From Streptomyces sp. WMMC940 (GTDB lineage: Bacteria > Actinomycetota > Actinomycetes > Streptomycetales > Streptomycetaceae): a DNA stretch of 64,000 nt. The notes beneath the pieces are model-generated. The model ran no database searches and had not been told where the DNA came from. It saw only the letters and a program-made list of their open reading frames with translations. Position 1 is the stretch's first letter. Each line of letters opens with the position of its first letter. Both the position numbers and the translations under genes were made by a program. Of the stretch, positions 1 through 64,000 are shown piece by piece. The stretch covers positions 1-64,000 of the forward strand of contig NZ_JAPZBC010000001.1 of the NCBI RefSeq assembly GCF_027460265.1, written 5' to 3'.

Positions 1-290
1 GCGGGTACCACATCGCTGCGCGATGTGCAAGCGAACCACCTTGCTTCGCAAGGTGGTTCGCAACCCGCTTCGCGGGTTGCGAACTCCCCGGCTTCGCCGG
101 GGAGTTGCGGTTCGCTTCGCTCACCGCGTCTCGGCTTCGCCGAGGGTCGGCCCTTCCGCTTCGCTTCAGGGCCAATACGGCCCGCGTTGCGGGCCGTTGG
201 GGGCGGGTCCGCTGCGCTCCCCCGCTCCTGGGTCCTTCCGGCTTCGCCTCCAGGCCCCTGGGAGTCCGCTGACGCGGCCTCAGGCTGGCT
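1..290. repeat. Linear replicon telomere (archetypal Streptomyces terminal palindromes)
   Basis: A chain of perfect or near-perfect hairpins fills the end. They pair 9-16/20-27, 31-44/48-61, 60-68/72-80, 82-92/96-106, 130-135/139-144, 149-154/168-173 and 177-185/189-197, mostly with 3-nt TTC or TGC loops. The opening text GCGGGTACCACATCGCTGCG matches the archetypal Streptomyces telomere as I remember it, which normally starts about 8 nt earlier with CCCGCGGA. In that family these palindromes form the folded 3' overhang used in terminal-protein-primed end patching. No terminal-protein genes (tap/tpg) are seen in this window. The outermost bases are missing, most likely lost in assembly. Confidence 0.93.
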
Positions 291-316
291 AGAGGGGCAG
301 GGGGTGCTCGTTCGTG

Positions 317-776
317 TCAGCTGAAGAGTCTGCGGATGGTCTTTCCCACGCTTTCTCGTGGTCCCACGACCCGCTCCTTCGAGTGGATGAGCGCTGAAGA
401 GTCTGCGGATGGTCTTTCCCACGCTTTCTCGTGGTCCCACGACCCGCTCCTTCGAGTGGATGAGCTCGGCCACGGTGATGCGGAGGCGGTGCTCCCCTTC
501 GTAGCGGCCGTCGTCGAGGGTGACCAGGTACGCGCCGTCGCTGGATTGGAAGACGGCTCTGCCGGGGCGGTCCTCGGGGCGGCTGGGTCTTTGCATCTTT
601 GCTGGTATGTAGTGGAAGGCCAGATCCTTGGCAGCCTGCTCGGCTTCTTGCCTGTCCCCTTCGATGTGCCGGCTTGAGGTCGGCCTCCACTGGTGGAGCT
701 CGAGCACTGTGTGGGTCTCGATGCGCTTCGATTCGACGGTGTGCTCTTCCAGCAGCACGTACCAGGAGTGTGTCAT
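317..776 (-). pseudogene. Telomere-directed hypothetical gene, stop lost by 73-bp duplication
   Basis: The ATG at 776 opens a leftward frame beginning MTHSWYVLLEEHTVESKR. It reads about 100 well-composed residues, ending near a segment ELIHSKERVVGPRESVGK. With one copy of the 73-bp repeat the protein would end FS-stop, with the TGA at 317-319 (about 130 residues). With both copies present the frame shifts, misses that TGA and stays open through the telomere to base 1. The function is unknown. It is charged and mixed in composition, with no signal peptide or membrane segment. The gene converges on the DNA end, and its start faces the rightward gene at 865, leaving about 90 bp for divergent promoters. 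Confidence 0.7.
320..465. repeat. Perfect 73-bp tandem duplication
   Basis: Bases 320-392 are repeated exactly at 393-465. The unit carries the 3' end of the leftward gene that starts at 776. Because 73 is not a multiple of 3, the second copy shifts the frame and removes the natural stop. It could be a recent replication-slippage event or an assembly artefact next to the telomere. Confidence 0.95.
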
Positions 777-864
777 GACGGGAGCATACGGCAGATAGGT
801 GCTTCAAAATAGAGAGCAGATATAGTCTGGAGTTGATGGCACTCACCGATTGAGGAGTGTTGGA

Positions 865-1421
865 GTGCGCTTCGGGGATCCGCGGAGATGGCAGCAGGAC
901 ATGGAGCGCCTCGCGACCGAGTTCGTGTCTGGCTTCGAGGCAGTGCATGGGTACCCGCCCGATGAGCACACGGTGTGCCTCGCCCCGGCGGGAGAGGGTG
1001 CGGTACTGAGGGAAGCTTTGGCCCGCCAAGGCGTGGCCGGTCCGCTCCTGGAGTACTACGGGCATCTCGGTGCGGTGGAGCTGCCCGACCTCGACAACGG
1101 GATCTGGATCGATGACGGTCCGTCATTCATTGCCCAAATCGAGACAGGCAACTATCCCAACCGGCTTACCAGCGCGGTTGATGACACGGTGTCGGTGTTC
1201 GCCACGGACGGAGGTGGAGGCATGTACGCCCTCAGCCACACCACAGGGCGCATCTACCACCTCACGGCCGGCGCCCTCATCCAGACACCTACGCCCTCGA
1301 CGAGACCGGCTACGCCGTCGTCGCCGAAGGCTTCTGGGACTTCCTCGAGCAACTGCGGGTCCGCCTCGCCGTGGCCGTGAGAGAGCAGCGGGGCACGCTG
1401 AGGAAGGCGCACGGCCGGTAG
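865..1421 (+). pseudogene. SMI1/KNR4 (SUKH)-like protein, frameshifted
   Basis: A GAGGAG ribosome-binding site at 852-857 lies 7 nt before the GTG at 865. The first part reads through ELPDLDNGIWIDD and a segment with DDTVSVFATDGGGGMYAL and GRIYHL, which resembles the SUKH/SMI1-KNR4 fold (often immunity or scaffold proteins). After about 1275 the frame turns to low-complexity text. Another frame then continues DTYALDETGYAVVAEGFWDF and ends at the TAG at 1419-1421. A single indel near 1275-1285 explains this. The intact product would be about 185 residues. The helicase gene starts 37 bp downstream, so the two may be co-transcribed. The family call rests on remembered similarity only. Confidence 0.6.
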
Positions 1422-1458
1422 CAGCGGACAGCAGTCTTGGAGGAAAAGGGACGTCTTG

Positions 1459-4005
1459 ATGGTAAAGAAGAAACTCCGCCCTCATCAGAGAGAGGCCGTC
1501 GACGCGGTTGTCCGAGCGCTCGAATTGCCTGCAAGATCACTCGCGCCCGGGCGGGGGCTCCGGACCCAGGTGATCATGGCGACCGGATCCGGGAAGAGCC
1601 TTGTCGCCGTGCGCAGCGCGGAGGAGCTCCACGCGGGCTGTGTCCTTGTCCTCGTACCCTCACTGGACCTGCTCGCCCAAACCGAAGCCGCATGGCGCGA
1701 GGGAGGCCGTACGGACCCGGTGATCGGGGTCTCCTCCCTGCGGGGGGAGGACGTGCCGTTCCCCAACACCACGGACGTGGACGAGCTCGTGGAGTGGGTG
1801 AGGCCGTTCGACAGGGTCACCGTGTTCGCCACGTACGCCTCGCTCGGGCTGGGCACGCTTGAGCGGGCGCACGCCGCCGGCCTGCCGGCCTGGGACCTGA
1901 TCGTGGTCGACGAGGCGCACCGGACATCCGGCCGGATCGGCAAGCCCTGGGCGGTCGTCCACGACAACACCCGCATCCCCGCCTTGCGCCGCCTGTACAT
2001 GACTGCCACACCCCGGCTGTGGCAGCTGGACGAGGCCGGAGGTCAGGAACAGGAGCAGCCGGGCGCGGGCGTGCCCGGTGAGCTGGTGGCCTCGATGGAA
2101 GACCGCCCCGACTCGCCGTTCGGCAGTCGCTGCTACACGCTGACGCTCTCGGAGGCCATCGACCGGGGCATCTGCGCCCCCTACCAAGTCGTGTGCGTCG
2201 ATGTCACCGACACACAGCTCCAGGCCGCCCAGCTCCTCGGCGCCGAAGGCCGGACAGACGAGATGCGCGGGGCCCGGCTCGCCGCCCTGCAGACCGCCCT
2301 GCTCAAGGCGTCCTCAGAGGAAGGCTTTAGGCGCACGCTTGTCTTCCACCACGTGGTGAAAGAGGCCGAGGCGTTCGCCGTCGGCCTCCCTCACGTGGCA
2401 GCGCAGCTGCACGACGCCGACCCGGAGCTGTACCCGGCGACGGTGTGGGCCGACTGGCTGTGCGGGGAGCACAAGCCCAGCCACCGCCGCCGCGTGCTGA
2501 ACGGGTTCGCCGACGGAATCACCACCGACGGCACCGTGGTGGAGAAGGCGTTCCTCGGCTCGGTGAAGGTCCTCGGGGAAGGCATCGACACCCGAGACTG
2601 TGACTCCGTCTACTGGGCGGACGTACGCGGCTCCATGCCCGACCTCGTCCAAGCCGTCGGACGGGCACTACGCATCCAGCCAGGCGAAGGCAAGACGGCG
2701 TCGCTCGTGGTGCCCGTCCTGCTCGGGCCTGGAGAGACGCCGGACAACATGCTCACATCCAGGGCGTACGGCGGGCTGGCAAAGCTGTTGGAAGCCCTCC
2801 GGGCGCACGACACCCGCGTCGTGGAACAACTGGCCGAGCCGCAGGCCCAAAGCCGGTCCAGAGGCGTTCAGACACGTTCCAGCGGCGAAGAGGGTGAGGG
2901 AGCCGAGGATGGAGAAGAGCAGCGTGGGCTGTCGGCGGCGGCCCGGGCTCTGCTGAAGTTCTCCACCCCGCGCGACCCGGCGCAGCTGGCGGCTTTCATC
3001 AACCTGCGCGTCCTCAACCCCGAGCACGAGCACTGGCGACGCGGCATCGAAGCCGCCGCTATCTACGCCCGCGAGCACGGCGACCTGAAGGTCCCGTTCA
3101 CGTACCGCGTCCCCAAGGGCGAGGAGCCCGAAGGGGGCGGGTGGCCGGCCTCGCTCGCCAACTTCCCCCTCGGACAGTGGACCGCCGACAACCGGCGCTT
3201 CTACGCCCGCGGCAGCATGGACGAGGACCGCACCGAACAGCTGGAGAAGCTGGGCATGGTCTGGTCACACTTCGACGTCGCGTGGGACGAAGGCCTCGTC
3301 GCCGCACGCGGGTGGGCAGCCGAGGCCGGCCACCTCCTCGCCCCGCTGGACGCCACCCACCAGGGCTACAAGGTGGGCATCTGGCTGAAAAACGCACGGG
3401 CCGCCGCCCGGAAGGCTGCCGAGATCGAGCAGCGGCGTGCCGAGGGCCTGCCGGTGGAATCGTCGGCCGGCGCACTGTCGGAAAACCGGCGCGAGCAACT
3501 GGACGAGATCGACCCCTCCTGGTGCCCCACCTGGCCCGTGGAATGGCAACGCGCCTTCCACCTCACCCGGCTCCACCTGAAGGCCGACGGCGCGCTGCCG
3601 ATGGAGCCGGGCACCGTTGTCCACCAGAGCGAGGACTTGGGACGGTGGGTGCGGTCGGTGCGGCTCGGCTGGGACAAGCTCACCACCGTGCAGCAGTGGA
3701 TGTGCGAGCAGGTCCTCGGGATCGAGCCCGCCAGCGAGGACGAGAAACCCAAACCCCGCACCAGCCAGGCCGACAAATGGGCCATGCACCTCACCGCCGC
3801 CCGGCAGTACTACCAGCGCGAGGGACACCTCCGCGTGCCCCGCAAACACGTCGAGACCATCGTGGTCGGCGGCAGTGAGGACCAGGAGCAGCAAGACGTG
3901 CCGCTGAAGCTCGGAGCATGGGTCGGGAACCAGCGGAGCAGGGCCGCGTCGCTGACCCCGGAACGGGTAGAGCAACTGTCCAAGGTCGGAATGCGGTGGG
4001 CGTAG
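1459..4005 (+). CDS. Terminal helicase-like protein (TtrA-like), DEAH helicase with helicase-associated repeats
   Basis: This is an 848-residue superfamily 2 helicase. The ATG at 1459 is preferred over the TTG just before it. Walker A MATGSGKS lies at about residues 40-47, DEAH at about 151-154, an MTATPRLW motif III near 190, and the motif VI arginine finger in QAVGRALR near 400. The C-terminal 350 residues contain tryptophan-rich helicase-associated (HA) repeats, for example around WPASLANFPLGQW, VGIWLKNAR, LGRWVRSVR and LGAWVGNQR. Such proteins are the characteristic first large gene next to Streptomyces telomeres, where TtrA is linked to conjugal transfer of linear replicons. The position 1.5 kb from the end fits this. 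The gene looks intact. A specific role at this end is inference. Confidence 0.85.
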   Translation: MVKKKLRPHQREAVDAVVRALELPARSLAPGRGLRTQVIMATGSGKSLVAVRSAEELHAGCVLVLVPSLDLLAQTEAAWREGGRTDPVIGVSSLRGEDVPFPNTTDVDELVEWVRPFDRVTVFATYASLGLGTLERAHAAGLPAWDLIVVDEAHRTSGRIGKPWAVVHDNTRIPALRRLYMTATPRLWQLDEAGGQEQEQPGAGVPGELVASMEDRPDSPFGSRCYTLTLSEAIDRGICAPYQVVCVDVTDTQLQAAQLLGAEGRTDEMRGARLAALQTALLKASSEEGFRRTLVFHHVVKEAEAFAVGLPHVAAQLHDADPELYPATVWADWLCGEHKPSHRRRVLNGFADGITTDGTVVEKAFLGSVKVLGEGIDTRDCDSVYWADVRGSMPDLVQAVGRALRIQPGEGKTASLVVPVLLGPGETPDNMLTSRAYGGLAKLLEALRAHDTRVVEQLAEPQAQSRSRGVQTRSSGEEGEGAEDGEEQRGLSAAARALLKFSTPRDPAQLAAFINLRVLNPEHEHWRRGIEAAAIYAREHGDLKVPFTYRVPKGEEPEGGGWPASLANFPLGQWTADNRRFYARGSMDEDRTEQLEKLGMVWSHFDVAWDEGLVAARGWAAEAGHLLAPLDATHQGYKVGIWLKNARAAARKAAEIEQRRAEGLPVESSAGALSENRREQLDEIDPSWCPTWPVEWQRAFHLTRLHLKADGALPMEPGTVVHQSEDLGRWVRSVRLGWDKLTTVQQWMCEQVLGIEPASEDEKPKPRTSQADKWAMHLTAARQYYQREGHLRVPRKHVETIVVGGSEDQEQQDVPLKLGAWVGNQRSRAASLTPERVEQLSKVGMRWA

Positions 4006-4340
4006 ACGTACGCGTGGGAGGCAGGCCCGCTGTCGTCGGGGATCAGCCAGCCGGACTCGCTCACGAAAACGAGGTCCTGGCAGCCGGTCACCACCAGCCC
4101 CAGTCTCAACCAACCTGATCAGCCCAGACCAATCCAGCAAACCCTGATCAAAAAAACCACTCCTGGACAGCACCATGCTGGCCTCGGGCAGGAATGGGCG
4201 GTGGCGAGCCGTCAGCCATTCGCGGACCGCCACCTCCCGAGGTCTCGGGAGGTGGCGGTCCGCCATGGGTCATTTTGTCGTACCCCGCCCGTAAGCTTCT
4301 GCCAGCGACGCGCGCACGATCGCGATTCGGGGAGGGGTTC
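4006..4340. other. Intergenic region upstream of CBASS
   Basis: This 335-bp stretch has no convincing gene. It holds the 20-bp hairpin at 4222-4263 and the GGAGGGG ribosome-binding site (4331-4337) of the CD-NTase. The CBASS promoter must lie here, but no clear -10/-35 pair could be picked. Confidence 0.6.
4222..4263. terminator. Perfect 20-bp hairpin between helicase and CBASS
   Basis: Bases 4222-4241 pair perfectly with 4244-4263 around a 2-nt GT loop, followed by CATGGGTCATTTTG. The hairpin sits 216 bp after the helicase stop and 78 bp before the CD-NTase start. It probably terminates helicase transcription. A cruciform or operator role for the CBASS promoter is possible. Confidence 0.6.
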
Positions 4341-5249
4341 ATGGCACGGCAGCTGACGTACGCACAGCGGCTCGATCTGATCAGCAAATGGAAGAACCCT
4401 CCTGGGCCTTCTGAGCAGACCAGGCTGGAGAGGGCTGAACGCATGGTCAAGGGTGCGGTCAACCGGCACGAGTCGTTCCGGGGGCTCGACATCACGGTCG
4501 CGGCGAAGGGTTCCTACCCCAACAAGACCAACGTTCGCGGCGACAGTGACGTAGACATCATGGTGAAGCTCAACGACCCCTTCCACACCGAGGGCATGGC
4601 GTCGTGGTGGTTTGGCCAACCAGCTCGGTACACGGGCCCGTGGACCAAGGACAAACTTCGCCAGGAGGTCCACGCTGCACTCACCAACCACTTCGGGTGG
4701 GTCGACGCGGACCACAACATCGCCTTCTACGTCCCGGAGGTCGCCGGCAGTCGTCCGAGCATCGACGTGGTGCCGTGCTTCAAGTGGGTGGTCTACGACG
4801 TCACGGTCCCGGGAGGTAAGTACGAGGGAAGCATCGTCTACGGGCGCAACGGCAAGAAGGTCATCAACTGGCCCGAACTCCAGCTGGACAACGGCCGCGC
4901 GAAGAACACCAACACCAACCGGCGGTACAAGTTCGTCGTGCGAGTCCTGAAGAACGTGGAGAACGACCTCACGGCCCTGGGAGTGATCAAGGCCCTGCCG
5001 TCCTACTTCTCCGAGTGCCTGATCTACAACGTCCCAGATCGTGTCTTCCTCTCTGGCGACTTCGACGACGCAGTCCGCGAAAGCCTGCAAGAGGTCCACC
5101 GGCAGCTCACTAATACCTGGTTCGGCACCCAGCGCATGGTCGAGCCGAACGGGATCAAGAAGGTCTTCGGCGAAGGCCAGAAGTGGACCGAGAAGGACGC
5201 ACGCGAGCTGATCGAGGGCGCTTGGCACTACCTCGGCTACGGAGACTGA
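4341..5249 (+). CDS. CBASS cyclic-oligonucleotide synthase (CD-NTase, DncV/cGAS-like)
   Basis: This is a 302-residue nucleotidyltransferase with a strong GGAGGGG ribosome-binding site 3 nt before the ATG. The nucleotidyltransferase signature is clear: GSYPNKTNVRGDSDVDIMV at about residues 57-75 gives the GS...DxD metal-binding motif (D70, D72), and SIDVVPCFKW supplies the third acidic residue (D142). In CBASS such enzymes make a cyclic di- or trinucleotide on phage infection to switch on an effector. The next gene starts 2 nt after this stop and looks like a membrane effector, which makes a minimal (type I) CBASS with no Cap2/Cap3 or HORMA/TRIP13 genes. The product nucleotide and the CD-NTase clade cannot be told from the sequence alone. 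Confidence 0.85.
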   Translation: MARQLTYAQRLDLISKWKNPPGPSEQTRLERAERMVKGAVNRHESFRGLDITVAAKGSYPNKTNVRGDSDVDIMVKLNDPFHTEGMASWWFGQPARYTGPWTKDKLRQEVHAALTNHFGWVDADHNIAFYVPEVAGSRPSIDVVPCFKWVVYDVTVPGGKYEGSIVYGRNGKKVINWPELQLDNGRAKNTNTNRRYKFVVRVLKNVENDLTALGVIKALPSYFSECLIYNVPDRVFLSGDFDDAVRESLQEVHRQLTNTWFGTQRMVEPNGIKKVFGEGQKWTEKDARELIEGAWHYLGYGD

Positions 5250-5251
5250 CG

Positions 5252-5890
5252 ATGAACACGGCCGCCACTATCCGCACCGGCGCCACCATCGCCGCCACCC
5301 TCTACACGATCGTCCTGCTCGTCCTGGGCCTGTATCCGTCCGAGTTCCGGTACCTGTTCGCGTACATCCCGGCCATCGCGGGCTACGGCGTGCTCGTCTT
5401 CGACAAGTGGGCCTGGCACTGGCCCGTCATCCACCGCCTCACCGGCCGCCCCTGGGTCACCGGTACCTGGCGCGCGATCCTGTCCCCGAGCCCAGACAGC
5501 CACATCCCCGAAGGGGGAAACCGGGGCCCGATCACCACGTATATGACAATCGAGCAGACCTTCTGGAGCCTGCACGCCACGCTCCGCACGAAGGAGAGCA
5601 CCTCGCGGTCGAGCAACGCGACTATCGGGGCCCCCGAGAACTCCGGCACCGCCGAGATCGGGTTCCTGTACGACAACACGCCCCGTGTAGAGCACCAGCA
5701 CCGCAGCCCACGGCACGAGGGGGCCTGCCGCATTACGGTCACCGGGCTCAAGCCCAAGGCCGCCACCGGGCACTACTACACCAGCCGGTTCACCGCCGGC
5801 GACATGGACTTCACCCTGCTCGACCGCTCCACCGGCTACGGCACCTTCACCGAGGCCCAGGCCGCCGACCCGGAACACACCGCCGGCTGA
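5252..5890 (+). CDS. Cap15-like CBASS effector (2 TM plus beta-rich domain)
   Basis: The protein has 212 residues. Two hydrophobic helices lie at about residues 8-28 (IAATLYTIVLLVLGLYP) and 32-51 (LFAYIPAIAGYGVLVF). A beta-strand-rich cytosolic domain opens with GRPWVTGTWRAI and continues to the C-terminus. This is the layout of the SMODS-associated 2TM beta-rich effector family (Cap15), in which cyclic-nucleotide binding to the beta-barrel drives oligomerisation in the inner membrane and loss of membrane potential. It begins 2 nt after the CD-NTase stop, so it is co-translated with it. Assignment rests on architecture and partner rather than on a sequence search. Confidence 0.75.
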   Translation: MNTAATIRTGATIAATLYTIVLLVLGLYPSEFRYLFAYIPAIAGYGVLVFDKWAWHWPVIHRLTGRPWVTGTWRAILSPSPDSHIPEGGNRGPITTYMTIEQTFWSLHATLRTKESTSRSSNATIGAPENSGTAEIGFLYDNTPRVEHQHRSPRHEGACRITVTGLKPKAATGHYYTSRFTAGDMDFTLLDRSTGYGTFTEAQAADPEHTAG

Positions 5891-6241
5891 GCGCGGCCAC
5901 CGACACTTCCGGGAAGGGTGGTGAGGCGGGGGGGGCGGCTCCGGCTGCACTGCGCGACATCCGAAGGCACTCGCCGTACGACTGCCCGACGGACGTGTCG
6001 CGCTGCAGCGCGCTCGCCTCCGTCGTCGGCCCGCGCCTTGTCCCCCAGGCCGGGCGAGCGTTCACGAAGGCTGGCGACTCCTTCACGCCCACCGCCGGTG
6101 ATGTAGGGGTGGAGGTCGTGGCGGGCACGACCCGGCAAACGCGGTCGTCACCGTGGTGCGGCTGCGCTGACAGGTGACGACGCCGGTCAGCGGTCTGGAA
6201 ACCCGTGGCGGCTGGAGGGGGCACTTGGCAGAATCCACCGT
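5891..6241. other. Intergenic gap with no recognised gene
   Basis: There are 351 bp between the CBASS effector and the DUF4238 gene. No open frame here has protein-like composition on either strand. A promoter for the DUF4238 gene is expected near its right end. Confidence 0.5.
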
Positions 6242-7171
6242 GTGGCAACGGCACAGCAGACATCACGGCAGCACCTCGTCTCCCAGGTCCTGCTCAAGCA
6301 GTTCACGATGTCCGGGCCAAAAGGCAGCCGCTGGCAGTTGCTCCCGTTCGACCTGCACAATCCTGGACGCGTGCGCAAGCTGACAGGCACCGGCGCATGC
6401 GGGCGCGCCGAGAACTTCGTTGCCTTCGATTCCCCATCTGCCGAAGCGCTGTGGTGCGACGTGGAGAGGAGCGTGCCTGCGGCGCTCGCCGCCGTGCACG
6501 CCGGCACTCCGTTCGCCGACCCGCTTCACGTGGCCGCGCTGCGTGACCTGGTCGTGCTCCACTACGTCCGGTCGCTCCACTACCGCCACGTGCACACCGA
6601 CGCGCTCGAGCGGGCCCGCACGCGCCTGGTCGCCAAGGTGATCAGCCAGTATCCGGAGCAGCTGCGCCGCGATGCACTGCGCGAGACGGGCCTGCATCTG
6701 TCCGGCCCGGCTTCCCTGGGCGCCTTTGCCGAACGTCTCATCGAACGGTCCTCGGTCATGCGCGACCACGAGAGTGGCAAGCTCTTCCGCACCAGCATCG
6801 AGGACACCTTCTACAAGATGCGGAACCTGGCGTCGACGCGGCGGCTGGAGGTGATCATGCCCGAAGCGGGCCAGTTCCTGATCGGCGACAACCCGGCCCT
6901 GACCCTGTCCGTGGAGGGAAGCAGCACTACGTACGGCATGGCATTTGGTGACGCTCAGACCCTCGTACTTCCCATCACCCCAAGGCACATGCTGTCCTTG
7001 GGCCCCGAGGACGTCATGCTCACCGTCCCCCAGTCCTTCGTCGACCGACTCAACGCCGTGCAGATCCACGCCGCCGACCGCTACGTGTATATGCACCCCG
7101 AGAGCGGCTTGGAGCCGTTCGTGGAACGCGCCGCACAGCGACGACCGGCCGGGGACCGCACCCCCACCTGA
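6242..7171 (+). CDS. DUF4238 family protein
   Basis: This 309-residue protein starts at GTG 6242. It opens with the DUF4238 hallmark RQHLVSQVLLKQFT, has a helical middle (LVVLHYVRSLHYRHVH, about residues 105-120), and carries the late conserved segment FLIGDNPALTLS at about 215-226, followed by LPITPRHMLSLGP. The family has no proven biochemical function and is scattered in accessory and defence-rich regions. It has no membrane segments. Its neighbour is a CBASS module 350 bp upstream, but the gap and the lack of coupling argue that it is a separate unit. It appears intact. Confidence 0.75.
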   Translation: MATAQQTSRQHLVSQVLLKQFTMSGPKGSRWQLLPFDLHNPGRVRKLTGTGACGRAENFVAFDSPSAEALWCDVERSVPAALAAVHAGTPFADPLHVAALRDLVVLHYVRSLHYRHVHTDALERARTRLVAKVISQYPEQLRRDALRETGLHLSGPASLGAFAERLIERSSVMRDHESGKLFRTSIEDTFYKMRNLASTRRLEVIMPEAGQFLIGDNPALTLSVEGSSTTYGMAFGDAQTLVLPITPRHMLSLGPEDVMLTVPQSFVDRLNAVQIHAADRYVYMHPESGLEPFVERAAQRRPAGDRTPT

Positions 7172-7445
7172 CAGCCACCGGCCAGCCCCGACCACCGCAG
7201 CCGCAACCCGCCAACCAACCCGCACACACCCAGTCCACAGGCCCAAGCCACCCACCGCATCAACGGCCGGTCACAGGCGCGAGAGCCATCCTGGCCACCC
7301 GCCTCGCCAATGGCCGACAGGTGTACCGACATTGCAGCGCCGGCGTTGTCAGTGGAGGGAGTACCGTCGATTAGTTAGGCGACTGGCAGCGTGGCCGGTC
7401 GCCGACCGGAGGCGAACCACCGTCTCCCGCACGGCTGGAGGTTCC

Positions 7446-7700
7446 ATGGCCCTGGACAGACGCCGAGTGCAGACCGCAGTGCTCGGCCACGCCGATTCCG
7501 AGCTCCCCGTGGTCCTTCCGATGGAAGCGATAGAGCTCGATGGCTTCAGGGCCCGCCATACCGGCCAAACTTACTGGTGCGGCGTGTGGTTGGGAGGGAG
7601 CGGCCAGCAGCTGACGACCAGGTTGTACACGGACCGGGCGTGTCACTTCGCCCATCACCCGCACACCACCACAGTGTCCGTGTGCCGGCGAAAGGCTGGG
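7446..7700 (+). pseudogene. 5' fragment of a CoiA-like zinc-binding protein common in Streptomyces arms
   Basis: The ATG at 7446 (GGAGG at 7437-7441) begins MALDRRRVQTAVLGHADSE. It continues with TGQTYWCGVWLGGSG and RACHFAHHP, the recognisable N-terminal half of a CoiA-like/HFAHHP-type protein frequently seen near Streptomyces chromosome ends. The family text fades after about residue 84 (VCRRKAGWDG), although the frame stays open to 8009. What follows is antisense to another broken gene. The break suggests a deletion or rearrangement joining two truncated genes tail to tail. Confidence 0.55.
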
Positions 7701-7722
7701 TGGGACGGCGCGCCTCCGCCGC

Positions 7723-8423
7723 TCACCGTAGCCGCCGCCGGACGCCTTCCCCGACCGCAACATCGACAGAGCCCGCTCCGCGTCGGGCAGGGCCCCAGGG
7801 GCTTCCGGCATGTCTGCACAGCGGCCGCGTCGTTGTCCGTAGGGACGCGTGCAGCATCCGCCCCACGGAAAGCGCGCCGGTGGCCCCGACCGCGCCCGGC
7901 CGGGGCCACCCCTCTCTCCCCACTCGGTCTCGCGGCAGCTCGGGCCGGTTACGCCTGCTCGATAGGCCCTGGTACCGGTCGGCGGCGCGAGCCCGCCACC
8001 GGGCCATGATCCCCGTACGCTCCCGCTCCTGCGCGGCTTCGCGTTCGGCCTCCAGCTCGCGGCGAGCCTGCTCGCACACGTGGCACAGGCCGCCCTCTTC
8101 GGGCCGGTAGCCCTCCTGGTCTGTGTGGTCGGGGTCGACGTCTCTCCCGCACGACGGACACGTCCACGACGCCGCCTTCCATGCTTCGAAGTTGCGCCGG
8201 CGCTGCTCGCGTTCCCGCTCGCGTTGGGCGTCCTCGATGGCGCGGCGCTGGTCGTCACGCTTGAGGTACTCGGCCTGGGTGTCGTGTTGGTCAGCGCGTC
8301 GGTCAGGGTCTGCCACTGGTTGCGGCCGAAGCGCCACCACACAGGCCCGTGTGGGCCCGTGGCCCGGAGCTGGTCGAGGTGGGTGGCGATAACCGGGACC
8401 GCGCCGGTGAAGGCGATCAGCAC
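7723..8423 (-). pseudogene. Frameshifted hypothetical with zinc-ribbon (CxxC...CxxC)
   Basis: From GTG 8423 the frame reads MLIAFTGAVPVIATHLDQLR then FGRNQWQTLTDALTNT, a normal-looking N-terminus. After about 8285 sense shifts to another frame: AEYLKRDDQRRAIEDAQRE, a charged helix, a zinc-ribbon (CPSCGRDVDPD ... CHVCEQARRELEAE) and a second charged helix (ARWRARAADRYQ). A one-base indel near 8285-8295 joins them. Protein-like composition fades below about 7970, so the true C-terminus is probably lost where it meets the CoiA-like fragment. The function is unknown. Highly charged coiled-coil plus zinc-ribbon proteins of this kind occur on actinobacterial plasmids and phages. Confidence 0.5.
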
Positions 8424-8530
8424 GGTACGCCGAAAGGACCATCAGCACGCTGTTCCGTGTGGTCGTTCACGCAGAACGCCCCCGCCGAAATCCGACGAAG
8501 GCGTCGATTACAGGGCGAACCGTTCGCAAG

Positions 8531-8896
8531 TCAGCCGCTGAAGATCTTCAGCGCGCAGGCGCCGCCCCATGAGGCCGCTGCCACGGCGAAGAGGTCCCGG
8601 GCCGTAGTCGAGTCCCCCACGCCCAGGAAGAAGACGCCGGCGGCGACGAACGCGACGGCGCCGACCACGACGAGCGCCGCGGAGCCGGTCCTGCCGATGA
8701 AGCGCACGACGCGCGCCCGAAGGGGCTGCTGCCGCCTCCGCTGCCGGCGGATCCGCCGACGCAGGGCACGGGCCTCGCGACGACGGCCCGCGGCCTCTCG
8801 CTCGACCTGGCTGAGGAAGTCCTCGAGCGTGCTGTTCAACACCACCGAGAACGGAAGATCCTGGCCCTCGTCGCCGCCGAGGTGCATCGTGGTCAT
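8531..8896 (-). CDS. Small protein with two predicted membrane helices
   Basis: This is a 121-residue protein starting at ATG 8896, with GGAGG (complement of 8905-8909) 8 nt upstream. The first 35 residues are soluble (FSVVLNSTLEDFLSQVERE). A strongly basic arginine stretch follows at about residues 36-60 (RRREARALRRRIRRQRRR), then two hydrophobic segments at about 75-96 (AALVVVGAVAFVAAGVFFLG) and 104-119. The arginine belt before a hairpin of membrane helices suggests an inner-membrane protein with a cytoplasmic N-terminus. It lies downstream of a sigma-factor gene and a 71-residue ORF on the same strand, and could be their membrane partner or target. No family was recognised. Confidence 0.6.
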   Translation of the reverse strand: MTTMHLGGDEGQDLPFSVVLNSTLEDFLSQVEREAAGRRREARALRRRIRRQRRRQQPLRARVVRFIGRTGSAALVVVGAVAFVAAGVFFLGVGDSTTARDLFAVAAASWGGACALKIFSG

Positions 8897-9040
8897 AAGG
8901 CGTTCCTCCGTGAGTGCCTGCCCGCCGCCTGGGTTCGTCGCCTGACGGCGGCGGGCGCCGCGCGTTCGCGTCGGCACCTGACAACAGTCAGGCCGGGCCA
9001 CCACTGTGAGTGGTGACCCGGCCCGGGTTGAGCGGGGATG

Positions 9041-9256
9041 CTATTCAACCGTCGCCGGAACCTCCGCCCTTAGCCCTGCCCGTGCCTGAGCGTTCCGGTA
9101 CCACCGAGACGGCCGGGCGGGCGGCCGGGCGGCCAGGCGTGCCGGCAGGATCAAGAGAAGCGACTCAAAGGTGTTCCGCACCCAGGTCGCAGCGGCCAGC
9201 AAGGACGTGAGCACCTCAGCCACTAGGACGTGTGCCTTGATCGCAATCGTTTCCAT
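9041..9256 (-). CDS. Small hypothetical protein (71 aa), amphipathic helix
   Basis: The ATG at 9256 begins METIAIKAHVLVAEVLTSLL, followed by AAATWVRNTFESLLLILPAR and an arginine/proline-rich tail (RLAARPPARPSRW). The N-terminal 45 residues form a long amphipathic or weakly membrane-active helix. An AAAGGAG lies about 14 nt upstream, farther than ideal. It sits between the sigma-factor gene and the two-helix membrane protein on the same strand. No family was recognised, and it may be a small partner of its neighbours. Confidence 0.45.
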   Translation of the reverse strand: METIAIKAHVLVAEVLTSLLAAATWVRNTFESLLLILPARLAARPPARPSRWYRNAQARAGLRAEVPATVE

Positions 9257-9346
9257 GTAAGGTCCCCCGACTCCTTTCCGAAGTCTGTGCGTGTGCGCTC
9301 GGACGCGAACTTGGACTGGCAAGTCGCAGACCGCGTTCGAGATGGG

Positions 9347-9365
9347 CCGGGAGCGCCACTCCCGG
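9347..9365 (-). terminator. Hairpin after sigma-factor gene
   Basis: CCGGGAG at 9347-9353 pairs with CTCCCGG at 9359-9365 around a 5-nt loop, in the 255-bp gap between the sigma gene and the small downstream ORF. It may be an attenuating terminator, which would separate the downstream genes. There is no U-tract. Confidence 0.35.
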
Positions 9366-9511
9366 ACTTTGGGCACTCGTGCAACCCCCTTCTTGATCGT
9401 TTCGTCACCGTCCACCCCGTGTTGGGACGGTGTGGCAGACCGAGTAGCCGCCACTCGAAGCCGCGGGCCGCTCCATCGTCGGTGCGGGCGGCCCGTGCCT
9501 TCTGGAAGCGC

Positions 9512-10144
9512 CTACTCCTCCGCGAGAACACCGAGACGGACACCGACTCGGTGGGAGCGGAGCTTGGCCCGCGCGTGCCGGAGCGCATCGCGCACAGACG
9601 CATTCGTGACGGTCCCGCCCAGAAGCTCGGCGATCACCGGTGCCTTCAGGTCGTACGCCTCTGAGAGCACGAACACCTTCAGCTGGAGGTCGCTTAACTC
9701 GTCCGCCAGAACCCTCATCGCCGGAGCGAGGTCGACGAGCGCCTCCGCCTCAGCGCTGGGGTGCACCTCCTGGTTCTCCAGCAGGTACAGGTCGTCGCCG
9801 ACGAAGTCCTCCGCCCGCTTGCGCAGTTCCTTCAGGTACGAGTGCGACTTCTCCCGCACCACCGCCCAGAGGTACGACTTGAGCTTGCCGAACCGGCCGT
9901 CGTCCAGCGGGCCCGAGTTCTTGAAACGGACGAAGATCGCTTCCCAGACCCTCGCCTCGACCTCGTCCACCGTCTCCCGGGAGCCGGTCAAGGTATAGAT
10001 CAGCTTCCGCACCGAGGGGGCCAACTGGTGCATGAGGTCCCACTGGCGCTGCGCCTCGGGGCAGAGTGCCTCCGGAGGGTGCACTGCTTCACGCGTGCCG
10101 CGCGGATGCGGGATCCTCCTCTCCTTCTTGTCGCTGCCGCTCAT
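9512..10144 (-). CDS. RNA polymerase sigma factor, ECF-like
   Basis: This is a 210-residue protein from ATG 10144. A sigma-2-like region lies at about residues 42-105 (KLIYTLTGSRETVDEVEARV ... SYLWAVVREKSHSYLKELRK). An acidic linker follows, then a sigma-4-like helix-turn-helix at about 150-200 (LSDLQLKVFVLSEAYDL ... VTNASVRDALRHARAKLRSH). The order and size fit an extracytoplasmic-function-type sigma factor. No anti-sigma factor of the zinc (ZAS) type is adjacent, but two small same-strand genes downstream encode an amphipathic peptide and a two-helix membrane protein. It probably autoregulates its own leftward transcript. The subfamily is unassigned. Confidence 0.75.
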   Translation of the reverse strand: MSGSDKKERRIPHPRGTREAVHPPEALCPEAQRQWDLMHQLAPSVRKLIYTLTGSRETVDEVEARVWEAIFVRFKNSGPLDDGRFGKLKSYLWAVVREKSHSYLKELRKRAEDFVGDDLYLLENQEVHPSAEAEALVDLAPAMRVLADELSDLQLKVFVLSEAYDLKAPVIAELLGGTVTNASVRDALRHARAKLRSHRVGVRLGVLAEE

Positions 10145-10652
10145 CCTTGCCCTCTCGCGTGCTCGGGGTCCGACGGGAACGTGGCGATCCCGCTCGAGGA
10201 CCTCCAGAGGTCCATCAGTCCCGCCGCGCTGAAGGTGTGAGAGGAAAAGCGGGAAATTCTTCGAAGCTGGGTGCAGCACCGCTTACCCGTGACCCCGATG
10301 GGGCCCTCCGGGCAGCGGAAGGCCCCCGCCCGGCAGGAGAACTGACGGAACGGGGGCCGCTCGCTACTGGGCTATCCGGCCCGCACGATGTCGAGCACGT
10401 ACAGGTACTCGCGCGCCTGGTTGATGAAGTACACGGCCGTCAACGGACGGACGTCTCAGCGCTTGGGGAGCAGGGAGTTGAGCCACCACCTGGCTCGACG
10501 ACCAGCTCACCCCGTAGCCAGGCCCCCTCCCCACTCTCCACCATCGACATCCGCCCCGGACAGAACCGACAACGGCGTTCTTCGACCGCGCCTTCGTGCC
10601 ACCGACCGACTGCTACTCAGCAGCATGCAGGCGAGGGTGCAGGCCCCCTGCG
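10145..10652. other. Intergenic region with a gene tail remnant and hairpin
   Basis: A leftward 3' remnant ends at 10372 (TAVYFINQAREYLYVLDIV, then RAG and stop), cut off upstream by an in-frame TGA. About 45 nt past that stop is a terminator-like hairpin (10300-10309 with 10317-10326, one mismatch). The remainder should contain the sigma-factor promoter. Nothing else is supportable. Confidence 0.45.
10300..10326 (-). terminator. Terminator-like hairpin of a vanished leftward gene
   Basis: GGGGCC-C-TCC (10300-10309) pairs with GGA-A-GGCCCC (10317-10326) around a 7-nt loop. It lies just past the short leftward gene remnant ending at 10372. Confidence 0.45.
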
Positions 10653-12249
10653 TCAGCGGCGGATAGCGACGACTTCGACTTCCGCGTTCATCGCGCGCAG
10701 CCGCCTGACTGCCTGGAGCAGCGAGACCTGGGCGAATGCGAAGAGCGAGTCGACACGGATGTCCTGGCCGTCCTTCAGAAGGATCCCGAAAACCACCCGG
10801 AGCGTGCCGAAGTCGTTGAGCAGGCGGTGGTCCGGCGTGTGCGCGACGACCTGGTCAAGGAATTTGGTCCGTACTTCAAGGTCGCTGCGCAGCGTCTCGA
10901 CGGCGACCACGCCCTGGGCGAAGAGGTGGTTGAGGGGGGCCGTGCTGACGGGTGCCTTCTTGATGCAGATCAATTGGTTCTCGGGGCCGAGAACGTCGCA
11001 AATCTCCAGGCCTCCTCCCCTGAACTTCCCCGTGACGATGTCTTTCTTGTCAAAGAGTAGATACCCGTCCGGCTTTGCCGCTTGGTGGTTGAACCAGTCC
11101 TCGTCGTGAGAGTCGCGGCCTTTGGAATCGAGTGGGCCTTTGGTCCAGCGCGGGAGGGTGACCGTCTGCGGCTGGGTGAACAGGGCGGTAAGTCTCTCTC
11201 CCGTTGGTGGTGACGCTGGCCGGGGTCAGGAAGTCGTCGTCGCTGAACATGGTGACCCGTACGTCGCCGAGGGCTTTGAGCCGTTCTCCCTCAGGCTTGT
11301 CCTGTACGAACTGCAGCAGGTGGTGCAGTTCCAGGTCGTTCGTCTCGATCGTGCGGGTGCCTCGTCTGGCGCGGAACGCCTGGGCAGCGCTGTAGCTTTC
11401 CTGGCACGAGTCAGGAATCCCAATGATCAGACGGGGACTGTCTGGGTCCGTAAGGTGCCTCTCCAGGATAGCCTGGGCCTGCACCGCCTTGTGGCTGCGG
11501 CTGTCGAGGGTGTGGACCCTGCTGACAAAACGCAGTTGCGGCAGCGGATCAGGTCTTGCACACACGTCCTCAATAGCCTGCAGGTCGCTCAGGAACTGTT
11601 CCACGGTGGTGGCAAGGGGAAGCTTGATGGTGGCCTGTGAGCACTCGACGCGGACCTGTCGTGTCCTGCCGGCCTGCAGGGAAGTCAGTGACAGCCCGCT
11701 GACAGTGCCACAGATTCGGCGGACGACGGCACCGAAGCGGTCCAGACCAAAGTCGTCGATCCGCTCGCCCCGTGACACCGAGTACTCATCGACCCGACCT
11801 CTGCCGTCCATGATCTGGTTGCGGATTTTGATGACCCCGTCGTCATCGAGGCAGCGGGTTGCGAACTCCAATCCGAACTCGTCGTCACGGAAATAGGGGT
11901 CCAGCATGTGCTGCCCCACCCCGTAGCTCAGCGCGTAGGTGCCGCGGCCGGTGCGTATGAGAATGACTCCCGCCGCGGCGCGGCTGCGCTCATTGACTTC
12001 CAGTCCGGTGATGGATTCCACCGCGCTGCACCAGTCGGCGCGCTCCCGAGGAACGCCTCCGGTGATCAGCAAGCCCTCCATCCCCTGACGGGTGAACTCC
12101 CTAGCCTGGTAGTCCTCACTGTCGAGGTATCTCTCGCGGACGAACGTGCGCAGTTCCGGGGTGGGGCCCTCGGAGGGCCTGAGCCGGTGGAGGGTGGACT
12201 TACGGGTGGCGGATCGGGATGTGCGGCTACTACCCAAGACGGCCTCCAC
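10653..12249 (-). pseudogene. DUF6119 / TIGR04141 'sporadically distributed' protein, frameshifted
   Basis: From GTG 12249 the frame reads SATRKSTLHRLRPSEG, LITGGVPRERADWCSAVESI, then RTGRGTYALSYGVGQHMLDP. It passes IDDFGLDRFGAVVRRICG and LGDVRVTMFSDDDFLTPASV, all typical of the DUF6119 (TIGR04141) family. At about 11192, in a GAGAGAG tract, the frame breaks. Another frame continues LTALFTQPQTVTLPRWTKGP, DEDWFNHQAAKPDGYLLFDK and finishes at 10653 with VDSLFAFAQVSLLQAVRRLR and RAMNAEVEVVAIRR. One indel restores a single protein of about 530 residues. The family is of unknown function, patchily distributed, and often near defence or mobile genes. Since the defect is a single base in a dinucleotide run, it may be a sequencing error or phase-variable. 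Confidence 0.75.
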
Positions 12250-12394
12250 ACGCGCGAAGCAGTTGAAGACACTACGAAAGCAGACAGGGCGCCGTCTTCA
12301 ACACCGAATGGAGCTATCCGTCCCCAAGTGACGCCAGCCTGTGGGGCCCAGATCTTGCTACGGTCCCGACTACAGCCCCGAAGGAGTCCACACA

Positions 12395-13243
12395 ATGCCC
12401 TCTCCGACCACTGCGGTTGACCTTCGCGTCGAACCCGTCGAGGCGGTACTGGACCGCGTCGAAAGATCGCTCCAAGTGACGTTGGACCGGGACTCGGTCA
12501 TCCGCAAGCGCCGCACAGTCGGGGCACCTACAGATCGTGATACCTGGGTACGGATCGAACGGCGCCGCATCGATCGGACCGAGGGGCAGGGATGGAATGG
12601 TACTGAGACGACCGCATTACTGGATGGTGTGGCTCTGCCCGAATGGCGCGAGTGCGTCGTATGGCGGGACGCAGATGGTCAGGTGATGTGGCGAGCAGAT
12701 GAGACGGCCCTTCTGCCCGCTCAGCCGATCGGCACAAGTGTCCTCGCCGAGGATCCGCAGCTGCCGGAGGCATGGTGGCAGTCGCTCAGTTCTTCGCTCG
12801 ATGCGCTCGCCGTGCAGCGCACGAGGCGGATCGCAACCCCGGATACCGTCACCATCACGCAGGCCGTCGTCACCGAGACCATCCTCAGTGTCTTCCCCGG
12901 AGACTTCGAAACCACGGTTCAGGGCTGGGTCCCGGCGCACGCGGATCTGAACTGGGCGAACATGACCTCACCTGAGTTCTGTCTCTTTGACTGGGAGGAC
13001 TGGGGAAATGCCCCTCGGGGGTTGGACTCAGCGTCTTTGTGGGGAAGCTCGCTTGCCGTCCCGGCGCTGGCTGACCGTGTACGCCAGGAGCGGCGCCACG
13101 ACTTCGAGAGCCGGGACGGCAAGCTGATGACCTTGTTCGTCTGTTCCAAGATCCTCGGCCCGTATGCCCATCCGGAGGACCCCCGACTGGGCCCAGCGCG
13201 GCGTATGGCTGAGCTCATCGTGGCGGAACTTCAAACAAGCTGA
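12395..13243 (+). CDS. Phosphotransferase-family protein (APH/choline-kinase fold)
   Basis: This is 282 residues from ATG 12395, with AAGGAG at 12381-12386. The C-terminal half carries the kinase-like catalytic loop HADLNWANM (HxDxxxxN, about residues 199-207), followed by the metal-binding segment FCLFDWEDWGNAPRGLDSAS. A glycine-rich loop is not obvious, so the substrate and even activity are uncertain. Members of this fold phosphorylate antibiotics, choline, homoserine or small metabolites, and nothing here shows which. It is convergent with, and overlaps by 13 nt, the aldo/keto reductase gene, and may belong to the metabolic cluster reaching to 19.1 kb. Confidence 0.7.
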   Translation: MPSPTTAVDLRVEPVEAVLDRVERSLQVTLDRDSVIRKRRTVGAPTDRDTWVRIERRRIDRTEGQGWNGTETTALLDGVALPEWRECVVWRDADGQVMWRADETALLPAQPIGTSVLAEDPQLPEAWWQSLSSSLDALAVQRTRRIATPDTVTITQAVVTETILSVFPGDFETTVQGWVPAHADLNWANMTSPEFCLFDWEDWGNAPRGLDSASLWGSSLAVPALADRVRQERRHDFESRDGKLMTLFVCSKILGPYAHPEDPRLGPARRMAELIVAELQTS

Positions 13244-14088
13244 GGGGGCTGGCGGTCTCGCAGGAGGTTTCGGTAGGCGTCGACGGCGTGCTCGTTGAGG
13301 GGCAGGTCCAGGGCGTCGAGCAGTTTGCTGAGGTGTGCGGGGTCGTCGGACCCGACGGCAATGGTGCTGACGCGAGGAAGGCCGTAGGCAGCGCGGAAGG
13401 CCGCCTGCGCCGTAGAAGGCTCAGGGTCTGCAGGCTGCAGGAAGACTCGCGGATCGGCCCTGCCCCACACAGGGTCCCTCGGGTTGCCTCCGAATGGGCT
13501 CATTCCCCATCGTGCCCGTGGGCTCAGGCCCCATGCGTCGGCAGCTGCGCCAGCGGCCTCCAGGGTTCTGACACCCACCAGCAGTCCGGCGCGCACCATG
13601 AGCACGGACGGCGTGGGCATGCTCTTGTCGATCAGGCCGGGCAGGCTCGACGGATCCCAGGACGCGACACCCCAAGCCTTGCACATTCCGTTCGCGGCGG
13701 CTTCGGCCAGGGTGGCGCACGCCTGCGCCAGCATGTCCCGGGGGCAGCGGGCAGCCCGTAGCGAGTGTTCCGGGTTGTGCAGGAACACAAGATCGGGCGG
13801 ACGTCCGAGGTCGCGGTTCGTTTGTTCCAGGGCGGAGCGAAGCCTGGTGGGCTCGATTGAACGTTCTACCCGGTTCGGCCCGAGGAAGTAGCCGACCTTC
13901 GTCGACACGGTGAAGTGCGGGAGGAGATCGCTGCCGATCTGGGCAAGTGTCTTGTGGGACGTGAAGCCGTGGTAGTTGAAGCTGGTGTCGAGTGCGTGGA
14001 TGCCGACGTCCAGGGCGCCGGTCAGGAGGTGGCGTTGGTGACGAGACCGGTGTAGCCCGAGGACAATTCGGGGGTCAGCGGTGCGCAT
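13231..14088 (-). CDS. Aldo/keto reductase family protein
   Basis: This is 285 residues starting at ATG 14088 with GGAGGAAGAG just upstream. The AKR TIM-barrel landmarks are present: LGLHRSRHQRHLL near the start, GIHALDTSFNYHG (catalytic Asp and Tyr region), VSTKVGYFLG with the conserved Lys, PDLVFLHNPEHS (His), and the late NADPH-binding segment RVSTIAVGSDDPAHL. The start lies 67 nt inside the end of the upstream cupin gene, so translation is coupled and the pair probably acts on the same substrate. It is somewhat short for the family (usually 300-330) but appears intact. The substrate is unknown. Confidence 0.8.
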   Translation of the reverse strand: MRTADPRIVLGLHRSRHQRHLLTGALDVGIHALDTSFNYHGFTSHKTLAQIGSDLLPHFTVSTKVGYFLGPNRVERSIEPTRLRSALEQTNRDLGRPPDLVFLHNPEHSLRAARCPRDMLAQACATLAEAAANGMCKAWGVASWDPSSLPGLIDKSMPTPSVLMVRAGLLVGVRTLEAAGAAADAWGLSPRARWGMSPFGGNPRDPVWGRADPRVFLQPADPEPSTAQAAFRAAYGLPRVSTIAVGSDDPAHLSKLLDALDLPLNEHAVDAYRNLLRDRQPPQLV

Positions 14089-15221
14089 ATCTCTTCCTCC
14101 ACCAGGATCTCGGCAACTTTGGTCGCTTCGGCGCCGGCTATGGCGGTGGCCTGGTTGAGGTGGACGGGCTGGCCGCTCAGCAGCAGGCGTAGCGCGGGCA
14201 GGGTCTCGGCTGCGAAGGTGAGCTTCTTCCCGGAGGTCACGATGTCGACGGTCGCGCTGTTCTCTTCGATCTGGGGAGGGAAGTGCGTGGTACACACCGC
14301 GGCATCGAGTGCTCCGAGGGTGTCCACGTAGGGCACGTGCCGGCCAGGGATCGTCTCCCGCTCGTAGGCGGCCAGGTAGCTGGCCGGGGGCCGTTCGCCG
14401 ATGAGGCGGGCGGCAGCGTCGGTCAGGGCCTGTACGTCGGTCCTGTCGCGGCGGTCCAGGTCGTGGCGGAAGATCTCGTGTTCCCGGGACCAGTCGGCCA
14501 GCCAGGTCAACCAGCCTGCCCCGGTGCGCTTGGTGATCCCGAAGGTGACGTGCAGGCTCTTCCCCGTGCCGCTGCCGGTGCGGGTGGCCTGGTGCCAATG
14601 GCCGCGGGGAATGTGCATGACGTCGCCGGGGGTCATGGTGCCTGCCCACAGGATGTCTTCGCTTGGTGAGTTGTTGGGGTCGGCGTCCCGGTACATGGGG
14701 ACGTTCCTTGAGGTGCCGCGGACTTCCCATTCCTTTTCGCCGGCGAGCTGGACAATCAGGACGTCGTGGTCGTCCCAGTGGAGGGGGAAGCCGGCGGCGT
14801 CATTGGTCGTCAGGTAGGCGTTGACCTGGACGCGCTCGTGCGCCCACCACTGCAGGGCGCGGCAGGCCACTTCCATGGTCGGGTCGAAGACGTTGACCTG
14901 GTCCATGATGAGCGTCGCCCCGTCGCACAGGAGGTCTCCGAGGCGGTGCATGTTGACCATGGGAATGCTCTGGCCCCGGGGGCTGACGCTGTCGTTGTAG
15001 TAGATGGCCGGGTGGACTTCCTCTCCGTTGCGGAAGCACCGGAACTGCGGCCGGTTCAGGCTCCTGCGCATGGCGATGTCGAGGAGGCGGTTCGGGGTCA
15101 GTATGCGGGAGAGGAGTGCGGGGTCATCCACCCTGCCCCGGACGAAGCCCCTTCCCAACTCGCTGGGTCCGTTCCAGCCAAGCGCCGTTTCGATAGCGCT
15201 GATCAATCGGTGTTCCACCAC
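14022..15221 (-). CDS. JmjC/cupin-type Fe(II) oxygenase-like protein
   Basis: This is 399 residues from GTG 15221. The core has LTTNDAAGFPLHWDDHDVLI at about residues 140-160, giving an HxD metal pair. It is followed by VQLAGEKEWEVRG and the distal histidine segment MTPGDVMHIPRGHWHQA at about 198-214. This is the cupin_4/JmjC layout of 2-oxoglutarate- and Fe(II)-dependent hydroxylases (ribosomal oxygenase and RiPP-type relatives). The C-terminal 130 residues look like a winged-helix tail (LLLSGQPVHLNQATAIAGA). A 55-residue peptide gene lies 82 nt upstream and an aldo/keto reductase overlaps downstream. A hydroxylase acting on that peptide is an attractive but unproven reading. Confidence 0.75.
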   Translation of the reverse strand: MVEHRLISAIETALGWNGPSELGRGFVRGRVDDPALLSRILTPNRLLDIAMRRSLNRPQFRCFRNGEEVHPAIYYNDSVSPRGQSIPMVNMHRLGDLLCDGATLIMDQVNVFDPTMEVACRALQWWAHERVQVNAYLTTNDAAGFPLHWDDHDVLIVQLAGEKEWEVRGTSRNVPMYRDADPNNSPSEDILWAGTMTPGDVMHIPRGHWHQATRTGSGTGKSLHVTFGITKRTGAGWLTWLADWSREHEIFRHDLDRRDRTDVQALTDAAARLIGERPPASYLAAYERETIPGRHVPYVDTLGALDAAVCTTHFPPQIEENSATVDIVTSGKKLTFAAETLPALRLLLSGQPVHLNQATAIAGAEATKVAEILVEEEICAPLTPELSSGYTGLVTNATS

Positions 15222-15303
15222 AGCCCTCCCTCATGGATGCGACTACGCGATACGGCGAGCCGGGGGCCACGCAGGAGTGCGCGGGCCCCCAGCCGTCTGG
15301 GGG

Positions 15304-15471
15304 TTACTCGATGTCGTTCAGGTTGCCGTCGCCGCCCGGCCACGGTGCGTCGCCGGAGCTTCCTGCGTTGTCGGACCGCAGGCTGTCGTACCGGTCATGG
15401 ACGGCGGCCAGCTCTTCCACCGCGAACAGCAGCCTGTTCTGGGGCGGTTGCGGCGTGGTGTCTTGTGCCAC
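15304..15471 (-). CDS. Short peptide (55 aa), possible modified-peptide precursor
   Basis: The GTG at 15471 has AAGGGAG 6 nt upstream, a good ribosome-binding site that decides this start. The peptide begins MAQDTTPQPPQNRLLF, has a leader-like amphipathic stretch (LLFAVEELAAVHDRY), and ends in a Gly/Ser/Asp/Asn-rich tail (DNAGSSGDAPWPGGDGN then LNDIE). It is the first gene of a leftward unit with a JmjC/cupin enzyme and an aldo/keto reductase. Peptide-plus-cupin-hydroxylase pairs are known in RiPP biosynthesis, but no radical SAM, lanthipeptide synthase, protease or RRE domain is visible nearby. Alternatively it is just a small conserved protein. Confidence 0.5.
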   Translation of the reverse strand: MAQDTTPQPPQNRLLFAVEELAAVHDRYDSLRSDNAGSSGDAPWPGGDGNLNDIE

Positions 15472-15974
15472 GTCGTGCTCCCTTCTCTTCGGTTCTCCCA
15501 TCCGGTCTGGGACGGGAAGGCGTGCAGATTCAGGGCGTGCCTGGGTGGTTTGAGGAGCCCCGGGCTCGGCGCTGTGCGATCCTCAGCTGCCCGGGCCAGA
15601 GGCTCAGTGCCTGGACGGCCGGTGCAGTTGCTGGGTGCGGCAGGGCGCCTCGTCGTGCGCAGCGGCACCAGAGCGGTCAGCCCATTGCCCCGGGAGCGCG
15701 GACGCGGCGGCCCATCAGCTTCGTGGCCGTGCTGACGCAGAGCCGAGGTGCCCCGAATCCTTTTCGACGAGAGCCATCGTGTGAGGTTCTCCTTCTCGTA
15801 CGGCACGTCGCTGAGACACCCGTGCAGGAGGCCCGTTGACGCTTGGGATCCGGGATCGGGTGGCCGTGCTGACCATCACACAGCAGGGAAAGGCCGCCTG
15901 GTATCACGTTCCGTTAGCCAGTCTGTTCGCCGTTCAGTCGCGCGCCTTTTCAACATCCGCTTTCACACGCGTTC
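15472..15974. other. Divergent intergenic region of the peptide/kinase cluster
   Basis: About 500 bp separate the leftward peptide-cupin-AKR unit from the rightward XRE-kinase unit. Both promoters should be here, possibly controlled by the XRE-domain protein. No open frame with protein-like composition was seen, and no operator could be assigned. Confidence 0.5.
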
Positions 15975-17051
15975 ATGAAGGGCAGACTTACGCTCGAGAT
16001 CATGACGAGGGTGGGACGGGCGGTAGGAGACGTGGGTAAGGTCCGCGCGGGCTGGCGGCCGGAGAGGCTCCGGGAGCAGCGGGAAGCCCACGGGCTGACC
16101 CTGGAAGGTGCCGGAGAGCGGCTGCGTGAGGTGGCGAGGGTAGCCGGGGTGGCCGTTCCCGCGGCGAACTTCCAGACCTTGTGGCAGCACGAGCAGGGCG
16201 AGGTCTATCCGGGTCCGCACTACCGGCGTGCGTACTGCCTGCTGTACCGGGCCACCGAGCCCGAACTCGGCTTCCGCCACAGCCTGCCGGGTGAGAAGAC
16301 GCAGATTCAGTTCACCCCGTCCAGTGGCTCGGATGCCGAGCCGCGCAACGGAACGCACCTCCTTGCTGTCGAGCGCGCGCTGCTGCAGATCAAGCCGGGC
16401 ACCGAGGACACCGACAGCAAGATGCTGCACCAGCGCATCCTGGATGCCTGGAAGCGTCGGCACACGGGCGGGGATCCGAACCGCCCCACTCTGATACTGG
16501 TCGGCGGCTACGCCGGCAGCGGCAAGTCCGAGTTCGCGCGGTTCCTCTCCCAGCTCACCGGCTGGCCGGTCCTCGACAAGGACCCGCTCACACGGCCACT
16601 GGTGGAGCGACTGCTCACTGCCCTCGGCAGCGACCCGAACGACCGCCACACCGAGCTGTACCGGGAACAGGTGCGGCCGCTCGAGTACCAGTGCCTGCTC
16701 GAGGCCGCGTACGCGAACGTGGACTGCGCGATCAGCACGGTGGTCACCGCGCCCTTCGTCACCGAGCTCACGGACGAGCGCTGGCTGCAACGGCTGGTCA
16801 ACCGGTGCGAGGCCCGAGGGGTTTCGGTCTCTCCCATCTGGATCCAGTGCGACGTCGAGACGATGCATGAGTATGTGAGCTTCCGTTCCGCCGCCCGCGA
16901 CTCCTGGAAGCTCCAGCACTGGGGGGACTATGTGGCCGGCATCGATCCAGACCTTCGGCCGGTCATGCCCCACCTGGTCGTCGACAACCGTCTCGGTGCC
17001 GCGATATCGCTCACGGATCAGGTCCGCCAGGTCTTCGGGACGGTGTTCTGA
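15975..17051 (+). CDS. XRE-type DNA-binding domain fused to P-loop kinase
   Basis: This is up to 358 residues. Starts at 15975 (ATG), 16002 (ATG) or 16032 (GTG) are all possible, and the domain begins after 16032. The first ~85 residues are an XRE-like helix-turn-helix region (LREQREAHGLTLEGAGERL ... NFQTLWQHEQGEVYPGPHY). A P-loop kinase domain then begins with LILVGGYAGSGKSEFARFL (Walker A GGYAGSGKS, about residue 178) and WPVLDKDPLTRPLVERLL. This is the AAA_33/zeta-toxin-like small-molecule kinase fold. It overlaps the next gene by 1 nt (TGATG). It may regulate the divergent promoters while sensing or phosphorylating a pathway metabolite, which is inference. Confidence 0.7.
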   Translation: MKGRLTLEIMTRVGRAVGDVGKVRAGWRPERLREQREAHGLTLEGAGERLREVARVAGVAVPAANFQTLWQHEQGEVYPGPHYRRAYCLLYRATEPELGFRHSLPGEKTQIQFTPSSGSDAEPRNGTHLLAVERALLQIKPGTEDTDSKMLHQRILDAWKRRHTGGDPNRPTLILVGGYAGSGKSEFARFLSQLTGWPVLDKDPLTRPLVERLLTALGSDPNDRHTELYREQVRPLEYQCLLEAAYANVDCAISTVVTAPFVTELTDERWLQRLVNRCEARGVSVSPIWIQCDVETMHEYVSFRSAARDSWKLQHWGDYVAGIDPDLRPVMPHLVVDNRLGAAISLTDQVRQVFGTVF

Positions 17052-17602
17052 TGGAGCAGGGAATCCTCCTCTACGGGCCACCCGCGTCAGGCAAGGACAC
17101 CATCACCTCGCTCCTCACGGATCTGGACCGCAGGTACGTCCCCTTCACCCGGCTGAAGATCGGCACCGGCCGCACCCACGGGTACCGGATGGCATCACGA
17201 GAGCGACTGCGGGAGCTGGAAGAGCGCGGCGAGGTCGTCTACCGCAACGACCGGTACGGAAACACGTACGTCGTGGACCAGCCGGGCCTTCGGGAGGCCA
17301 CCTCCGAAGGCCGGGTCCCGGTGGTCCATCTCGGTCAGATCACCGGGGTCCGTGCAGTGGCCGACGGCTTCCCCGCCCGATGGTGGCGAGTGCTGCTGTG
17401 GTGCCCGCGCGCGACCACCGAGGAGCGCTCCCTCGGGCGAGGTGACGCGGACACGACCTCGCGGCTCGCAGCGTGGGACGCCACGGAGCGCGACGTCGTG
17501 GATAATCCGGGCATGGAATGGGACCTCCTCGTGCACACCGATGGCGTGTCCCCCCAGGTAGCAGCCGAGCGGATCCACGCGATGGTCACTGCGGCGGGAT
17601 GA
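17051..17602 (+). CDS. Guanylate-kinase-like P-loop protein
   Basis: This is 183 residues starting in the 1-nt TGATG overlap with the preceding kinase. Walker A GPPASGKDT lies at residues 9-17. The guanylate-kinase-type lid follows (YVPFTRLKIGTGRTHGY, ELEERGEVVYRNDRYGNTYV), and then VPVVHLGQITGVRAV and WRVLLWCPR. In true guanylate kinases this region binds GMP. Being a second copy in an accessory cluster, it more likely serves a specialised nucleotide or phosphoryl-transfer step. Its last 17 nt overlap the 3' end of the convergent oxidoreductase gene. Confidence 0.7.
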   Translation: MEQGILLYGPPASGKDTITSLLTDLDRRYVPFTRLKIGTGRTHGYRMASRERLRELEERGEVVYRNDRYGNTYVVDQPGLREATSEGRVPVVHLGQITGVRAVADGFPARWWRVLLWCPRATTEERSLGRGDADTTSRLAAWDATERDVVDNPGMEWDLLVHTDGVSPQVAAERIHAMVTAAG

Positions 17603-18458
17603 CCGGCCCGCCGCTTCGTTCCCGGAGCCGGTCGAGCGCCTCCTCGATGCTCAGGTCGGCGTCGCGTGCCTCCTCCCAGCGGGAGAGGATGGCGGCCGTG
17701 GCGCGCAGCAGGTCGTCCGGCAGGCTGGCGTCTGCGATCAGCTGTGCTGCCTCTTCCATCTCCGGGGCCCAGCGCCAGGCGCGGGCGGCGGTCTTGGGGA
17801 TGTAGCCCGGTTCTGTGAGATAGCTGTCCGAACGCTGCCCGGCGATATCCAGGAGCTCGTCGGCAACCCCGTGGGCTTCCGCTGCTCCGTAGGCGACGGC
17901 CGCGAGAACGCGGGAGGCCTTCTGGTAACTGGTGTAGGCGAGCTTGAGAGCGGATGCCTTGCCGATCTCCTCGCCCAGTGGATGGACCCGTACGTCGGTC
18001 CCGGCGAAGAGCTCGTTCAGGCGATCGATGGCCTGGGACGGGCCGGATGTGTAGAGGCGTGGCTGCTTGCCTCCGACAGGCGGTGAGCCGACCACGGCGG
18101 CGTCGACGACCCCGGTGCCCGGCAGGGCGTGCGCGATGCGCCGGACGCACTGGGGAGAGACGGCGTTCGCCTCGACGTAAACGATACCCTCGGGATGGTG
18201 GCCGGCAACCTCCCTGGCGATGTCCTCGGCAGCTGCCGGCGGGCAGAGGGAGATCACCACATCGCAGCGGGCGACCAGCTCCGCCATACCGTCGGCCGCC
18301 GTCAGCCCAGCCTCCCGCGCGCGCCGGATCGTGGCCGAGCTGCGACCAGTGGGGTCCCACAGCACCTGCGTCCCCGCGCGACGCAGCTGAGCCGCCACCG
18401 CGGCCCCCATGCTGCCCGGATGCAGAACTCCCACGGTCGTGCCGGTCGTCGGCTTCAT
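17586..18458 (-). CDS. NAD(P)-binding beta-hydroxyacid dehydrogenase-like protein
   Basis: This is 290 residues from ATG 18458. An N-terminal Rossmann fold (VGVLHPGSMGAAVAAQL, about residues 9-25) is followed by AELVARCDVVISLCPP and EGIVYVEANAVSPQ, then AVVGSPPVGGKQPRLYTSG and the catalytic-lysine helix GKASALKLAYTSYQK. The layout matches the 6-phosphogluconate/3-hydroxyisobutyrate dehydrogenase family with its dimerisation/C-terminal domain, and the atypical sugar/imine reductase relatives. It overlaps the upstream HAD gene by 4 nt (ATGA), so the two are co-translated. The substrate is unknown. Confidence 0.8.
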   Translation of the reverse strand: MKPTTGTTVGVLHPGSMGAAVAAQLRRAGTQVLWDPTGRSSATIRRAREAGLTAADGMAELVARCDVVISLCPPAAAEDIAREVAGHHPEGIVYVEANAVSPQCVRRIAHALPGTGVVDAAVVGSPPVGGKQPRLYTSGPSQAIDRLNELFAGTDVRVHPLGEEIGKASALKLAYTSYQKASRVLAAVAYGAAEAHGVADELLDIAGQRSDSYLTEPGYIPKTAARAWRWAPEMEEAAQLIADASLPDDLLRATAAILSRWEEARDADLSIEEALDRLRERSGGPVIPPQ

Positions 18459-19120
18459 GTTTCGCTTTTCCTCGGTCCGAGTGACTTCAGCAACTCGATG
18501 GCGGTGCGGGCGTCGGGAACCTGATGGTCCGGTTCGGCCAGCGTCTCCGGCCACGTGTCGCGGTCGACCCACACGGTGCGCAGCCCAGCAGCTTGCCCGC
18601 CGCCGATGTCGTTCACCGCGCTGTCGCCGACCATCCACGCGCGGTCGCCGTCGCGAAGACCGCCGCAGCGCCGTACCGCTTCAAAGAACAGAGCAGGATC
18701 CGGCTTGCGTACTCCCGCCTCCTCCGAGATACACACCGCATCAACGCGGTCCGCGATCCCAGTGGCACGCAGCTTGGCCCACTGGATGTCCGCGGCACCA
18801 TTCGTCGCTACCCCGATCCGCCAGCCGACGGCTCTCAACTCCTCAAGGCCAGCCAGTACGCCGGGCGGGCAGGACACCGCAGCAGCGATGTCCGTGCAGT
18901 ACCGGTCCCACAAGACATCGGCCGGCTCGCTCAGTCGAAACCGTACACGGACCGCCTCGAAGTGCTCGGGGGCAGCCCGCTCGGCCAGCAGATTCGCCAG
19001 CCATGCTCCGTCCTCCTGGCTGAAGCCGTAGCGGCCTCGGAAGGAAGCGGCCCAGTGAACCAGCGCGAGCTGCCGGTCCACCAAGGTGTTGTCCAAATCG
19101 AAGAGCACCACAGGCTGCAC
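18455..19120 (-). CDS. HAD-superfamily hydrolase
   Basis: This is 221 residues from GTG 19120. The four HAD motifs are visible: VVLFDLDNTLVD (nucleophile Asp, motif I, residues 4-15), GVATNGAADIQ (motif II), the lysine in AGVRKPDPALF (motif III), and RAWMVGDSAVNDIGGG (motif IV). This indicates a small-molecule phosphatase, type I cap. It is the first gene of the leftward pair with the NAD-binding oxidoreductase (ATGA overlap) and plausibly dephosphorylates an intermediate made by the kinases encoded next door. A specific substrate cannot be given. Confidence 0.85.
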   Translation of the reverse strand: MQPVVLFDLDNTLVDRQLALVHWAASFRGRYGFSQEDGAWLANLLAERAAPEHFEAVRVRFRLSEPADVLWDRYCTDIAAAVSCPPGVLAGLEELRAVGWRIGVATNGAADIQWAKLRATGIADRVDAVCISEEAGVRKPDPALFFEAVRRCGGLRDGDRAWMVGDSAVNDIGGGQAAGLRTVWVDRDTWPETLAEPDHQVPDARTAIELLKSLGPRKSET

Positions 19121-19362
19121 GCACCGATCCTAGGCGGAACGAATCGGCAGTTAGACAGAGCCAGGCCTTGCATGCCCTAGCGCATAACCGGCGTAGGTCT
19201 CCGGCCAGCCTGGGAAGGGTCCCCTGACGTCGCCGCTTCCCGGCTCACCGCCGCCCCAGGAAGATGCGCGTCGTCGCGGTACCAGTGACGCTGAGCAGGA
19301 TGTGGCACATTGATTGTGCGGACCTGGCCTTCGTACGCGGGAGCCCCGGGTCTAGCTTTCTC

Positions 19363-19386
19363 AGGCCCGGCCAGTGTGCCGGGCCT
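19363..19386. terminator. Hairpin terminator between HAD and JetD genes
   Basis: AGGCCCGGC (19363-19371) pairs with GCCGGGCCT (19378-19386) around a 6-nt loop, followed by TTTGTG. It lies 29 bp beyond the stop of the leftward jetD-like gene. Confidence 0.65.
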
Positions 19387-19414
19387 TTGTGCTGTGATCT
19401 ATCGGCAGACCCGC

Positions 19415-20752
19415 TTACCGGCCGTCGTTCCGCTCCCGCCGAGCCGTGCAGAGAAGCATGCCCGCCGCTGGATGCAGACCTGCGGATGTGTTTGGCGCAC
19501 CAACCGCGATGTCAGTGAGCAGCATTGGGAGGAGATCCTCCTCATACACGTGTGCGGAGTGTTCCTTCATCGTCGGCACCAGGTGAGGGTCCCAAGGGGC
19601 GTCCGATTCCTGCAGGCGCAGATCGATGGTGCCGTGCTGGGCGGCGGACTCGTAGTCGGCTGCGTTCATCCGCCACGGGACTGCCCCTGGGGAAGCAGCG
19701 AGGAGGGCGCGCATGTGCGCCAGACCGGCTGGGTCGAAGTCCGCGCGGATGGCTACGCGCCAGCCGGCGTCGGACAGTGCGCCGATTGCTGCGCATTCGA
19801 CCTGGGAGGGCGTACCGGCGGTGCATATCACTCGTGGCGTCGCAGCTGTGTCGTCCAGGAGGGCTTGGCTGCGTGCCGCGGATAGGACTGATGGGTTTTC
19901 TGTGACGAAGACCCACGTGTCTGCTGCTGGAGGAGGCTCCCATGCGATGTCGGCCAGTTCTCTCGGTGGGAGGGTGAACGTGGCGCTGGGAGGGACCCCC
20001 CAGCCGCTGGGGGTGACTCCGGTGATGATGAGTCCGCCGAGCAGGTCGTCGCAGTCCACCCCGAGGCGCGCCCAGGCCGAGCGAGGCGTGTTGCCAGAGC
20101 TTTTGGTGAGTGCGAGCACGAGTGCGGGCAGAGGTCCGCCGTCGAGTGCGTGAGGGTCTCCGGGGACGAGTGTGCGGCGGTCGATGCGGTGACCGGGCCG
20201 CGGCAGGCGTCCGACTACCTCCATCGCCTGATCCAGTAGTGCAGCGGGATCGGGCGCGTTGAGGATACGGGCGACCCATCCGAGACTGTGCAGCCGGGTG
20301 AAAGCGGTCGTGGGCTCCACAAGTTCGCGTACATGCTCGGGCAAGTCGACTGCGCGCGCCTCAATTTGGACACGGAGACGGTCGGCAGAGGCCATATGTT
20401 CGGCGCGGGCACGGGCTCTTTCCGCAAGGCGTCGGCCGCAGGCATGCGCAGCAACGGCGCCAGGGGTGAGCGCCGGCCCCCGGATGGTCAATGCGGTTGT
20501 GAGTTCGTTCAGATCGAGGCGGCGACGCTGGCCTGGCGCCAGTGCTCGTCCGCCGATCAGGCCTGCTGCTGCGGCGCGCTGCGCCGGTGAAGCGGGGATG
20601 GTCACGGTGACCGCGGGCCCGTCTGTGAGGGCTTCGTCTCCGCGTCGGTCAGCTGCTGCTGCAAGTGCTTCCCACAGCCAGGTGAGCTCAGGGGTGAGCA
20701 ATGCGGTCAGGTCGGCTCCGGAGCATGCTCCGGAGCACAGGTGGCAGGTCAT
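19415..20752 (-). CDS. Wadjet type II JetD-like protein (TIGR02679, DUF2399 Toprim-like nuclease)
   Basis: This is 445 residues from ATG 20752, coupled to the upstream JetC fragment by an ATGA overlap. A helical N-terminal part (LTPELTWLWEALAAA ... VDLPEHVRELVEPTTAFTRL) precedes a DUF2399/Toprim-like C-terminal domain with VFVTENPSVLSAA (acidic Glu), RVICTAGTPSQVECAA and the DxD-like WRVAIRADFDPAGLAHMRAL. In Wadjet systems JetD is the nuclease that cleaves plasmid DNA captured by the JetABC SMC-like complex. JetD itself looks intact, but its partners are not: jetC is cut and jetA and jetB are missing, so the system should be inactive. Confidence 0.75.
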   Translation of the reverse strand: MTCHLCSGACSGADLTALLTPELTWLWEALAAAADRRGDEALTDGPAVTVTIPASPAQRAAAAGLIGGRALAPGQRRRLDLNELTTALTIRGPALTPGAVAAHACGRRLAERARARAEHMASADRLRVQIEARAVDLPEHVRELVEPTTAFTRLHSLGWVARILNAPDPAALLDQAMEVVGRLPRPGHRIDRRTLVPGDPHALDGGPLPALVLALTKSSGNTPRSAWARLGVDCDDLLGGLIITGVTPSGWGVPPSATFTLPPRELADIAWEPPPAADTWVFVTENPSVLSAARSQALLDDTAATPRVICTAGTPSQVECAAIGALSDAGWRVAIRADFDPAGLAHMRALLAASPGAVPWRMNAADYESAAQHGTIDLRLQESDAPWDPHLVPTMKEHSAHVYEEDLLPMLLTDIAVGAPNTSAGLHPAAGMLLCTARRERNDGR

Positions 20753-21612
20753 GCCGGCCTCCCTGCCGGGGGTGTGAGACTGGTGTCGCCGGGGAGTGGT
20801 GGCAGACCGCGGATCAGCATGGGGAAGGCGACGACGGTTCCGTCTGCGCCTGCTTCGAGGTCGTGGGCGTCGATGCCGTCCCATGCGCCGGGTGCGCCGT
20901 CCCACAGATAGGAGGTGCACAGGATGTCCAGGTCGAGTGCAGCGAGGTAGCGTGCCAGGCCTTCGCGGCCGCGCTCGTCGACTTCGGCGGGAACTTCGTC
21001 GAGGGGGACGAGGCGCAGGCCGGTGTCGGTGAAGCGATCGTAGTTGGCTGCGATGGCGGCAAGCATGGGTGCCAGTACGACCAGGCGTCGCTCGCCGCCG
21101 GACAGGCCGGTTCGTGATCCCCATCGTCGGGTGATGGGCGTGCCGTCGGGTCCGGGGCGCTCGACGAGGTAGTGGACGTCGACCCAGTCGCGGATGTCGA
21201 CGGCTGCGGCAAGGCGTTCGGTCATGGTGGAGCCGTCGGCGGCGGCCAGCAGCGACTGCAGTGCGTGCCCGACTTGTTCTTTTTGCGTTTCGGTGCGCAC
21301 GGCGTCGCTCACCTGGCAGGAGAGCTCATAGACAGTGCGGGTGGCGGCGTCGAGATCATCACGCAGCCCGATGTGGACTTGGACGCCGACTCCGGAGGAT
21401 GCCTGGGCTGCTCGCATCTTGGTGTTGACGGACTTCTTCCAGTCCGTCAGGGCGGTCCACGCGGTGCCGATGGCGGCAGGCAGACGGCCGATGACGAAGT
21501 CTTGCAGGGCTGATGGGGATCTTTGAAAACGGCCGGGGTCGCTCCTGGCCTCACTTGCTTGTTCCTTGAACTGTGTGAGGAGATGGGGATCGAAGAGCGG
21601 CCCTTGATCACC
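20749..21612 (-). pseudogene. C-terminal fragment of JetC-type SMC ATPase (TIGR02680, Wadjet II)
   Basis: The last ~285 residues of a large SMC/MukB-like ATPase remain. They include coiled-coil-like text (WTALTDWKKSVNTKMRAAQ), the ABC signature TGLSGGERRLVVLAPMLAAI, and the Walker B-like LRLVPLDEVPAEVDERGREG, followed by the D-loop/H-loop region LDLDILCTSYLW. The full protein is normally more than 1,200 residues with the Walker A at the N-terminus, and all of that is gone. The left edge of recognisable text is near 21600, right beside the start of a rightward HIT gene, so a rearrangement removed jetA, jetB and most of jetC. Confidence 0.7.
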
Positions 21613-21630
21613 GGAATGTAGGTTTTGGCC

Positions 21631-22110
21631 ATGACTGGTGACTGGCGGAGGGACCGGATCGGGACTGCACTGAGGGGTGAGAACCCGACTGTGCTGCGAC
21701 GGCTGACGTCGGGGTTCGCGGTGATCGGGGACGTGCAGTTCCTGCCTGGCTACTCGGTCCTGCTCGTGGACGAGCCGGATGTGCAGCGGCTGTCGGACCT
21801 GCCGAGGGCGAAGCGGCTGTCGTTCCTGTCCGACATGGACCAGCTCGGCGAATCGGTCGAGCGTGTCTGTCGGCGGCTGGACCCGGCTTTCCGGCGGGTC
21901 AACCTGGAGATCCTGGGGAACACGGACCCGTTCTTGCATGCGCATGTCTGGCCGCGGTTCGAGTGGGAGCCGACCGATGTGGTGGGTGCTCCGGTGTGGC
22001 TCTATCCGCGTGAGCGGTGGAGCGACGAGCGGTTCAGGCTCGGTCCGCAGCATGACGTGCTGCGGGATGCGATCAGCGGCGAACTGGACCAACTGCGCTC
22101 GGCAGCCTGA
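21631..22110 (+). CDS. HIT-domain protein (diadenosine tetraphosphate hydrolase-like)
   Basis: This is 159 residues from ATG 21631. The histidine-triad region reads FLHAHVWPRFEWEP at about residues 109-122, preceded by a helical segment (LGESVERVCRRLDPAFRRVN). The HIT fold hydrolyses or transfers nucleotide phosphates. In the H-x-H-x-x-x-x motif seen here the third histidine of the classical triad is not present, as in several actinobacterial relatives. It is flanked by the broken jetC gene on the left and an IS21-type element on the right, and ends in a perfect terminator hairpin. It looks intact. Confidence 0.75.
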   Translation: MTGDWRRDRIGTALRGENPTVLRRLTSGFAVIGDVQFLPGYSVLLVDEPDVQRLSDLPRAKRLSFLSDMDQLGESVERVCRRLDPAFRRVNLEILGNTDPFLHAHVWPRFEWEPTDVVGAPVWLYPRERWSDERFRLGPQHDVLRDAISGELDQLRSAA

Positions 22111-22117
22111 GTGTTGT

Positions 22118-22147
22118 GGGCCCGCCGACCGTCAGGTCGGCGGGCCC
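22118..22147 (+). terminator. Perfect 13-bp terminator hairpin after HIT gene
   Basis: GGGCCCGCCGACC (22118-22130) pairs with GGTCGGCGGGCCC (22135-22147) around GTCA, 8 nt after the HIT stop codon. Confidence 0.8.
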
Positions 22148-22173
22148 GGTGATCGGTGACGGTCAGCCGAAGC

Positions 22174-22668
22174 TCACTGGAGGCGTCTGAGCGGGGCGAT
22201 GTCGGTGACGCGGTTGGTGATCGTGGGACGGGCGGCTTCCTGGGTGGCGAGCAGGGCGACGATCGTGACGGGCTGGTCGCAGTGCGGGCAGTTTCGGACG
22301 GCTGTCGGTGCCAGTGGGTCGATGGGGCCGGGGGTTGCCGGCTGCGGGGCGGGGAGGGCTCGGGGGTGTTCGCCGAGGCGGCGTGCCCGCTCTTCGTCCC
22401 GGGTGCGGTTGCGTTGTCTTTCCGACTCGCGACGGCATTCGGGCGAGCAGTAGATCTGACGGAGTCGGGGGTTGGCGGTGAACATGCCCTCGCAGACTGG
22501 GCAGGTGTGTGCGGCCAGGCTGGCGGGAGTGCGTCGGTGGGCGGCGCTCTTGCAGCGGGGAGAGCAGTAGATCTGTCTGGGGCTCGGCATGAACTCGCCG
22601 TGGCAGACTGGGCAGTTGGTGGACCTGGGGGTGAGCTGTTCGTCGTTGTGGGTGGGGTCAGGAGACAC
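22174..22668 (-). CDS. Zinc-finger accessory protein of IS21-type element
   Basis: This is 164 residues, starting at GTG 22668, 11 nt inside the end of istB. It has repeated CxxC knuckles: CPVCHGEF ... YCSPRCKSAAHRR at about residues 19-45, CPVCEGMF ... YCSPECRRESERQ at about 55-85, and CPHCDQPV near 135. These look like tandem treble-clef or zinc-ribbon units for DNA or RNA contact. Proteins of this type often follow istB in Streptomyces IS21-like elements. The role in transposition is unknown. Confidence 0.65.
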   Translation of the reverse strand: MSPDPTHNDEQLTPRSTNCPVCHGEFMPSPRQIYCSPRCKSAAHRRTPASLAAHTCPVCEGMFTANPRLRQIYCSPECRRESERQRNRTRDEERARRLGEHPRALPAPQPATPGPIDPLAPTAVRNCPHCDQPVTIVALLATQEAARPTITNRVTDIAPLRRLQ

Positions 22669-23467
22669 GTGCGTTGACTCCCTTGCGCATGGCGTCGGCC
22701 TGGTTCTGGTGGCCGCGGAGCCGGTAGGAGGGTCCGTCGATGCCGGCGACGGCAGCCCGGTGCAGGAGCCGGTCGAGCATGGCGGCGGCGACGGTGGCGT
22801 CGCCGAAGGCTCCGGCCCAGTCGGCGATCCCGACGTTGGTCGTCAGGATCGTGCTGGACTTGAGATACCTCTGGTTGATCACCTGGAACAAGGCCGAGGC
22901 GCCGTCCTCGGGTAGCGGCAGATACCCGAGCTCGTCGATGATCAAAAGCTTCGGACCTGCGAAGAAGCGCATGCAAGTCTTCCAGCGGCCTTCGAGGGCG
23001 GCCTTGTGGCACTTGGCGGCGAGTTCCGCGGCGGTGGTGAAGTAGACACGGTGACCGGCGTCGACGGCTGCTCGTCCGAGAGCGACGGACAGCATGGTCT
23101 TGCCCACTCCGGGAGGGCCGACGAACAGCACGTTGGAGGCGTCGTCGAGGAAGCGCAAGGTGGCCAGGTCGCGGATCAGCTTCTCGTCGACGCCGGGCTG
23201 GGCGGCGAAGTCGAAGTCGGCCAGGGTCCAGGGCTCGGGCAGGCAGGCGAACCGTTCCCGGGCGGCGAGCTTGCGGGCTTCGGTGGCCTCGACCTCGATC
23301 TCCAGGAGCCGTTCCAGGGCTGCGGTCAGTGACATTCGCTCGGTGCGGGCTTGGTCCAGGACCCGGTTCAACGCCTCAGCTGCGTCGTTGAGTTTGAGGT
23401 AGGACAGGTGGCCTCTGAGCTGCTGGAAGCGGCGGGCTTCGCTCACCTGCATCGGTGACGTACTCAC
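22658..23467 (-). CDS. IstB helper ATPase of IS21-family element
   Basis: This is 269 residues, with its GTG start overlapping the istA stop (GTGA). AAA+ features are present: Walker A VLFVGPPGVGKTML at about residues 113-126, Walker B KLLIIDELGYLPL at about 172-184, and sensor STILTTNVGI. It is DnaC-like. IstB loads and activates the IstA transposase at the target. The gene is full length for the family (about 250-270). Confidence 0.9.
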   Translation of the reverse strand: MSTSPMQVSEARRFQQLRGHLSYLKLNDAAEALNRVLDQARTERMSLTAALERLLEIEVEATEARKLAARERFACLPEPWTLADFDFAAQPGVDEKLIRDLATLRFLDDASNVLFVGPPGVGKTMLSVALGRAAVDAGHRVYFTTAAELAAKCHKAALEGRWKTCMRFFAGPKLLIIDELGYLPLPEDGASALFQVINQRYLKSSTILTTNVGIADWAGAFGDATVAAAMLDRLLHRAAVAGIDGPSYRLRGHQNQADAMRKGVNARVS

Positions 23468-24825
23468 TCCGGACTCTCCTCCTGCTTCGATGAGGGGACA
23501 CTCCGCAGCCGGTCGGCCACGGCGGCATAGTGGGTCAGGTCGATCACGACCCGTTCGGCTGAACTGCCGGCGGCCGGTCCTTCGCGCAGACGCTCGGCTT
23601 CGGCCAGGGCTGCGGCTGACGGCGGTTTGCGGACCTTGGTCTTGCAGGGAGCCCGGTCGGAGAAGGAGGACAGCACCGCCCTCTCCAGGGCGATGACATG
23701 TCCGTCGTCCCGAATGGTCTGCCCGGCGCCTCGCGGGGCCCGGCGGTGGCAGGCGACGACGGCCCGGCCTGCGGTGACGATCCGCAGGTCGTCCTCGCCG
23801 AGCCGGTGCAGGACTTTGACCGTGACGCCGGGCAGGCCGGGCGGAACGGAGTAGAAGTTACCGTCGAAGCCGACCAGACTCTGCGGGCTGACGGTCCGCT
23901 CGACCTCCAGCTCGGCCGGGAACGGCCGCACCGGGATGTCGAGCAACGGTTCGGCCGCGGCGAGCTCGCCGACGGTGGTGACCGCTCCGTCGATCCGCCG
24001 GCGCCGGTCATCCATCCGGAGCGAGAGCTTGTCGACACCGGACTGGGCCTGCACGACCGTGAGCCCGTCGGGAACCGTGCGCCACCATCGTTGCGCGGCC
24101 GAGTGATTGGCCTTCTCCACCACTCCCTTGCGGTTGCCGCGACGGGGCGGGCAAATGTCCACCCCAGCCCCGTAGTACTTGGCGACGGCGGCGAACGCCG
24201 CAGTGACCTGGCCGCTGGAGGGATAGCAGACGGTGGCCATCCGGTCGAAGCGCCACCGACGGGCGGTTCCGCCCAGCTTGCGCACAACATCGTCCAGGGC
24301 CTGGACCAGATGGGGGAAGTCCTCCGACTCCGCCAGCACCGCCCTCCACCGGCCCGAATGCGCGAGAGCTCCGACGAGTAGATGCGCGTGCGCACCCACC
24401 CCCCATCCGTCAGGCGGATCGGGCAGCTCCAGCCAGTCGAACTGGATCTCCTCGCCGGGTGGATGCGCGATCACCGCGACGTTGCGACCGGTGGAGGCAT
24501 GACAGGGCTCGCAGTGCGGCCGGACGCGATAGCGGCGAAGGGCGCGGGTGAACGTCGAGTACGCACCCTCGTAGCCGAGCCCCACCACCTCGTCGAACAG
24601 GGTGGACGCCCACAGGTGCGGGTCGTCGGCGAGGCGCTGGCGGCAGTACGGAAGGAACGGCACGAACGCGTCAGGCGCCTGACGCCGCGGGCCGGCGGTC
24701 CGCTCACCGTTCAGATAGGCCCGGATCGTCTTGCGGTCCCGGCCCAGATGCCGGGCGATCGCTGAGATCGTCCAACCCTGCCGACGCAGTGCATGAGCAT
24801 CCACGTCTTCCTCCCGCGTAAGCAT
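23464..24825 (-). CDS. IstA transposase of IS21 family
   Basis: This is 453 residues. An N-terminal helix-turn-helix (ALRRQGWTISAIARHLGRDR) is followed by an RNase H-like DDE domain starting with GEEIQFDWLELPDPP, where the first Asp is visible. The catalytic glutamate lies in the region RGNRKGVVEKANHSAAQRWW. A C-terminal beta-barrel-like region follows (YSVPPGLPGVTVKVLHRLGE). It is translationally coupled to istB. It looks intact, so the element could be active if its ends are. Confidence 0.9.
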   Translation of the reverse strand: MLTREEDVDAHALRRQGWTISAIARHLGRDRKTIRAYLNGERTAGPRRQAPDAFVPFLPYCRQRLADDPHLWASTLFDEVVGLGYEGAYSTFTRALRRYRVRPHCEPCHASTGRNVAVIAHPPGEEIQFDWLELPDPPDGWGVGAHAHLLVGALAHSGRWRAVLAESEDFPHLVQALDDVVRKLGGTARRWRFDRMATVCYPSSGQVTAAFAAVAKYYGAGVDICPPRRGNRKGVVEKANHSAAQRWWRTVPDGLTVVQAQSGVDKLSLRMDDRRRRIDGAVTTVGELAAAEPLLDIPVRPFPAELEVERTVSPQSLVGFDGNFYSVPPGLPGVTVKVLHRLGEDDLRIVTAGRAVVACHRRAPRGAGQTIRDDGHVIALERAVLSSFSDRAPCKTKVRKPPSAAALAEAERLREGPAAGSSAERVVIDLTHYAAVADRLRSVPSSKQEESPE

Positions 24826-25004
24826 CCAGGCCCCCGGACAGGCCGAACTTGCGCACGCAGGCTTTCCGGATCAACCGCCAGATACGACGACACACCGGGC
24901 AAGATCACACAATGGGTGGGGAGATCAACAGAGCAGGTTTGCCCCACCCCTTAGCAGCAAGTGGGGAGATTCAAGAAGCGCCATCAACCCCCCGCTCCCG
25001 CATC

Positions 25005-25141
25005 GTCATCGAGGTCGACGGTGTACAGCACTACGGCCCGCCCCAACCCGCCCGACGCACAGGGACAGGTCAGATACACCGCCGCGCCTCGGCTGTACTC
25101 GGAGATGGTCGCCGAAGACCGGCGGCTGCGCCTGGCCGGGG
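25005..25141 (+). pseudogene. Fragment of DUF559-type endonuclease-like gene
   Basis: In one frame the text reads RIVIEVDGVQHYG, the catalytic strand of DUF559/Vsr-like nucleases. A frame change near 25045 leads to APRLYSEMVAEDRRLRLAG, the next conserved helix of the same family. It stops at 25141 where IS256-type sequence begins. The N-terminus is lost at the IS21 right end and the C-terminus is not found on the other side of the IS256 stack. Confidence 0.6.
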
Positions 25142-26566
25142 AGTGTCATGAATCAGGTGGGCACTTGCTCAGAAGGGACCCCTGATGGGCACGGAGAACG
25201 GTCACCTGATCGAGGACGCTGACGGCGTGTCGGTTGCGGTGTTTGACAGGGACGTTGACGGTTCCGGTGTGACACCGAAGACGACGGCGGCGAGCCGGGA
25301 AGCGGCGGCCGCGCACGGGCTGAGCCCGAGGCTGATGGACGAGCTGGCCGAGCTCGCCGCGGACAAGGTCCGCGACGGCGGGCTCAGGCTGATGGGCGAG
25401 GGCGGCCTGCTGGTCGAGCTCACCCGGCACCTGATGCAGGCCGCCGTCGAGGCGGAGATGGACCTGCACCTGGCCGAGGAGGCCGGCCGCACCGGCGGCC
25501 GGGGCTCCCGGTCGGGGGGCAACGCCCGCAACGGTTACCGGAACCGGAAGGTGATGACGGAGGTCGGCAGCGTGACGGTGCAGGTCCCCCGGGACCGGCT
25601 TGGCACCTTCACCTCCGGCCTGCTGCCGAAGTACGCACGCCGCACCGGCGGCCTGGAGGAGATGGTCCTCTCGCTGACCGCGAAGGGGCTCACCTCCGGG
25701 GAGATCGTCGCGCATCTCGCCGAGACGTACGGCATGGAGACCTCCAAGGAGACGGTCTCCACCATCACCGACAAGGCCCTGGACGCCATGGCCGACTGGC
25801 GCACGCGCCCGCTCGATCCGGTCTACCCGGTCCTGTTCGTGGACTGCGTGAACGTGAAGATCAGAGACGGTGCGGTGGCGAACCGCCCCATCTACGTGGT
25901 GCTCGCGGTCACCTGCGACGGCCACCGCGAGATTCTCGGACTGTGGGCCGGGGACGGCGGCGAGGGCGCCAAATACTGGCAGAACGTCCTCGCCGAGCTG
26001 CAGAACCGCGGCGTCCGCGACGTGCTCATGCTCGTCTGTGACGGCCTGAAGGGCCTGCCCGAGGCGGTCAGCACCGTCTTCCCCGCCACGGTGGTCCAGC
26101 TCTGCATCGTTCACCTCATCCGCACCACGCTGAAGTACATCTCGCGCGCCGACTGGGACAAGGCCGCCCGCGACCTGCGACCCATCTACACCGCTGCCAA
26201 CGAGGACGAGGCCCTCGCCCGGCTGGCCGAGTTCAGCGAGAAGTGGGAGGCCAAATACCCGGCCGCGGTCCGTGCCTGGGAACGGTCCTGGAGCGAGGTG
26301 GTGCCCTTCCTGGGCTTCCCGCCGCCGATCCGGAAGATCATCTCGACCACGAATGCGATCGAGAGCCTGAACGCGCGCTACCGGCGCTCGGTCAACGCCT
26401 GCGGGCATTTCCCGAACGAGACCGCTGCCCTCAAGCGTCTCTACCTCACCACGCTCGCCCTCGACCCGACCGGGAAAGGCCGCAAGCGGTGGACCAGCCG
26501 CTGGTTGAGTCGGCCCGGAGCGCGGTGCTGGTGTTGCCACCGGTCCGTTTCTCCGGGCCGCTCGCC

Positions 26567-26600
26567 GAACCCGGCGTGCGCCTCTCGACGCACCGGGCTC
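26567..26600 (-). ncRNA. Group II intron ribozyme domain V
   Basis: On the minus strand a 34-nt hairpin opens with GAGCCCGGTGCGTCGAGAGG and closes with GCACGCCGGGTTC. This is the GAGCC...GGTTC form, with the central GAGA-type tetraloop, of bacterial group II domain V, the catalytic heart. It sits 63 nt before the intron 3' end and 17 nt past the RT stop, as expected. Confidence 0.9.
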
Positions 26601-27283
26601 TCCACGGCCTCTGCCGTCAGGCGTGGTTCGCCTTCGCCCAGGGGGTCGGGATCGTGCCTCTGTAGCGGTAACGGGTGACCGTCACCGACGAGGGGTCGAA
26701 CAACTCGATCCCGCCCATGCCGACCGGCCGCCATCTCCCGGAGGGGGTGACGAAGTGGCGGCGGAGCTGCTTCCAGCGCAGACGGTGCAGTTTTCTCAGC
26801 CACCGGAAGATTCGCCACTGGACGAAGTGCCTCAGGTTGCTGAGGGTGTGCTTGCACACCGCGTAGCGGAAGTAGTTCGTCCATCCTCGCAGGATCTGAT
26901 TGATCCTGGTCAGGATGGTCCTGGGGTCGGCCTGCGACACCCTGTGGGTCATGGCACGTATCTTCGCCTTCACTGCCTTGAGGGGCTTCTCGGCGATGAA
27001 GGTGTAGACGTACCACTGGTCCGTGCCTCGCTTGCGGCGCCACTGGATGTGGAACCCCAGGAAGTCGAATCCGTCGCGCATGTGCACCACCCGCGTCTTG
27101 GCCGGCGACAAGCGCAGACCGAGCGGGGCGAGCATGCGGGCGACGTCATCGCGCAGATCCTCGACGTCGGATTTCTGGCCGTGCACGAGCACGACGAAGT
27201 CGTCCGCGTAACGGACGATCCGCCAGGTCGGCTGGCCCTTCTTCCGACATGCGTGTCAATCCCCCGGTTTCGTGGAGACCTTC

Positions 27284-28204
27284 CTATGCAGCCAGCTCCC
27301 CGGTGAAGCCGGCCCAGTAGTCGTGTTCGTAGTCGATCGGGCTCTTCCAGCCGCACACGCTGTGTAGTCGTCGAGCGTTGTAGAAGTCGGTGATCCAGGT
27401 CGCGATCCGGATCCGGGCCTCGGTGCGGGTGGCGAAGGTCCGGCGATGGACGTACTCGACCTTCAGCACGCTGTTGAACGCCTCGCTGACGGCGTTGTCG
27501 AAACATGATCCGACCCGGCCCATGGACTGGGTGACGCCCAGCTTCCGGCAGGCCCGGCGGAACTTCCGCGAGCCGTACTCGCTTCCGCGATCGCTGTGGA
27601 AGATCACACCGCGGACGTCCCCGCCGCGGGTGGCGGCGGCCATGTGGAGGGCAGCGACGACCAGGTCGGCATCGTGGCGGGCGCCCATCGCATAGCCGAG
27701 CAGGCGGCGGGAGAACAGGTCTATGACCGTGGCCAGATAGAGCTTGCCCTCGCCGGCGTCGATCTCGGTCATGTCTCCGCACCAGACCAGGTCGGGCGCC
27801 TCGGCGGTGAAGTCGCGGCGCACGAAGTCCGGGGCGGCCAGCCGTTTCCCCGGCCGGGTCAGCCCCCGCCGTCTTCGTACCTTCCGCGCGACCAGGCCGA
27901 ACTCCGACATGATCTTCGCGACGGTGTTCACGGAGACCCGCCAGCCCTGCCTCACCAGCCTGATCCAGATCTTCGGCGAGCCGTAGGTGCCGCCGGAGTC
28001 GTCGAACTCCTCCTTCACCGCTTCGATCAGACGCTGTCTGCGCAGCTCACGCCGGGTGGGCCGACGGGTGCGGTGCTTGTAGAACCATGCCTCGCTCACG
28101 CCCAGAGCGCGGCAGGAGACACGGTGCGAAATGCCGTGCTCGGTCCTGAAGTCGCTGATCACCCCGACGACGGACGCCGGGTCCGCCACGGCTACTTCAC
28201 CCAC
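27284..28204 (-). CDS. IS3-family OrfB transposase
   Basis: This is 306 residues overlapping the end of orfA by 13 nt. An HTH_21-like start (VSCRALGVSEAWFYKHRTR) precedes the DDE integrase core: LVWCGDMTEIDAGEGKLYL (first Asp), GVIFHSDRGSEYGSRKFR (second Asp) and SCFDNAVSEAFNSVLKVE (Glu). It is usually made as an OrfAB fusion by -1 frameshifting at the orfA/orfB overlap. It appears intact. Confidence 0.93.
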   Translation of the reverse strand: MGEVAVADPASVVGVISDFRTEHGISHRVSCRALGVSEAWFYKHRTRRPTRRELRRQRLIEAVKEEFDDSGGTYGSPKIWIRLVRQGWRVSVNTVAKIMSEFGLVARKVRRRRGLTRPGKRLAAPDFVRRDFTAEAPDLVWCGDMTEIDAGEGKLYLATVIDLFSRRLLGYAMGARHDADLVVAALHMAAATRGGDVRGVIFHSDRGSEYGSRKFRRACRKLGVTQSMGRVGSCFDNAVSEAFNSVLKVEYVHRRTFATRTEARIRIATWITDFYNARRLHSVCGWKSPIDYEHDYWAGFTGELAA

Positions 28205-28488
28205 AGGACCATGCAGCGTTTGAGGACATCACGCTCCATGACCAGTTCCTTCTTCTCCCGCTTGAGCTGGGCGACCTCACGCCGCAGACGCTCCAGCTCG
28301 TCACTCCCGCCGGCCGGTGCGATCCCTGCCCGACGGGCGCGGGAGACCCAACTCGCCAGAGTGGTCTCGTTGATCCCCAGGTCTTCGGCGACCTCGGCGA
28401 TCGTCTTGCCGGTCTCCGTCACGATCCGTACGGCCCCCTCACGGAACTCCGGATCGAACTTCCGTCGCTTCTCCGCCATGACTCCCAA
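28192..28488 (-). CDS. IS3-family OrfA (helix-turn-helix) protein
   Basis: This is 98 residues. The helix-turn-helix KTIAEVAEDLGINETTLASW is followed by a leucine-zipper-like coiled coil (DELERLRREVAQLKREKKEL). It recognises the IS ends and multimerises with OrfB. Its last 13 nt overlap orfB. Confidence 0.9.
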   Translation of the reverse strand: MGVMAEKRRKFDPEFREGAVRIVTETGKTIAEVAEDLGINETTLASWVSRARRAGIAPAGGSDELERLRREVAQLKREKKELVMERDVLKRCMVLWVK

Positions 28489-29845
28489 CTTCCCCTGCAG
28501 TCACGGTCTTCACGCTACGAGGGGAGGGACATGCGTGACGGCGGTAGGTGGTGCCCATGCTCCCGTCCGGCCGCCACGGCGCCATCACCTGCTCGTCAAG
28601 CACGGTCAGGGCGATGTTGGCCAGCAGGGGCGAGAGGATTCCGCCCTGTGGGGTGCCGGTGTCGGACTCCTTCAGCCCGGACTGCTCGGTGAGCACCCCG
28701 GCCTTCCGGAAGGCTTTCACCAGCGCGAGCACGCGCTTGTCCTTCACCCGGAGCCGCACCCGGTCCATCAGGGCCGTGTGATCGATCCGGTCGAAGCACG
28801 CCTCGATGTCCGCGTCCAGCACCCATTGATAGCCCCGGGAGCCGAACATGTGGATCTCGGCGATCGCGTCGTGCGGCCGCCGCCCGGGCCGGAAGCCGTA
28901 GGAGACCGGCAAGAAGTCGGCCTCGAAGATCGGTTCCAGCACGAGCTTCAGCGCCGCCTGGACCACCCGGTCGGCGATCGTGGGAATGCCCAACTTGCGG
29001 ACCTTCCCCGAGCCGCCCGGCTTGGGAATCGCGCGCTCACGCACCGGCAAAGGACGGAACGTCCCCGCCTTCAGCGCGATGCGCAGATCGTCCAGGAACC
29101 CGGGCGCCCCGATGCGCTCCTCGACAGCGGCGGCCGTCAGGCCGTCCACGCCGGGAGTGTTCGCACCGCGGTTGCCCGCGACCCGGTCGAACGCCACGAT
29201 CAGCGTCGCCGGGTCGTGCACGAAGTTGAACAGGTCGTCGAACCGGCGGCCAGGATCGGCCACCGCCCAACGGTGAAGCTTGGCCTGCATCTCCGATACC
29301 CGCTGACGCGGCCCGATGGGCAGCCCAGTCGGGGCACCGGCGTTCACCAGTGCGTCTTTCGGTCTTGCAGCATCCTCATCTCCTCGATACCGCTGCCGCC
29401 CTTCCCCATGCACCGGGCTCTCCCCGGTTCGGAGTACTACGGCGGCTCCGCCCCGCCCCTGGCCGCTCGGCCGACGACGGACCCAGCCCGTTCCACCGTG
29501 CTGGACACACGGCAGCGGGCAGACCAGGGACGGTTCCCGTGTCCACTGTGATTCGCTCGTCGAAGGAGGAGCCCGACTCTGCCCCAACGGCCTCGCTGCG
29601 AGTACGCCGCAGACCTTCCCCGCAGCCTCCCGGTCACCGGCTTCACGACTTCCGGGAGTTCCCCGTCCGCAACGGACGAGGACGCGCCGTTCCCGGCCCA
29701 TATCCACCAGGTTCGAGCCAGTACGAGTGTTGAGGGGCGTTATGGCACCGGTTCCTCTCGTACTCCTCTCCGACCTGCTCACCGGACCTACGGCATCTGG
29801 CAGTTCTGCCGCACCCCGGCTTTGTCAGGACTGCTCCCACCGATG

Positions 29846-31254
29846 GCGTCCCTTGACGTGGTGTAGCCGATCACGGTTAGGGAGTGCGCCGGGGGCGTGC
29901 GCTGACAGCGATTCCGCTCCCTGCCCAGCAGGCGGGCCACCTGCAACTCTCCTTGGTGAACGGCCAGTTCAACCCGGGAGGTGCACGGTGGCCCTGTCCC
30001 AGTCTGACCTACTACGCCTGCTGGAGTCACTACGTTCGGCGGACGGGCTTGAACTCGTCCGCGGCGTGGCCGAGCGGATGCTCCAGGAGCTGATCGAGGC
30101 CGAGGCCACGGCCCGGATCGGCGCGGAGTGGAATGAGCGCACGGAGACGCGCACCGCGCTTCGCAACGGCCACCGCGACAAGACGGTCAGCACGCAGGCC
30201 GGCGACCTGGACCTTGCGATCCCCAAGCTCCGGTCGGGGAGCTTCTTCCCCGCGCTGCTGGAGCGACGCCGCCGCATCGACCAGGCCCTCTACGCGGTCA
30301 TCATGGAGGCATACGTCCACGGCGTCTCCACGCGGTCGGTCGACGACCTGGTCAAGGCCCTCGGCGCGGACACCGGGATATCCAAGAGCGAGGTCTCACG
30401 GATCTGCCAGGACCTGGACGGCCAGCTGACCGCGTTCCGTGCCCGGACCCTGGACCACGTCCGCTTCCCGTACATCTACCTGGACGCCACCTACTGCAAG
30501 GCGAGGGTCGATCACCAGATCGTGTCGAGGGCAGTGGTGATCGCCACCGGGATCACCGAGGACGGCGGCCGCGAGGTGCTGGGCGTGATGGTAGGCGACA
30601 GCGAGACCGAGATGTTCTGGACCGAGTTCCTGCGTCACCTGCGCGAACGCGGTCTGACCGGGGTCCGGCTCGTGATCGGAGACCACCACTTGGGGCTGGT
30701 CAAGGCCATCCGCAAGGTCATGCTCGGAGCCGCCTACCAGCGCTGTCGCGTTCACTTCCTGCGCAACGTGTTCAGCGTGATCAAGAAGGAAGCGGCGGAG
30801 ATGGTCGCCGCGACGATCCGCACGATCTTCGCCCAGCCCACAGCCGACGCGGTCCGCACCCAGCTCGACACCGTCGCCGACATGCTCGGCAAGCAGTTCC
30901 CGAAGGTCAGGGAGATGCTGCTGGACGCGAAGGACGATCTGACCGCCTTCGCCGCCTTCCCGGAGCGACATGGGAAGAAGATCCAGTCCACCAATCCACT
31001 GGAGCGGATCAACCGCGAGGTCAAGCGCCGCACCGACGTCGTCCAGGTCTTCCCCAACGATGACGCGCTCCTACGGCTGGTCACCGCCGTGCTCTTCGAA
31101 CTGCACGACGAATGGATCGCCTTCCCCCGCCGCTACCTGCCCGAAGGAAGCATGGACCAGCTCTACCCCGCCGAGCGCTCCGAAAGCGCCCCCGCGCTAC
31201 CCGACACCACCAACACGACCGCCGGATGATCGGCTACACCACGAGAAGGGACAC
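29846..31254 (+). mobile_element. IS256-family element #2, inside the intron 5' region
   Basis: Terminal repeats are GTCCCTTGACGTGGTGTAGC (from about 29848) and, inverted, GTCCCTTCTCGTGGTGTAGC (ending about 31253). Both continue into CGATCA. No flanking target duplication could be found. The intron's first ~125 nt (31255-31378) and the rest (from 29845 down) lie on either side. Confidence 0.85.
29988..31229 (+). CDS. IS256-family transposase #2
   Basis: This is 413 residues from GTG 29988 with GGGAGG at 29976-29981. Family landmarks include LLRLLESLRSADGLELVR at the start, RIDQALYAVIMEAYVHGVS, FPYIYLDATYCKARVDHQI (first Asp), VRLVIGDHHLGLVKAI (second Asp), and STNPLERINREVKRRTDVV (Glu). The stop codon TGA (31227-31229) lies within the right terminal inverted repeat. 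It appears intact and is closely related to transposase #3 at 42208-43434. Confidence 0.92.
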   Translation: MALSQSDLLRLLESLRSADGLELVRGVAERMLQELIEAEATARIGAEWNERTETRTALRNGHRDKTVSTQAGDLDLAIPKLRSGSFFPALLERRRRIDQALYAVIMEAYVHGVSTRSVDDLVKALGADTGISKSEVSRICQDLDGQLTAFRARTLDHVRFPYIYLDATYCKARVDHQIVSRAVVIATGITEDGGREVLGVMVGDSETEMFWTEFLRHLRERGLTGVRLVIGDHHLGLVKAIRKVMLGAAYQRCRVHFLRNVFSVIKKEAAEMVAATIRTIFAQPTADAVRTQLDTVADMLGKQFPKVREMLLDAKDDLTAFAAFPERHGKKIQSTNPLERINREVKRRTDVVQVFPNDDALLRLVTAVLFELHDEWIAFPRRYLPEGSMDQLYPAERSESAPALPDTTNTTAG

Positions 31255-31537
31255 GACCCTCCCACCCGCCCCGGCGTCTCCCGGGACAGGCTGTCCTCAG
31301 CTCCTACCGGACCACTGCGACGGCCCGGCGACGGTGGTCTCTCACCCCCATACGAATCAACAGCGCCTCACGGCGCACGAAAGAAGCCATGAACGCGTTC
31401 GACATCGCCTTCGGCGGCCGCCTCTCGGCCGAACGAGCGTGAGCCAACCAGACCAACGAGAAACCTCTACGCCAACGGAGTGGTGAACACCGCTTCGCGT
31501 GCCTCGAATGCCGGTGAACGCACTCTGAGAACGGGGA

Positions 31538-31657
31538 CTGCTTGAGTCACTACGCTCGGCACATGGTCTTGAACTCGTCCGCGAGATCGCTGAGCGGCTG
31601 CTGCAGGAACTGATCGAGGCCGAGGCCACCGCCCGGATCGGTGCGGAGTGGGGCGAG
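31538..31657 (+). pseudogene. Remnant of an IS256-family transposase N-terminus
   Basis: About 40 codons read LLESLRSAHGLELVREIAER and LLQELIEAEATARIGAEWGE, nearly the same as residues 10-50 of transposase #2. No start, no continuation and no terminal repeat remain. It marks an older IS256 copy to the right of the stack. Confidence 0.85.
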
Positions 31658-31693
31658 CTCCGAGACCGCCCGTCCTTCGGTCGCCGTTGGGGT

Positions 31694-32449
31694 TCAAGGG
31701 CTCCATGTCATGCGGCCACTTGCTGCACCGAGCAGGAGGCCTAGGCTGCGCCCGGCGGCTGGTCGCGGGGCAGCAGCCGCTTCCGCCTCGTGCATCTCAA
31801 CACCTTCGGGACGCTCTGATTGATCCTGGCATGCGGCATCCGGGGCTCGGATGAGGTATGCATCTGCGTCTTGTTGATACAGCTGGTGAGCCAAGTACCA
31901 GGCGAAGCGGGCCAGATCGTCCTCATTCTCGGTTAGCGCGTGAGCAAGCAGTGGTCGCTCCAGCTGAGGCCATTGGGTCAGCATGACGCCTCGTAGGGCA
32001 GCCGCGCGTATGGAGGGTTGCGGGGCGAAAAGGGCTGAGGTGAGTACTTCTCCCACGTCGGGACGGTAGCGATCGGAAGCTGATGCGGCGACGGCCGTGA
32101 GGACTGGCGCTTTGGCCTCAGAGCTCGTGGAGCGTAGCAAACTCAGGGCTTCCACTGCTGTGAAGCAGCGGAAGGCGCGGCGCACCATGGCTTCGGCCTC
32201 GGCCATGGCCCGTTGATGGACCTCCGGCTCGTCGGCGCTCACTTCCGCGATGGCCACGGAGACCGCATCTTCCGGATAGACGCGAATGACGGCGCCGTCG
32301 AGGCTGTACCACGTGGGCGTGGGGCCGAACCATTCGCTCTCCACTCGGCCGGCGTACGTCCAGCCGGTGCGCGCCGCGAAGCTGCCGAATGCTTTTTCGT
32401 CCAGGGCGTCTTTGAAAGGGATCCTGCGCCATCGCCACCAGTTGGCCAT
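31694..32449 (-). CDS. Hypothetical protein, possibly HEAT-like; C-terminus doubtful
   Basis: This is about 251 residues from ATG 32449 (MANWWRWRRIPFKDALDE). The first half has WYSLDGAVIRVYPEDAVSV. The second half is helical with repeat-like alanine/leucine helices (ALFAPQPSIRAAALRGVML, LERPLLAHALTENEDDLARF) reminiscent of HEAT-type solenoids. The final ~30 residues (PRPAAGRSLGLLLGAASG) look foreign and abut the IS256 remnant, so the natural end may have been replaced. No family was recognised. Confidence 0.55.
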   Translation of the reverse strand: MANWWRWRRIPFKDALDEKAFGSFAARTGWTYAGRVESEWFGPTPTWYSLDGAVIRVYPEDAVSVAIAEVSADEPEVHQRAMAEAEAMVRRAFRCFTAVEALSLLRSTSSEAKAPVLTAVAASASDRYRPDVGEVLTSALFAPQPSIRAAALRGVMLTQWPQLERPLLAHALTENEDDLARFAWYLAHQLYQQDADAYLIRAPDAACQDQSERPEGVEMHEAEAAAAPRPAAGRSLGLLLGAASGRMTWSP

Positions 32450-32526
32450 TGCGTTCCTTTCTGTTGAGCTCACGGTCGACGGGGGGGCACCGCTGCTGGT
32501 GGCGGAGCGGACACAGCAGCTGCGCG

Positions 32527-33006
32527 CTAGGACGCCAGTCGACGGTCTTCGCCTCGATCCGGATCCCAGCGCGCTTGTACGGCCTCCTCATGTCGCAGGA
32601 GCTCGCACCAGATGCGTTTGCCATGTGTGAGTGGGTCCTGGCCCCATCGGTCTGCCAGTGTTTGCACGAGCTCCAGCCCTCTCCCGTGCTCGTCCTGTTC
32701 CGTCGGGTTGCTTCGGCGGGCCAGCCTGGTCGAGGTGTCGGTGACTTCGACGCGCAGGACTAGGCGCCCCGCGCACCGGATGCGGAGGAGCAAGAGCCCG
32801 ACCGGACCCTCCGCGTGCGTCACAGCGTTGGTGACCAGTTCGCTGACGAGCAGTTGTGCGGTTTCCAGGACATCATGGGGAATCAACCATTCGGCGAGTG
32901 TGTGTCGCACGAGTTGCCGGGCGTGGCAGGGGGCTCGATCTGCAGTAGGCAACTGGAAGTTCCTGCACCGTTTTTCGGTGTCGATGGGGTGGAGCGATGT
33001 CGTCAT
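32527..33006 (-). CDS. HATPase_c ATP-binding protein (RsbW-like)
   Basis: This is 159 residues from ATG 33006. The GHKL-ATPase N-box QLLVSELVTNAVTHAEGP (about residues 51-68) is followed by VLRVEVTDTSTRL (G1-like Asp) and the G2 segment EHGRGLELVQTLADRWG. Streptomyces encode dozens of these single-domain anti-sigma-type kinases, which usually act on an anti-anti-sigma partner. None is adjacent here. Confidence 0.85.
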   Translation of the reverse strand: MTTSLHPIDTEKRCRNFQLPTADRAPCHARQLVRHTLAEWLIPHDVLETAQLLVSELVTNAVTHAEGPVGLLLLRIRCAGRLVLRVEVTDTSTRLARRSNPTEQDEHGRGLELVQTLADRWGQDPLTHGKRIWCELLRHEEAVQARWDPDRGEDRRLAS

Positions 33007-33312
33007 GGTTCTACCGATCGACGAGAGGAGGTGTCTCGCGGATCAAGCCTGGGACCGCGGCGTCGGTTGGGCGCTCAGCCGAGGGATTTGATCGCGTATC
33101 TGCAAGGGGGATGCGTATGGATCCCGTAGGAAAGCGAGGCACAGGGTGCGTTGTGTGTGGTGTGAGGGTGGATCATTGGCGATAGCCTTTGGGGTCGGGT
33201 GCAGGTGGTCGTGCCGTCGCTGGGTGTGTGTCCCCGCGCCTGTAGCGTAAGAGAGTTGATGTGCTGGCGCCGCGCTGCGGTCCCGAGGAGGACCGCAGCG
33301 CGTGACACTGCT

Positions 33313-34413
33313 TCAGTACGCGATATGTTCCAGGGGTTGCCATTGCTGGGTCAGGCCGAAGGCGGCCGGGCCGAAGACTTCGAGGGCGGCGGAAGTACGC
33401 ATGATCGGCGGTGTGGAGATGCCGAAGACACGAACGCGCATCCCGTAGCGCAGGGTTTCAGTCGTGATTGGCATCGCCGTGTCAGCGTCGAGCAAGGTGA
33501 TGAGGTCCGGCACGATCGCCACGACTTGGTTGTCCACGGTGGCCAACAGGTTCTCGTTGCGGAACTCCACGCGCATCGTGGCGGTGCCATCGCCGAACTC
33601 CTCGACGAGGGCGTGCCCCTGGGTGAACCCGTCGCTGACCTGTCGTACGACGTCGATCACCTTGCCGGTGAACAGCACTCGTCCGTGCTCGTAGGGGGTC
33701 TGCCGCAGCGTGTCGACGAGCGCGTCGAAGGGATCTTCGTGGCGGTGCTTGGCCTCGCGAATCGCCCTGCCCAGCGTGAGCGCCAATTGGAGTGTCCTGG
33801 GGATGGCAGTACGTTTGACCTGTTCTCCGGTCATAGGGTATTCGGCGATGTGGGCCGATCCTCCCATGCGGATGGTCAGCCCGCGTGCGTACCATTCGGT
33901 CCGCTGGTTGTCGGCGCCCGTCGTGACAATCGCCGTGTGGCCTCGCTCGTCCGCAATGGCCAGCGGGGACGCCGGTACCCCGTACACGCTGAAGGTCTCC
34001 ATCTGCAGTTCGGGGAACGCTCGTCCCATTCCATCGGCGTCGATCACCGGTAGATCCGCGCGGGCGGCGACAACGAGCGGGATCATCGAGTTCAGCCCGC
34101 CGCATTCCATCGGGATGATCGCGTCCGCCTTCCGCCCGAGGTGCTCCTCGAGTCTGCGGAGCGCGGCGAGTGCCTCCCGGCCGTTGGGAATCTTCTCCAG
34201 CACCACCGTCGGTGCTCCCATCATCGCCGAGGCGATGACCAGCATGTCGTCGTCGAGTTCGGCGGGATCGAGGACGTGAATTCTGCAGCCGTCGGCCAGC
34301 GCTTGCTCAACCAAGAGTCGCCCGATCAGCGGGTCTCCTCCGCCGCCGGTGCCGAGTAGTGCGGCACCGGTCGCGAGATCGACCAGGTCTTCCTTCGTCA
34401 GTTCGTAAGCCAC
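33313..34413 (-). CDS. DUF917 (S-Me-THD family) protein, leftward copy
   Basis: This is 366 residues. It has LATGAALLGTGGGGDPLIG at the N-terminus, DDDMLVIASAMMGAPTVVLE, and IPMECGGLNSMIPLVVAARA followed by the invariant DADGMGRAFPELQM. A C-terminal domain has FRNENLLATVDNQVVAIVPD. This is the DUF917 family, now named after S-methyl-thiohydantoin desulfurase and often paired with hydantoinase/oxoprolinase proteins. It is the last gene of the leftward permease-hydantoinase-DUF917 unit, 22 bp after the hydantoinase stop. It probably catalyses or supports a hydantoin-ring step. Confidence 0.85.
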   Translation of the reverse strand: MAYELTKEDLVDLATGAALLGTGGGGDPLIGRLLVEQALADGCRIHVLDPAELDDDMLVIASAMMGAPTVVLEKIPNGREALAALRRLEEHLGRKADAIIPMECGGLNSMIPLVVAARADLPVIDADGMGRAFPELQMETFSVYGVPASPLAIADERGHTAIVTTGADNQRTEWYARGLTIRMGGSAHIAEYPMTGEQVKRTAIPRTLQLALTLGRAIREAKHRHEDPFDALVDTLRQTPYEHGRVLFTGKVIDVVRQVSDGFTQGHALVEEFGDGTATMRVEFRNENLLATVDNQVVAIVPDLITLLDADTAMPITTETLRYGMRVRVFGISTPPIMRTSAALEVFGPAAFGLTQQWQPLEHIAY

Positions 34414-34435
34414 GACGGCTCCTTTTCGTGGGTCG

Positions 34436-35983
34436 TCAGGAAATGGCAGCGAGGTCGCCGACGGCTTTCACCCGGATGCGGGTAGCGTTGCCGGGCAGGT
34501 AGGCCAGCGGCACCTCGTCGACGTCGACGATGTGAACCGTGGAGGGATCGGCGCCCGCCGCGACTGCTTTGGCCACGGCTTCCTGGCGTGCCTGGTCCAG
34601 AACGGCGTCGCGGGTGCCGGGAGCAACGGAGAACACGCGGTCCACTTCCCCTCCGATCTGGGCCATCGCGGCACCGATGGCGTTTGCCACGGCGAAGTGC
34701 TCGGGCCTTAGCACCTTGCTCGCACCAGCGAGTTCGTCGGGGACGAGGATGCTGCCACCGCCCACCGCGACCACGGGCACCGGAGCCGGGCTCGTACGCA
34801 TCCGGTCGACGACGTCCTGGACGCCGTCGGCGATGTGTTCGAGTGCTGTGCGCACCAGTGTCTTGTCCAGGTGGGCGACGAGGGAGCGGTCTCCGATGTC
34901 AGCGCGCCCCGCAGCCACTGCGATGTCGGTGGCCGTGAGGGTGTCCCCACCGAAGACGAGGGCCTGTCGAGTCACCTGGTAGCCCACGCTGTCCGGCCCC
35001 ACCGTCACCGGTCCGTTCCGGCGCACGCGGCTGCCACCGCCGATGCCGATGGAGAGGACGTCAGGCATTCGGAAGTTGGTTCGCACGCCGGCGACTTCCA
35101 CCTCGGTGGCTGCTTCTCGCGGGAACCCGGACTGAAGCATTCCCACGTCCGTGGTCGTCCCCCCGATGTCGACCACCACGCACTGGTCCGCGCCAGAGAG
35201 ATATGCGGCGCCACGCATCGAGTTCGTCGGCCCGGAGGCGAAGGTCGCCACGGGGTAGCGGCGGGTGAAGCCGATATCCATCAACGTACCGTCGTTCTGG
35301 CTCAGGAACAGCGGCGCGGAGATGCCGGCCCGGTTCAGGGCGTCGCCCAGTGCCGTGCAGACGTGCTCAGCGACATCGCGAAGGCATCCGTTGATCACCG
35401 TTGCGTTTTCCCGCTCCAGCAGCCCCATCCGGCCGATCTCGTGGGACAGACTCACGTGGAGTCCCGCAAACCTTCCGGCGATCAGTTCCTCGGCCTGCCG
35501 TTCGAACTCGGCGTTCACCGGTGAGAACACCGAGGAGATCGCGATACTGCGGATGCCGTTCTCGACCGCGTCCTCGACCGCGGCCACCACTTCGGCCTCG
35601 TCGAACGGGGAGATGGTGCGCCCGTCAAACTCGTGTCCCCCGTGGCACAGATAGGATCTGCCCGCAATGGCCTTGACCAGACGGTCGGGCCAAGCCACCA
35701 GTGGTGGCAGTCCGGAGGTAGCGGGCAGTCCGAACCGGATCGCCGCCGTCGGCGCCAGCCCCTTCGCCTCGACGAGCGCGTTGACGAAGTGTGTGGTCCC
35801 GATCATGACGGCTTGGATACTCGCCGGGTCGAACTGAGCCTGCTGGCGCAGCATGTCGATGGCCCGCGAGATTCCGGTGGTGACGTCCGGTGTCGTGGAG
35901 GTCTTCGCCGTGGACCGCACCTGGCTACCTTCTGTGAGGACAGCATCGGTGTTGGTACCGCCGACATCGATCCCGATCCGCAT
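34436..35983 (-). CDS. Hydantoinase/oxoprolinase family protein (HyuA-type)
   Basis: This is 515 residues from ATG 35983 (AGAAGGAAA upstream; an in-frame GTG at 36013 would add 10 residues). The ASKHA phosphate-1 motif MRIGIDVGGTNTDAVL opens it. A second phosphate loop CVVVDIGGTTTDVGML lies near residue 270, and PVVAVGGGSILVPDELAG near 405. The size matches the single-chain hydantoinase A half (Hydant_A_N plus Hydantoinase_A). ATP-dependent cyclic-amide opening is the family activity. It sits between a cytosine-permease-like transporter and a DUF917 gene. Confidence 0.88.
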   Translation of the reverse strand: MRIGIDVGGTNTDAVLTEGSQVRSTAKTSTTPDVTTGISRAIDMLRQQAQFDPASIQAVMIGTTHFVNALVEAKGLAPTAAIRFGLPATSGLPPLVAWPDRLVKAIAGRSYLCHGGHEFDGRTISPFDEAEVVAAVEDAVENGIRSIAISSVFSPVNAEFERQAEELIAGRFAGLHVSLSHEIGRMGLLERENATVINGCLRDVAEHVCTALGDALNRAGISAPLFLSQNDGTLMDIGFTRRYPVATFASGPTNSMRGAAYLSGADQCVVVDIGGTTTDVGMLQSGFPREAATEVEVAGVRTNFRMPDVLSIGIGGGSRVRRNGPVTVGPDSVGYQVTRQALVFGGDTLTATDIAVAAGRADIGDRSLVAHLDKTLVRTALEHIADGVQDVVDRMRTSPAPVPVVAVGGGSILVPDELAGASKVLRPEHFAVANAIGAAMAQIGGEVDRVFSVAPGTRDAVLDQARQEAVAKAVAAGADPSTVHIVDVDEVPLAYLPGNATRIRVKAVGDLAAIS

Positions 35984-36009
35984 TGCGGTTTCCTTCTCTT
36001 GGGAGTTGT

Positions 36010-37335
36010 TCACGTCGTTGCCAGTGCTTTCGGCGCCTCTATGGCGGTCGGCTGGGTGGAGATCGGCCGGACCAGCCCGGCCTTGCCGGCGAGTGTGTAG
36101 AGCACGATCGAGACGACGAGCGAGTTGAGGGCCCCGATCCCGATCGGGGCGTACCAGCCGATCAGAGCGGAAGCCAGCCAGACGGCCAGAGTGGCAGGCA
36201 CCCAGGTGGGCTCAGTGGCGGGAAGAGACGTCCCGGCGGCTTCGAGCTCACCGCGGAAGCGCTTGACGATGAAGTACTCGGCGACCATGATCCCCGCGAT
36301 CGGCGGGAAGGCGACCCCGAGCAGGATGAGGAACTCGATAAAGTGTCCGAGGATCCCCGCAGCCGCCAGCGCGCTGCCCACCAGTCCGACGCACGCGGTG
36401 ACGACTCTACGATTGAGTGCACGTCCGGTCATGGTCGAGACGAAATTGACGACTCCGAGGGATCCGGAGTACAGATTCCAGTCGTTTATCTTGAGCGTCC
36501 CGGCGATGAGGATCAGTGTGCCGACCCAGCCAGTGGTCGAAGTGATGATGTTGACGATGTCGCTTGTCTTCAGGGCGTGAGCGAGGAGGACACCTGCCAG
36601 CGCCACCATGTACTCCCCCAGTGTCACTCCCACTAGCGTCTGCTTGACGACGTCGCTGGGCTTGCGGTTGAAGCGGGTCATGTCCGGGGTTATCACCATG
36701 CCGACCATGAAGCCGCCGGCGACGAGGGTGGTCCCGGCAGCCAGACTCAGGACCTCGCCGGGTGGGCCCTCAGTGACGAGTGCGCCGATGTCATGCCGTG
36801 ACAGTTCGGAGACGATCGACCACCCAGCCAGCGCGAGGAAGGCGGGAACGGTCAGGTAGGCGGTCCAGGCCATCGAATGGAAGCCGAAGATCACCACTGC
36901 CGTGACCACGAGGCCGAAGAGGAGCGACAGCGCCCACACCGGCAGCCCCGGTATGAACTGGTGCAGCCCCTGAGCGGATACGGCACTCTGCACACCGAAC
37001 CAGCCAATCAGGCTCAGCGCGATGACCAAGCCGATGAGGCTCGAGCCATACCGGCCGAAGCCCGTCCATCGAGCGAGCACCGATGTGCTCAGCCCCTCCT
37101 TCTGCCCGATCAGGCCGGTGCAGATCGCCACCACCTCGAGAATCACCGAGCCCAGCGTGATGGCCAGCAGGGCATGCCAGAACGTCATGCCGAATCCGAG
37201 CGCCGCACCGAGCAGGAACTGCGACAGAGCGGAGATCTGACCGAACCGCTGGACCGCGACGGTCCACCAGGAGTAGCGGGCACTTTCAGGGACACGTTCG
37301 AGCACATAGTCGTCCCCGGCCTGTCTTTGTTCCAT
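36010..37335 (-). CDS. NCS1-type purine-cytosine/hydantoin permease
   Basis: This is 441 residues with about 12 hydrophobic helices, for example LGAALGFGMTFWHALLAITL, LIGLVIALSLIGWFGVQ and AALAGVLLAHAL-type segments. The family start reads ESARYSWWTVAVQRFGQIS, and VITPDMTRFNRKPSDVV resembles the substrate-region motif of CodB-like proteins. NCS1 members carry nucleobases, allantoin or hydantoins. It is the first gene of the leftward unit and overlaps the longest possible hydantoinase start by 4 nt. Import of the pathway substrate is the likely role. Confidence 0.88.
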   Translation of the reverse strand: MEQRQAGDDYVLERVPESARYSWWTVAVQRFGQISALSQFLLGAALGFGMTFWHALLAITLGSVILEVVAICTGLIGQKEGLSTSVLARWTGFGRYGSSLIGLVIALSLIGWFGVQSAVSAQGLHQFIPGLPVWALSLLFGLVVTAVVIFGFHSMAWTAYLTVPAFLALAGWSIVSELSRHDIGALVTEGPPGEVLSLAAGTTLVAGGFMVGMVITPDMTRFNRKPSDVVKQTLVGVTLGEYMVALAGVLLAHALKTSDIVNIITSTTGWVGTLILIAGTLKINDWNLYSGSLGVVNFVSTMTGRALNRRVVTACVGLVGSALAAAGILGHFIEFLILLGVAFPPIAGIMVAEYFIVKRFRGELEAAGTSLPATEPTWVPATLAVWLASALIGWYAPIGIGALNSLVVSIVLYTLAGKAGLVRPISTQPTAIEAPKALATT

Positions 37336-37481
37336 GGAACACCTCTGTTCAAATCAGGATGAACTGGACCACTGCGGTTGTCTCCGACGCTAGGTCTTGA
37401 ACGGGTGACTGTCAGTGGGCAGACTGTCCATCAATCCCAATTCAGGTGGGCAAAGTGCCCTCTCTGGTGAGGTGGCAAGCC
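37336..37481. promoter_or_regulatory. Divergent control region of the hydantoin-like locus
   Basis: The 146 bp between the divergent permease and DUF917 genes hold both promoters. A small palindrome GGGCAAAGTGCCC (about 37448-37460) and a nearby TGGGCAGACTGTCC (about 37415) share a GGCA-half-site look and are candidate operators, perhaps for the PucR-type regulator encoded downstream. This is pattern reading only. Confidence 0.4.
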
Positions 37482-38498
37482 ATGAGCTGGAGTCTTGACA
37501 CGGTCGATCTGCGGCCGCTGGCCATCGGTGCTGCGGTACTGGGCTCAGGCGGCGCCGGAGACCCCACCCTCTTCGAACTACTGGCCAGGGAAGTGCTCGC
37601 CACGCACGGGCCGGTCACCGTCTACGAACACGCCGACCTGCCGGACGAAGGCATACTGATCAGCACCGGCCTGGTCGGGTCCGTCACCGCATTCAGCGAG
37701 AAACCGAGCAACGGCTACGAGTGCACCCACGCGTTCACCCGCCTACGCGACGCACTCGCCCCGTCTCCTCCCGTGTACGTCTGCGGCTACGAAACTGCCG
37801 GCGTGAACGCCTTCCTCCCCCTGATCGTCGCCGCGCAGACGCAAACCCCCTTGGTCGACGTCGACTGCATGGGGCGAGGGCTGTCCTGGCTGGACCAGAC
37901 CACCTATGACGCGGTCGGCATCCCGATCGCGCCGTTCACCCTCACCGACTCCCTCGGTCACACCATCCTCGCCGAGGCCATCACGGGACACGAAGCCGAG
38001 CGGTACATCCGCACCCTCACGGTGACCATGGGTGGCTGGTCGGCATTCGCCGGCTACCCGGTCGACGCCACTGCAGCAGGAACCGCGGGCGTCCACGGGG
38101 CTCTCGCCCGCGCGATGCGGCTCGGCCGCTCCCTGGACGCCGAGCCGAGCCGCCACCTCGGATCCGGACGTGTCAGCGAGGTGACGTGGCAACCCGGAGT
38201 CGAAGCCGCGCACGGCAGCATCGTCGTATGGCTGGGGCCACCCGACGACCGCCCACTGCGCATCGAAACCCGCAACGAGTTCCTCATGGTCCTCGACCGC
38301 GGCCAGATCGTCGCCACAGCACCGGACATCATCTGCCTCCTCGATCAGCGCACCAGGACGCCGCTGCTCACGGAGACGGTCACCACCGGCTACCAGGTCG
38401 ACGTGCTCGTCTACCCCGCCCCCAGCCGATGGAACGAGCCGGCATTCTCCCCTCTCGCCTCACCCGCGGCATTCGGATACAGCTGGGCAGAGACGTGA
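37482..38498 (+). CDS. DUF917 (S-Me-THD family) protein, rightward copy
   Basis: This is 338 residues from ATG 37482. It has AIGAAVLGSGGAGDPTLFEL, DEGILISTGLVGSVTAFSEK, GYETAGVNAFLPLIVAA and VDVDCMGRGLSWLDQ. These are the same blocks, in the same order, as the leftward DUF917 protein, but clearly divergent, so the two are paralogues and not a recent duplication. The stop overlaps the start of the PucR gene (GTGA). Two DUF917 proteins on both arms of one divergent locus may act as a pair or on successive substrates. Confidence 0.85.
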   Translation: MSWSLDTVDLRPLAIGAAVLGSGGAGDPTLFELLAREVLATHGPVTVYEHADLPDEGILISTGLVGSVTAFSEKPSNGYECTHAFTRLRDALAPSPPVYVCGYETAGVNAFLPLIVAAQTQTPLVDVDCMGRGLSWLDQTTYDAVGIPIAPFTLTDSLGHTILAEAITGHEAERYIRTLTVTMGGWSAFAGYPVDATAAGTAGVHGALARAMRLGRSLDAEPSRHLGSGRVSEVTWQPGVEAAHGSIVVWLGPPDDRPLRIETRNEFLMVLDRGQIVATAPDIICLLDQRTRTPLLTETVTTGYQVDVLVYPAPSRWNEPAFSPLASPAAFGYSWAET

Positions 38499-40018
38499 AC
38501 GGCCACCCCACAGTCCATCAGCTCATGGCCAGCCCAGTGCTCGACGGAGCCTCCCTGATCGGCGGCGCAGGCGGCCTTGAACAAACCGTGGCCGACGTAC
38601 ATGTCTGTGCCCCGACCGAACCGGACCTGGCACAATTCAGTGCTCATGCGGCCCTGATCCTCGATACCCCAAGCGGGTACCAACTCGAGACCATACTGCC
38701 CCGGGCCCGCGCATCCCAGGCGAGCGTGCTGATCGTGCGAACCGGACCGGCAGCGGTCCTCAGCTCGACCAGGTGGCTGGCCGATCGACTGGCGCTGCCT
38801 CTCATCGCCATGCCCGAAGCCACGCCTCTAGGCCTCGCGCAACGCCTGCACGCCCTGGTACACGGCGCCGAAACACACCGCGGACTCACCTGCGCTCGGC
38901 TCGCCGCTCAACTCAGTCGACGCCCCGCCAGCCCAGCAAGCACCGTGCGCGCCCTGAACACACTTCTACCCGCCCACTGCGCAATCCTGAGCTCCGAGGG
39001 AACCCCCCTGGCCGGCGACCCTCCGACCCGACAGCTCGATGACACCCTGCGCACAGCAGTTCCCGCGACGATCCGAGACGAAGCCGGTGTGCTCATCGCA
39101 CTCCCGGCCGGCGCAACAGCCAGGCGCGGAGCACCACTCTGGCTGATCGCCGAAACCGCCGGGATGACCGACACCGAACTCCACACCATCAAAGCTGCCC
39201 TGGATATCGCCGCATGGGCCGTCACAGCCTGGTCGACAACCAACCAACTCGAAGCCGCACACAACGCCGCCTTCCAGGCCTCGGTGCTCACCGAGCTACT
39301 GACCGCTGGCGATCAGGTCACTCCCCAAACCGTCGAGCAGGCCCTGGAGGCAGGCTGGACCCTGGACGGCTGGCACATCGGCGTACGCATCCGCCCCACC
39401 GACACAACCGCTCGGCGGAGCCAAGCCACTACCACCCGTCTCCACCACGCACTGAAAGCCCACCAGCTCCCCGCTCCCCTGGTAGAACTCGGCGGCAGTT
39501 GGGCCGCGTGGCTAAGCGAACCGGACGAGCCCACCCCCAACCGATTCTCCGCCGTCATCGCCGCAGTCCGCCGCTCACTCACCTCCATGCCCGGCACCGC
39601 GCTGGTGGCAGGAATCGGCAGGGCACAACCAGGACCCACGGGACTGGCCAAGTCACTCACCGAAGCCTGGGAACTCGCCCAGATCGCCGGCTTCTCCCCC
39701 GGCCGGCACCGAATCGAGCACGCCGGCACGACCGACCCCCGGCGCCTCATCCTAGCCGTCGTGTCGGGCAACGAAACCGTACGCCGGAGCCACCTCCTAC
39801 TCGGCGCGCTTCTGGCACCTGCCAACAAGACGCTCCTGGACACCCTGGAGACGTATCTGACCCTGGAGTCCTCAGCCTCCGCCACCGCCAAGAGCCTCCA
39901 CGTCCACCGCAACACCGTACTCAAACGACTCGACCGGATCGAGAAACTACTCGACATGCGACTGGAAGACCCGGCCATCCGATTCGCCCTGCGCATCGCC
40001 TGCAGTGCCGCCCGCTGA
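38495..40018 (+). CDS. PucR/CdaR-family transcriptional regulator
   Basis: This is 507 residues from GTG 38495, overlapping the DUF917 stop. The N-terminal PucR domain (HPTVHQLMASPVLDGASLIG ... VADVHVCAPTEPDL) is followed by a GGDEF-like/CdaR middle and the C-terminal HTH_30: TLETYLTLESSASATAKSL and HVHRNTVLKRLDRIEKLLD. The much longer upstream frame is rejected because it overlaps the DUF917 gene. PucR-type regulators activate purine, allantoin or amide catabolism genes in response to substrate, so this is the probable local regulator of both arms. Confidence 0.88.
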   Translation: MNGHPTVHQLMASPVLDGASLIGGAGGLEQTVADVHVCAPTEPDLAQFSAHAALILDTPSGYQLETILPRARASQASVLIVRTGPAAVLSSTRWLADRLALPLIAMPEATPLGLAQRLHALVHGAETHRGLTCARLAAQLSRRPASPASTVRALNTLLPAHCAILSSEGTPLAGDPPTRQLDDTLRTAVPATIRDEAGVLIALPAGATARRGAPLWLIAETAGMTDTELHTIKAALDIAAWAVTAWSTTNQLEAAHNAAFQASVLTELLTAGDQVTPQTVEQALEAGWTLDGWHIGVRIRPTDTTARRSQATTTRLHHALKAHQLPAPLVELGGSWAAWLSEPDEPTPNRFSAVIAAVRRSLTSMPGTALVAGIGRAQPGPTGLAKSLTEAWELAQIAGFSPGRHRIEHAGTTDPRRLILAVVSGNETVRRSHLLLGALLAPANKTLLDTLETYLTLESSASATAKSLHVHRNTVLKRLDRIEKLLDMRLEDPAIRFALRIACSAAR

Positions 40019-40036
40019 GCTCGTTCATACGTGGTG

Positions 40037-40064
40037 GTGTCCCTCTTCGCGGTGCAGCCGATCA
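40037..40064. repeat. Solo IS256-type terminal repeat
   Basis: GTGTCCCTCTTCGCGGTGCA then GCCGATCA differs at only a few bases from the terminal repeat of IS256 #2 (GTGTCCCTTCTCGTGGTGTA then GCCGATCA). No transposase text is attached. It sits 19 bp past the PucR stop and is a scar of a lost element. Confidence 0.75.
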
Positions 40065-40354
40065 AACACTCGCAATACGCCGGGCATCGCCACATCGACG
40101 CAGCTTGAGGCCGCCCTTGACACTGACTGGTCGGTCAGCCGCCCGCGACGCGGGAGCCGCGCAGCACGAGGGGTGCCCGACGCCCGGCATGCCGCAGCGC
40201 CTCGAACAAGGTCACCTACACCACAACACGACACACAACCATCCATCGAGTCGCACAGGACCGACGAAGCGGGCAAGGGCGTACGCGTCCACCCGCAGCA
40301 CTTCAGGTACCCCCTACGGAGAGCCGGTGCCCACGTGATGAGGGAATAGTGGGC
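40065..40354. other. Intergenic, no gene recognised
   Basis: 290 bp between the IS scar and the small hypothetical gene. Composition and frames give no convincing gene on either strand. Confidence 0.45.
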
Positions 40355-40768
40355 ATGACAGATTTCATCCGGGACGGACGGCTCTTCAGAGTCACCGGCT
40401 TCAACCCCTCGCATCGTCAGCTCTTTCTGACCAGTGAGGCCCTACTCATGGACCGGACCACGACGAGGATCGAGGTCTACATCGGGCATGTGGAACTGAT
40501 GTTCCTCAAGCCCCTCTACCCGCACGGGCTCCACATCCGGCGGGCGACCGCCGCGGAATTCGCTGTGCTCCACGAACGGCACGGCATCCCGGCGCAGGAC
40601 GCCACCTACACCTGGATGCTGGAGCGGGACGGCGACAGCTTCGTCGTCGGAGGCCACCCGTCCTGGCGGGAGGCCGAGTACGAGCTAATGGCCGACCGGA
40701 CCTCGTTGTACGACGCGAGCAAGCCCTGGCCGCCGGAATTCCCGGTAGAATCGGGGCACGTCAGCTGA
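40355..40768 (+). CDS. Small hypothetical protein (137 aa)
   Basis: From ATG 40355 (a GTG 6 nt earlier is possible) the protein reads MTDFIRDGRLFRVTGFNPSH, then TTRIEVYIGHVELMFLKPLY and TYTWMLERDGDSFVVGGHPS, ending in DASKPWPPEFPVESG. It is a compact alpha/beta protein without signal or membrane segments. No family was recognised. It stands alone between the catabolic locus and an IS-rich region. Confidence 0.6.
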   Translation: MTDFIRDGRLFRVTGFNPSHRQLFLTSEALLMDRTTTRIEVYIGHVELMFLKPLYPHGLHIRRATAAEFAVLHERHGIPAQDATYTWMLERDGDSFVVGGHPSWREAEYELMADRTSLYDASKPWPPEFPVESGHVS

Positions 40769-41174
40769 GCACCCGTCGGCCGCAACCGCCGAGGGCAGTG
40801 CCGCGCTATGGCGCGCCGCCACCCCTGCCCGGGACCTTCCGACATCCGCGTGACTCATCCCGTACAGCGCCGCCGGCCCCCTCCCAGCACCTCGAGCCAG
40901 CGATCCTCCGACCTGGGAATGGCGGACGACAACCTCCCCGACATCGAAGGTCGAGGAGGCCGCCGTCGAGTGCGGAGAGGCGGACTGTCAGGTGCGCTCG
41001 CCGACGACCGGCAATTGTCGACGCCTTCGACTCCGAGACGGCCGCCGAGACCCGCGGCGAACAGTGAGCCCTTTCCAACTTGCGGCAACAGCGAGCCAGT
41101 TGGGGTGACAACGTGGTGAAGCCCCTGGTAGATGGGTTTTCGACCAAGAGAACCGTCTCCACCAGAGGCTTCGC
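40769..41174. other. Gene-free stretch
   Basis: About 400 bp of high-GC sequence in which all open frames look like noise. It probably includes the left end of the IS5-family element whose transposase follows. Confidence 0.4.
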
Positions 41175-41938
41175 ATGCTTGTCTACCCTTCGGGCGTCGA
41201 CGTGTCCAGCTCTGCCCTGCGCTTCCTGTCCGCCCGTCTGCGGCAGCACCGTCGCGCGATCGGCTCCCGCTGGAGGCGTCTGAACCCCGGCCGCCAGGCC
41301 TGCTCGCACTCGCCCACCTGCGGATGGGAAACACGTATGCCCAGCTCGCGGCCGGATTCGGTATCGGAACCACGACCGCCTACCGGTATGCCACCGAGGC
41401 TGTCGAACTCCTGGCAGGCCTCGCGCCCACCCTGGCCGACGCGATCCGGGTCGCGTCGACGAAGGCGTTCGTAATCCTCGACGGCACACTCCTGCCGACC
41501 GACCGCATCGCCGCGGACCGGCCCTTCTACTCCGGGAAACACAAGAAACACGGGATGAACCTGCAGGTCCTCACGGATCCCTTCGGCCGGCTGCTGTGGG
41601 CCTCGCCGGCACTGCCCGGCGCCGTCCACGATGTCCGCGCGGCCCGCGAGCACGGCATCGTCGACGCCCTTGCCGCAGCCGACATCAAGTGCTGGGCGGA
41701 CAAGGCATATCGGGGCGCCGGCGGGACCGTTCGAACCCCCTACTGGGGCCGCTGGGAAACCCCTTCCACCGGCCAGCAGGCCGTCAACCGGTCCCACGCG
41801 AAGATTCGCGCACTCGTCGAGCAGGCCATGGCCACCCTCAAATCCTGGCGGCTCCTCCGCAGGCTCCGGTGCTCGACCACCCGCGTCACCAGCCTCGTCC
41901 AGGCCGTCCTCGCCCTGCATCTGGCCAGCTCAGAGTGA
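41175..41938 (+). pseudogene. IS5-family transposase (DDE_Tnp_4), frameshifted
   Basis: The start reads MLVYPSGVDVSSSALRFLSA and SRWRRLNPGRQA in one frame. From about 41300 the sense continues in another: LLALAHLRMGNTYAQLAAGF, FVILDGTLLPTDRI (first Asp), NLQVLTDPFGRLLWASPALP, DIKCWADKAYRGAGG (second Asp), HAKIRALVEQAMATLKSW (Glu). A one-base loss in CCAGGCCTGC near 41298 explains it. Without the frameshift it would be a standard transposase of about 255 residues. Confidence 0.8.
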
Positions 41939-41991
41939 GGATGGAAAAGGCTCACTGCTTTGACTATCCATAAGCGCAGTGTGATTGGGCG

Positions 41992-42186
41992 ATGGAGCGC
42001 ACCTTCTCCTGGCTCACCGCCCACCGCCGCCTCGCCCGGGACTACGAGACCATTCCGGCCCGGTCCGAGACCGTGATCCGCTGGGCGATGATCGGCATCA
42101 TGGTCCGCCGACTCACCCGCGGCCGACCGGCGACGCGGCCGGGCCCGCAGCCGCTCGTACGCACAGCAACCGGACAGGCTGTTTGA
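41992..42186 (+). pseudogene. C-terminal remnant of a second IS5-type transposase
   Basis: 64 codons read MERTFSWLTAHRRLARDYET then SETVIRWAMIGIMVRRLTRG, the conserved C-terminal E-helix region (R-x-F-x-W-L) of IS5/IS112-like transposases. The N-terminal catalytic part is missing. It is directly followed by IS256 #3. Confidence 0.8.
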
Positions 42187-42207
42187 CTCAACTGAGCGAT
42201 TCGAGGG

Positions 42208-43434
42208 TCATGTCCCCTGTGGTGGTGTAGCCGGACCGATCTGGTCGTTGTTGGGGTAGATCTTGTCCATACTGCCTTCGGGGAGGTAGCGGCGGGGGAA
42301 GGCGATCCACTCGTCGTGCATCTCGATGAGCACGGCGGTGGTGAGGCGTTCGAGGGCGTCGGGGTTGGGGAAGATCTGCACGACGTCGGTCCGGCGTTTG
42401 ATCTCGCGGTTGATCCGCTCCAGCGGATTGGTCGACTGGATCTTCTTCCAGTGCCGATCAGGGAAGTCCGCGAACGCGGTCAAGTCCTCCTTCGCTTCCA
42501 GGAGCATGGACCTGACCTTGGGGAACTGGCGGCCGAGCATGTCGGCGACGGTGTCGAGCTGGGCCCGGACGGCTGCGGCGTCGGGCTGGGCGAAGACCGT
42601 GCGGATGGTGGCCGCCACCATCTCCGCGGAATCCTTCGGGATCACCGCGAAGACGTTGCGCAGGAAATGAACGCGGCACCTTTGGTAGCCGGCGCCGAGC
42701 ATGACCTTGCGCACGGCCTTGACCAGACCGCTGTGGTGGTCGGCGATGACCAGGCGGACCCCGGACAGACCGCGCTCGCGCAGGGAGCGCAGGAACTCGC
42801 TCCAGAACGCCTCGGTCTCGCTGTCCCCGACCATCAGGCCCAGCACTTCGCGTCCGCCGTCCTCGGTGATGCCGGTGGCGATGACTACGGCCTGGGACAC
42901 GATCTGATGGTTCACGCGGGCCTTGCAGTACGTCGCGTCCAGGTAGATGTAGGGGAAACGGGTGTGATCCAGCGGCCGGGTGCGGAAGACGGTGAGTTCG
43001 GCGTCCAGCCCGGTGCAGAGCCGGGACACCTCGCTCTTGGAGATGCCGCTGTCAGCACCCAGTGCCCTGACCAGGTCGTCGACGCTGCGGGTGGACACTC
43101 CGTGGACGTATGCCTCGACGATGACGGCGTAGAGGGCCTGGTCGATGCGGCGACGGCGTTCCAGCAGGCTGGGGAAGAAGCTGCCGGTGCGGACCTTGGG
43201 GATGGCCAGGTCCAGGTCCCCGGCCTGCGTGGTCAGTACTTTGTCGCGGTGACCGTTGCGCCAGGTCGTACGGGTGTCGGCGTGCTCGCCGGGCTCCGCG
43301 CCGATGTGGGCGGTGGCCTCGGCCTCGATGAGTTCCTGCAGGATCCGCTGGGCCAGGACCCTGATCAACTCGATTCCGTCCGCCGTACGCAGTGACTCCA
43401 TCAGCCGAAGTAAGTCATGCTGGGACAAGGCCAT
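42208..43434 (-). CDS. IS256-family transposase #3
   Basis: This is 408 residues from ATG 43434. It is closely similar to transposase #2 throughout (LLRLMESLRTADGIELIR, FPYIYLDATYCKARVNHQI, VRLVIADHHSGLVKAV, STNPLERINREIKRRTDVV). Its last codons run through the terminal repeat and the TGA (42208-42210) lies just outside the repeat end, so the flanking DNA appears to supply the stop. It otherwise looks intact. Confidence 0.92.
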   Translation of the reverse strand: MALSQHDLLRLMESLRTADGIELIRVLAQRILQELIEAEATAHIGAEPGEHADTRTTWRNGHRDKVLTTQAGDLDLAIPKVRTGSFFPSLLERRRRIDQALYAVIVEAYVHGVSTRSVDDLVRALGADSGISKSEVSRLCTGLDAELTVFRTRPLDHTRFPYIYLDATYCKARVNHQIVSQAVVIATGITEDGGREVLGLMVGDSETEAFWSEFLRSLRERGLSGVRLVIADHHSGLVKAVRKVMLGAGYQRCRVHFLRNVFAVIPKDSAEMVAATIRTVFAQPDAAAVRAQLDTVADMLGRQFPKVRSMLLEAKEDLTAFADFPDRHWKKIQSTNPLERINREIKRRTDVVQIFPNPDALERLTTAVLIEMHDEWIAFPRRYLPEGSMDKIYPNNDQIGPATPPQGT

Positions 43435-43538
43435 CGTGTCACCTCTCTCAACGAGCTTCGCTACTCGGAGAGTTGCGCGATGGCCGCCTCATGACCAGGG
43501 GCTATGCGGAGATCGCTGCTACACCACTCGGCGGGACA
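42211..43538 (-). mobile_element. IS256-family element #3
   Basis: The ends TGTCCCCTGTGGTGGTGTAG (42211) and, inverted, TGTCCCGCCGAGTGGTGTAG (ending 43538) share TGTCCC...GTGGTGTAGC, as in IS256 #2. No exact target duplication was seen. The element adjoins IS256 #4 with only about 17 bp between. Confidence 0.8.
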
Positions 43539-43555
43539 CCATCGATTCGGGTCAC

Positions 43556-44972
43556 GTCCGCTGGAGTGGTGTATCGACGGCCACTCGGTGATCTCGTTTT
43601 TGAGGCTATGCGGTGAGTTCGGTGGGCACGACGGTCTCGTCGGTTTCTGACCCGATCGGGTGGAGGCGGGCCTTGGCGAGGAGCTCGCGGCCCATGTAGC
43701 GGCGAGCCTCGGTCCACTCATCGTTCTGTTCGGCCAGGACAGCGCCGACGAGCCGGATCACGGCGGTGCGGTCGGGGAAGATGCCGACCACATCGGTGCG
43801 ACGCCGGATCTCCTTGTTCAGTCGCTCCTGCGGATTGTTCGACCAGATCTGCCGCCAGATCTCACGCGGGAACGCGGTGAAGGCCAGCAGGTCGTGCTGA
43901 GCTGCGTCCAAGTGGGCTGCCGCTTTGGGGAACTTGGCCTCCAGCGCGTCCAGGACGTGCCGCATCTGGGCCTTCACGGCATCGGTGTCGGGCTGTTCGA
44001 AGACCGTCCGCAGCAGGGTGGCCACCCATGGCTGGGCCGATTTCGGAACCTGGGTCAGCAAATTTCGGGCGTAATGGGTGCGGCATCGCTGCCAGGACGC
44101 GCCCGGCAGGACCGCGCCGATCGCGTTCACCAGGCCGGTGTGGGCGTCGGAGACGACCAGCTGGACACCGGACAGGCCACGGGCGGTCAGCGAGCGCAGG
44201 AAGGCGAGCCAGCCCGCGCCGTCCTCGGCGGTGGCGACGTCGATGCCGAGGATCTCCCGGTGTCCGTCTGCGTTGACGCCGACCGCGATCAGGGCGTGGA
44301 CGTTGATGATGCGGCCGCCCTCGCGGACCTTCTGGGTGAGCGCATCGACCCAGACGAACGCATAGGGGCCGGCGTCCAGAGGCCGGTTGCGGAATGCGGC
44401 AACCTGCTCGTCCAGGTGTTTGGCCATCGCGCTGACCTGGGACTTCGACAGCTGGGTGACGCCGAGGGACTCGGCGAGTTTCTCGACTCTGCGGGTGGAG
44501 ACGCCGAGAAGGTAGGCGGTGGCGACGACCGAGATGAGGGCCTGTTCGGCCCGTCGGCGCCGTTCGAGGAGCCAGTGCGGGAAGTAGCTGCCCTGCCGCA
44601 GCTTGGGGACGGCGAGTTCGACCGTCCCCGCGCGGGTGTCCCACTCGCGCGGGCGGTAGCCGTTGCGGTGGTTGACGCGTTCGTCGCTGACCTGCCCGTA
44701 TTCGGCGTTGCAGAGCGCGTCGGCCTCCGCGGACATGAGCGCGTCGGCGAACGTCTTGACCATCGCGCGCAGCAGATCGGGACTCGCCGCGGCGAGGTTG
44801 TCCTCCGCGAGGGCGTGCAGGGGCAGACTGTCTGGTGCGGTCATCGTGCTGATCTCCTTCGAGGCTTCGACACTTCGAAGATCAGCCGGTGGCCGTTCAT
44901 CTATGCGGGCACCATCCCAACGCCGGAGCAAACCCCCGGATCAGGTCGAACCCGTACACCACTTCCCTGGAC
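43556..44972 (-). mobile_element. IS256-family element #4 (different subgroup)
   Basis: Imperfect ends GTCCGCTGGAGTGGTGTA (about 43556) and, inverted, GTCCAGGGAAGTGGTGTA (ending about 44972) bracket the transposase. The right end cuts into an IS5-type transposase gene. No target duplication was identified. Confidence 0.75.
43606..44844 (-). CDS. IS256-family transposase #4
   Basis: This is 412 residues from ATG 44844 with AAGGAGA upstream. DDE landmarks are PYAFVWVDALTQKVREGG (Asp), VQLVVSDAHTGLVNAIG (Asp) and IWSNNPQERLNKEIRRRTDV (Glu). It belongs to the mutator-type branch that acts with LLLERRRRAEQAL-like linkers and is clearly distinct from #1 and from #2/#3. It appears intact. Confidence 0.92.
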   Translation of the reverse strand: MTAPDSLPLHALAEDNLAAASPDLLRAMVKTFADALMSAEADALCNAEYGQVSDERVNHRNGYRPREWDTRAGTVELAVPKLRQGSYFPHWLLERRRRAEQALISVVATAYLLGVSTRRVEKLAESLGVTQLSKSQVSAMAKHLDEQVAAFRNRPLDAGPYAFVWVDALTQKVREGGRIINVHALIAVGVNADGHREILGIDVATAEDGAGWLAFLRSLTARGLSGVQLVVSDAHTGLVNAIGAVLPGASWQRCRTHYARNLLTQVPKSAQPWVATLLRTVFEQPDTDAVKAQMRHVLDALEAKFPKAAAHLDAAQHDLLAFTAFPREIWRQIWSNNPQERLNKEIRRRTDVVGIFPDRTAVIRLVGAVLAEQNDEWTEARRYMGRELLAKARLHPIGSETDETVVPTELTA

Positions 44973-45687
44973 GCAACCACGTCATGCGGTTGGGGCTGCA
45001 GCGGGATCTGCGGAAGATCCGCCAGGACTTCAGGCGGGCGACGCCGCGTTCGACGGGTGCTCGTGCCGCGGCCAGGGCTCGGTTGCGGGTCTTTTCGGTG
45101 GGGGTGAGTTCCTGGAGGGGCTTGCGCTTGATGCCGGTGGTCAGCCATGGGCCGGCGCCCTGGTAGGCGAGATCGGCCACGATCGGAACGCCCTGGCGCT
45201 CGCAGATGCGGATGATCCGGTGGGTGCGTGCGGCGGTCAGGTCGTGGGTGCGGCCCGGCAGGGCGGGCGAGAGCCATAACAGCTGGCCGCCGGGATCGGT
45301 GACGACCTGCACGTTCACGCCGTGGCGCCGGTGTTTGTGGGAGTAGTCGGCCCGGCCGTCGCCGACCCGGTCGCACTCGGCGAGGGTGCCGTCGAGTAGG
45401 ACGAAGTCGGGTTCGTGCTCGCGCAGTGTCTTCAGCAGACCCGGCGCACGCGCGGCGAGCAGGTCGACGACCGCGCTGGTGTAGGCGTGGGCGGTGGACT
45501 CGCTGATCCCGAACCCGGCGGCGATCTTCGCCAGAGTGGTGTGTTCGCGCAGGTACACCAGTGCCACCATCGCGCGCTGCGACGGACGGAGCTTGCAGCG
45601 TCGGTCGCCCTCACGGGTGACGATCAGTATGGTGACCCACTCCACGAGTGCATGCGGCAGGTCGAGTGCGGCAGGATGGATGACCAA
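44973..45687 (-). pseudogene. IS5-family transposase, 3' end cut by IS256 #4
   Basis: From ATG 45687 it reads [20 protein letters not shown] (helix-turn-helix), [16 protein letters not shown] (Asp), [34 protein letters not shown] (Asp) and [20 protein letters not shown] (Glu). The normal continuation after CSPNRMT is replaced by IS256 #4 sequence ([11 protein letters not shown]). The catalytic core is complete, but the C-terminal helix and the element's far end are gone. Confidence 0.8.
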
Positions 45688-45749
45688 CGAGGCCCCCGAG
45701 CAACGTGATTGAGACGTCAGACATCTCGATCAACAGCCCGGGGGCCTCG
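45688..45749. repeat. Long imperfect palindrome at the edge of the IS5 gene
   Basis: CGAGGCCCCCG (45688-45698) pairs with CGGGGGCCTCG (45739-45749), with an inner second stem TGATTGAGA/TCTCGATCA (one mismatch). It immediately precedes the transposase start. It could be a subterminal IS structure or a terminator that shields the transposase from outside transcription. Confidence 0.5.
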
Positions 45750-45919
45750 CTTGTTGCGTCACGGACCATCACCCGATCGGTGGCGACCTCGAAGAAGCTC
45801 AATGAGTGGGCGGAGAAGCGTGATAGGCAACCAGGTCTCGTCAGGGCGGTCAAGGGTGGTTGAATGTGCGGCAGCTCGGGCTGATGCTGACCGCCGTGAT
45901 GCGGCGGCTCCGGCCGTGT

Positions 45920-47301
45920 TCAGCGGGGCGGCTCGAGGAGGTCCACGGTGGCCAGGCCGGTTTCGCCGTCGACGAGTTGGAGGGCGACCTCGGCGCGGGC
46001 GGCAAGGTCGAGCGGGTCGAGTCCTTCGGTGTAGGAGGCGTGGACGATGCGGTCAAGTCCGGCGCCCAGGAGGGGTGCGGCTGTCCGCAGGGAGGCGTCC
46101 AGTGCTACGCCTTGGGTGGCACCGCCGTGGAGGATGATGTTGCGGGTGCGGTAGAGGCGACGCATCGCGATGCGGAACGCGTGGTTGACCTCGGCGAGCT
46201 GCTTGCCCGGATTCTGTACGAGTGCGGCCATGCGCTGGGCGGCGGCGGTGTCGGTGTACTTCAGAGAGAGGGCCTCGGGCCCTCCGGCCCGGAGGGCGTC
46301 GGCGACGAGCCGGGCACGCTCGCGGTTGGCGGTGCAGGCGGCGATGGCCTCGGAGAGGGCGTCCGGCTGTCGACCTTGTAGAGGTGGCCCTCGTAGACGA
46401 GGGAGAGGACGTCGACGCCGCGGGCCGGGGGCTCGAGCGGTACGGGGGTGTCGTACCCGGCGACCCAGATGAACGGCAGCGGCAACACGCCTCCGCGGCG
46501 GCCGCGCAGGAACTCCGAGCGGGCGGTCATGCGGTCCAGGAGCTGGCGGGCCTGGTCGGCCGCGCCGAGAGGATCGAGCGCCTGGAGCTGGTAGACGAAA
46601 CCCCCGCCGGAGCGGAAACCCGCGGTGCTGTGACCGTGTTCCCGGAGCCAGGCACCGACCTTGCCCTTGTCGAGCCAGTTCGGCAGCGACTCGGCGAGTT
46701 CGCGGTGGGGCACCTTGTCGAGAGCCACCAGGACGTCGAAGGCCTGCGTGCGGGAACGGGCGAGTTCCGCCGCGCTCTCAGCGATGTCGGTGGCCGTCAG
46801 CCGCGCGGTCCTGAGGCCGCGAGCCCAGTCGCGCAGGTGGAGGCCGCTGTAGCCGAGGTCCAACAGGTGGGTGGCCACGCTCCGGGAGAACCGCTCGGGC
46901 TTGACCCGCTTGGCTTCCTCGACGGCGATCGCCGTTACCCACCGGTCCAGATATCCGGGGCGCAGGTGCCCGATGACCTCCTTCAGCCGGCGCCGCTCCG
47001 GGCTGGGGTCGAGAAGGGGCTTGCTGAGCAGGTTCGTGACCTCCTTGCGGAGGTCTTTGTCGCCGAGACCGGCGTCCCGGCCGAGGATGGCCTTGAGCTC
47101 ATGGCGCTGCCAGTCGCACGCGGAGGCGGAGAGCATGTTATGGGCCTGCCAGTGGCCGGCCTCCCACAGTTCCTCCAGCGCGAGGACGGAGCCTATGTCC
47201 CACAGCCGGCGGGGCCAGGGCGTACGCTCGTCGGCGAAGAAGTCCGACATACGCGCGAGGACATGGCGTGCGTAGGGGTCCTGGACTGCGGTGGAGACCA
47301 T
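45920..47301 (-). pseudogene. HEPN-motif protein, frameshifted
   Basis: From ATG 47301 about 290 residues read normally (MSDFFADERTPWPRRLWDIG, KEVTNLLSKPLLDPSPERRR, RGVDVLSLVYEGHLYKVDS). Near 46370 the frame changes, and DALSEAIAACTANRERARLV and AAQRMAALVQNPGKQLAEVN lead to FRIAMRRLYRTRNIILHGGA, which ends at 45920. RNIILH fits the RNxxxH active-site motif of HEPN ribonuclease domains, common in abortive-infection and toxin systems. One indel separates a continuous protein of about 460 residues. No antitoxin partner is evident. No specific family was recognised. Confidence 0.6.
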
Positions 47302-47418
47302 TCGGGCACCCTATCGGAGCCTGACCAGCAGAAACTGGCGAACAGGTCTGCCATGCTGCAATCGGTGCAGACTTGAAGGGGCACTCGCCATTTATGGCCA
47401 CTGCCCCTCTTTTCTTTT

Positions 47419-47446
47419 GGTCCGCACACCGGTCGGCGTGCGGACC
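47419..47446. terminator. Hairpin terminator
   Basis: GGTCCGCAC (47419-47427) pairs with GTGCGGACC (47438-47446), followed by ATTTGCTTT. It lies upstream of the HEPN gene and past the end of the leftward fragment. Confidence 0.55.
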
Positions 47447-47480
47447 ATTTGCTTTGCCGGGTCCTGGCGCCGGCGGACCA

Positions 47481-47519
47481 CACGAGGCCCCGGAGCAGTT
47501 CCTGGTCCGGGGCCTCGTG
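47481..47519. terminator. 14-bp hairpin terminator
   Basis: CACGAGGCCCCGGA (47481-47494) pairs perfectly with TCCGGGGCCTCGTG (47506-47519). It is 14 nt past the stop of the leftward fragment ending at 47533. Confidence 0.75.
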
Positions 47520-47532
47520 GTTGCCGGGGCGG

Positions 47533-47769
47533 TCAGGCTCCGGTGCGCAGGTGTTCCTGCCGGGCCTGGACCATGCGGCGCCATGCGGAGCGGACGTGTT
47601 CTTCGCTCTCGGTCCAGCGGATGGCAGAGGGCCCCGGCAGGGGCAGGCCGGCCATGAAGTACGCGAAGTCGCCGCTGGCGGTGAGTTCGCGCAGGCGGTC
47701 GATGGTCGAGGTGGAGTGCTGGGCGGCAACGTCGGGGATGAGGCGCTTGTTCGCGCGGTCGCGCAGCAT
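47533..47769 (-). pseudogene. C-terminal fragment of an unrecognised protein
   Basis: The text MLRDRANKRLIPDVAAQHST, STIDRLRELTASGDFAYFMA and AIRWTESEEHVRSAWRRMVQ ends in ARQEHLRTGA with a strong terminator directly after. It is protein-like, but no family is recognised. The sequence upstream of about 47800 changes character, so the 5' part seems lost and this is a gene tail. Confidence 0.5.
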
Positions 47770-48280
47770 CAGGCAGGTGTTCACCAACCTCACGGCCGCC
47801 AGCGGCGGAGTGTGCTGCCTGTTCGACACCCGCGGCCCCGAGCAAGTGTGTTGGCTCAACGGTGAGACCACCCAGGAGATGGTCTCCGGTCCCGTTTTCC
47901 AGTTCGGCGAGCACTCGTGGCGACTTCGCCCGACCCCGAGATGTGAGCACAGGTATGATGTACCGCACCCTCTTCCGCCCCGGCCCGCTGGACGCCAACT
48001 ACGCTCGAGCACTCGCGGACACGGCCCTGACGTGGTTGACGCCCCGGCGCAACAGCGCCATGTGAATCCTTGGCGCTGCGCGCGGGCCCAGGTCGGTCCG
48101 GTCGGGTTCAGGCGTGCCGCGACGCGGTGCACCTCACTGAAGGACGGCGACGAACGGACGGGGCTCCAGCTCACGGCCTGACATGCCGCGGGTGACGGCA
48201 CGGCGGGCACAGGGCTGAGGCTGATTCCCTGGAGTTGACACCCTGACAATGGATCTTGCGGTCCAGGAAGGGGTGCCCAG
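47770..48280. other. Scrambled intergenic region
   Basis: It contains short protein-like snippets on the plus strand, such as GVCCLFDTRGPEQVCWLNGE (about 47805) and MMYRTLFRPGPLDANYARAL (about 47954). None forms a complete gene. Most likely it is debris between two rearrangement points. Confidence 0.45.
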
Positions 48281-48553
48281 GTGGTGCACCAGTCTCCGTA
48301 CCCGTAGGAGTTCCGGAGGGACGCCGTCGAGCTCCCTCGCGCGGGCGGCGGCAGGCGCCGGCCTCATCTCCACCACGGCGCCGACTGGCGGCAAGCGCTG
48401 TGCCGGGTTCCGGGCGGCTCCTCCTCTGTCGCCGCCGCCAGGCCACCGAAGCGGCCCGCGCCGAACGCGCCCCGGGTGGTCGCCGAGATCCGCGGCATCC
48501 ACGCGCCGAGCGCGGGGGACGCCTACGGCGTGCCGCTCGTTCGTGCCGACTGA
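48281..48553 (+). pseudogene. IS3-family remnant (OrfA start joined to OrfB piece)
   Basis: MVHQSPYP, an in-frame TAG (48305-48307), and EFRRDAVELPRAGGG match an OrfA N-terminus. After a degenerate stretch, VVAEIRGIHAPSAGDAYGVP then LVRAD and stop match the start of an OrfB HTH_21 region. An internal deletion and a nonsense codon show an old dead copy, of a different subgroup from the IS3 at 27254. Confidence 0.7.
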
Positions 48554-48713
48554 GGGTCCGGAGACGGAGACCAACCGTGAACGCGTGGTCCACGGTTCGC
48601 CCTGCTGCCTGGCCGCCGCGATGGCCGCTCACCCACGCTCACGCCCGATCGCCACGGCCGATCTGCCAGGTCGTGGTCTCGCGCCTCGGACCGCCGGCCA
48701 CGCGGGCCCGGGC

Positions 48714-49364
48714 TCAGAGTCCCGCGTCATGGACGAGGACGGCGATCTGGACGCGATTGCCGAGGCCGAGCCTGGTGAGGATGGTGGAGACATGCGCCTT
48801 CACCGTGGCGACGCTGATGAACAGTTCGGCTGCGATCTCGGCGTTCGTCCCGCCCCGCGCCACGGCCATCGCCACCTCCCGCTCCCGTTCGCGGAGGATG
48901 CCGAGGCGTGCTCGCGCCTCGCGGCGTCTGTCGTCGCCGGTGTCGGAGGTCAGCGTGGTGATCAACTGTTGGATCACCGTCGGCGAGAGCACCGGATCCC
49001 CCGTCACGACCTTGCGAACCGCTTCGACTATCTCTCGTGGCGGTGTGTCCTTGAGGAGGAAGCCGGCCGCCCCGGACCGCAGTGCCCGCAGGACGTATTC
49101 GTCGGAGTGGAACGTGGTCAGCATCATGATCTCGGGCGAGGTCGCGCCGCCGCTCCGCAGCGCCCGGGTCGCGGCCAGCCCGTCCATCTCGGGCATCCGG
49201 ATGTCCATGAGCACCAGGTCGGGGGTGTGCTCCCTGACGAGCGGCAGTACCTCGCGGCCGTCGGCCGCTTCGGCGACGATCTCGATGTCTGGAGCACCGG
49301 CGAACAGCAGGCGCAGGCCCGAGCGGACCAGGGGATCGTCGTCGGCGAGCAGGATGCGGATCAT
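48714..49364 (-). CDS. NarL-family response regulator
   Basis: This is 216 residues from ATG 49364. The receiver domain has MIRILLADDDPLVRSGLR (acidic pocket), the phospho-acceptor Asp in LVLMDIRMPEMDG (about residue 54) and the Lys in AAGFLLKDTPPREI. A LuxR-type HTH follows (LREREREVAMAVARGGTNAE, SVATVKAHVSTILTRLGLGN). It is coupled to the sensor kinase by an ATGA overlap. Confidence 0.93.
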   Translation of the reverse strand: MIRILLADDDPLVRSGLRLLFAGAPDIEIVAEAADGREVLPLVREHTPDLVLMDIRMPEMDGLAATRALRSGGATSPEIMMLTTFHSDEYVLRALRSGAAGFLLKDTPPREIVEAVRKVVTGDPVLSPTVIQQLITTLTSDTGDDRRREARARLGILREREREVAMAVARGGTNAEIAAELFISVATVKAHVSTILTRLGLGNRVQIAVLVHDAGL

Positions 49365-50545
49365 GCGGACCACGGTAGCCAGGCCCGCAGCTCGAAGTGC
49401 TTCCCGCTGCGGCCGTGTTCCAGTCGCCCCCCGGCGAGCGCCGTGCGTTCGGCCAGACCGATCAGGCCCTGGCCGCTGCCGGGTATGGACGGCCGTGCCC
49501 CGGGCCGGGGGGCGCGGTTGCGGACCTCCACCGTCACGCCGTCTCCCGGACCGCCGCCGATCTCGAGCTGTACGGGGACACCCGGGGCGTGCTTGCGCGC
49601 GTTCGTCAGCCCCTCCTGGGCGATGCGGTAGACGGTTCTTCCGGTGAGCTCCGGGACAGCGTCCGGCTGCGCGATCCGCTGCTCGAGCTGCACGCACATG
49701 CCTGCCTGCCGCGATTCCTGCGCCAGCCTCGTGAGGTCCGCCAGCGCGGGCTGGGGACGGGGGGCGCCCGTCTCCTCGGCCGTGGGGGCCCGTAGCACGC
49801 CGATGACGGTACGCAGGTCCTGCAGTGCCCTGTGCGCGCTCTCCCGGATCACCCCGGCGGCGTGTTCGACTTCGTGCTCCGGGGCCCCCGGATGAAACTC
49901 GAGGGCCCCCGCGTGCACGCTCAGCAGGGACAGCCGGTGCGCCAGCACGTCGTGCATCTCGCGCGCTATCTCCTCGCGGGCCGCCCGCTGTGCCCGCTCG
50001 GCACGCAGGGCCGCCTCGGCCTCCGCCCGCTCGGCACGCTCGTGCAGGGCGCGGACGAATAGCCCCCACCCGACCACCACCGCCACCAGGGCCACGGACA
50101 CCAGCCCGGGGATCAGCGTGTCGAGGCTCAGGAAGGGCCAGGCCCGGTACACGACCCCGGTGTAGAAGAGGGGCGCAGGGGCCAGAGCGAGAACCGCGAC
50201 CCGGACCGTGGTCTGCGGCGGCCGGTGGACGGCAACCGAGAACAGCGCCACCATCGCCGGGACGGCGAGCGGGAGGAACGCGCCGGCCACGATCAGTCCG
50301 ACGGCCAGTGGGGTCGGCCGTCGGTGCCGCCACAACAGGGCCAGGCAGGCGAGCACCGCGACCGCTTCCTGGACGGGCATGCGCGAGAGCTCCAGCATGT
50401 CGAGCGAGGTGCCGAGCGGCCCGAACGTGAGTTGCGGAAACAGTTCGTAGCCGCGGACGGTCAACTGAACCGCGACGACGGACGCCGATGCCGCGAGCAG
50501 GACCGTGAGCGCGTCGAGGACTCTCGCGGGGATGGGGAAGCGCAT
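49361..50545 (-). CDS. HisKA_3 sensor histidine kinase
   Basis: This is 394 residues. Several N-terminal membrane helices (VLDALTVLLAASASVVAVQL, VAVLACLALLW, VGLIVAGAFLPLAVPAMVAL, LVSVALVAVVVGWGLFV) precede a coiled coil. The phospho-acceptor region EIAREMHDVLAHRLSLLSVH lies near residue 195-215, and the GHKL ATPase has YRIAQEGLTNARKHA and SGQGLIGLAERTALAGG. It forms a two-component pair with the downstream regulator. The deacetylase gene is divergent, with the promoter region 50546-50836 between them, so it may be a target. Confidence 0.92.
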   Translation of the reverse strand: MRFPIPARVLDALTVLLAASASVVAVQLTVRGYELFPQLTFGPLGTSLDMLELSRMPVQEAVAVLACLALLWRHRRPTPLAVGLIVAGAFLPLAVPAMVALFSVAVHRPPQTTVRVAVLALAPAPLFYTGVVYRAWPFLSLDTLIPGLVSVALVAVVVGWGLFVRALHERAERAEAEAALRAERAQRAAREEIAREMHDVLAHRLSLLSVHAGALEFHPGAPEHEVEHAAGVIRESAHRALQDLRTVIGVLRAPTAEETGAPRPQPALADLTRLAQESRQAGMCVQLEQRIAQPDAVPELTGRTVYRIAQEGLTNARKHAPGVPVQLEIGGGPGDGVTVEVRNRAPRPGARPSIPGSGQGLIGLAERTALAGGRLEHGRSGKHFELRAWLPWSA

Positions 50546-50836
50546 GCGTACAAGGTAGGCGACCCGTGCGCCACCGAACGCGTTCGAGCGGCGGTTGCGA
50601 CTTTGGTAGGGGTCCGGCCCTCTGAGAACCCTACTTTCCGCGATCAGTTCCCGGTCTTATCGCCGATGTTCCGGCCTGCTCGTGCACCTAGCGTCGAGGT
50701 CCTCGACAGGGTTCGGCGCCGTCGGTGAACCGGCCTGGCTCGCCGAGGTGCCCGCCGCCGAGCGGACTGCCCGCTCGCACCCATCGCCCGAACGCTCCGC
50801 GTTCGGCGCCCCCCTGAAAGGAACGGGAACTTCGTC
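50546..50836. promoter_or_regulatory. Divergent promoter region, kinase / deacetylase
   Basis: 291 bp separate the leftward two-component operon from the rightward deacetylase gene, with AAAGGAA just before the deacetylase start. No confident operator or -10/-35 boxes could be read. Confidence 0.4.
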
Positions 50837-51598
50837 ATGTCCCGGAACAGGAAGGCCGTCCTGCTGAGTGCGGTGGCCGCCCTCGCCGCTGTGATCGCCC
50901 TCACCGCGACAGTCCTCTGGCCCGATCGCATCTCGCCCTGGGATGCGAGGGTCCGCGCCTCGGTCCGCGAGCTCCCCTCCGGTGCCGTCGACTGCCGGGA
51001 GGCCAAGTGCATAGCCCTCACCTTCGACGCCGGCCCCGGCAAGGACACCCCGCGTCTGCTGGACGTTCTCAAGAAGGAGAACGTGCCGGCGACCTTCTTC
51101 CTCCTCGGCAAGAACCACGTGGTGCGACACCCGGGCACAGTGCGGCGTATCGCCGCCGAGGGCCATGAGGTCGCCAACCACACCTGGTCCCATGAGATCC
51201 TCACCGACCGGGACGCCGATGTGATACGCCGGGAGCTCTCCCTGACCCAGGAGGCCGTCGAGAGGATCACCGGACACCGGCCCACCCTGATGCGTCCGCC
51301 GCAGGGGCGTACGAACGCTGAAGTGGCCCGGATCTGCAAGGAGCTGGGTTTGGCGCAGGTGCTGTGGAGCGCCACCGCGAAGGACTACTCCACGACGGAC
51401 TCGGCACTCATCACCCGCCGGATCCTGGACGCCGCCGAGCGCGACGGCATCATCCTGCTGCACGACATCTACGACGGGACCGTCCCGGCCGTGCCGGGCA
51501 TCATCACGGAGCTGAAGGAGCGGGGCTACACCTTCGTGACCGTGCCGCAGCTCCTGGCACCGGGCGTCGCCGAGCCGGGCGAGGTCTACAAGCCGTGA
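50837..51598 (+). CDS. Secreted polysaccharide deacetylase (NodB homology, CE4)
   Basis: This is 253 residues. An N-terminal membrane anchor or uncleaved signal (KAVLLSAVAALAAVIALTAT) is followed by the NodB domain: CIALTFDAGPGKDTP (catalytic Asp; the usual second Asp of TFDDG is Ala here), the metal-binding HTWSHEIL, LMRPPQGRTNAEVA, and the late DGIILLHDIYDGT. It deacetylates peptidoglycan or related polymers outside the membrane. The TFDAG variant is common in Streptomyces. Confidence 0.9.
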   Translation: MSRNRKAVLLSAVAALAAVIALTATVLWPDRISPWDARVRASVRELPSGAVDCREAKCIALTFDAGPGKDTPRLLDVLKKENVPATFFLLGKNHVVRHPGTVRRIAAEGHEVANHTWSHEILTDRDADVIRRELSLTQEAVERITGHRPTLMRPPQGRTNAEVARICKELGLAQVLWSATAKDYSTTDSALITRRILDAAERDGIILLHDIYDGTVPAVPGIITELKERGYTFVTVPQLLAPGVAEPGEVYKP

Positions 51599-51655
51599 GC
51601 AACTCCGGCCCCACTGCTCGGTGCGTTCGCCCAGCTCGGCCGCCGCCCAAGCCTC

Positions 51656-51700
51656 GCCGGCGCCGCCTCGGCCGGGAGACCGGGCTGAGGCGGCGCCGGC
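51656..51700 (+). terminator. Terminator hairpin after deacetylase
   Basis: GCCGGCGCCGCCTC (51656-51669) pairs with GAGGCGGCGCCGGC (51687-51700), extended by an inner GCCGGG/CCGGGC region, 58 nt past the stop. Confidence 0.75.
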
Positions 51701-51879
51701 CGTTCGCCGCGTCGGAGACGGACACGGTCTGGCCGGCGTCGCGGGGATCTCCCGGCTGCGGCCGGCGAAGATCGGCGATGCTGGCCCCCAGCGGCCGTTG
51801 ACATGGTGTCGGCATGTGGTTCACTCGTATGAGAACGAACTAGTCCAACTCTTCGAGTAGAAAGCAGAGTTGACTATCG

Positions 51880-52221
51880 ATGGTCGCTGTGGAGCCCGGC
51901 TGGTTGCGTGGGGTGCTGCCACTGGCGCTCGCTGCCGTGCTCGCCGAAGGGGACCGGCACGGATATGCGCTGGTGCAGGAGCTGACTGTCCGTGGATTCG
52001 GCACGGTCCGCGGCGGCGCCCTTTATCCGGTGCTCGGCAGGCTCGAGTCCGAAGGAGTGGTGGAGGCGCGGTGGGAGCCGGGTGAGGGCGGGCCGGGACG
52101 CAAGGTCTACCGGCTCACCGATGTGGGACGAGCCCGGCTGCGTGAAGAGACCTCCGGCTGGAAGCAGTTCTCCTGCGCTATGGACCAACTCCTGGCCCGG
52201 GACGCGGAGGAGTTGCCGTGA
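51880..52221 (+). CDS. PadR-family transcriptional regulator
   Basis: This is 113 residues. The winged helix shows LAAVLAEGDRHGYALVQEL, RGGALYPVLGRLESEGVVEA and GPGRKVYRLTDVGRARL, followed by a short dimerisation helix. The gene overlaps the next by 4 nt (GTGA). PadR proteins paired with a downstream HAAS/DUF1700-type membrane protein usually repress their own operon. AT-richer sequence around 51830-51865 (ACTAGTCCAACTCTTCGAGT) is the likely operator/promoter. Confidence 0.9.
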   Translation: MVAVEPGWLRGVLPLALAAVLAEGDRHGYALVQELTVRGFGTVRGGALYPVLGRLESEGVVEARWEPGEGGPGRKVYRLTDVGRARLREETSGWKQFSCAMDQLLARDAEELP

Positions 52222-53225
52222 CGGATGAGATCGCCCGGTGGAGCGCGTGGGTTCGTCTGGGACTGGCTGCTCACTCGGTGGACAGCGCCCTCGCCGAGGA
52301 GGTACTGGAAGAGGTCGCACAGCACTGTGCGAACAGCGGTGAGAGTCCTGAGCACGCCTTCGGCATGCCGGAGGCGTACGCCGCCGCTGTGGTCGGCGAG
52401 CGCGTTCCACCCGAGGAGCGTCTCCGCCACCGGGATGGCCGGACACCCGAGGCGACGGCCCGCGCCGCACTCGCCCCGATCGGTACGGCGGCCCTGGTCG
52501 CCGGGGCCTGTCTGTGGGTCGCAGACGGATTCACGCTGGCTCTGACCCCTGCTGGACTGGTCGGCTCACCGTTCATCGCCGTGGCTCTGACGGCAGGTCA
52601 TTTCGCGGCGTACACCGCGCGACCCCGACGGCGGGCCGCGGGATGGGTGCTCGTGGCCACCGCAACGGTGCTCGGTGCGACGGCTTTCACCGCCCTCCCC
52701 GACCTGGCCCTCGGCCACCTGCCCGCCCCTGTTCTGTGCCTGCTGGGCCTCGTGCTGCTCGGGTGGGCCATACAAGACACACGAATCGCTGACCCTGCAG
52801 GAGTCACCATGAAACCTCGGACGGACGCTCATACCGCAGTCGGGAGTGAGCAATGGCTCCGGCAACTGACCAAGCGGCTCGAAGAGCGCCACGCCGTGCC
52901 CCGCGCACGCGTCGCTGAGCTGACCAGGGAAGCAGCCGACCACCTCGCCGCCACCGAGCGCGCGCCGGACGACGAGTTCGGGCCCGTGGAACTGTACGCG
53001 CTGCGACTGTCCGAGGAGGAGTCCCCCCGCGCACGGTGGTGGCTGCGCAGCGACATCCAGAACGCGACCCTCGTTGTGATCTTCACCGGCTATCTGGCGG
53101 CCAACGTCGCCTCCGGCGGCCCGTTCTGGCAGACCGTCCTCGCGTCCGGCGCGCTCGCCGTGAGCCTGGCGCTCCTTGCCATCCCCCTGGTGCGCAGGCG
53201 ACGCCGGAGCGCGCCCGGGCGATGA
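52218..53225 (+). CDS. Membrane protein partner of PadR (HAAS-like domains)
   Basis: This is 335 residues coupled to padR. A helical cytosolic N-terminal domain (ALAEEVLEEVAQHCANSGES) is followed by four hydrophobic helices at about residues 85-185 and a second, similar cytosolic helical domain (LTKRLEERHAVPRARVAELT, REAADHLAATERAP). Two more helices close the protein (NATLVVIFTGYLAANVASGG, LASGALAVSLALLAIPLV). The duplicated soluble domain resembles the HAAS/DUF1700 family, whose function is unclear. Confidence 0.7.
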   Translation: MTDEIARWSAWVRLGLAAHSVDSALAEEVLEEVAQHCANSGESPEHAFGMPEAYAAAVVGERVPPEERLRHRDGRTPEATARAALAPIGTAALVAGACLWVADGFTLALTPAGLVGSPFIAVALTAGHFAAYTARPRRRAAGWVLVATATVLGATAFTALPDLALGHLPAPVLCLLGLVLLGWAIQDTRIADPAGVTMKPRTDAHTAVGSEQWLRQLTKRLEERHAVPRARVAELTREAADHLAATERAPDDEFGPVELYALRLSEEESPRARWWLRSDIQNATLVVIFTGYLAANVASGGPFWQTVLASGALAVSLALLAIPLVRRRRRSAPGR

Positions 53226-53649
53226 CCGTGCCACCGGTGCGTGGGCTCGATGGCGGCTCAACTGACGGAGAAGCCCCGCCGACCGGTCCGCCTCGGACCC
53301 ACGACTTCCGTGCAACGGTGCCCGGTGTCGAACCGGGGAGCGGGGGCCGCCGTGGTGTCCGGGGAGAGGGAGCGGGCAGCGCGAGAGCCCGACACCCCGC
53401 TTGCCGGGACGGCGAAATCGCGCACTCCCCGCGGCGCACCGACGCCGCTGGATGCGCCACCCGCCCGCCCGCCGCGTCGCGCGGTGGCTCACGCAGCGGC
53501 CGACGCGGCTGACGACGTGGACTCGGAGTTCACCGAAGCAGCCGTCCCTCCTGTCAGCCCCCGAGGTTCCCGACGCCCCGCCCCCCGGAAAGAGAATTCG
53601 CGAGCAGGCACTGTCCCCTCCTTGCCCCATCCCCTGAGAGATTCCCTGC
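53226..53649. other. Intergenic, upstream of P450 cluster
   Basis: 424 bp with no convincing gene. The promoter of the P450 gene is expected here. Confidence 0.5.
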
Positions 53650-54885
53650 ATGTCCAGAACCGAGTCCGGCTTCAGCGTCCTGTCCGACGACTTCGCCGCC
53701 GCCCCCTACCGCTACTTCGCCGGACTGAGGGAACGCGCGCCGGTGCACTACGAGCCGGCGATCGACAGCTACTTCCTCTCCCGCTACCAGGACGTGAAGC
53801 GGGTGCTCACCGACCATGAGACGTTCAGCACCGAGACACTGCAAGTACGGGCCGAACCGGTGATGCGCGGACCGGTCCTCGCCCAGATGACCGGGGCCGA
53901 GCACACCGCCAAACGAAGAATCGTCGTCCGGGGCTTCACCGGGCAGGCCCTGCAAGAGCAGATGCGCGCCATCCACGTCAACGCCGCCGGACTCATCGGG
54001 CCCTTCCTTCCCCGTGGCCGGGTGGACCTCGTCAACGACTTCGGCAAACCCCTCGCCGTCCATGTGACGCTCGACGTCCTCGGCCTGGACAAGAAGGACT
54101 GGCAGCAGGTCGCCGCCTGGCACAGTGGGATCGCCGAGTTCATCACCAGCATCACCCTCACTCCAGAACGCCGCCGGCACTGCCTCGACTGCGCGGAGCG
54201 GATGGAGGCATACCTCGTACCCATCATCGAGCAGCGGCGCCGCCACCCCGGCGAAGACCTCGTATCGAAGCTGTGCACGGCCGAGGTCGACGGCATCGCC
54301 ATGAGTAATCGCGATGTCACCGCACTGATCATCAACGTGATGGCAGCCGCTACCGAGCCCGCCGACAAGACCCTGGCCCTGCTCTTCAAGCACCTGATCG
54401 ACAACACCGAGCAGATGGCCCAGGTCCGCCGGGACCCGTCCCTGCTGTCCGCCGCCATCGCCGAGACCCTGCGCTACACCCCGCCGGTCCAGCTCATTCC
54501 CCGCCGGTCGGAGAAGGACGTTGTGCTCGCCGGCACCACCGTTCCGGCAGGTGCCACCGTCTTCTGCATGATCGGCGCGGCGAACCGCGACCCGGACGCC
54601 TTCGCCGCACCGGACACCTTCGACATCCACCGCCTGGGCACCGCCCGCTCCTTCACCGCCGCCGCCCAGCACCTGGCCTTCGGTACCGGACTCCACCAGT
54701 GCGTCGGCACGGCCTTCGCCCGCGCCGAGATCGAAATCGTCGCCGCGATGCTCATCCCCCTGCTCGACCAGGTCCGTTACAGTCCCGGCTTCCGCTACCG
54801 GGAGACCGGCCTGTACACCCGCGGCCCCGCATCCCTGTCCCTCGACTTCACCCCCGTCCACGACGGCGTCCCGGTGCCCGACTGA
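53650..54885 (+). CDS. Cytochrome P450
   Basis: This is 411 residues. The heme loop FGTGLHQCVGTAFARAEIE gives Cys at about residue 357. The ExxR helix is AIAETLRYTPPVQLIPRR and the C-helix has MTGAEHTAKRRIVVRGF. The I-helix reads NVMAAATEPADKTLALL. At the position of the usual acid-alcohol pair (AGxD/E-T-T) it has E-P-A, so the conserved threonine is a proline. The size is normal for a soluble bacterial P450. No ferredoxin or reductase gene is adjacent. It begins a rightward group with an NTF2-like protein, exporter and carotenoid oxygenase; the substrate is unknown. Confidence 0.92.
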   Translation: MSRTESGFSVLSDDFAAAPYRYFAGLRERAPVHYEPAIDSYFLSRYQDVKRVLTDHETFSTETLQVRAEPVMRGPVLAQMTGAEHTAKRRIVVRGFTGQALQEQMRAIHVNAAGLIGPFLPRGRVDLVNDFGKPLAVHVTLDVLGLDKKDWQQVAAWHSGIAEFITSITLTPERRRHCLDCAERMEAYLVPIIEQRRRHPGEDLVSKLCTAEVDGIAMSNRDVTALIINVMAAATEPADKTLALLFKHLIDNTEQMAQVRRDPSLLSAAIAETLRYTPPVQLIPRRSEKDVVLAGTTVPAGATVFCMIGAANRDPDAFAAPDTFDIHRLGTARSFTAAAQHLAFGTGLHQCVGTAFARAEIEIVAAMLIPLLDQVRYSPGFRYRETGLYTRGPASLSLDFTPVHDGVPVPD

Positions 54886-54992
54886 CAACGGGCACGCCTC
54901 GCCCCAGCCTCCAGCAGGCCTGCCGGGGTGACCATCCCCGGCTCCGCAGCAGGGGCCGTCCTGTCCCCGCACCCCTCCCGGAAGGGACCTCA

Positions 54993-55385
54993 GTGACACC
55001 GACCGACATCACCCGAGCCGTCAACGACCTGCTGTTCACCCCGGGCCTCAGCCTCGCCGAAGCCCTCGACCGGCATTTCACCCCCGACTACCGTCAGCGC
55101 ACCGACGGCGTGTGGAGCGACCGCGCCGCCTTCGCCCAGCACATGACACGCCTCCGCTCCCTGGTGCGAAGCGGTCATATCGAGGTCCACGACGAGTTCC
55201 GGGACGGATTGCGTTACGCCGACCGCCACACCGTCACCCTCACCCAGCACAACGGCCGTACCTCCCGCACCGAGGTGTACCTCTTCGGCCAGCACGCCCC
55301 TGACGGGCGCTTTCAACGCGTGGAAGAAACCACCCTCCTGCTCACCGGCCACCCCGACGACCGGAACCTGGGAGTCATCGGCTGA
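54993..55385 (+). CDS. SnoaL/NTF2-like protein
   Basis: This is 130 residues from GTG 54993 (GAAGGGACC upstream). It contains LAEALDRHFTPDYRQRTDGV, FAQHMTRLRSLVRSGHIEVH and RTSRTEVYLFGQHAPDGRF, the cone-shaped alpha+beta barrel pattern of SnoaL/NTF2-like proteins (cyclases, isomerases, or non-catalytic binders). It lies 107 bp after the P450 gene on the same strand and may act on the same compound. Confidence 0.75.
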   Translation: MTPTDITRAVNDLLFTPGLSLAEALDRHFTPDYRQRTDGVWSDRAAFAQHMTRLRSLVRSGHIEVHDEFRDGLRYADRHTVTLTQHNGRTSRTEVYLFGQHAPDGRFQRVEETTLLLTGHPDDRNLGVIG

Positions 55386-55773
55386 TGCCTGGCAGCTGCG
55401 GAAGGGTTCGGCAAGTGTGAACCCTGACCCGGCTCCGTCTCCGGGGCGGCGATCCGAGCCTTCTGCCAGCAGCCGGTACCCTCCCGAACCGCTGCGCAGG
55501 CGCAAGGTCCGGCCGGTGGCAGGTGCGACGCCCTTGTTAGGATCGCTAAAGGAGCGGCGGCCCTCCATCGACGGCGACCCTCCGACATGCCGTGGCGCGG
55601 TGCCGCGTCGACGACGGGCGAGGAACGACCGTCGTTCGTCGGGAGCGTGGCGGAGAGAGGGAGGGACCGGGGTCCGCCACCATCCATGCCTCGTCCCCGT
55701 GCCTGACGCCGCCAGACTCGGTGGATAACGCCCGGCATGACCGTCCGGTGCGGATACGGAGAGGGGAGCCGTC
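55386..55773. other. Intergenic with no gene
   Basis: 388 bp before the ATPase gene, probably including its promoter. The long overlapping frames here are by-products of high GC. Confidence 0.45.
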
Positions 55774-57813
55774 ATGGGGTCCGTGGGGGAGAGACTGAGC
55801 AGCGCGCGAGTGCGGGCTTTCATCGGTCGGGAGGAGGAACTCGATCGCTTCGAGGAGGCGTTGACGGGCGATCCGCAGGCGCCCCTCGTGTTCTACGCGC
55901 ACGGGCCGGGTGGCATCGGCAAGTCGACTCTGGTGCGGCGTCTGGCGGACCAGGCCCGTGCGGCGGATCGGTTGCCCGTCGAACTCGACGGACGTTTCGT
56001 CAGCCGCGACCCCGCCGACTTCGAGCGCGCGGCCGCCCCATTCGTGGATGTCCCCGGCACGGTCCTGTTCGTCGATTCCTTCGAGCACTGCCAGTGGCTC
56101 GAGAGCTGGCTTTGGCAGCACTTCCTCCCGCGCGCGGCGGACGGCGCCCTTGCTGTTCTGGCCGGCCGTCTCGCACCGCAGGCGCAGTGGAGCGCCGACC
56201 CCGCGTGGGCCGGGGTCCTGCACGTCACCGAACTGAAGCCGCTCGCCGAGGAACAGTCGCGCAGTCTGCTGGCCGCGGCGCGGCTCCGGCCCGAACTGCG
56301 GGACCGGGTGCTCCGCTTCGCCGGTGGCAACCCGCTGGCCCTGTCCCTCGCGGCCGCCGCAGGAGCAGGATCGGCGGGCTGGAGCAAGGAGGAGATCTGG
56401 GCTCCCTCGGCCGACGTCCTGCGATCCCTGCTGGTGGGTCTGATCGGCGAGGTGCCCACCGCTGCCCACCGCCGAGCCCTGGAGGTGGCGGCACAAGCAC
56501 ACTCCACGTCCGAGGAACTGCTGTCCTCGGTACTGCCCGAGGAGGATGCCCACCTGCTCTTCTCCTGGCTGAGGGACCTGCCCTTCATGGAGTCCACACA
56601 CCGAGGGCTCCATCCGCACGACGCCGCACGCGGGACGCTGGCCGCCGACCTGCGCTGGCGAGCGCCGCATGCTTTCGCGACGATGCGCCGGCGATTGGCG
56701 GAGGAGTACCTGCGCATGCTGCGGGAGGCCCCCGAGGAGTACGTGTGGACCGTCACCGACGAACTCTTCTACCTCTTCAAGGAGGTGGAGACCCTGGCGC
56801 GTGTGCGCACCTGGTCTCGCGAGGACGAGGTGCACGACCGTCCCCTGCAGCCGGGAAACCTCGACGTCGTGATCCGGATGGCCGAGCAGACCGAAGGCAG
56901 GGCCTCCGCGGAGCTCGTCCGCTACTGGGCGCAACGCCAACCGCAGGCATTCAGCGTCTACCGTCTCGTGAGCACGGGCCGGATCGTGGCGTTCACGGCT
57001 CGACTCGTCCTGTCGGCCCCGCCGGATCCCCAGGACCTGGCCACCGATCCCGTCGTCGCGGCAGCCTGGCGGCACACCGACGCCACCGGGCCCGTGAACC
57101 CCGGCGAGCACATCGGCATAAGCCGCTTCTCGATCTACCCCGAGCGATACCAGATCCCCTCGCGCGTCATCGACCTGAGCAGTTCCCGGGCTCAGGCCGA
57201 AGCCGCCCGCGCTCGCAGACGCGCGTACGGCTTCGCCGTCTACCAGGACGCCGACGCCTGGGCAGTCCGCGTCAAGGGTTCCCTCGAGGACACCGGTGCG
57301 CGACCGCGAGTGGGTGAGCACACCTACGGTCTGTTCAGCGTCGACTGGCGCCAGGTGCCCGTCGAGACCTGGCTCCGCCGCTTCATATCAGCAGGTGACG
57401 CGCCCGCGAAGTCCGGACCTCCGGGCTTCCCCCGCGCCGCGTTCGACCAGGGCGTACGCGAAGCACTGGCGCACTGGCGCGATGCGGGTGCCTTCGGGGC
57501 CTGCGCGCTGATGCGCGCCCGCCTCGCTGCCGACCTCGCCGACCCCGTCGGGGAGTTGCGCGCCCTGCTGCGCCAGGCCGTCGACGAACTCGCCCGCGAC
57601 CCGCGTGGAGTACGGGCCCGCGAAGCCCTGACCGCGGCGTACTTCTCCGGTGCGCCCACCCAGGAAGCCGCCGCCCGCCGTCTCGGCATGCCCTACGGCA
57701 CCTACCGTCGCCACCTGCGCCAAGGCCTTGACCTGCTCTGCGAGACCCTGTGGCAACGGGAGCTGCATGGCCCCGACGAGAACCACGCGCGCACGACGTC
57801 GACGCACGAGTGA
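55774..57813 (+). CDS. P-loop ATPase regulator (STAND-like) with C-terminal HTH
   Basis: This is 679 residues. The N-terminal FIGREEELDRFEEALTGD is followed by Walker A YAHGPGGIGKSTLVRRL (about residues 42-58), Walker B TVLFVDSFEHCQWLESW (about 105-121) and a GxP-like motif FAGGNPLALSLAAAAG, the order of STAND/AP-ATPase switches. A long central sensor-like region follows. The last ~90 residues form a helix-turn-helix of sigma-4 type (PTQEAAARRLGMPYGTYRRH). The C-terminal HTH points to a transcriptional regulator of the neighbouring P450-exporter-oxygenase genes. Regulation by an effector is inference. Confidence 0.75.
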   Translation: MGSVGERLSSARVRAFIGREEELDRFEEALTGDPQAPLVFYAHGPGGIGKSTLVRRLADQARAADRLPVELDGRFVSRDPADFERAAAPFVDVPGTVLFVDSFEHCQWLESWLWQHFLPRAADGALAVLAGRLAPQAQWSADPAWAGVLHVTELKPLAEEQSRSLLAAARLRPELRDRVLRFAGGNPLALSLAAAAGAGSAGWSKEEIWAPSADVLRSLLVGLIGEVPTAAHRRALEVAAQAHSTSEELLSSVLPEEDAHLLFSWLRDLPFMESTHRGLHPHDAARGTLAADLRWRAPHAFATMRRRLAEEYLRMLREAPEEYVWTVTDELFYLFKEVETLARVRTWSREDEVHDRPLQPGNLDVVIRMAEQTEGRASAELVRYWAQRQPQAFSVYRLVSTGRIVAFTARLVLSAPPDPQDLATDPVVAAAWRHTDATGPVNPGEHIGISRFSIYPERYQIPSRVIDLSSSRAQAEAARARRRAYGFAVYQDADAWAVRVKGSLEDTGARPRVGEHTYGLFSVDWRQVPVETWLRRFISAGDAPAKSGPPGFPRAAFDQGVREALAHWRDAGAFGACALMRARLAADLADPVGELRALLRQAVDELARDPRGVRAREALTAAYFSGAPTQEAAARRLGMPYGTYRRHLRQGLDLLCETLWQRELHGPDENHARTTSTHE

Positions 57814-58154
57814 GAGCCGGGCCGGCGGCATCCCCCAAGGCCTCGGCCTCGGTCACGTCGGCGGTGACGCGTGCGACCGTGTCGGTGCGCAGGCGGGGCC
57901 CTGCGGTGCGCCGGTCGCCCTGTCCGCCAACCGGCAATGCGGCGGCGGAGGCGGAGGAAGCCGGACCGTCCCGTCGTCCGAAGTCGTTCGCGACCGCACG
58001 CCTGGATCTTCAGCCGTAGCGGAACGAGCACTCGGAGTGGTCCGGCAGTACCCCCACGGCAGTGCTCCTCGTGGACAGGTGTGGACAGCACTGGACAGTC
58101 AACGTCCCTGACGGGCATGGAAAGTGGACACCGCCCGGCGCAAAGCTGTGCGCC
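57814..58154. promoter_or_regulatory. Exporter upstream region with three 10-bp repeats
   Basis: GTGGACAG (58071-58078), GTGGACAG (58081-58088) and CTGGACAG (58091-58098) recur every 10 bp, one helical turn. A further GTGGACA lies near 58134, 15 bp before the exporter start. In-phase direct repeats are typical of multimeric activator sites, and the ATPase regulator encoded upstream is the obvious candidate. The rest of the 341 bp shows no gene. Confidence 0.5.
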
Positions 58155-59654
58155 ATGAACCTTGCACGTACGCAGGACCAGGCACCCCCCACCCGACAAC
58201 CGGGAGCCGCGCTCGCGGCGCTCGCCGCCGCGCAGTTCACCGTCATGCTCGCCACCTCGATCGTGAATGTGGCGCTGCCGCAGATCCGTGCCGGGGCGAA
58301 CCTGCCGGCCGACGGCGCCACCTGGGTGATCAACGCCTACGCCCTGGCGTTCGGGGCACTGCTCCTGGCCGGAGGGCGGGCGGCCGACCTCCTCGGCCGC
58401 CGCCGGGTGCTGATCGCCGGCCTCGCACTGTTCGCGGGGGCCTCGTTGGTAGCAGGACTCGCCGCCTCCGGTGGCGTCCTGATCGCCGCCCGCGCCGTTC
58501 AGGGACTCGGTGCCGCCGCCATCGCACCAGCCGCGCTCGCCCTGGCGATGGACGTGTTCCCGTCCGGCCCCGGACGCGGCAGAGCCCTGGGAGTGTGGGG
58601 CGCGGTCTCCGGCGCGGGAGGAGCGGGGGGCGTCCTCCTTGGCGGCCTGCTCACCCAGGCATGGGGCTGGCCCTGGATCTTCCACTCCGTTGCGCTCGGG
58701 GCGGTGCTGGTCCTCATCGCCGTGGCGGCCCTCGTACCACGGACGGCCGGTCGAGAGTACGCCCGATTCGACCTCCTGGGCACCGCCACCGTCACAGTCG
58801 CTCTGACCTGCCTGGTGTGGGGTCTGACCGCCGCACGCGGCACCGGCTGGACAGATGTGAGAGTCCTCGGCGCCCTCGCCGCTGCCGGCACGTTACTGGG
58901 GGTCTTCGGCGTGATCGAGATCCGCCGGCCGCACGCGCTGATCCCCCCGCGGCTGATGACCACCGGCCGCGTAGCCGCGGGAAACCTGCTGATGGCCCTC
59001 CTGGGGTCCGTGTGGATCGCCCTGTTCTTCTTCCTGCCGCTCTACCAGCAGCAGGTCCTCGGAATGGGCCCCTTGGCCACCGGAGCGGGCCAACTCCCAC
59101 TCGCTGTGGCCAATATGCTCGGCGCCGCCGTCGCACCTCGCATCTCCGGTCGTATCGGCGGCACCGCAACGGTGATCGCGGCCTTGCTCACCGAGGCTGC
59201 CGGACTGCTGTGGCTGTCCCGGCTCAGCGCCGACGGAAACTACCTCGCCGACGTCCTCGGCCCGAGCGTCCTCGTCGGGCTCGGCCTGGGCATCGCCTTC
59301 GTCATGCTCACCGCACTCGCCGTGGACGGTGTTCCGCCGCAGGACGCGGGTCTGGCCGGCGGGCTGGTGAACACCACCCGCCAGGTCGGCGGCGCGATCG
59401 GTCTCGCAGCCCTGGCCACCCTGGCCGGTTCCGTCACTGCCCACGCATCCACCCACCAGCCCCCCACGGAGGCGCTCAGCGCCGGATACCGAGCCGCCTT
59501 CACTGTGTCGTCCGCGGTTCTGGCATTCGGCGCGGTCGTCGCCCTGACGCTCACCCGCCGCAGCCTTACTACCCGTGGCGTCCTCCCGCCCACCGCCGCC
59601 TCCACGACGTCCAGCGGACAGGGCCAGGCAGCCCGTTGCACACCCACCGGCTGA
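58155..59654 (+). CDS. DHA2-type MFS exporter (EmrB/QacA family)
   Basis: This is 499 residues with about 14 hydrophobic helices. The N-terminal motif MLATSIVNVALPQIRAG (motif D1-like), the loop GGRAADLLGRRRVLIAG (motif A), and the antiporter motif C region GAVSGAGGAGGVLLGGLLTQ mark a drug:H+ antiporter. It is presumably the efflux pump for the product or intermediate of the P450/carotenoid-oxygenase cluster. Substrate specificity is not visible. The ATG at 58155 follows the GTGGACA repeats. Confidence 0.9.
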   Translation: MNLARTQDQAPPTRQPGAALAALAAAQFTVMLATSIVNVALPQIRAGANLPADGATWVINAYALAFGALLLAGGRAADLLGRRRVLIAGLALFAGASLVAGLAASGGVLIAARAVQGLGAAAIAPAALALAMDVFPSGPGRGRALGVWGAVSGAGGAGGVLLGGLLTQAWGWPWIFHSVALGAVLVLIAVAALVPRTAGREYARFDLLGTATVTVALTCLVWGLTAARGTGWTDVRVLGALAAAGTLLGVFGVIEIRRPHALIPPRLMTTGRVAAGNLLMALLGSVWIALFFFLPLYQQQVLGMGPLATGAGQLPLAVANMLGAAVAPRISGRIGGTATVIAALLTEAAGLLWLSRLSADGNYLADVLGPSVLVGLGLGIAFVMLTALAVDGVPPQDAGLAGGLVNTTRQVGGAIGLAALATLAGSVTAHASTHQPPTEALSAGYRAAFTVSSAVLAFGAVVALTLTRRSLTTRGVLPPTAASTTSSGQGQAARCTPTG

Positions 59655-59705
59655 CCAAGCCCACCCGCCGAACCAACCCCTCCATCCCATCGAGAAGGAA
59701 ACCGC

Positions 59706-60146
59706 ATGCACACCATCGACTCCACAGCCCCCGTCGTCGTCAGCCTGACGACGACCATCGAGGCCCCGCTGGCCACCGTCTGGTCGCTGCACACCGACGT
59801 CGACAACTGGCCGGCGTGGAACCCCGGCATCGAACAGGCCCGGCTCAGTGGGCCGGCGGCGGTCGGCTCCGACTTCTCCTGGCGCACCCACGGGATGAAC
59901 ATCACCTCCACCATCCACGAAATCGTCCCCGAACGGCGGATCGTCTGGGGCGGGACCGTCGAGGGAATCGTCGGCATCCACGCATGGACCTTCGAGCGGA
60001 ACGGCGACCACGTCGTCGTCCACACCGAGGAGTCCTGGAGCGGAGATGCCGTCGACGCCGCGGTCGACGAACTCACCGCGGCCCTGAAGGCCTCCCTGGA
60101 GAGCTGGCTCGACTGCCTGAAGTCCCACGCCGAGCAGACGGCCTGA
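59706..60146 (+). CDS. SRPBCC-family protein (polyketide cyclase/dehydrase-like)
   Basis: This is 146 residues with GAGAAGGAAACC upstream. The START-like fold starts with VVSLTTTIEAPLATVWSLHT and DVDNWPAWNPGI, then IVPERRIVWGGTVEGIVGIH and the C-terminal helix VDELTAALKASLESWLDCL. These proteins bind hydrophobic ligands in a deep cavity. It lies between the exporter and carotenoid oxygenase genes with about 50-bp gaps, so it is in one operon. Confidence 0.85.
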   Translation: MHTIDSTAPVVVSLTTTIEAPLATVWSLHTDVDNWPAWNPGIEQARLSGPAAVGSDFSWRTHGMNITSTIHEIVPERRIVWGGTVEGIVGIHAWTFERNGDHVVVHTEESWSGDAVDAAVDELTAALKASLESWLDCLKSHAEQTA

Positions 60147-60197
60147 GGCCGGGTACCACCACACACCACGCACAACGATGAAATCCGAGGACCGACC

Positions 60198-61559
60198 ATG
60201 ACGAGCAAGCCCTATCTGACCGGCCACTACACCCCTGTCGCCGACGAGATCACCGCCACCGGTCTCACCGTCGAGGGCTCCCTGCCCCCCGAACTGACCG
60301 GCCGCCTGATCCGCAACAGCCACAACCCCAAGCCGGGCGTCACCCCCACCCACTGGTTCAAGGGCAGTGGCATGGTCCACGGCATCCGTCTCCGCGAGGG
60401 TCGCGCCCACTGGTACCGCAACCGCTGGGTGCACACTCCCGCCCTCGACGGTGCCCCGTATATGACCGCGCACGGCCCGGACCTGACCGCGAGCACGGCG
60501 GGAACCCATGTCATCGAGCATGCCGGACGACTGCTCGCGCTGTGCGAGGCGAACCTCCCCTTCGAACTCACCCCGGACCTGGATACGGTCGGTGCCCATG
60601 ACTTCAACGGCCGGCTGCGTACGGCCATGACGGCACATCCCAAGGAGGACCCGGCGACGGGGGAGCTCCACTTCTTCGGCTCCTCGCCGTTCCCGCCCCA
60701 CCTCGTGTACCACGTCTGCGACGCCAAGGGGGAGATCGTCCACAGCGCCGAGATCCCGGGCGCGACCGCCTCGCTCAAGCACGACTTCGCCATCACCCGC
60801 CGCCACGTCGTGTTCATCGAAGGCAACGTGACCTTCGACCCCGCCGAGCACTCCGGCATCCCCTACGGCTGGAGCGACCAGCAGCCCTCCCGGATCGGGG
60901 TCATGCCCCGTACGGGCGATGGTGCCCGACAGATCCGCTGGCTCTCCATTGAACCCGGCAACATGCTGCACGTCGCCAACGCCTACGAGGACGGGCAGGG
61001 CCGCATCGTCCTGGAAGGCCCCACCATGGACCGAGAAGGGTTCCAGCTCTCCTGGAACTGGTGGGTCGGAGCGCCCGGGCGGGGCGCTGAACCCAACACC
61101 CGCTCCTACACCCGCCGATGGGTGATCGACACCGGGGCCGGCACCGTCGACGAGCAGATCATCGACGACCTCGCAGTGGAGTTCCCGACCCTCAACGAGG
61201 ACTACCTCGGGGCCGAGCACCGCTACCAGTACGCGGTGTCCTTCCCCGACCAGGAGGGTCTGGGGGGCTACGGCGTCGTCAAGTACGACCGCACCACCGG
61301 CGCTCGCCGCATCCACCAGGTCGGCGACGCCAGGCTGCCCAGCGAAGCGGTCTTCGTCCCTGCAGCCGGAGCCACCAGCGAGGACGACGGTTACCTGCTC
61401 ACCGTCATCTCAGACCTCAAACAGGACGCCTCACAACTGCTGGTCCTGGACGCCGCAGGGCTGGACCGGGTCGCCACCGTCCACCTTCCGCGCCGCGTGA
61501 CTGCCGGAATCCACGGCTCCTGGATTCCCGACAGCGCCCTGGACAACGGCGAGGACTGA
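60198..61559 (+). CDS. Carotenoid cleavage oxygenase family protein
   Basis: This is 453 residues with GAGGACCGACC upstream. The four iron-binding histidines are recognisable: TAHPKEDPATGELHFFG (about residue 143), SLKHDFAITRRH (about 197), NMLHVANAYEDG (about 256) and the final GIHGSWIP (about 443). Family phrases LIRNSHNPKPG, HWFKGSGMVHGIRL and HFFGSS also fit. It cleaves carotenoid or stilbene/retinoid-like double bonds with O2. It is co-directional with SRPBCC, exporter and P450 genes. No carotenoid synthesis genes are in the window. Confidence 0.92.
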   Translation: MTSKPYLTGHYTPVADEITATGLTVEGSLPPELTGRLIRNSHNPKPGVTPTHWFKGSGMVHGIRLREGRAHWYRNRWVHTPALDGAPYMTAHGPDLTASTAGTHVIEHAGRLLALCEANLPFELTPDLDTVGAHDFNGRLRTAMTAHPKEDPATGELHFFGSSPFPPHLVYHVCDAKGEIVHSAEIPGATASLKHDFAITRRHVVFIEGNVTFDPAEHSGIPYGWSDQQPSRIGVMPRTGDGARQIRWLSIEPGNMLHVANAYEDGQGRIVLEGPTMDREGFQLSWNWWVGAPGRGAEPNTRSYTRRWVIDTGAGTVDEQIIDDLAVEFPTLNEDYLGAEHRYQYAVSFPDQEGLGGYGVVKYDRTTGARRIHQVGDARLPSEAVFVPAAGATSEDDGYLLTVISDLKQDASQLLVLDAAGLDRVATVHLPRRVTAGIHGSWIPDSALDNGED

Positions 61560-61593
61560 CCCACACGGCTCCGGAGCGCGACGGCCTCCAGTG

Positions 61594-61625
61594 GGCGGCT
61601 CCGGGCTGACGCTCCCGGAGCCGCC
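61594..61625 (+). terminator. Perfect 12-bp hairpin terminator
   Basis: GGCGGCTCCGGG (61594-61605) pairs with CCCGGAGCCGCC (61614-61625), 35 nt past the carotenoid oxygenase stop. Confidence 0.8.
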
Positions 61626-61756
61626 ACCACCCCTTCGGGGCGGCACTGTCGGGTCAGGTCATCGCCCCGCGCGGTCCGGCCGCGCACACCGACACGAGTC
61701 GCCCGTGTCGTTCCCGAACCCCTCACACATCCGCAACCCACTCTGGAAGGCTCCTC

Positions 61757-62386
61757 ATGGCCATCGCAGCTCCCGAAGCCCCGGTTGACCCGGGCGCCAG
61801 TGACACCCCGAGTCCTCTCGTGAACGAGGTCGACAACCGCGCGGCTTACGTCAGCTTCGGACTCGCCTATCTGTTCGGACACGGCGCCGCCGCAATCTCC
61901 CAGGGAGACAGCCCCTTGCTCGGCCTGCCGGGCTGGTTGCCCACCACACTCCTCGGCATCGGACTGGCAACCGGCATCACCCAGGCCACCGTCGCCGCCC
62001 TGCGAGCCCAGCGCGGAGCCACCGGGCCGGACGTTCTTTCATACAAGCTGCTCGGCGCCTCCTGGGTCGCCGCCTTCGCCGCCCTCTTCCTCGCCATCAC
62101 CGGCCTGACGTCCGCCTTCGACATGCCGGAACTGCAGTCCGTCCTCTGGCCCGCCGGTTCCGGCCTCATCGTCGGCATGCTCTACCTCGCCGAAGGCGCC
62201 GCACGTCGCAACCTGCTGCACTACGGCCTCGGCGTCTGGCTGGCTCTGACCTCCTGCACCGCGCTCTTCCTCGGTACCCCCGGCCTCTACTGGGTCCTTG
62301 CGGTTGCAGGCGGCGGCGCCTACACCCTCGCCGGGGCCCTCGAACGCCGACGCCTCGCACAGCATGCAGGGCGTTCCCGGCACTGA
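61757..62386 (+). CDS. Integral membrane protein, six helices
   Basis: This is 209 residues with GGAAGG upstream. After a soluble N-terminus (NEVDNRAAYVSFGLAYLFGH) come about six hydrophobic segments (LPTTLLGIGLATGITQAT, LGASWVAAFAALFLAITGL, LWPAGSGLIVGMLYLAEGA, LLHYGLGVWLALTSCTALFL, LYWVLAVAGGGAYTLAGAL). The NRAAYVSFGLAYLFGHG start and the helix count hint at the acetate/succinate (GPR1/Fun34/YaaH-like) transporter group, but the canonical NPAP motif is not seen. It is separated from the oxygenase by a terminator. Confidence 0.65.
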   Translation: MAIAAPEAPVDPGASDTPSPLVNEVDNRAAYVSFGLAYLFGHGAAAISQGDSPLLGLPGWLPTTLLGIGLATGITQATVAALRAQRGATGPDVLSYKLLGASWVAAFAALFLAITGLTSAFDMPELQSVLWPAGSGLIVGMLYLAEGAARRNLLHYGLGVWLALTSCTALFLGTPGLYWVLAVAGGGAYTLAGALERRRLAQHAGRSRH

Positions 62387-62405
62387 CGGCCCCACTCGCC
62401 CAAGG

Positions 62406-62441
62406 CGTCCTGGCGGCCGAGTCAACCGGTCCGCCAGGACG
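62406..62441 (+). terminator. Terminator hairpin after membrane protein
   Basis: CGTCCTGGCGG (62406-62416) pairs with CCGCCAGGACG (62431-62441), 20 nt past the stop. Confidence 0.7.
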
Positions 62442-62496
62442 GTCGGCTGCATCCGCCCTGAGCCGTCCGGGGTTCGTTGGAGGTCCCAGTCGGCGG

Positions 62497-62818
62497 TTCC
62501 GACCTGCTGTTTGGCGGCTGCTCGTTGGTGTGCTGCTTCGTGCTCGACGAGTGGGATGTGGCCGACTCCACCGTGGATACGGCTGCGGTTGTGGCCGTCG
62601 ACCCACTCGGCGGTGGGCAGCTCGATGTGCGAGAGCGTCCTCACGGCCGCCCGAGCCTGCTCCAGCTACGTACTGAACAGGCCGGTCGTGGACTCCACGA
62701 GCGCGCTGTCGTACGCGTCGCCCACCGAGCCCACCGAGGCGGCGATGTCGGCCCGGTCGAGGTTTTCGGTGAGCCGGAACCACCTCGCGATCCCGCGTCG
62801 GAATGGTGTGTCAGCCAG
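62497..62818 (-). pseudogene. IS3-family OrfB C-terminal remnant with nonsense codon
   Basis: The minus strand reads RGIARWFRLTENLDRADIAA, SVGSVGDAYDSALVESTTGL (catalytic Glu region), FST, an in-frame TAG at 62666-62668, then LEQARAAVRTLSHIELPTAE, WVDGHNRSRIHGGVGHIPLV and EHEAAHQRA. This is the end of an IS3-family OrfB of a subgroup other than the copies at 27254 and 63782. The N-terminal two thirds are absent. Confidence 0.8.
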
Positions 62819-63363
62819 TCCGGGACGGGTGGCGGGCCGGCGGAGCCCGCTGCCACAGCGCCGTCGCCGTGCGCCGGTCCGCTTCCGCAGAGCGGCGCAC
62901 GGCGACCGCCCTGGGACGGCGTGCGCGACGCACAACGTCGCGCATCAGCCGCTCGATGGTGCACGCCGGTGCCTATCAAGGACGTCCGAAACTTCGTCGC
63001 CGTCGCCGCGTCCGTCGACAGCCCGTGGTCCGCCCCTGTGCCACTGCCCGGCCACGGCGTCGGCACGTCCCACTTCCACGACACCGGACCTGAGGCGACG
63101 GACGCAGCCGGCTGCTGTGGGTCGACCGGGACCACCGACCCGGTGCCACTTGGGACGATTTCAAGCGCTCGCAGCCGCCTGAGCAACGCGATTTGGCCTC
63201 GAACGAGTCAATTGGCCCCACGGGAACGAGTCTTCTGGCCCCAGACAGCGATCTTCGAGGCTCCTCGTGAACGAGTCGATTGGCCCCGGTGGCTTTGATC
63301 GTGTCCGCCGACGGCGCTCGTCGATCCGGGCCGTTGTCAGTGTCGGCTGGAAGGATCACCGGC
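62819..63363. repeat. Gene-free stretch with three 19-bp direct repeats
   Basis: GAACGAGTCnnnTGGCCCC occurs at 63201-63219, 63224-63242 and 63269-63287, with a partial GATTTGGCCTC just before. Spaced short repeats of this type resemble the transposase-binding repeats at IS21-family ends, so this may be the scar of one. Otherwise no gene was seen in these 545 bp. Confidence 0.5.
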
Positions 63364-63834
63364 ATGACACCGTTGCTTCTCACCGACATCGAGCGAGCCG
63401 TTCGCAGCAGTTGGAGTGCCGAGACGTGCACGCCTGAGTTCCGATCGCGCTGGAGCCCGGACAACCCGGCTCGGGACCAGTGCGGTGTGACGGCCATGGT
63501 GCTCAATGACCTGCTGGGAGGTGAGCTGATCCGGGGAGAAGTACACGTCAACGGCGAGCGTGTGGACTACCACTGGTGGAACCGCCTGGGCCTGGGCCTT
63601 GAGATCGACCTCACCCGCGAGCAGTTCGGGCCGGAGGAGACTGTCACCGAGGGTGTTGTCATTCCCCGACCGCCCGTGACCGAATGGCGCAGACTTCGTG
63701 AGGAGTACGAGCTTCTCCGCGATCGTGTCATGGACAAGCTCAACCGGCAGCAGTCGAGGATCTCCGGCGATACGTCTTGTCTGTCAATCCCCCGGTTTCG
63801 TGGAGACCTTCCTATGCAGCCAGCTCCCCGGTGA
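63364..63834 (+). pseudogene. YunG-like protein, 3' end replaced by IS3 sequence
   Basis: From ATG 63364 it reads LTDIERAVRSSWSAETCTPE, RWSPDNPARDQCGVTAMVLN, DLLGGELIRGEVHVNGERVD and YHWWNRLGLGLEIDLTREQF, the YunG family pattern (function unknown). After about residue 139 the frame enters IS3 copy 2 at 63782 and picks up an IS-encoded tail (LSIPRFRGDLPMQPAPR) with the stop at 63832-63834. About 10-20 native residues are probably lost. The core is complete and could still fold. Confidence 0.75.
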
Positions 63835-64000
63835 AGCCGGCCCAGTAGTCGTGTTCGTAGTCGATCGGGCTCTTCCAGCCGCACACGCTGTGTAGTCGTC
63901 GAGCGTTGTAGAAGTCGGTGATCCAGGTCGCGATCCGGATCCGGGCCTCGGTGCGGGTGGCGAAGGTCCGGCGATGGACGTACTCGACCTTCAGCACGCT
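63782..64000 (-). mobile_element. IS3-family element, copy 2 (cut by window end)
   Basis: The sequence from TGTCAATCCCCCGG at 63782 to the window edge is identical to 27254-27472. It is in the same orientation as copy 1. The rest of the element lies outside the window. Confidence 0.95.
63812..64000 (-). CDS. IS3-family OrfB transposase, C-terminal part (copy 2)
   Basis: This is the last 61 codons of OrfB, ending WAGFTGELAA. It is identical to the end of the OrfB at 27284, with the 5' part beyond the window. It includes ATWITDFYNARRLHSVCGWK, the usual OrfB C-terminal block. Confidence 0.93.
   Translation of the reverse strand, partial: SVLKVEYVHRRTFATRTEARIRIATWITDFYNARRLHSVCGWKSPIDYEHDYWAGFTGELAA

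Follow-up and report, generated by a model that had tools for sequence, protein, structure and literature searches.

A group II intron inserted antisense in an IS256 transposase gene of Streptomyces sp. WMMC940 and interrupted by two further insertion sequences

Analysis of a 64,000-nt stretch of the Streptomyces sp. WMMC940 genome (hereafter the window) confirmed a nest of mobile elements at 25–32 kb. The nest comprises four elements on three levels, one fewer than the four layers counted in the initial annotation: an IS256 element (the outer IS256), a group II intron within it and, side by side within the intron, an IS3-family element and a second IS256 (the inner IS256). We read it, with a probability of about 93%, as an outer IS256 that was entered by the group II intron, which was then broken by the IS3 element and the inner IS256. 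The parts are ordinary and the arrangement is of an already known kind, with no new type of element. Its single uncommon feature is that sister introns of other bacteria occupy the identical spot in an IS256-type transposase.

Results

Architecture of the nest

The 5' part of the outer IS256 transposase gene (25185..26503, plus strand; 439 codons and 2 nt) matched Transposase_mut (E 1.3e-113) and the NCBIfam IS256 model (E 1.7e-112). The 3' part, consisting of KEAMNAFDIAFGGRLSAERA and the stop (31379..31442, plus strand), was placed by frame arithmetic. The intron splits a Trp codon as TG and G, and rejoining the two parts (1319 + 64 nt) gives a gene of 1383 nt. The same sequence is contiguous in an uninterrupted homologue from Streptomyces sp. 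NBRC 110611 (L084), which crosses the junction 26503/31379 with 0 bases lost or gained and is 86% identical to the outer IS256 to the left of the intron site and 81% to the right. The initial annotation had proposed that joining these two positions rebuilds the transposase, and this proved exact to the base. Both IS256 transposases in the nest exceeded the cutoff of 150 bits for NF033543 (375.8 bits for the outer and 347.1 bits for the inner), and the outer element was assigned to the family by its transposase alone. Its next best match in the genome was 65% identical over about 360 bases. Comparison with L040, L084, L086 and L092 did not settle the outer ends, earlier given as 25141–31500; a derivation from two copies in another genome (L086 and L092) gave none, and no target site duplication (TSD) was seen by eye. 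An IS256 remnant lies immediately to the right of the element, at 31538–31651.

The intron (26504..31378, minus strand, antisense to the transposase) measures 4,875 bp with its two inserts and 2,168 nt without them, and was delimited by its ends, its length, relatives with like ends and Rfam. On the minus strand it starts with GTGCG and finishes with CGACTCAAC. Domains V–VI at its 3' end (26504..26602, minus strand) matched the Rfam model Intron_gpII (RF00029) at 45.9 bits over model positions 1–77 of 77, against a gathering score of 40; the score is that of the intron's own V–VI, the first part being aligned to relatives. The reverse transcriptase (RT)/maturase gene, also on the minus strand, is split into two pieces. 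The N-terminal piece (28536..29374, scanned as 28535–29374) matched RVT_1 and positions 3–203 of TIGR04416. The C-terminal piece (26617..27253, scanned as 26617–27192, with the frame open from 27252) carries YADD and GIIM (GIIM E 5.1e-18) and matched positions 222–352 of the same model. Singly, the pieces scored 243.1 and 98.0 bits, respectively, below the curated cutoff of 300 bits. The size, the GTGCG end, domains V and VI and the minus-strand RT that had been described earlier were all upheld. The best solved relative of the RT was GsI-IIC (E 2.2e-53), followed by LtrA (E 2.1e-41); the presence of both exon-binding sites, EBS1 and EBS2, would nevertheless argue against subclass IIC. A second intron of the same genome was the next intron match, at 75% identity.

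The IS3-family element (27254..28531, minus strand; 1,278 bp) separates the two RT pieces. Its terminal repeats match at 21 of 30 positions, and one copy of a TGCG duplication adjoins each end (27250..27253 and 28532..28535). It encodes OrfA (28192..28488, minus strand; 98 aa; HTH_Tnp_1 E 2.9e-17, IS3 model in part E 1e-12) and an overlapping OrfB (27284..28204, minus strand; 306 aa; rve E 5.4e-28, IS3 E 3.8e-88). Members of the IS3 family have TG..CA ends and 3–4 bp TSDs, and the element belongs to this family by its OrfA/OrfB with rve, its ends and its TSD. Five full-length copies were found in the genome, four with an equal full score and one slightly lower. The junction and duplication had been called correctly to the base, as had the joining of the RT pieces; the YADD motif had been placed across the junction, whereas it starts about 15 residues past it and lies wholly within the C-terminal piece.

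The inner IS256 (29842..31258, plus strand; 1,417 bp) sits in the 5' part of the intron, before the RT gene. It has terminal repeats matching at 27 of 32 positions and an uninterrupted transposase gene (29988..31229, plus strand; 413 aa; Transposase_mut E 3.5e-131, IS256 E 8.7e-104). The initial annotation had rightly recognized a second IS256 with inverted repeats and placed its ends at 29846–31254; the other genome copies, with which it shares its ends, and the TSD extend it by 4 bp on each side. A reading of the element as lacking a TSD was likewise discarded, as it reaches beyond the inner repeat: CTCCCACC is perfectly duplicated at 29834..29841 and 31259..31266. TSDs of the IS256 family are 8–9 bp long, and with its terminal inverted repeats and 8-bp TSD the element conforms to the family. 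The genome holds four full-length copies including this one, three of which have an 8-bp TSD, and two copies each show 3 substitutions relative to the one in the window.

A shared insertion site and its guides

Among relatives of the intron, 57 with both ends found measured 2,116–2,225 nt, and therefore none carries an insert of the size seen in the window. At the insertion point of the inner IS256, all 14 aligned relatives run through uninterrupted. Flanks of relatives matched transposase or recombinase families in 22 of the 40 scanned, two of these below the curated cutoff only. Introns from Tamaricihabitans (L004) and Mycolicibacter (L048) are inserted at the same transposase codon as the window intron and form a clade with it (support 99.8/100); in the RT tree the window intron groups with L004 (100/95). 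The Tamaricihabitans halophyticus intron is 84% identical over the N-terminal 253 RT residues and has the same GTGCG 5' end and the 3' end CGACTCATC; it differs in being 2,116 nt long, and hence without an IS insert, and in that its IBS1 pairs fully with EBS1. The Mycolicibacter intron is known at its 3' junction only, because that copy is 5'-truncated.

We also looked for the exon–intron junction pattern more widely. In the genus sample (295 genomes, up to 3 mismatches) six genomes matched, including the window's own; the other five all had 3 mismatches and, going by the matched letters only, were unlike the window junction. In the class sample (246 genomes, up to 1 mismatch) the sole match was the window's own. 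Five plasmid introns, among 12 matches listed of 74 RT-matching records, did not have the window's exon; all five (H1, H2, H4, H5 and H12) have TTGCG 5' ends, which marks another subfamily.

EBS1 (GAAGCC; 29639..29644, minus strand), the guide for IBS1, and the EBS2 region (29719..29729, minus strand) were placed by exon matching across the family. Both clearly fit their own exon across 62 distinct exons: EBS1 made 4.89 of 6 pairs compared with 3.38 (sd 0.12) on permutation, and EBS2 4.13 of 5 compared with 2.58 (sd 0.12), with 2000 permutations each. A candidate EBS1 near the RT start, GAAAGA, was rejected, as relatives whose exons are unrelated largely share it and the matching scan put EBS1 elsewhere. 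In the window intron, EBS1 pairs with IBS1 in the 5' exon (TCTTTC; 31379..31384, minus strand) at 4 of 6 positions, one of them G-U, and EBS2 pairs at 2 of 5. The same EBS1, GAAGCC, is found in the Tamaricihabitans intron and pairs 6/6 with the exon there, so the window guide is a closer match to the Tamaricihabitans site than to its own; EBS2 of that intron makes 3 of 5 pairs with its own exon. The poor pairing of the window intron at both sites, and of the Tamaricihabitans intron at EBS2, counts against the reading that we favour and points to ectopic insertion, to drift or to another guiding determinant. The better fit to the sister site, the site common to sister introns and the antisense orientation all go beyond the initial annotation.

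These data allow a tentative proposal, which we hold at slightly less than even odds, of a distinct intron lineage specialized in antisense insertion at one IS256 codon and carried by IS256 among at least three actinobacterial groups, with IS256 elements destroying such introns in turn. If true, group II introns and IS256 would be parasites attacking each other. The nest could also be as described and its site owe nothing to repeated, lineage-specific homing, having arisen by ectopic retrotransposition or by joint inheritance or transfer of an IS256-plus-intron block. The poor pairing of the window intron with its own exon is in keeping with this, as are the 3' junction as sole source for the Mycolicibacter intron and the IS256 beside the Tamaricihabitans one, covered only in part. 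We consider it unlikely, though a serious contender, given that three introns of a single clade share one codon, that the common EBS1 fits the Tamaricihabitans exon perfectly, and that the IS256 beside the Mycolicibacter intron shares only about 66% identity, across 741 bases, with that of the window.

Order of insertion

Removal of the intron, or of the IS3 insert, in each case arithmetically restores a reading frame; at the inner IS256 there is no frame to restore, because its insertion point precedes the RT gene. The nest is beyond chance, because the 8-bp TSD adjoins ends defined by other copies and the frames are restored. An assembly chimera, in which the repeats (five IS3 and four inner IS256 copies) were mis-joined, is very improbable: both inner elements are indeed repeated elsewhere in the genome, and the sequence at the contig end suggests a collapsed terminal repeat, but a mis-join is not expected to make perfect TSDs at both inner elements, nor do resumed frames past the intron and the IS3 insert, or relatives that are continuous at the inner IS256 point and of uninterrupted length, agree with it.

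The inner elements are near-identical multicopy insertion sequences in this genome, and the intron and the outer IS256 are single copies. TSDs, the uninterrupted homologue, and copy number and identity agree in supporting outer elements that would be older than the inner ones. In this respect the order of events proposed earlier stood; it set no order between the IS3 element and the inner IS256, and none is readable from the sequence. Retrohoming of group II introns requires a functional ribozyme and RT. An intron that already bore both insertion sequences on entering the outer IS256 would fit the order of the sequence alone and is the least probable alternative, since its ribozyme and RT are both interrupted and the inner elements appear local and young because near-identical copies of both lie elsewhere in the same genome. 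The comparison with uninterrupted copies suggested in the initial annotation drew on L084 for the outer IS256, the relatives for the intron and the genome copies for the inner elements.

Discussion

In the sequence of events that we favour, a mobile group II intron would have entered the outer IS256, close to the left-hand end of the chromosome contig, in antisense orientation; its lineage probably homes to a codon conserved in the C-terminal part of IS256-family transposases (W|K-x-x-x-N/Q-A-F). The intron ribonucleoprotein would have recognized its target through EBS1/EBS2 pairing, and entry was presumably by reverse splicing followed by reverse transcription. Afterwards, and in either sequence, the IS3 element would have entered the RT gene with its 4-bp TSD, and the inner IS256 the 5' ribozyme part with its 8-bp TSD. 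With the transposase cut, the RT frame broken and the ribozyme split, the outer IS256 and the intron are probably now inert; being antisense to the transposase and disrupted, the intron should therefore be dead. Both inner elements may still be active.

RmInt1 of Sinorhizobium meliloti is described as a mobile group II intron of type IIB3/class D with its natural target in the transposase gene of ISRm2011-2, of the IS630 family (PMC4238363, PMC4496777). It resembles the window intron in lying within an IS transposase gene; it differs in its host family, the window intron being in IS256, antisense to the transposase and broken by two insertion sequences. IStrons are described as chimeras of a group I intron and an insertion sequence (PMC4227781). 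Intron and insertion sequence are physically joined there as in the window; they differ in that the window intron is of group II and merely inserted, with no sign of a common mobility unit. A published account of this arrangement was not found among the titles and abstract openings searched.

The nest records, in a clear order, how mobile elements parasitise one another. It also supplies a concrete, testable homing site, namely an IS256 codon common to sister introns in different bacteria, at which guide and target are naturally mismatched. The two group II introns detected in the genome both carry IS256 insertions; we claim no preference of IS256 for such introns, the copies being few and the one beside the second intron having no TSD.

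Structure of the nested insertions

The nest in the window is confirmed as an observation, and its arrangement is of an already known kind. The outermost element, IS256 #1, carries a transposase frame on the forward strand that runs from 25185 to 26503 and resumes at 31379, with its stop codon at 31440-31442. The initial annotation had proposed that joining 26503 to 31379 restores this frame, and this holds, since the two parts (1319 + 64 nt) make 1383 nt, a whole number of codons, and are contiguous in L084, the best uninterrupted homologue among ten named genomes tried (Streptomyces sp. NBRC 110611). There the match to the left part stops at 2261 and that to the right part opens at 2272 with base 11 of the part, so that its start extrapolates to 2262; the printed sequence agrees. 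The next match in the window's genome is just 65% over about 360 bases, and IS256 #1 is therefore a single copy. Its outer ends and target site duplication (TSD) were looked for by homologue comparison, the TSD by eye, and were not found. Directly to its right, 31538-31651 is an IS256 #2-like transposase gene remnant (86%).

The frame is interrupted by a group II intron (26504-31378, minus strand, 4,875 bp) lying antisense to the transposase, with ends GTGCG...CGACTCAAC and a domain V-VI score of 45.9 bits. Once the two inserts and one TSD copy for each are taken out, 2,168 nt remain (4875-1425-1282). Genome contigs scanned with the N-terminal piece of the reverse transcriptase (RT) as seed yielded at least 553 relatives, and in 57 of the best 80, which were kept, both intron ends were found, at lengths of 2,116-2,225 nt.

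Two further elements lie within the intron. IS3 (27254-28531, TSD TGCG), with OrfA and OrfB both open, breaks the RT frame; the RT is split as first described, but not across YADD, whose start lies some 15 residues inside the C-terminal piece. The genome holds five full-length copies of this IS3, four of which reach an equal, full score while the fifth scores slightly less. IS256 #2, first placed at 29846-31254, has its ends at 29842 and 31258, flanked by the TSD CTCCCACC, and its insertion point is uninterrupted in 14/14 relatives aligned there. Among its four full copies in the genome an 8-bp TSD is present at three and absent at the fourth, which lies beside a second intron; three positions, the same in both, distinguish the copies at 3.4 and 5.3 Mb from that of the window. 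The inner elements are possibly still mobile.

Position alone gives the order of events as IS256 #1, then the intron, then, in either order, the two inner elements. Copy identity agrees, the inner elements being near-identical and multicopy and the outer ones single and divergent, so that the order originally read from the sequence is upheld on both counts. The nesting is likewise borne out, although at three levels rather than four, as IS3 and IS256 #2 are non-overlapping neighbours within the intron, both at level 3.

Both IS256 #1 and the intron have very probably become inert. By eye, one candidate RT start, the ATG within AATGCCG of relatives, is AGA in the window; since the window retains another ATG further on (MQAKLHRW), annotated as the RT start in the plasmid locus L146, loss of the start is not concluded.

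One other intron of the same kind was found in the genome, at ~7,536-7,539 kb and 75% identical over the 3' part. This intron (L106, G000:C1:7535000-7541500) is likewise broken by IS256 elements. One of them, 81% identical to IS256 #2 and identical to window 42205-43544 over 1,340 bp, has the 8-bp TSD GCCGGGTG, provided that its ends match those of copy L124; on the truncated 5' side lies a near-identical IS256 #2 copy without a TSD.

Insertion site and target recognition

The intron of Tamaricihabitans halophyticus (L004; Pseudonocardiaceae) splits K-P-A-L-N-A-F, the equivalent of K-E-A-M-N-A-F in the window, and that of Mycolicibacter arupensis (L048; Mycobacteriaceae), which lacks its 5' part, joins the 3' exon at the corresponding base. 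The window itself probably stems from the Streptomycetaceae. The window intron and L004 are sisters (100/95) in an RT tree of 79 rows, built from 81 candidates after exclusion of L048 and L061, whose best matches were <225 residues (in L048 through a frame break). A tree of the DNA at the intron's 3' part (50 of 82 rows by match coverage, with L004 hand-added on a shorter stretch) places the window intron in one clade with L004 and L048 (99.8/100), the latter two being nearest each other. The codon common to the three introns may reflect repeated homing or, alternatively, inheritance of IS256 and intron as a block.

In 64 introns (the window's and 63 loci), the first part was searched for stretches able to pair with the intron's own 5' exon. 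Two positions rose above four exon shuffles per word length: the guide sequences EBS2, whose partner is exon -15 to -11, and EBS1, whose partner is the exon's final 6 or 7 bases. Across 62 distinct exons and 2000 permutations, which ignore relatedness and concern positions picked on the same data, so that the values measure strength and are no independent test, mean pairing was 4.89/6 for EBS1, with one-base freedom of register, vs 3.38 permuted (sd 0.12, maximum 3.84), and 4.13/5 for EBS2 vs 2.58 permuted (sd 0.12, maximum 3.03); pairing was full in 20 and 24 exons, respectively. The window intron is under the family mean at both (EBS1 4/6, EBS2 2/5). Its EBS1, GAAGCC, is identical in L004, where IBS1, the matching exon bases, pairs 6/6 and EBS2 just 3/5. 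When six IS256 homologues uninterrupted at this codon are compared, the window EBS1 pairs at 6 bases in L087, 5 in L085, L086, L093 and L097 (the homologue in the window's own genome) and 4 in L084; the guide thus fits this IS256 codon generally, the window's copy not being the best. The six homologues share W|K-x-x-x-N/Q-A-F around this codon, which in the window reads W|K-E-A-M-N-A-F.

At 52 loci the intron was bounded on both sides and had usable flanks, and 40 of these were scanned with one, mostly coding-looking, flank fragment each. Transposase or recombinase families were matched by 22/40, which is no rate for all relatives because the 12 unscanned loci are less coding-like; the 22 include two phage integrases, as well as L031 and L075, with a transposase-type match below the curated cutoff only. 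Other families were matched by six flanks, and 12 had no match. A preference of group II introns for mobile elements is known, as described in PMC3522654, and RmInt1 in ISRm2011-2, as presented in PMC4238363, is a well-studied case of such an intron sited, like that of the window, in a mobile element.

Introns of a subfamily with TTGCG at the 5' end (L009, L010, L011, L013, L018, L028, L039, L040, L041 and the plasmid loci L144-L148) often have similar 5' exons, with TCTGGC or TCTGTC ~17 bases before the intron in 9/12 such genome loci and 5/5 plasmid loci. By eye these exons resemble IS ends, and so possibly point to a different target habit.

Genomic setting

The genome comprises 7,665,203 bp in 3 contigs. 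Together with the L084 homologue, the genus sample, genomes of about 5-12 Mb drawn from a larger group, suggests a Streptomyces-type organism, and the window, bases 1-64000 of a 7,630,919-bp contig, appears to lie at a chromosome end. A Pfam scan of 30 window proteins, a subset of the ORFs, returned ordinary genes and several transposases and, among these 30, nothing that was clearly a drug-resistance gene; a kinase-like protein reached 21.9 bits for PF07931, just below the cutoff of 22. Window 36660-41957 is 100% identical, in inverted orientation, to the 5,298 bp at the contig's far end (7,630,919-7,625,622). Judged by this match, it appears to belong to a terminal inverted repeat, most of whose right arm is absent from the assembly, in which case the nest may be present at both ends. 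A copy of window 43547-44981, which adjoins an IS256 at 42205-43544, lies at 7,523,553-7,524,987 (99.86%), and 22658-24825 holds an IS21-type pair in which an IstB-like ATPase accompanies a transposase whose C-terminal domain is of the Mu type.
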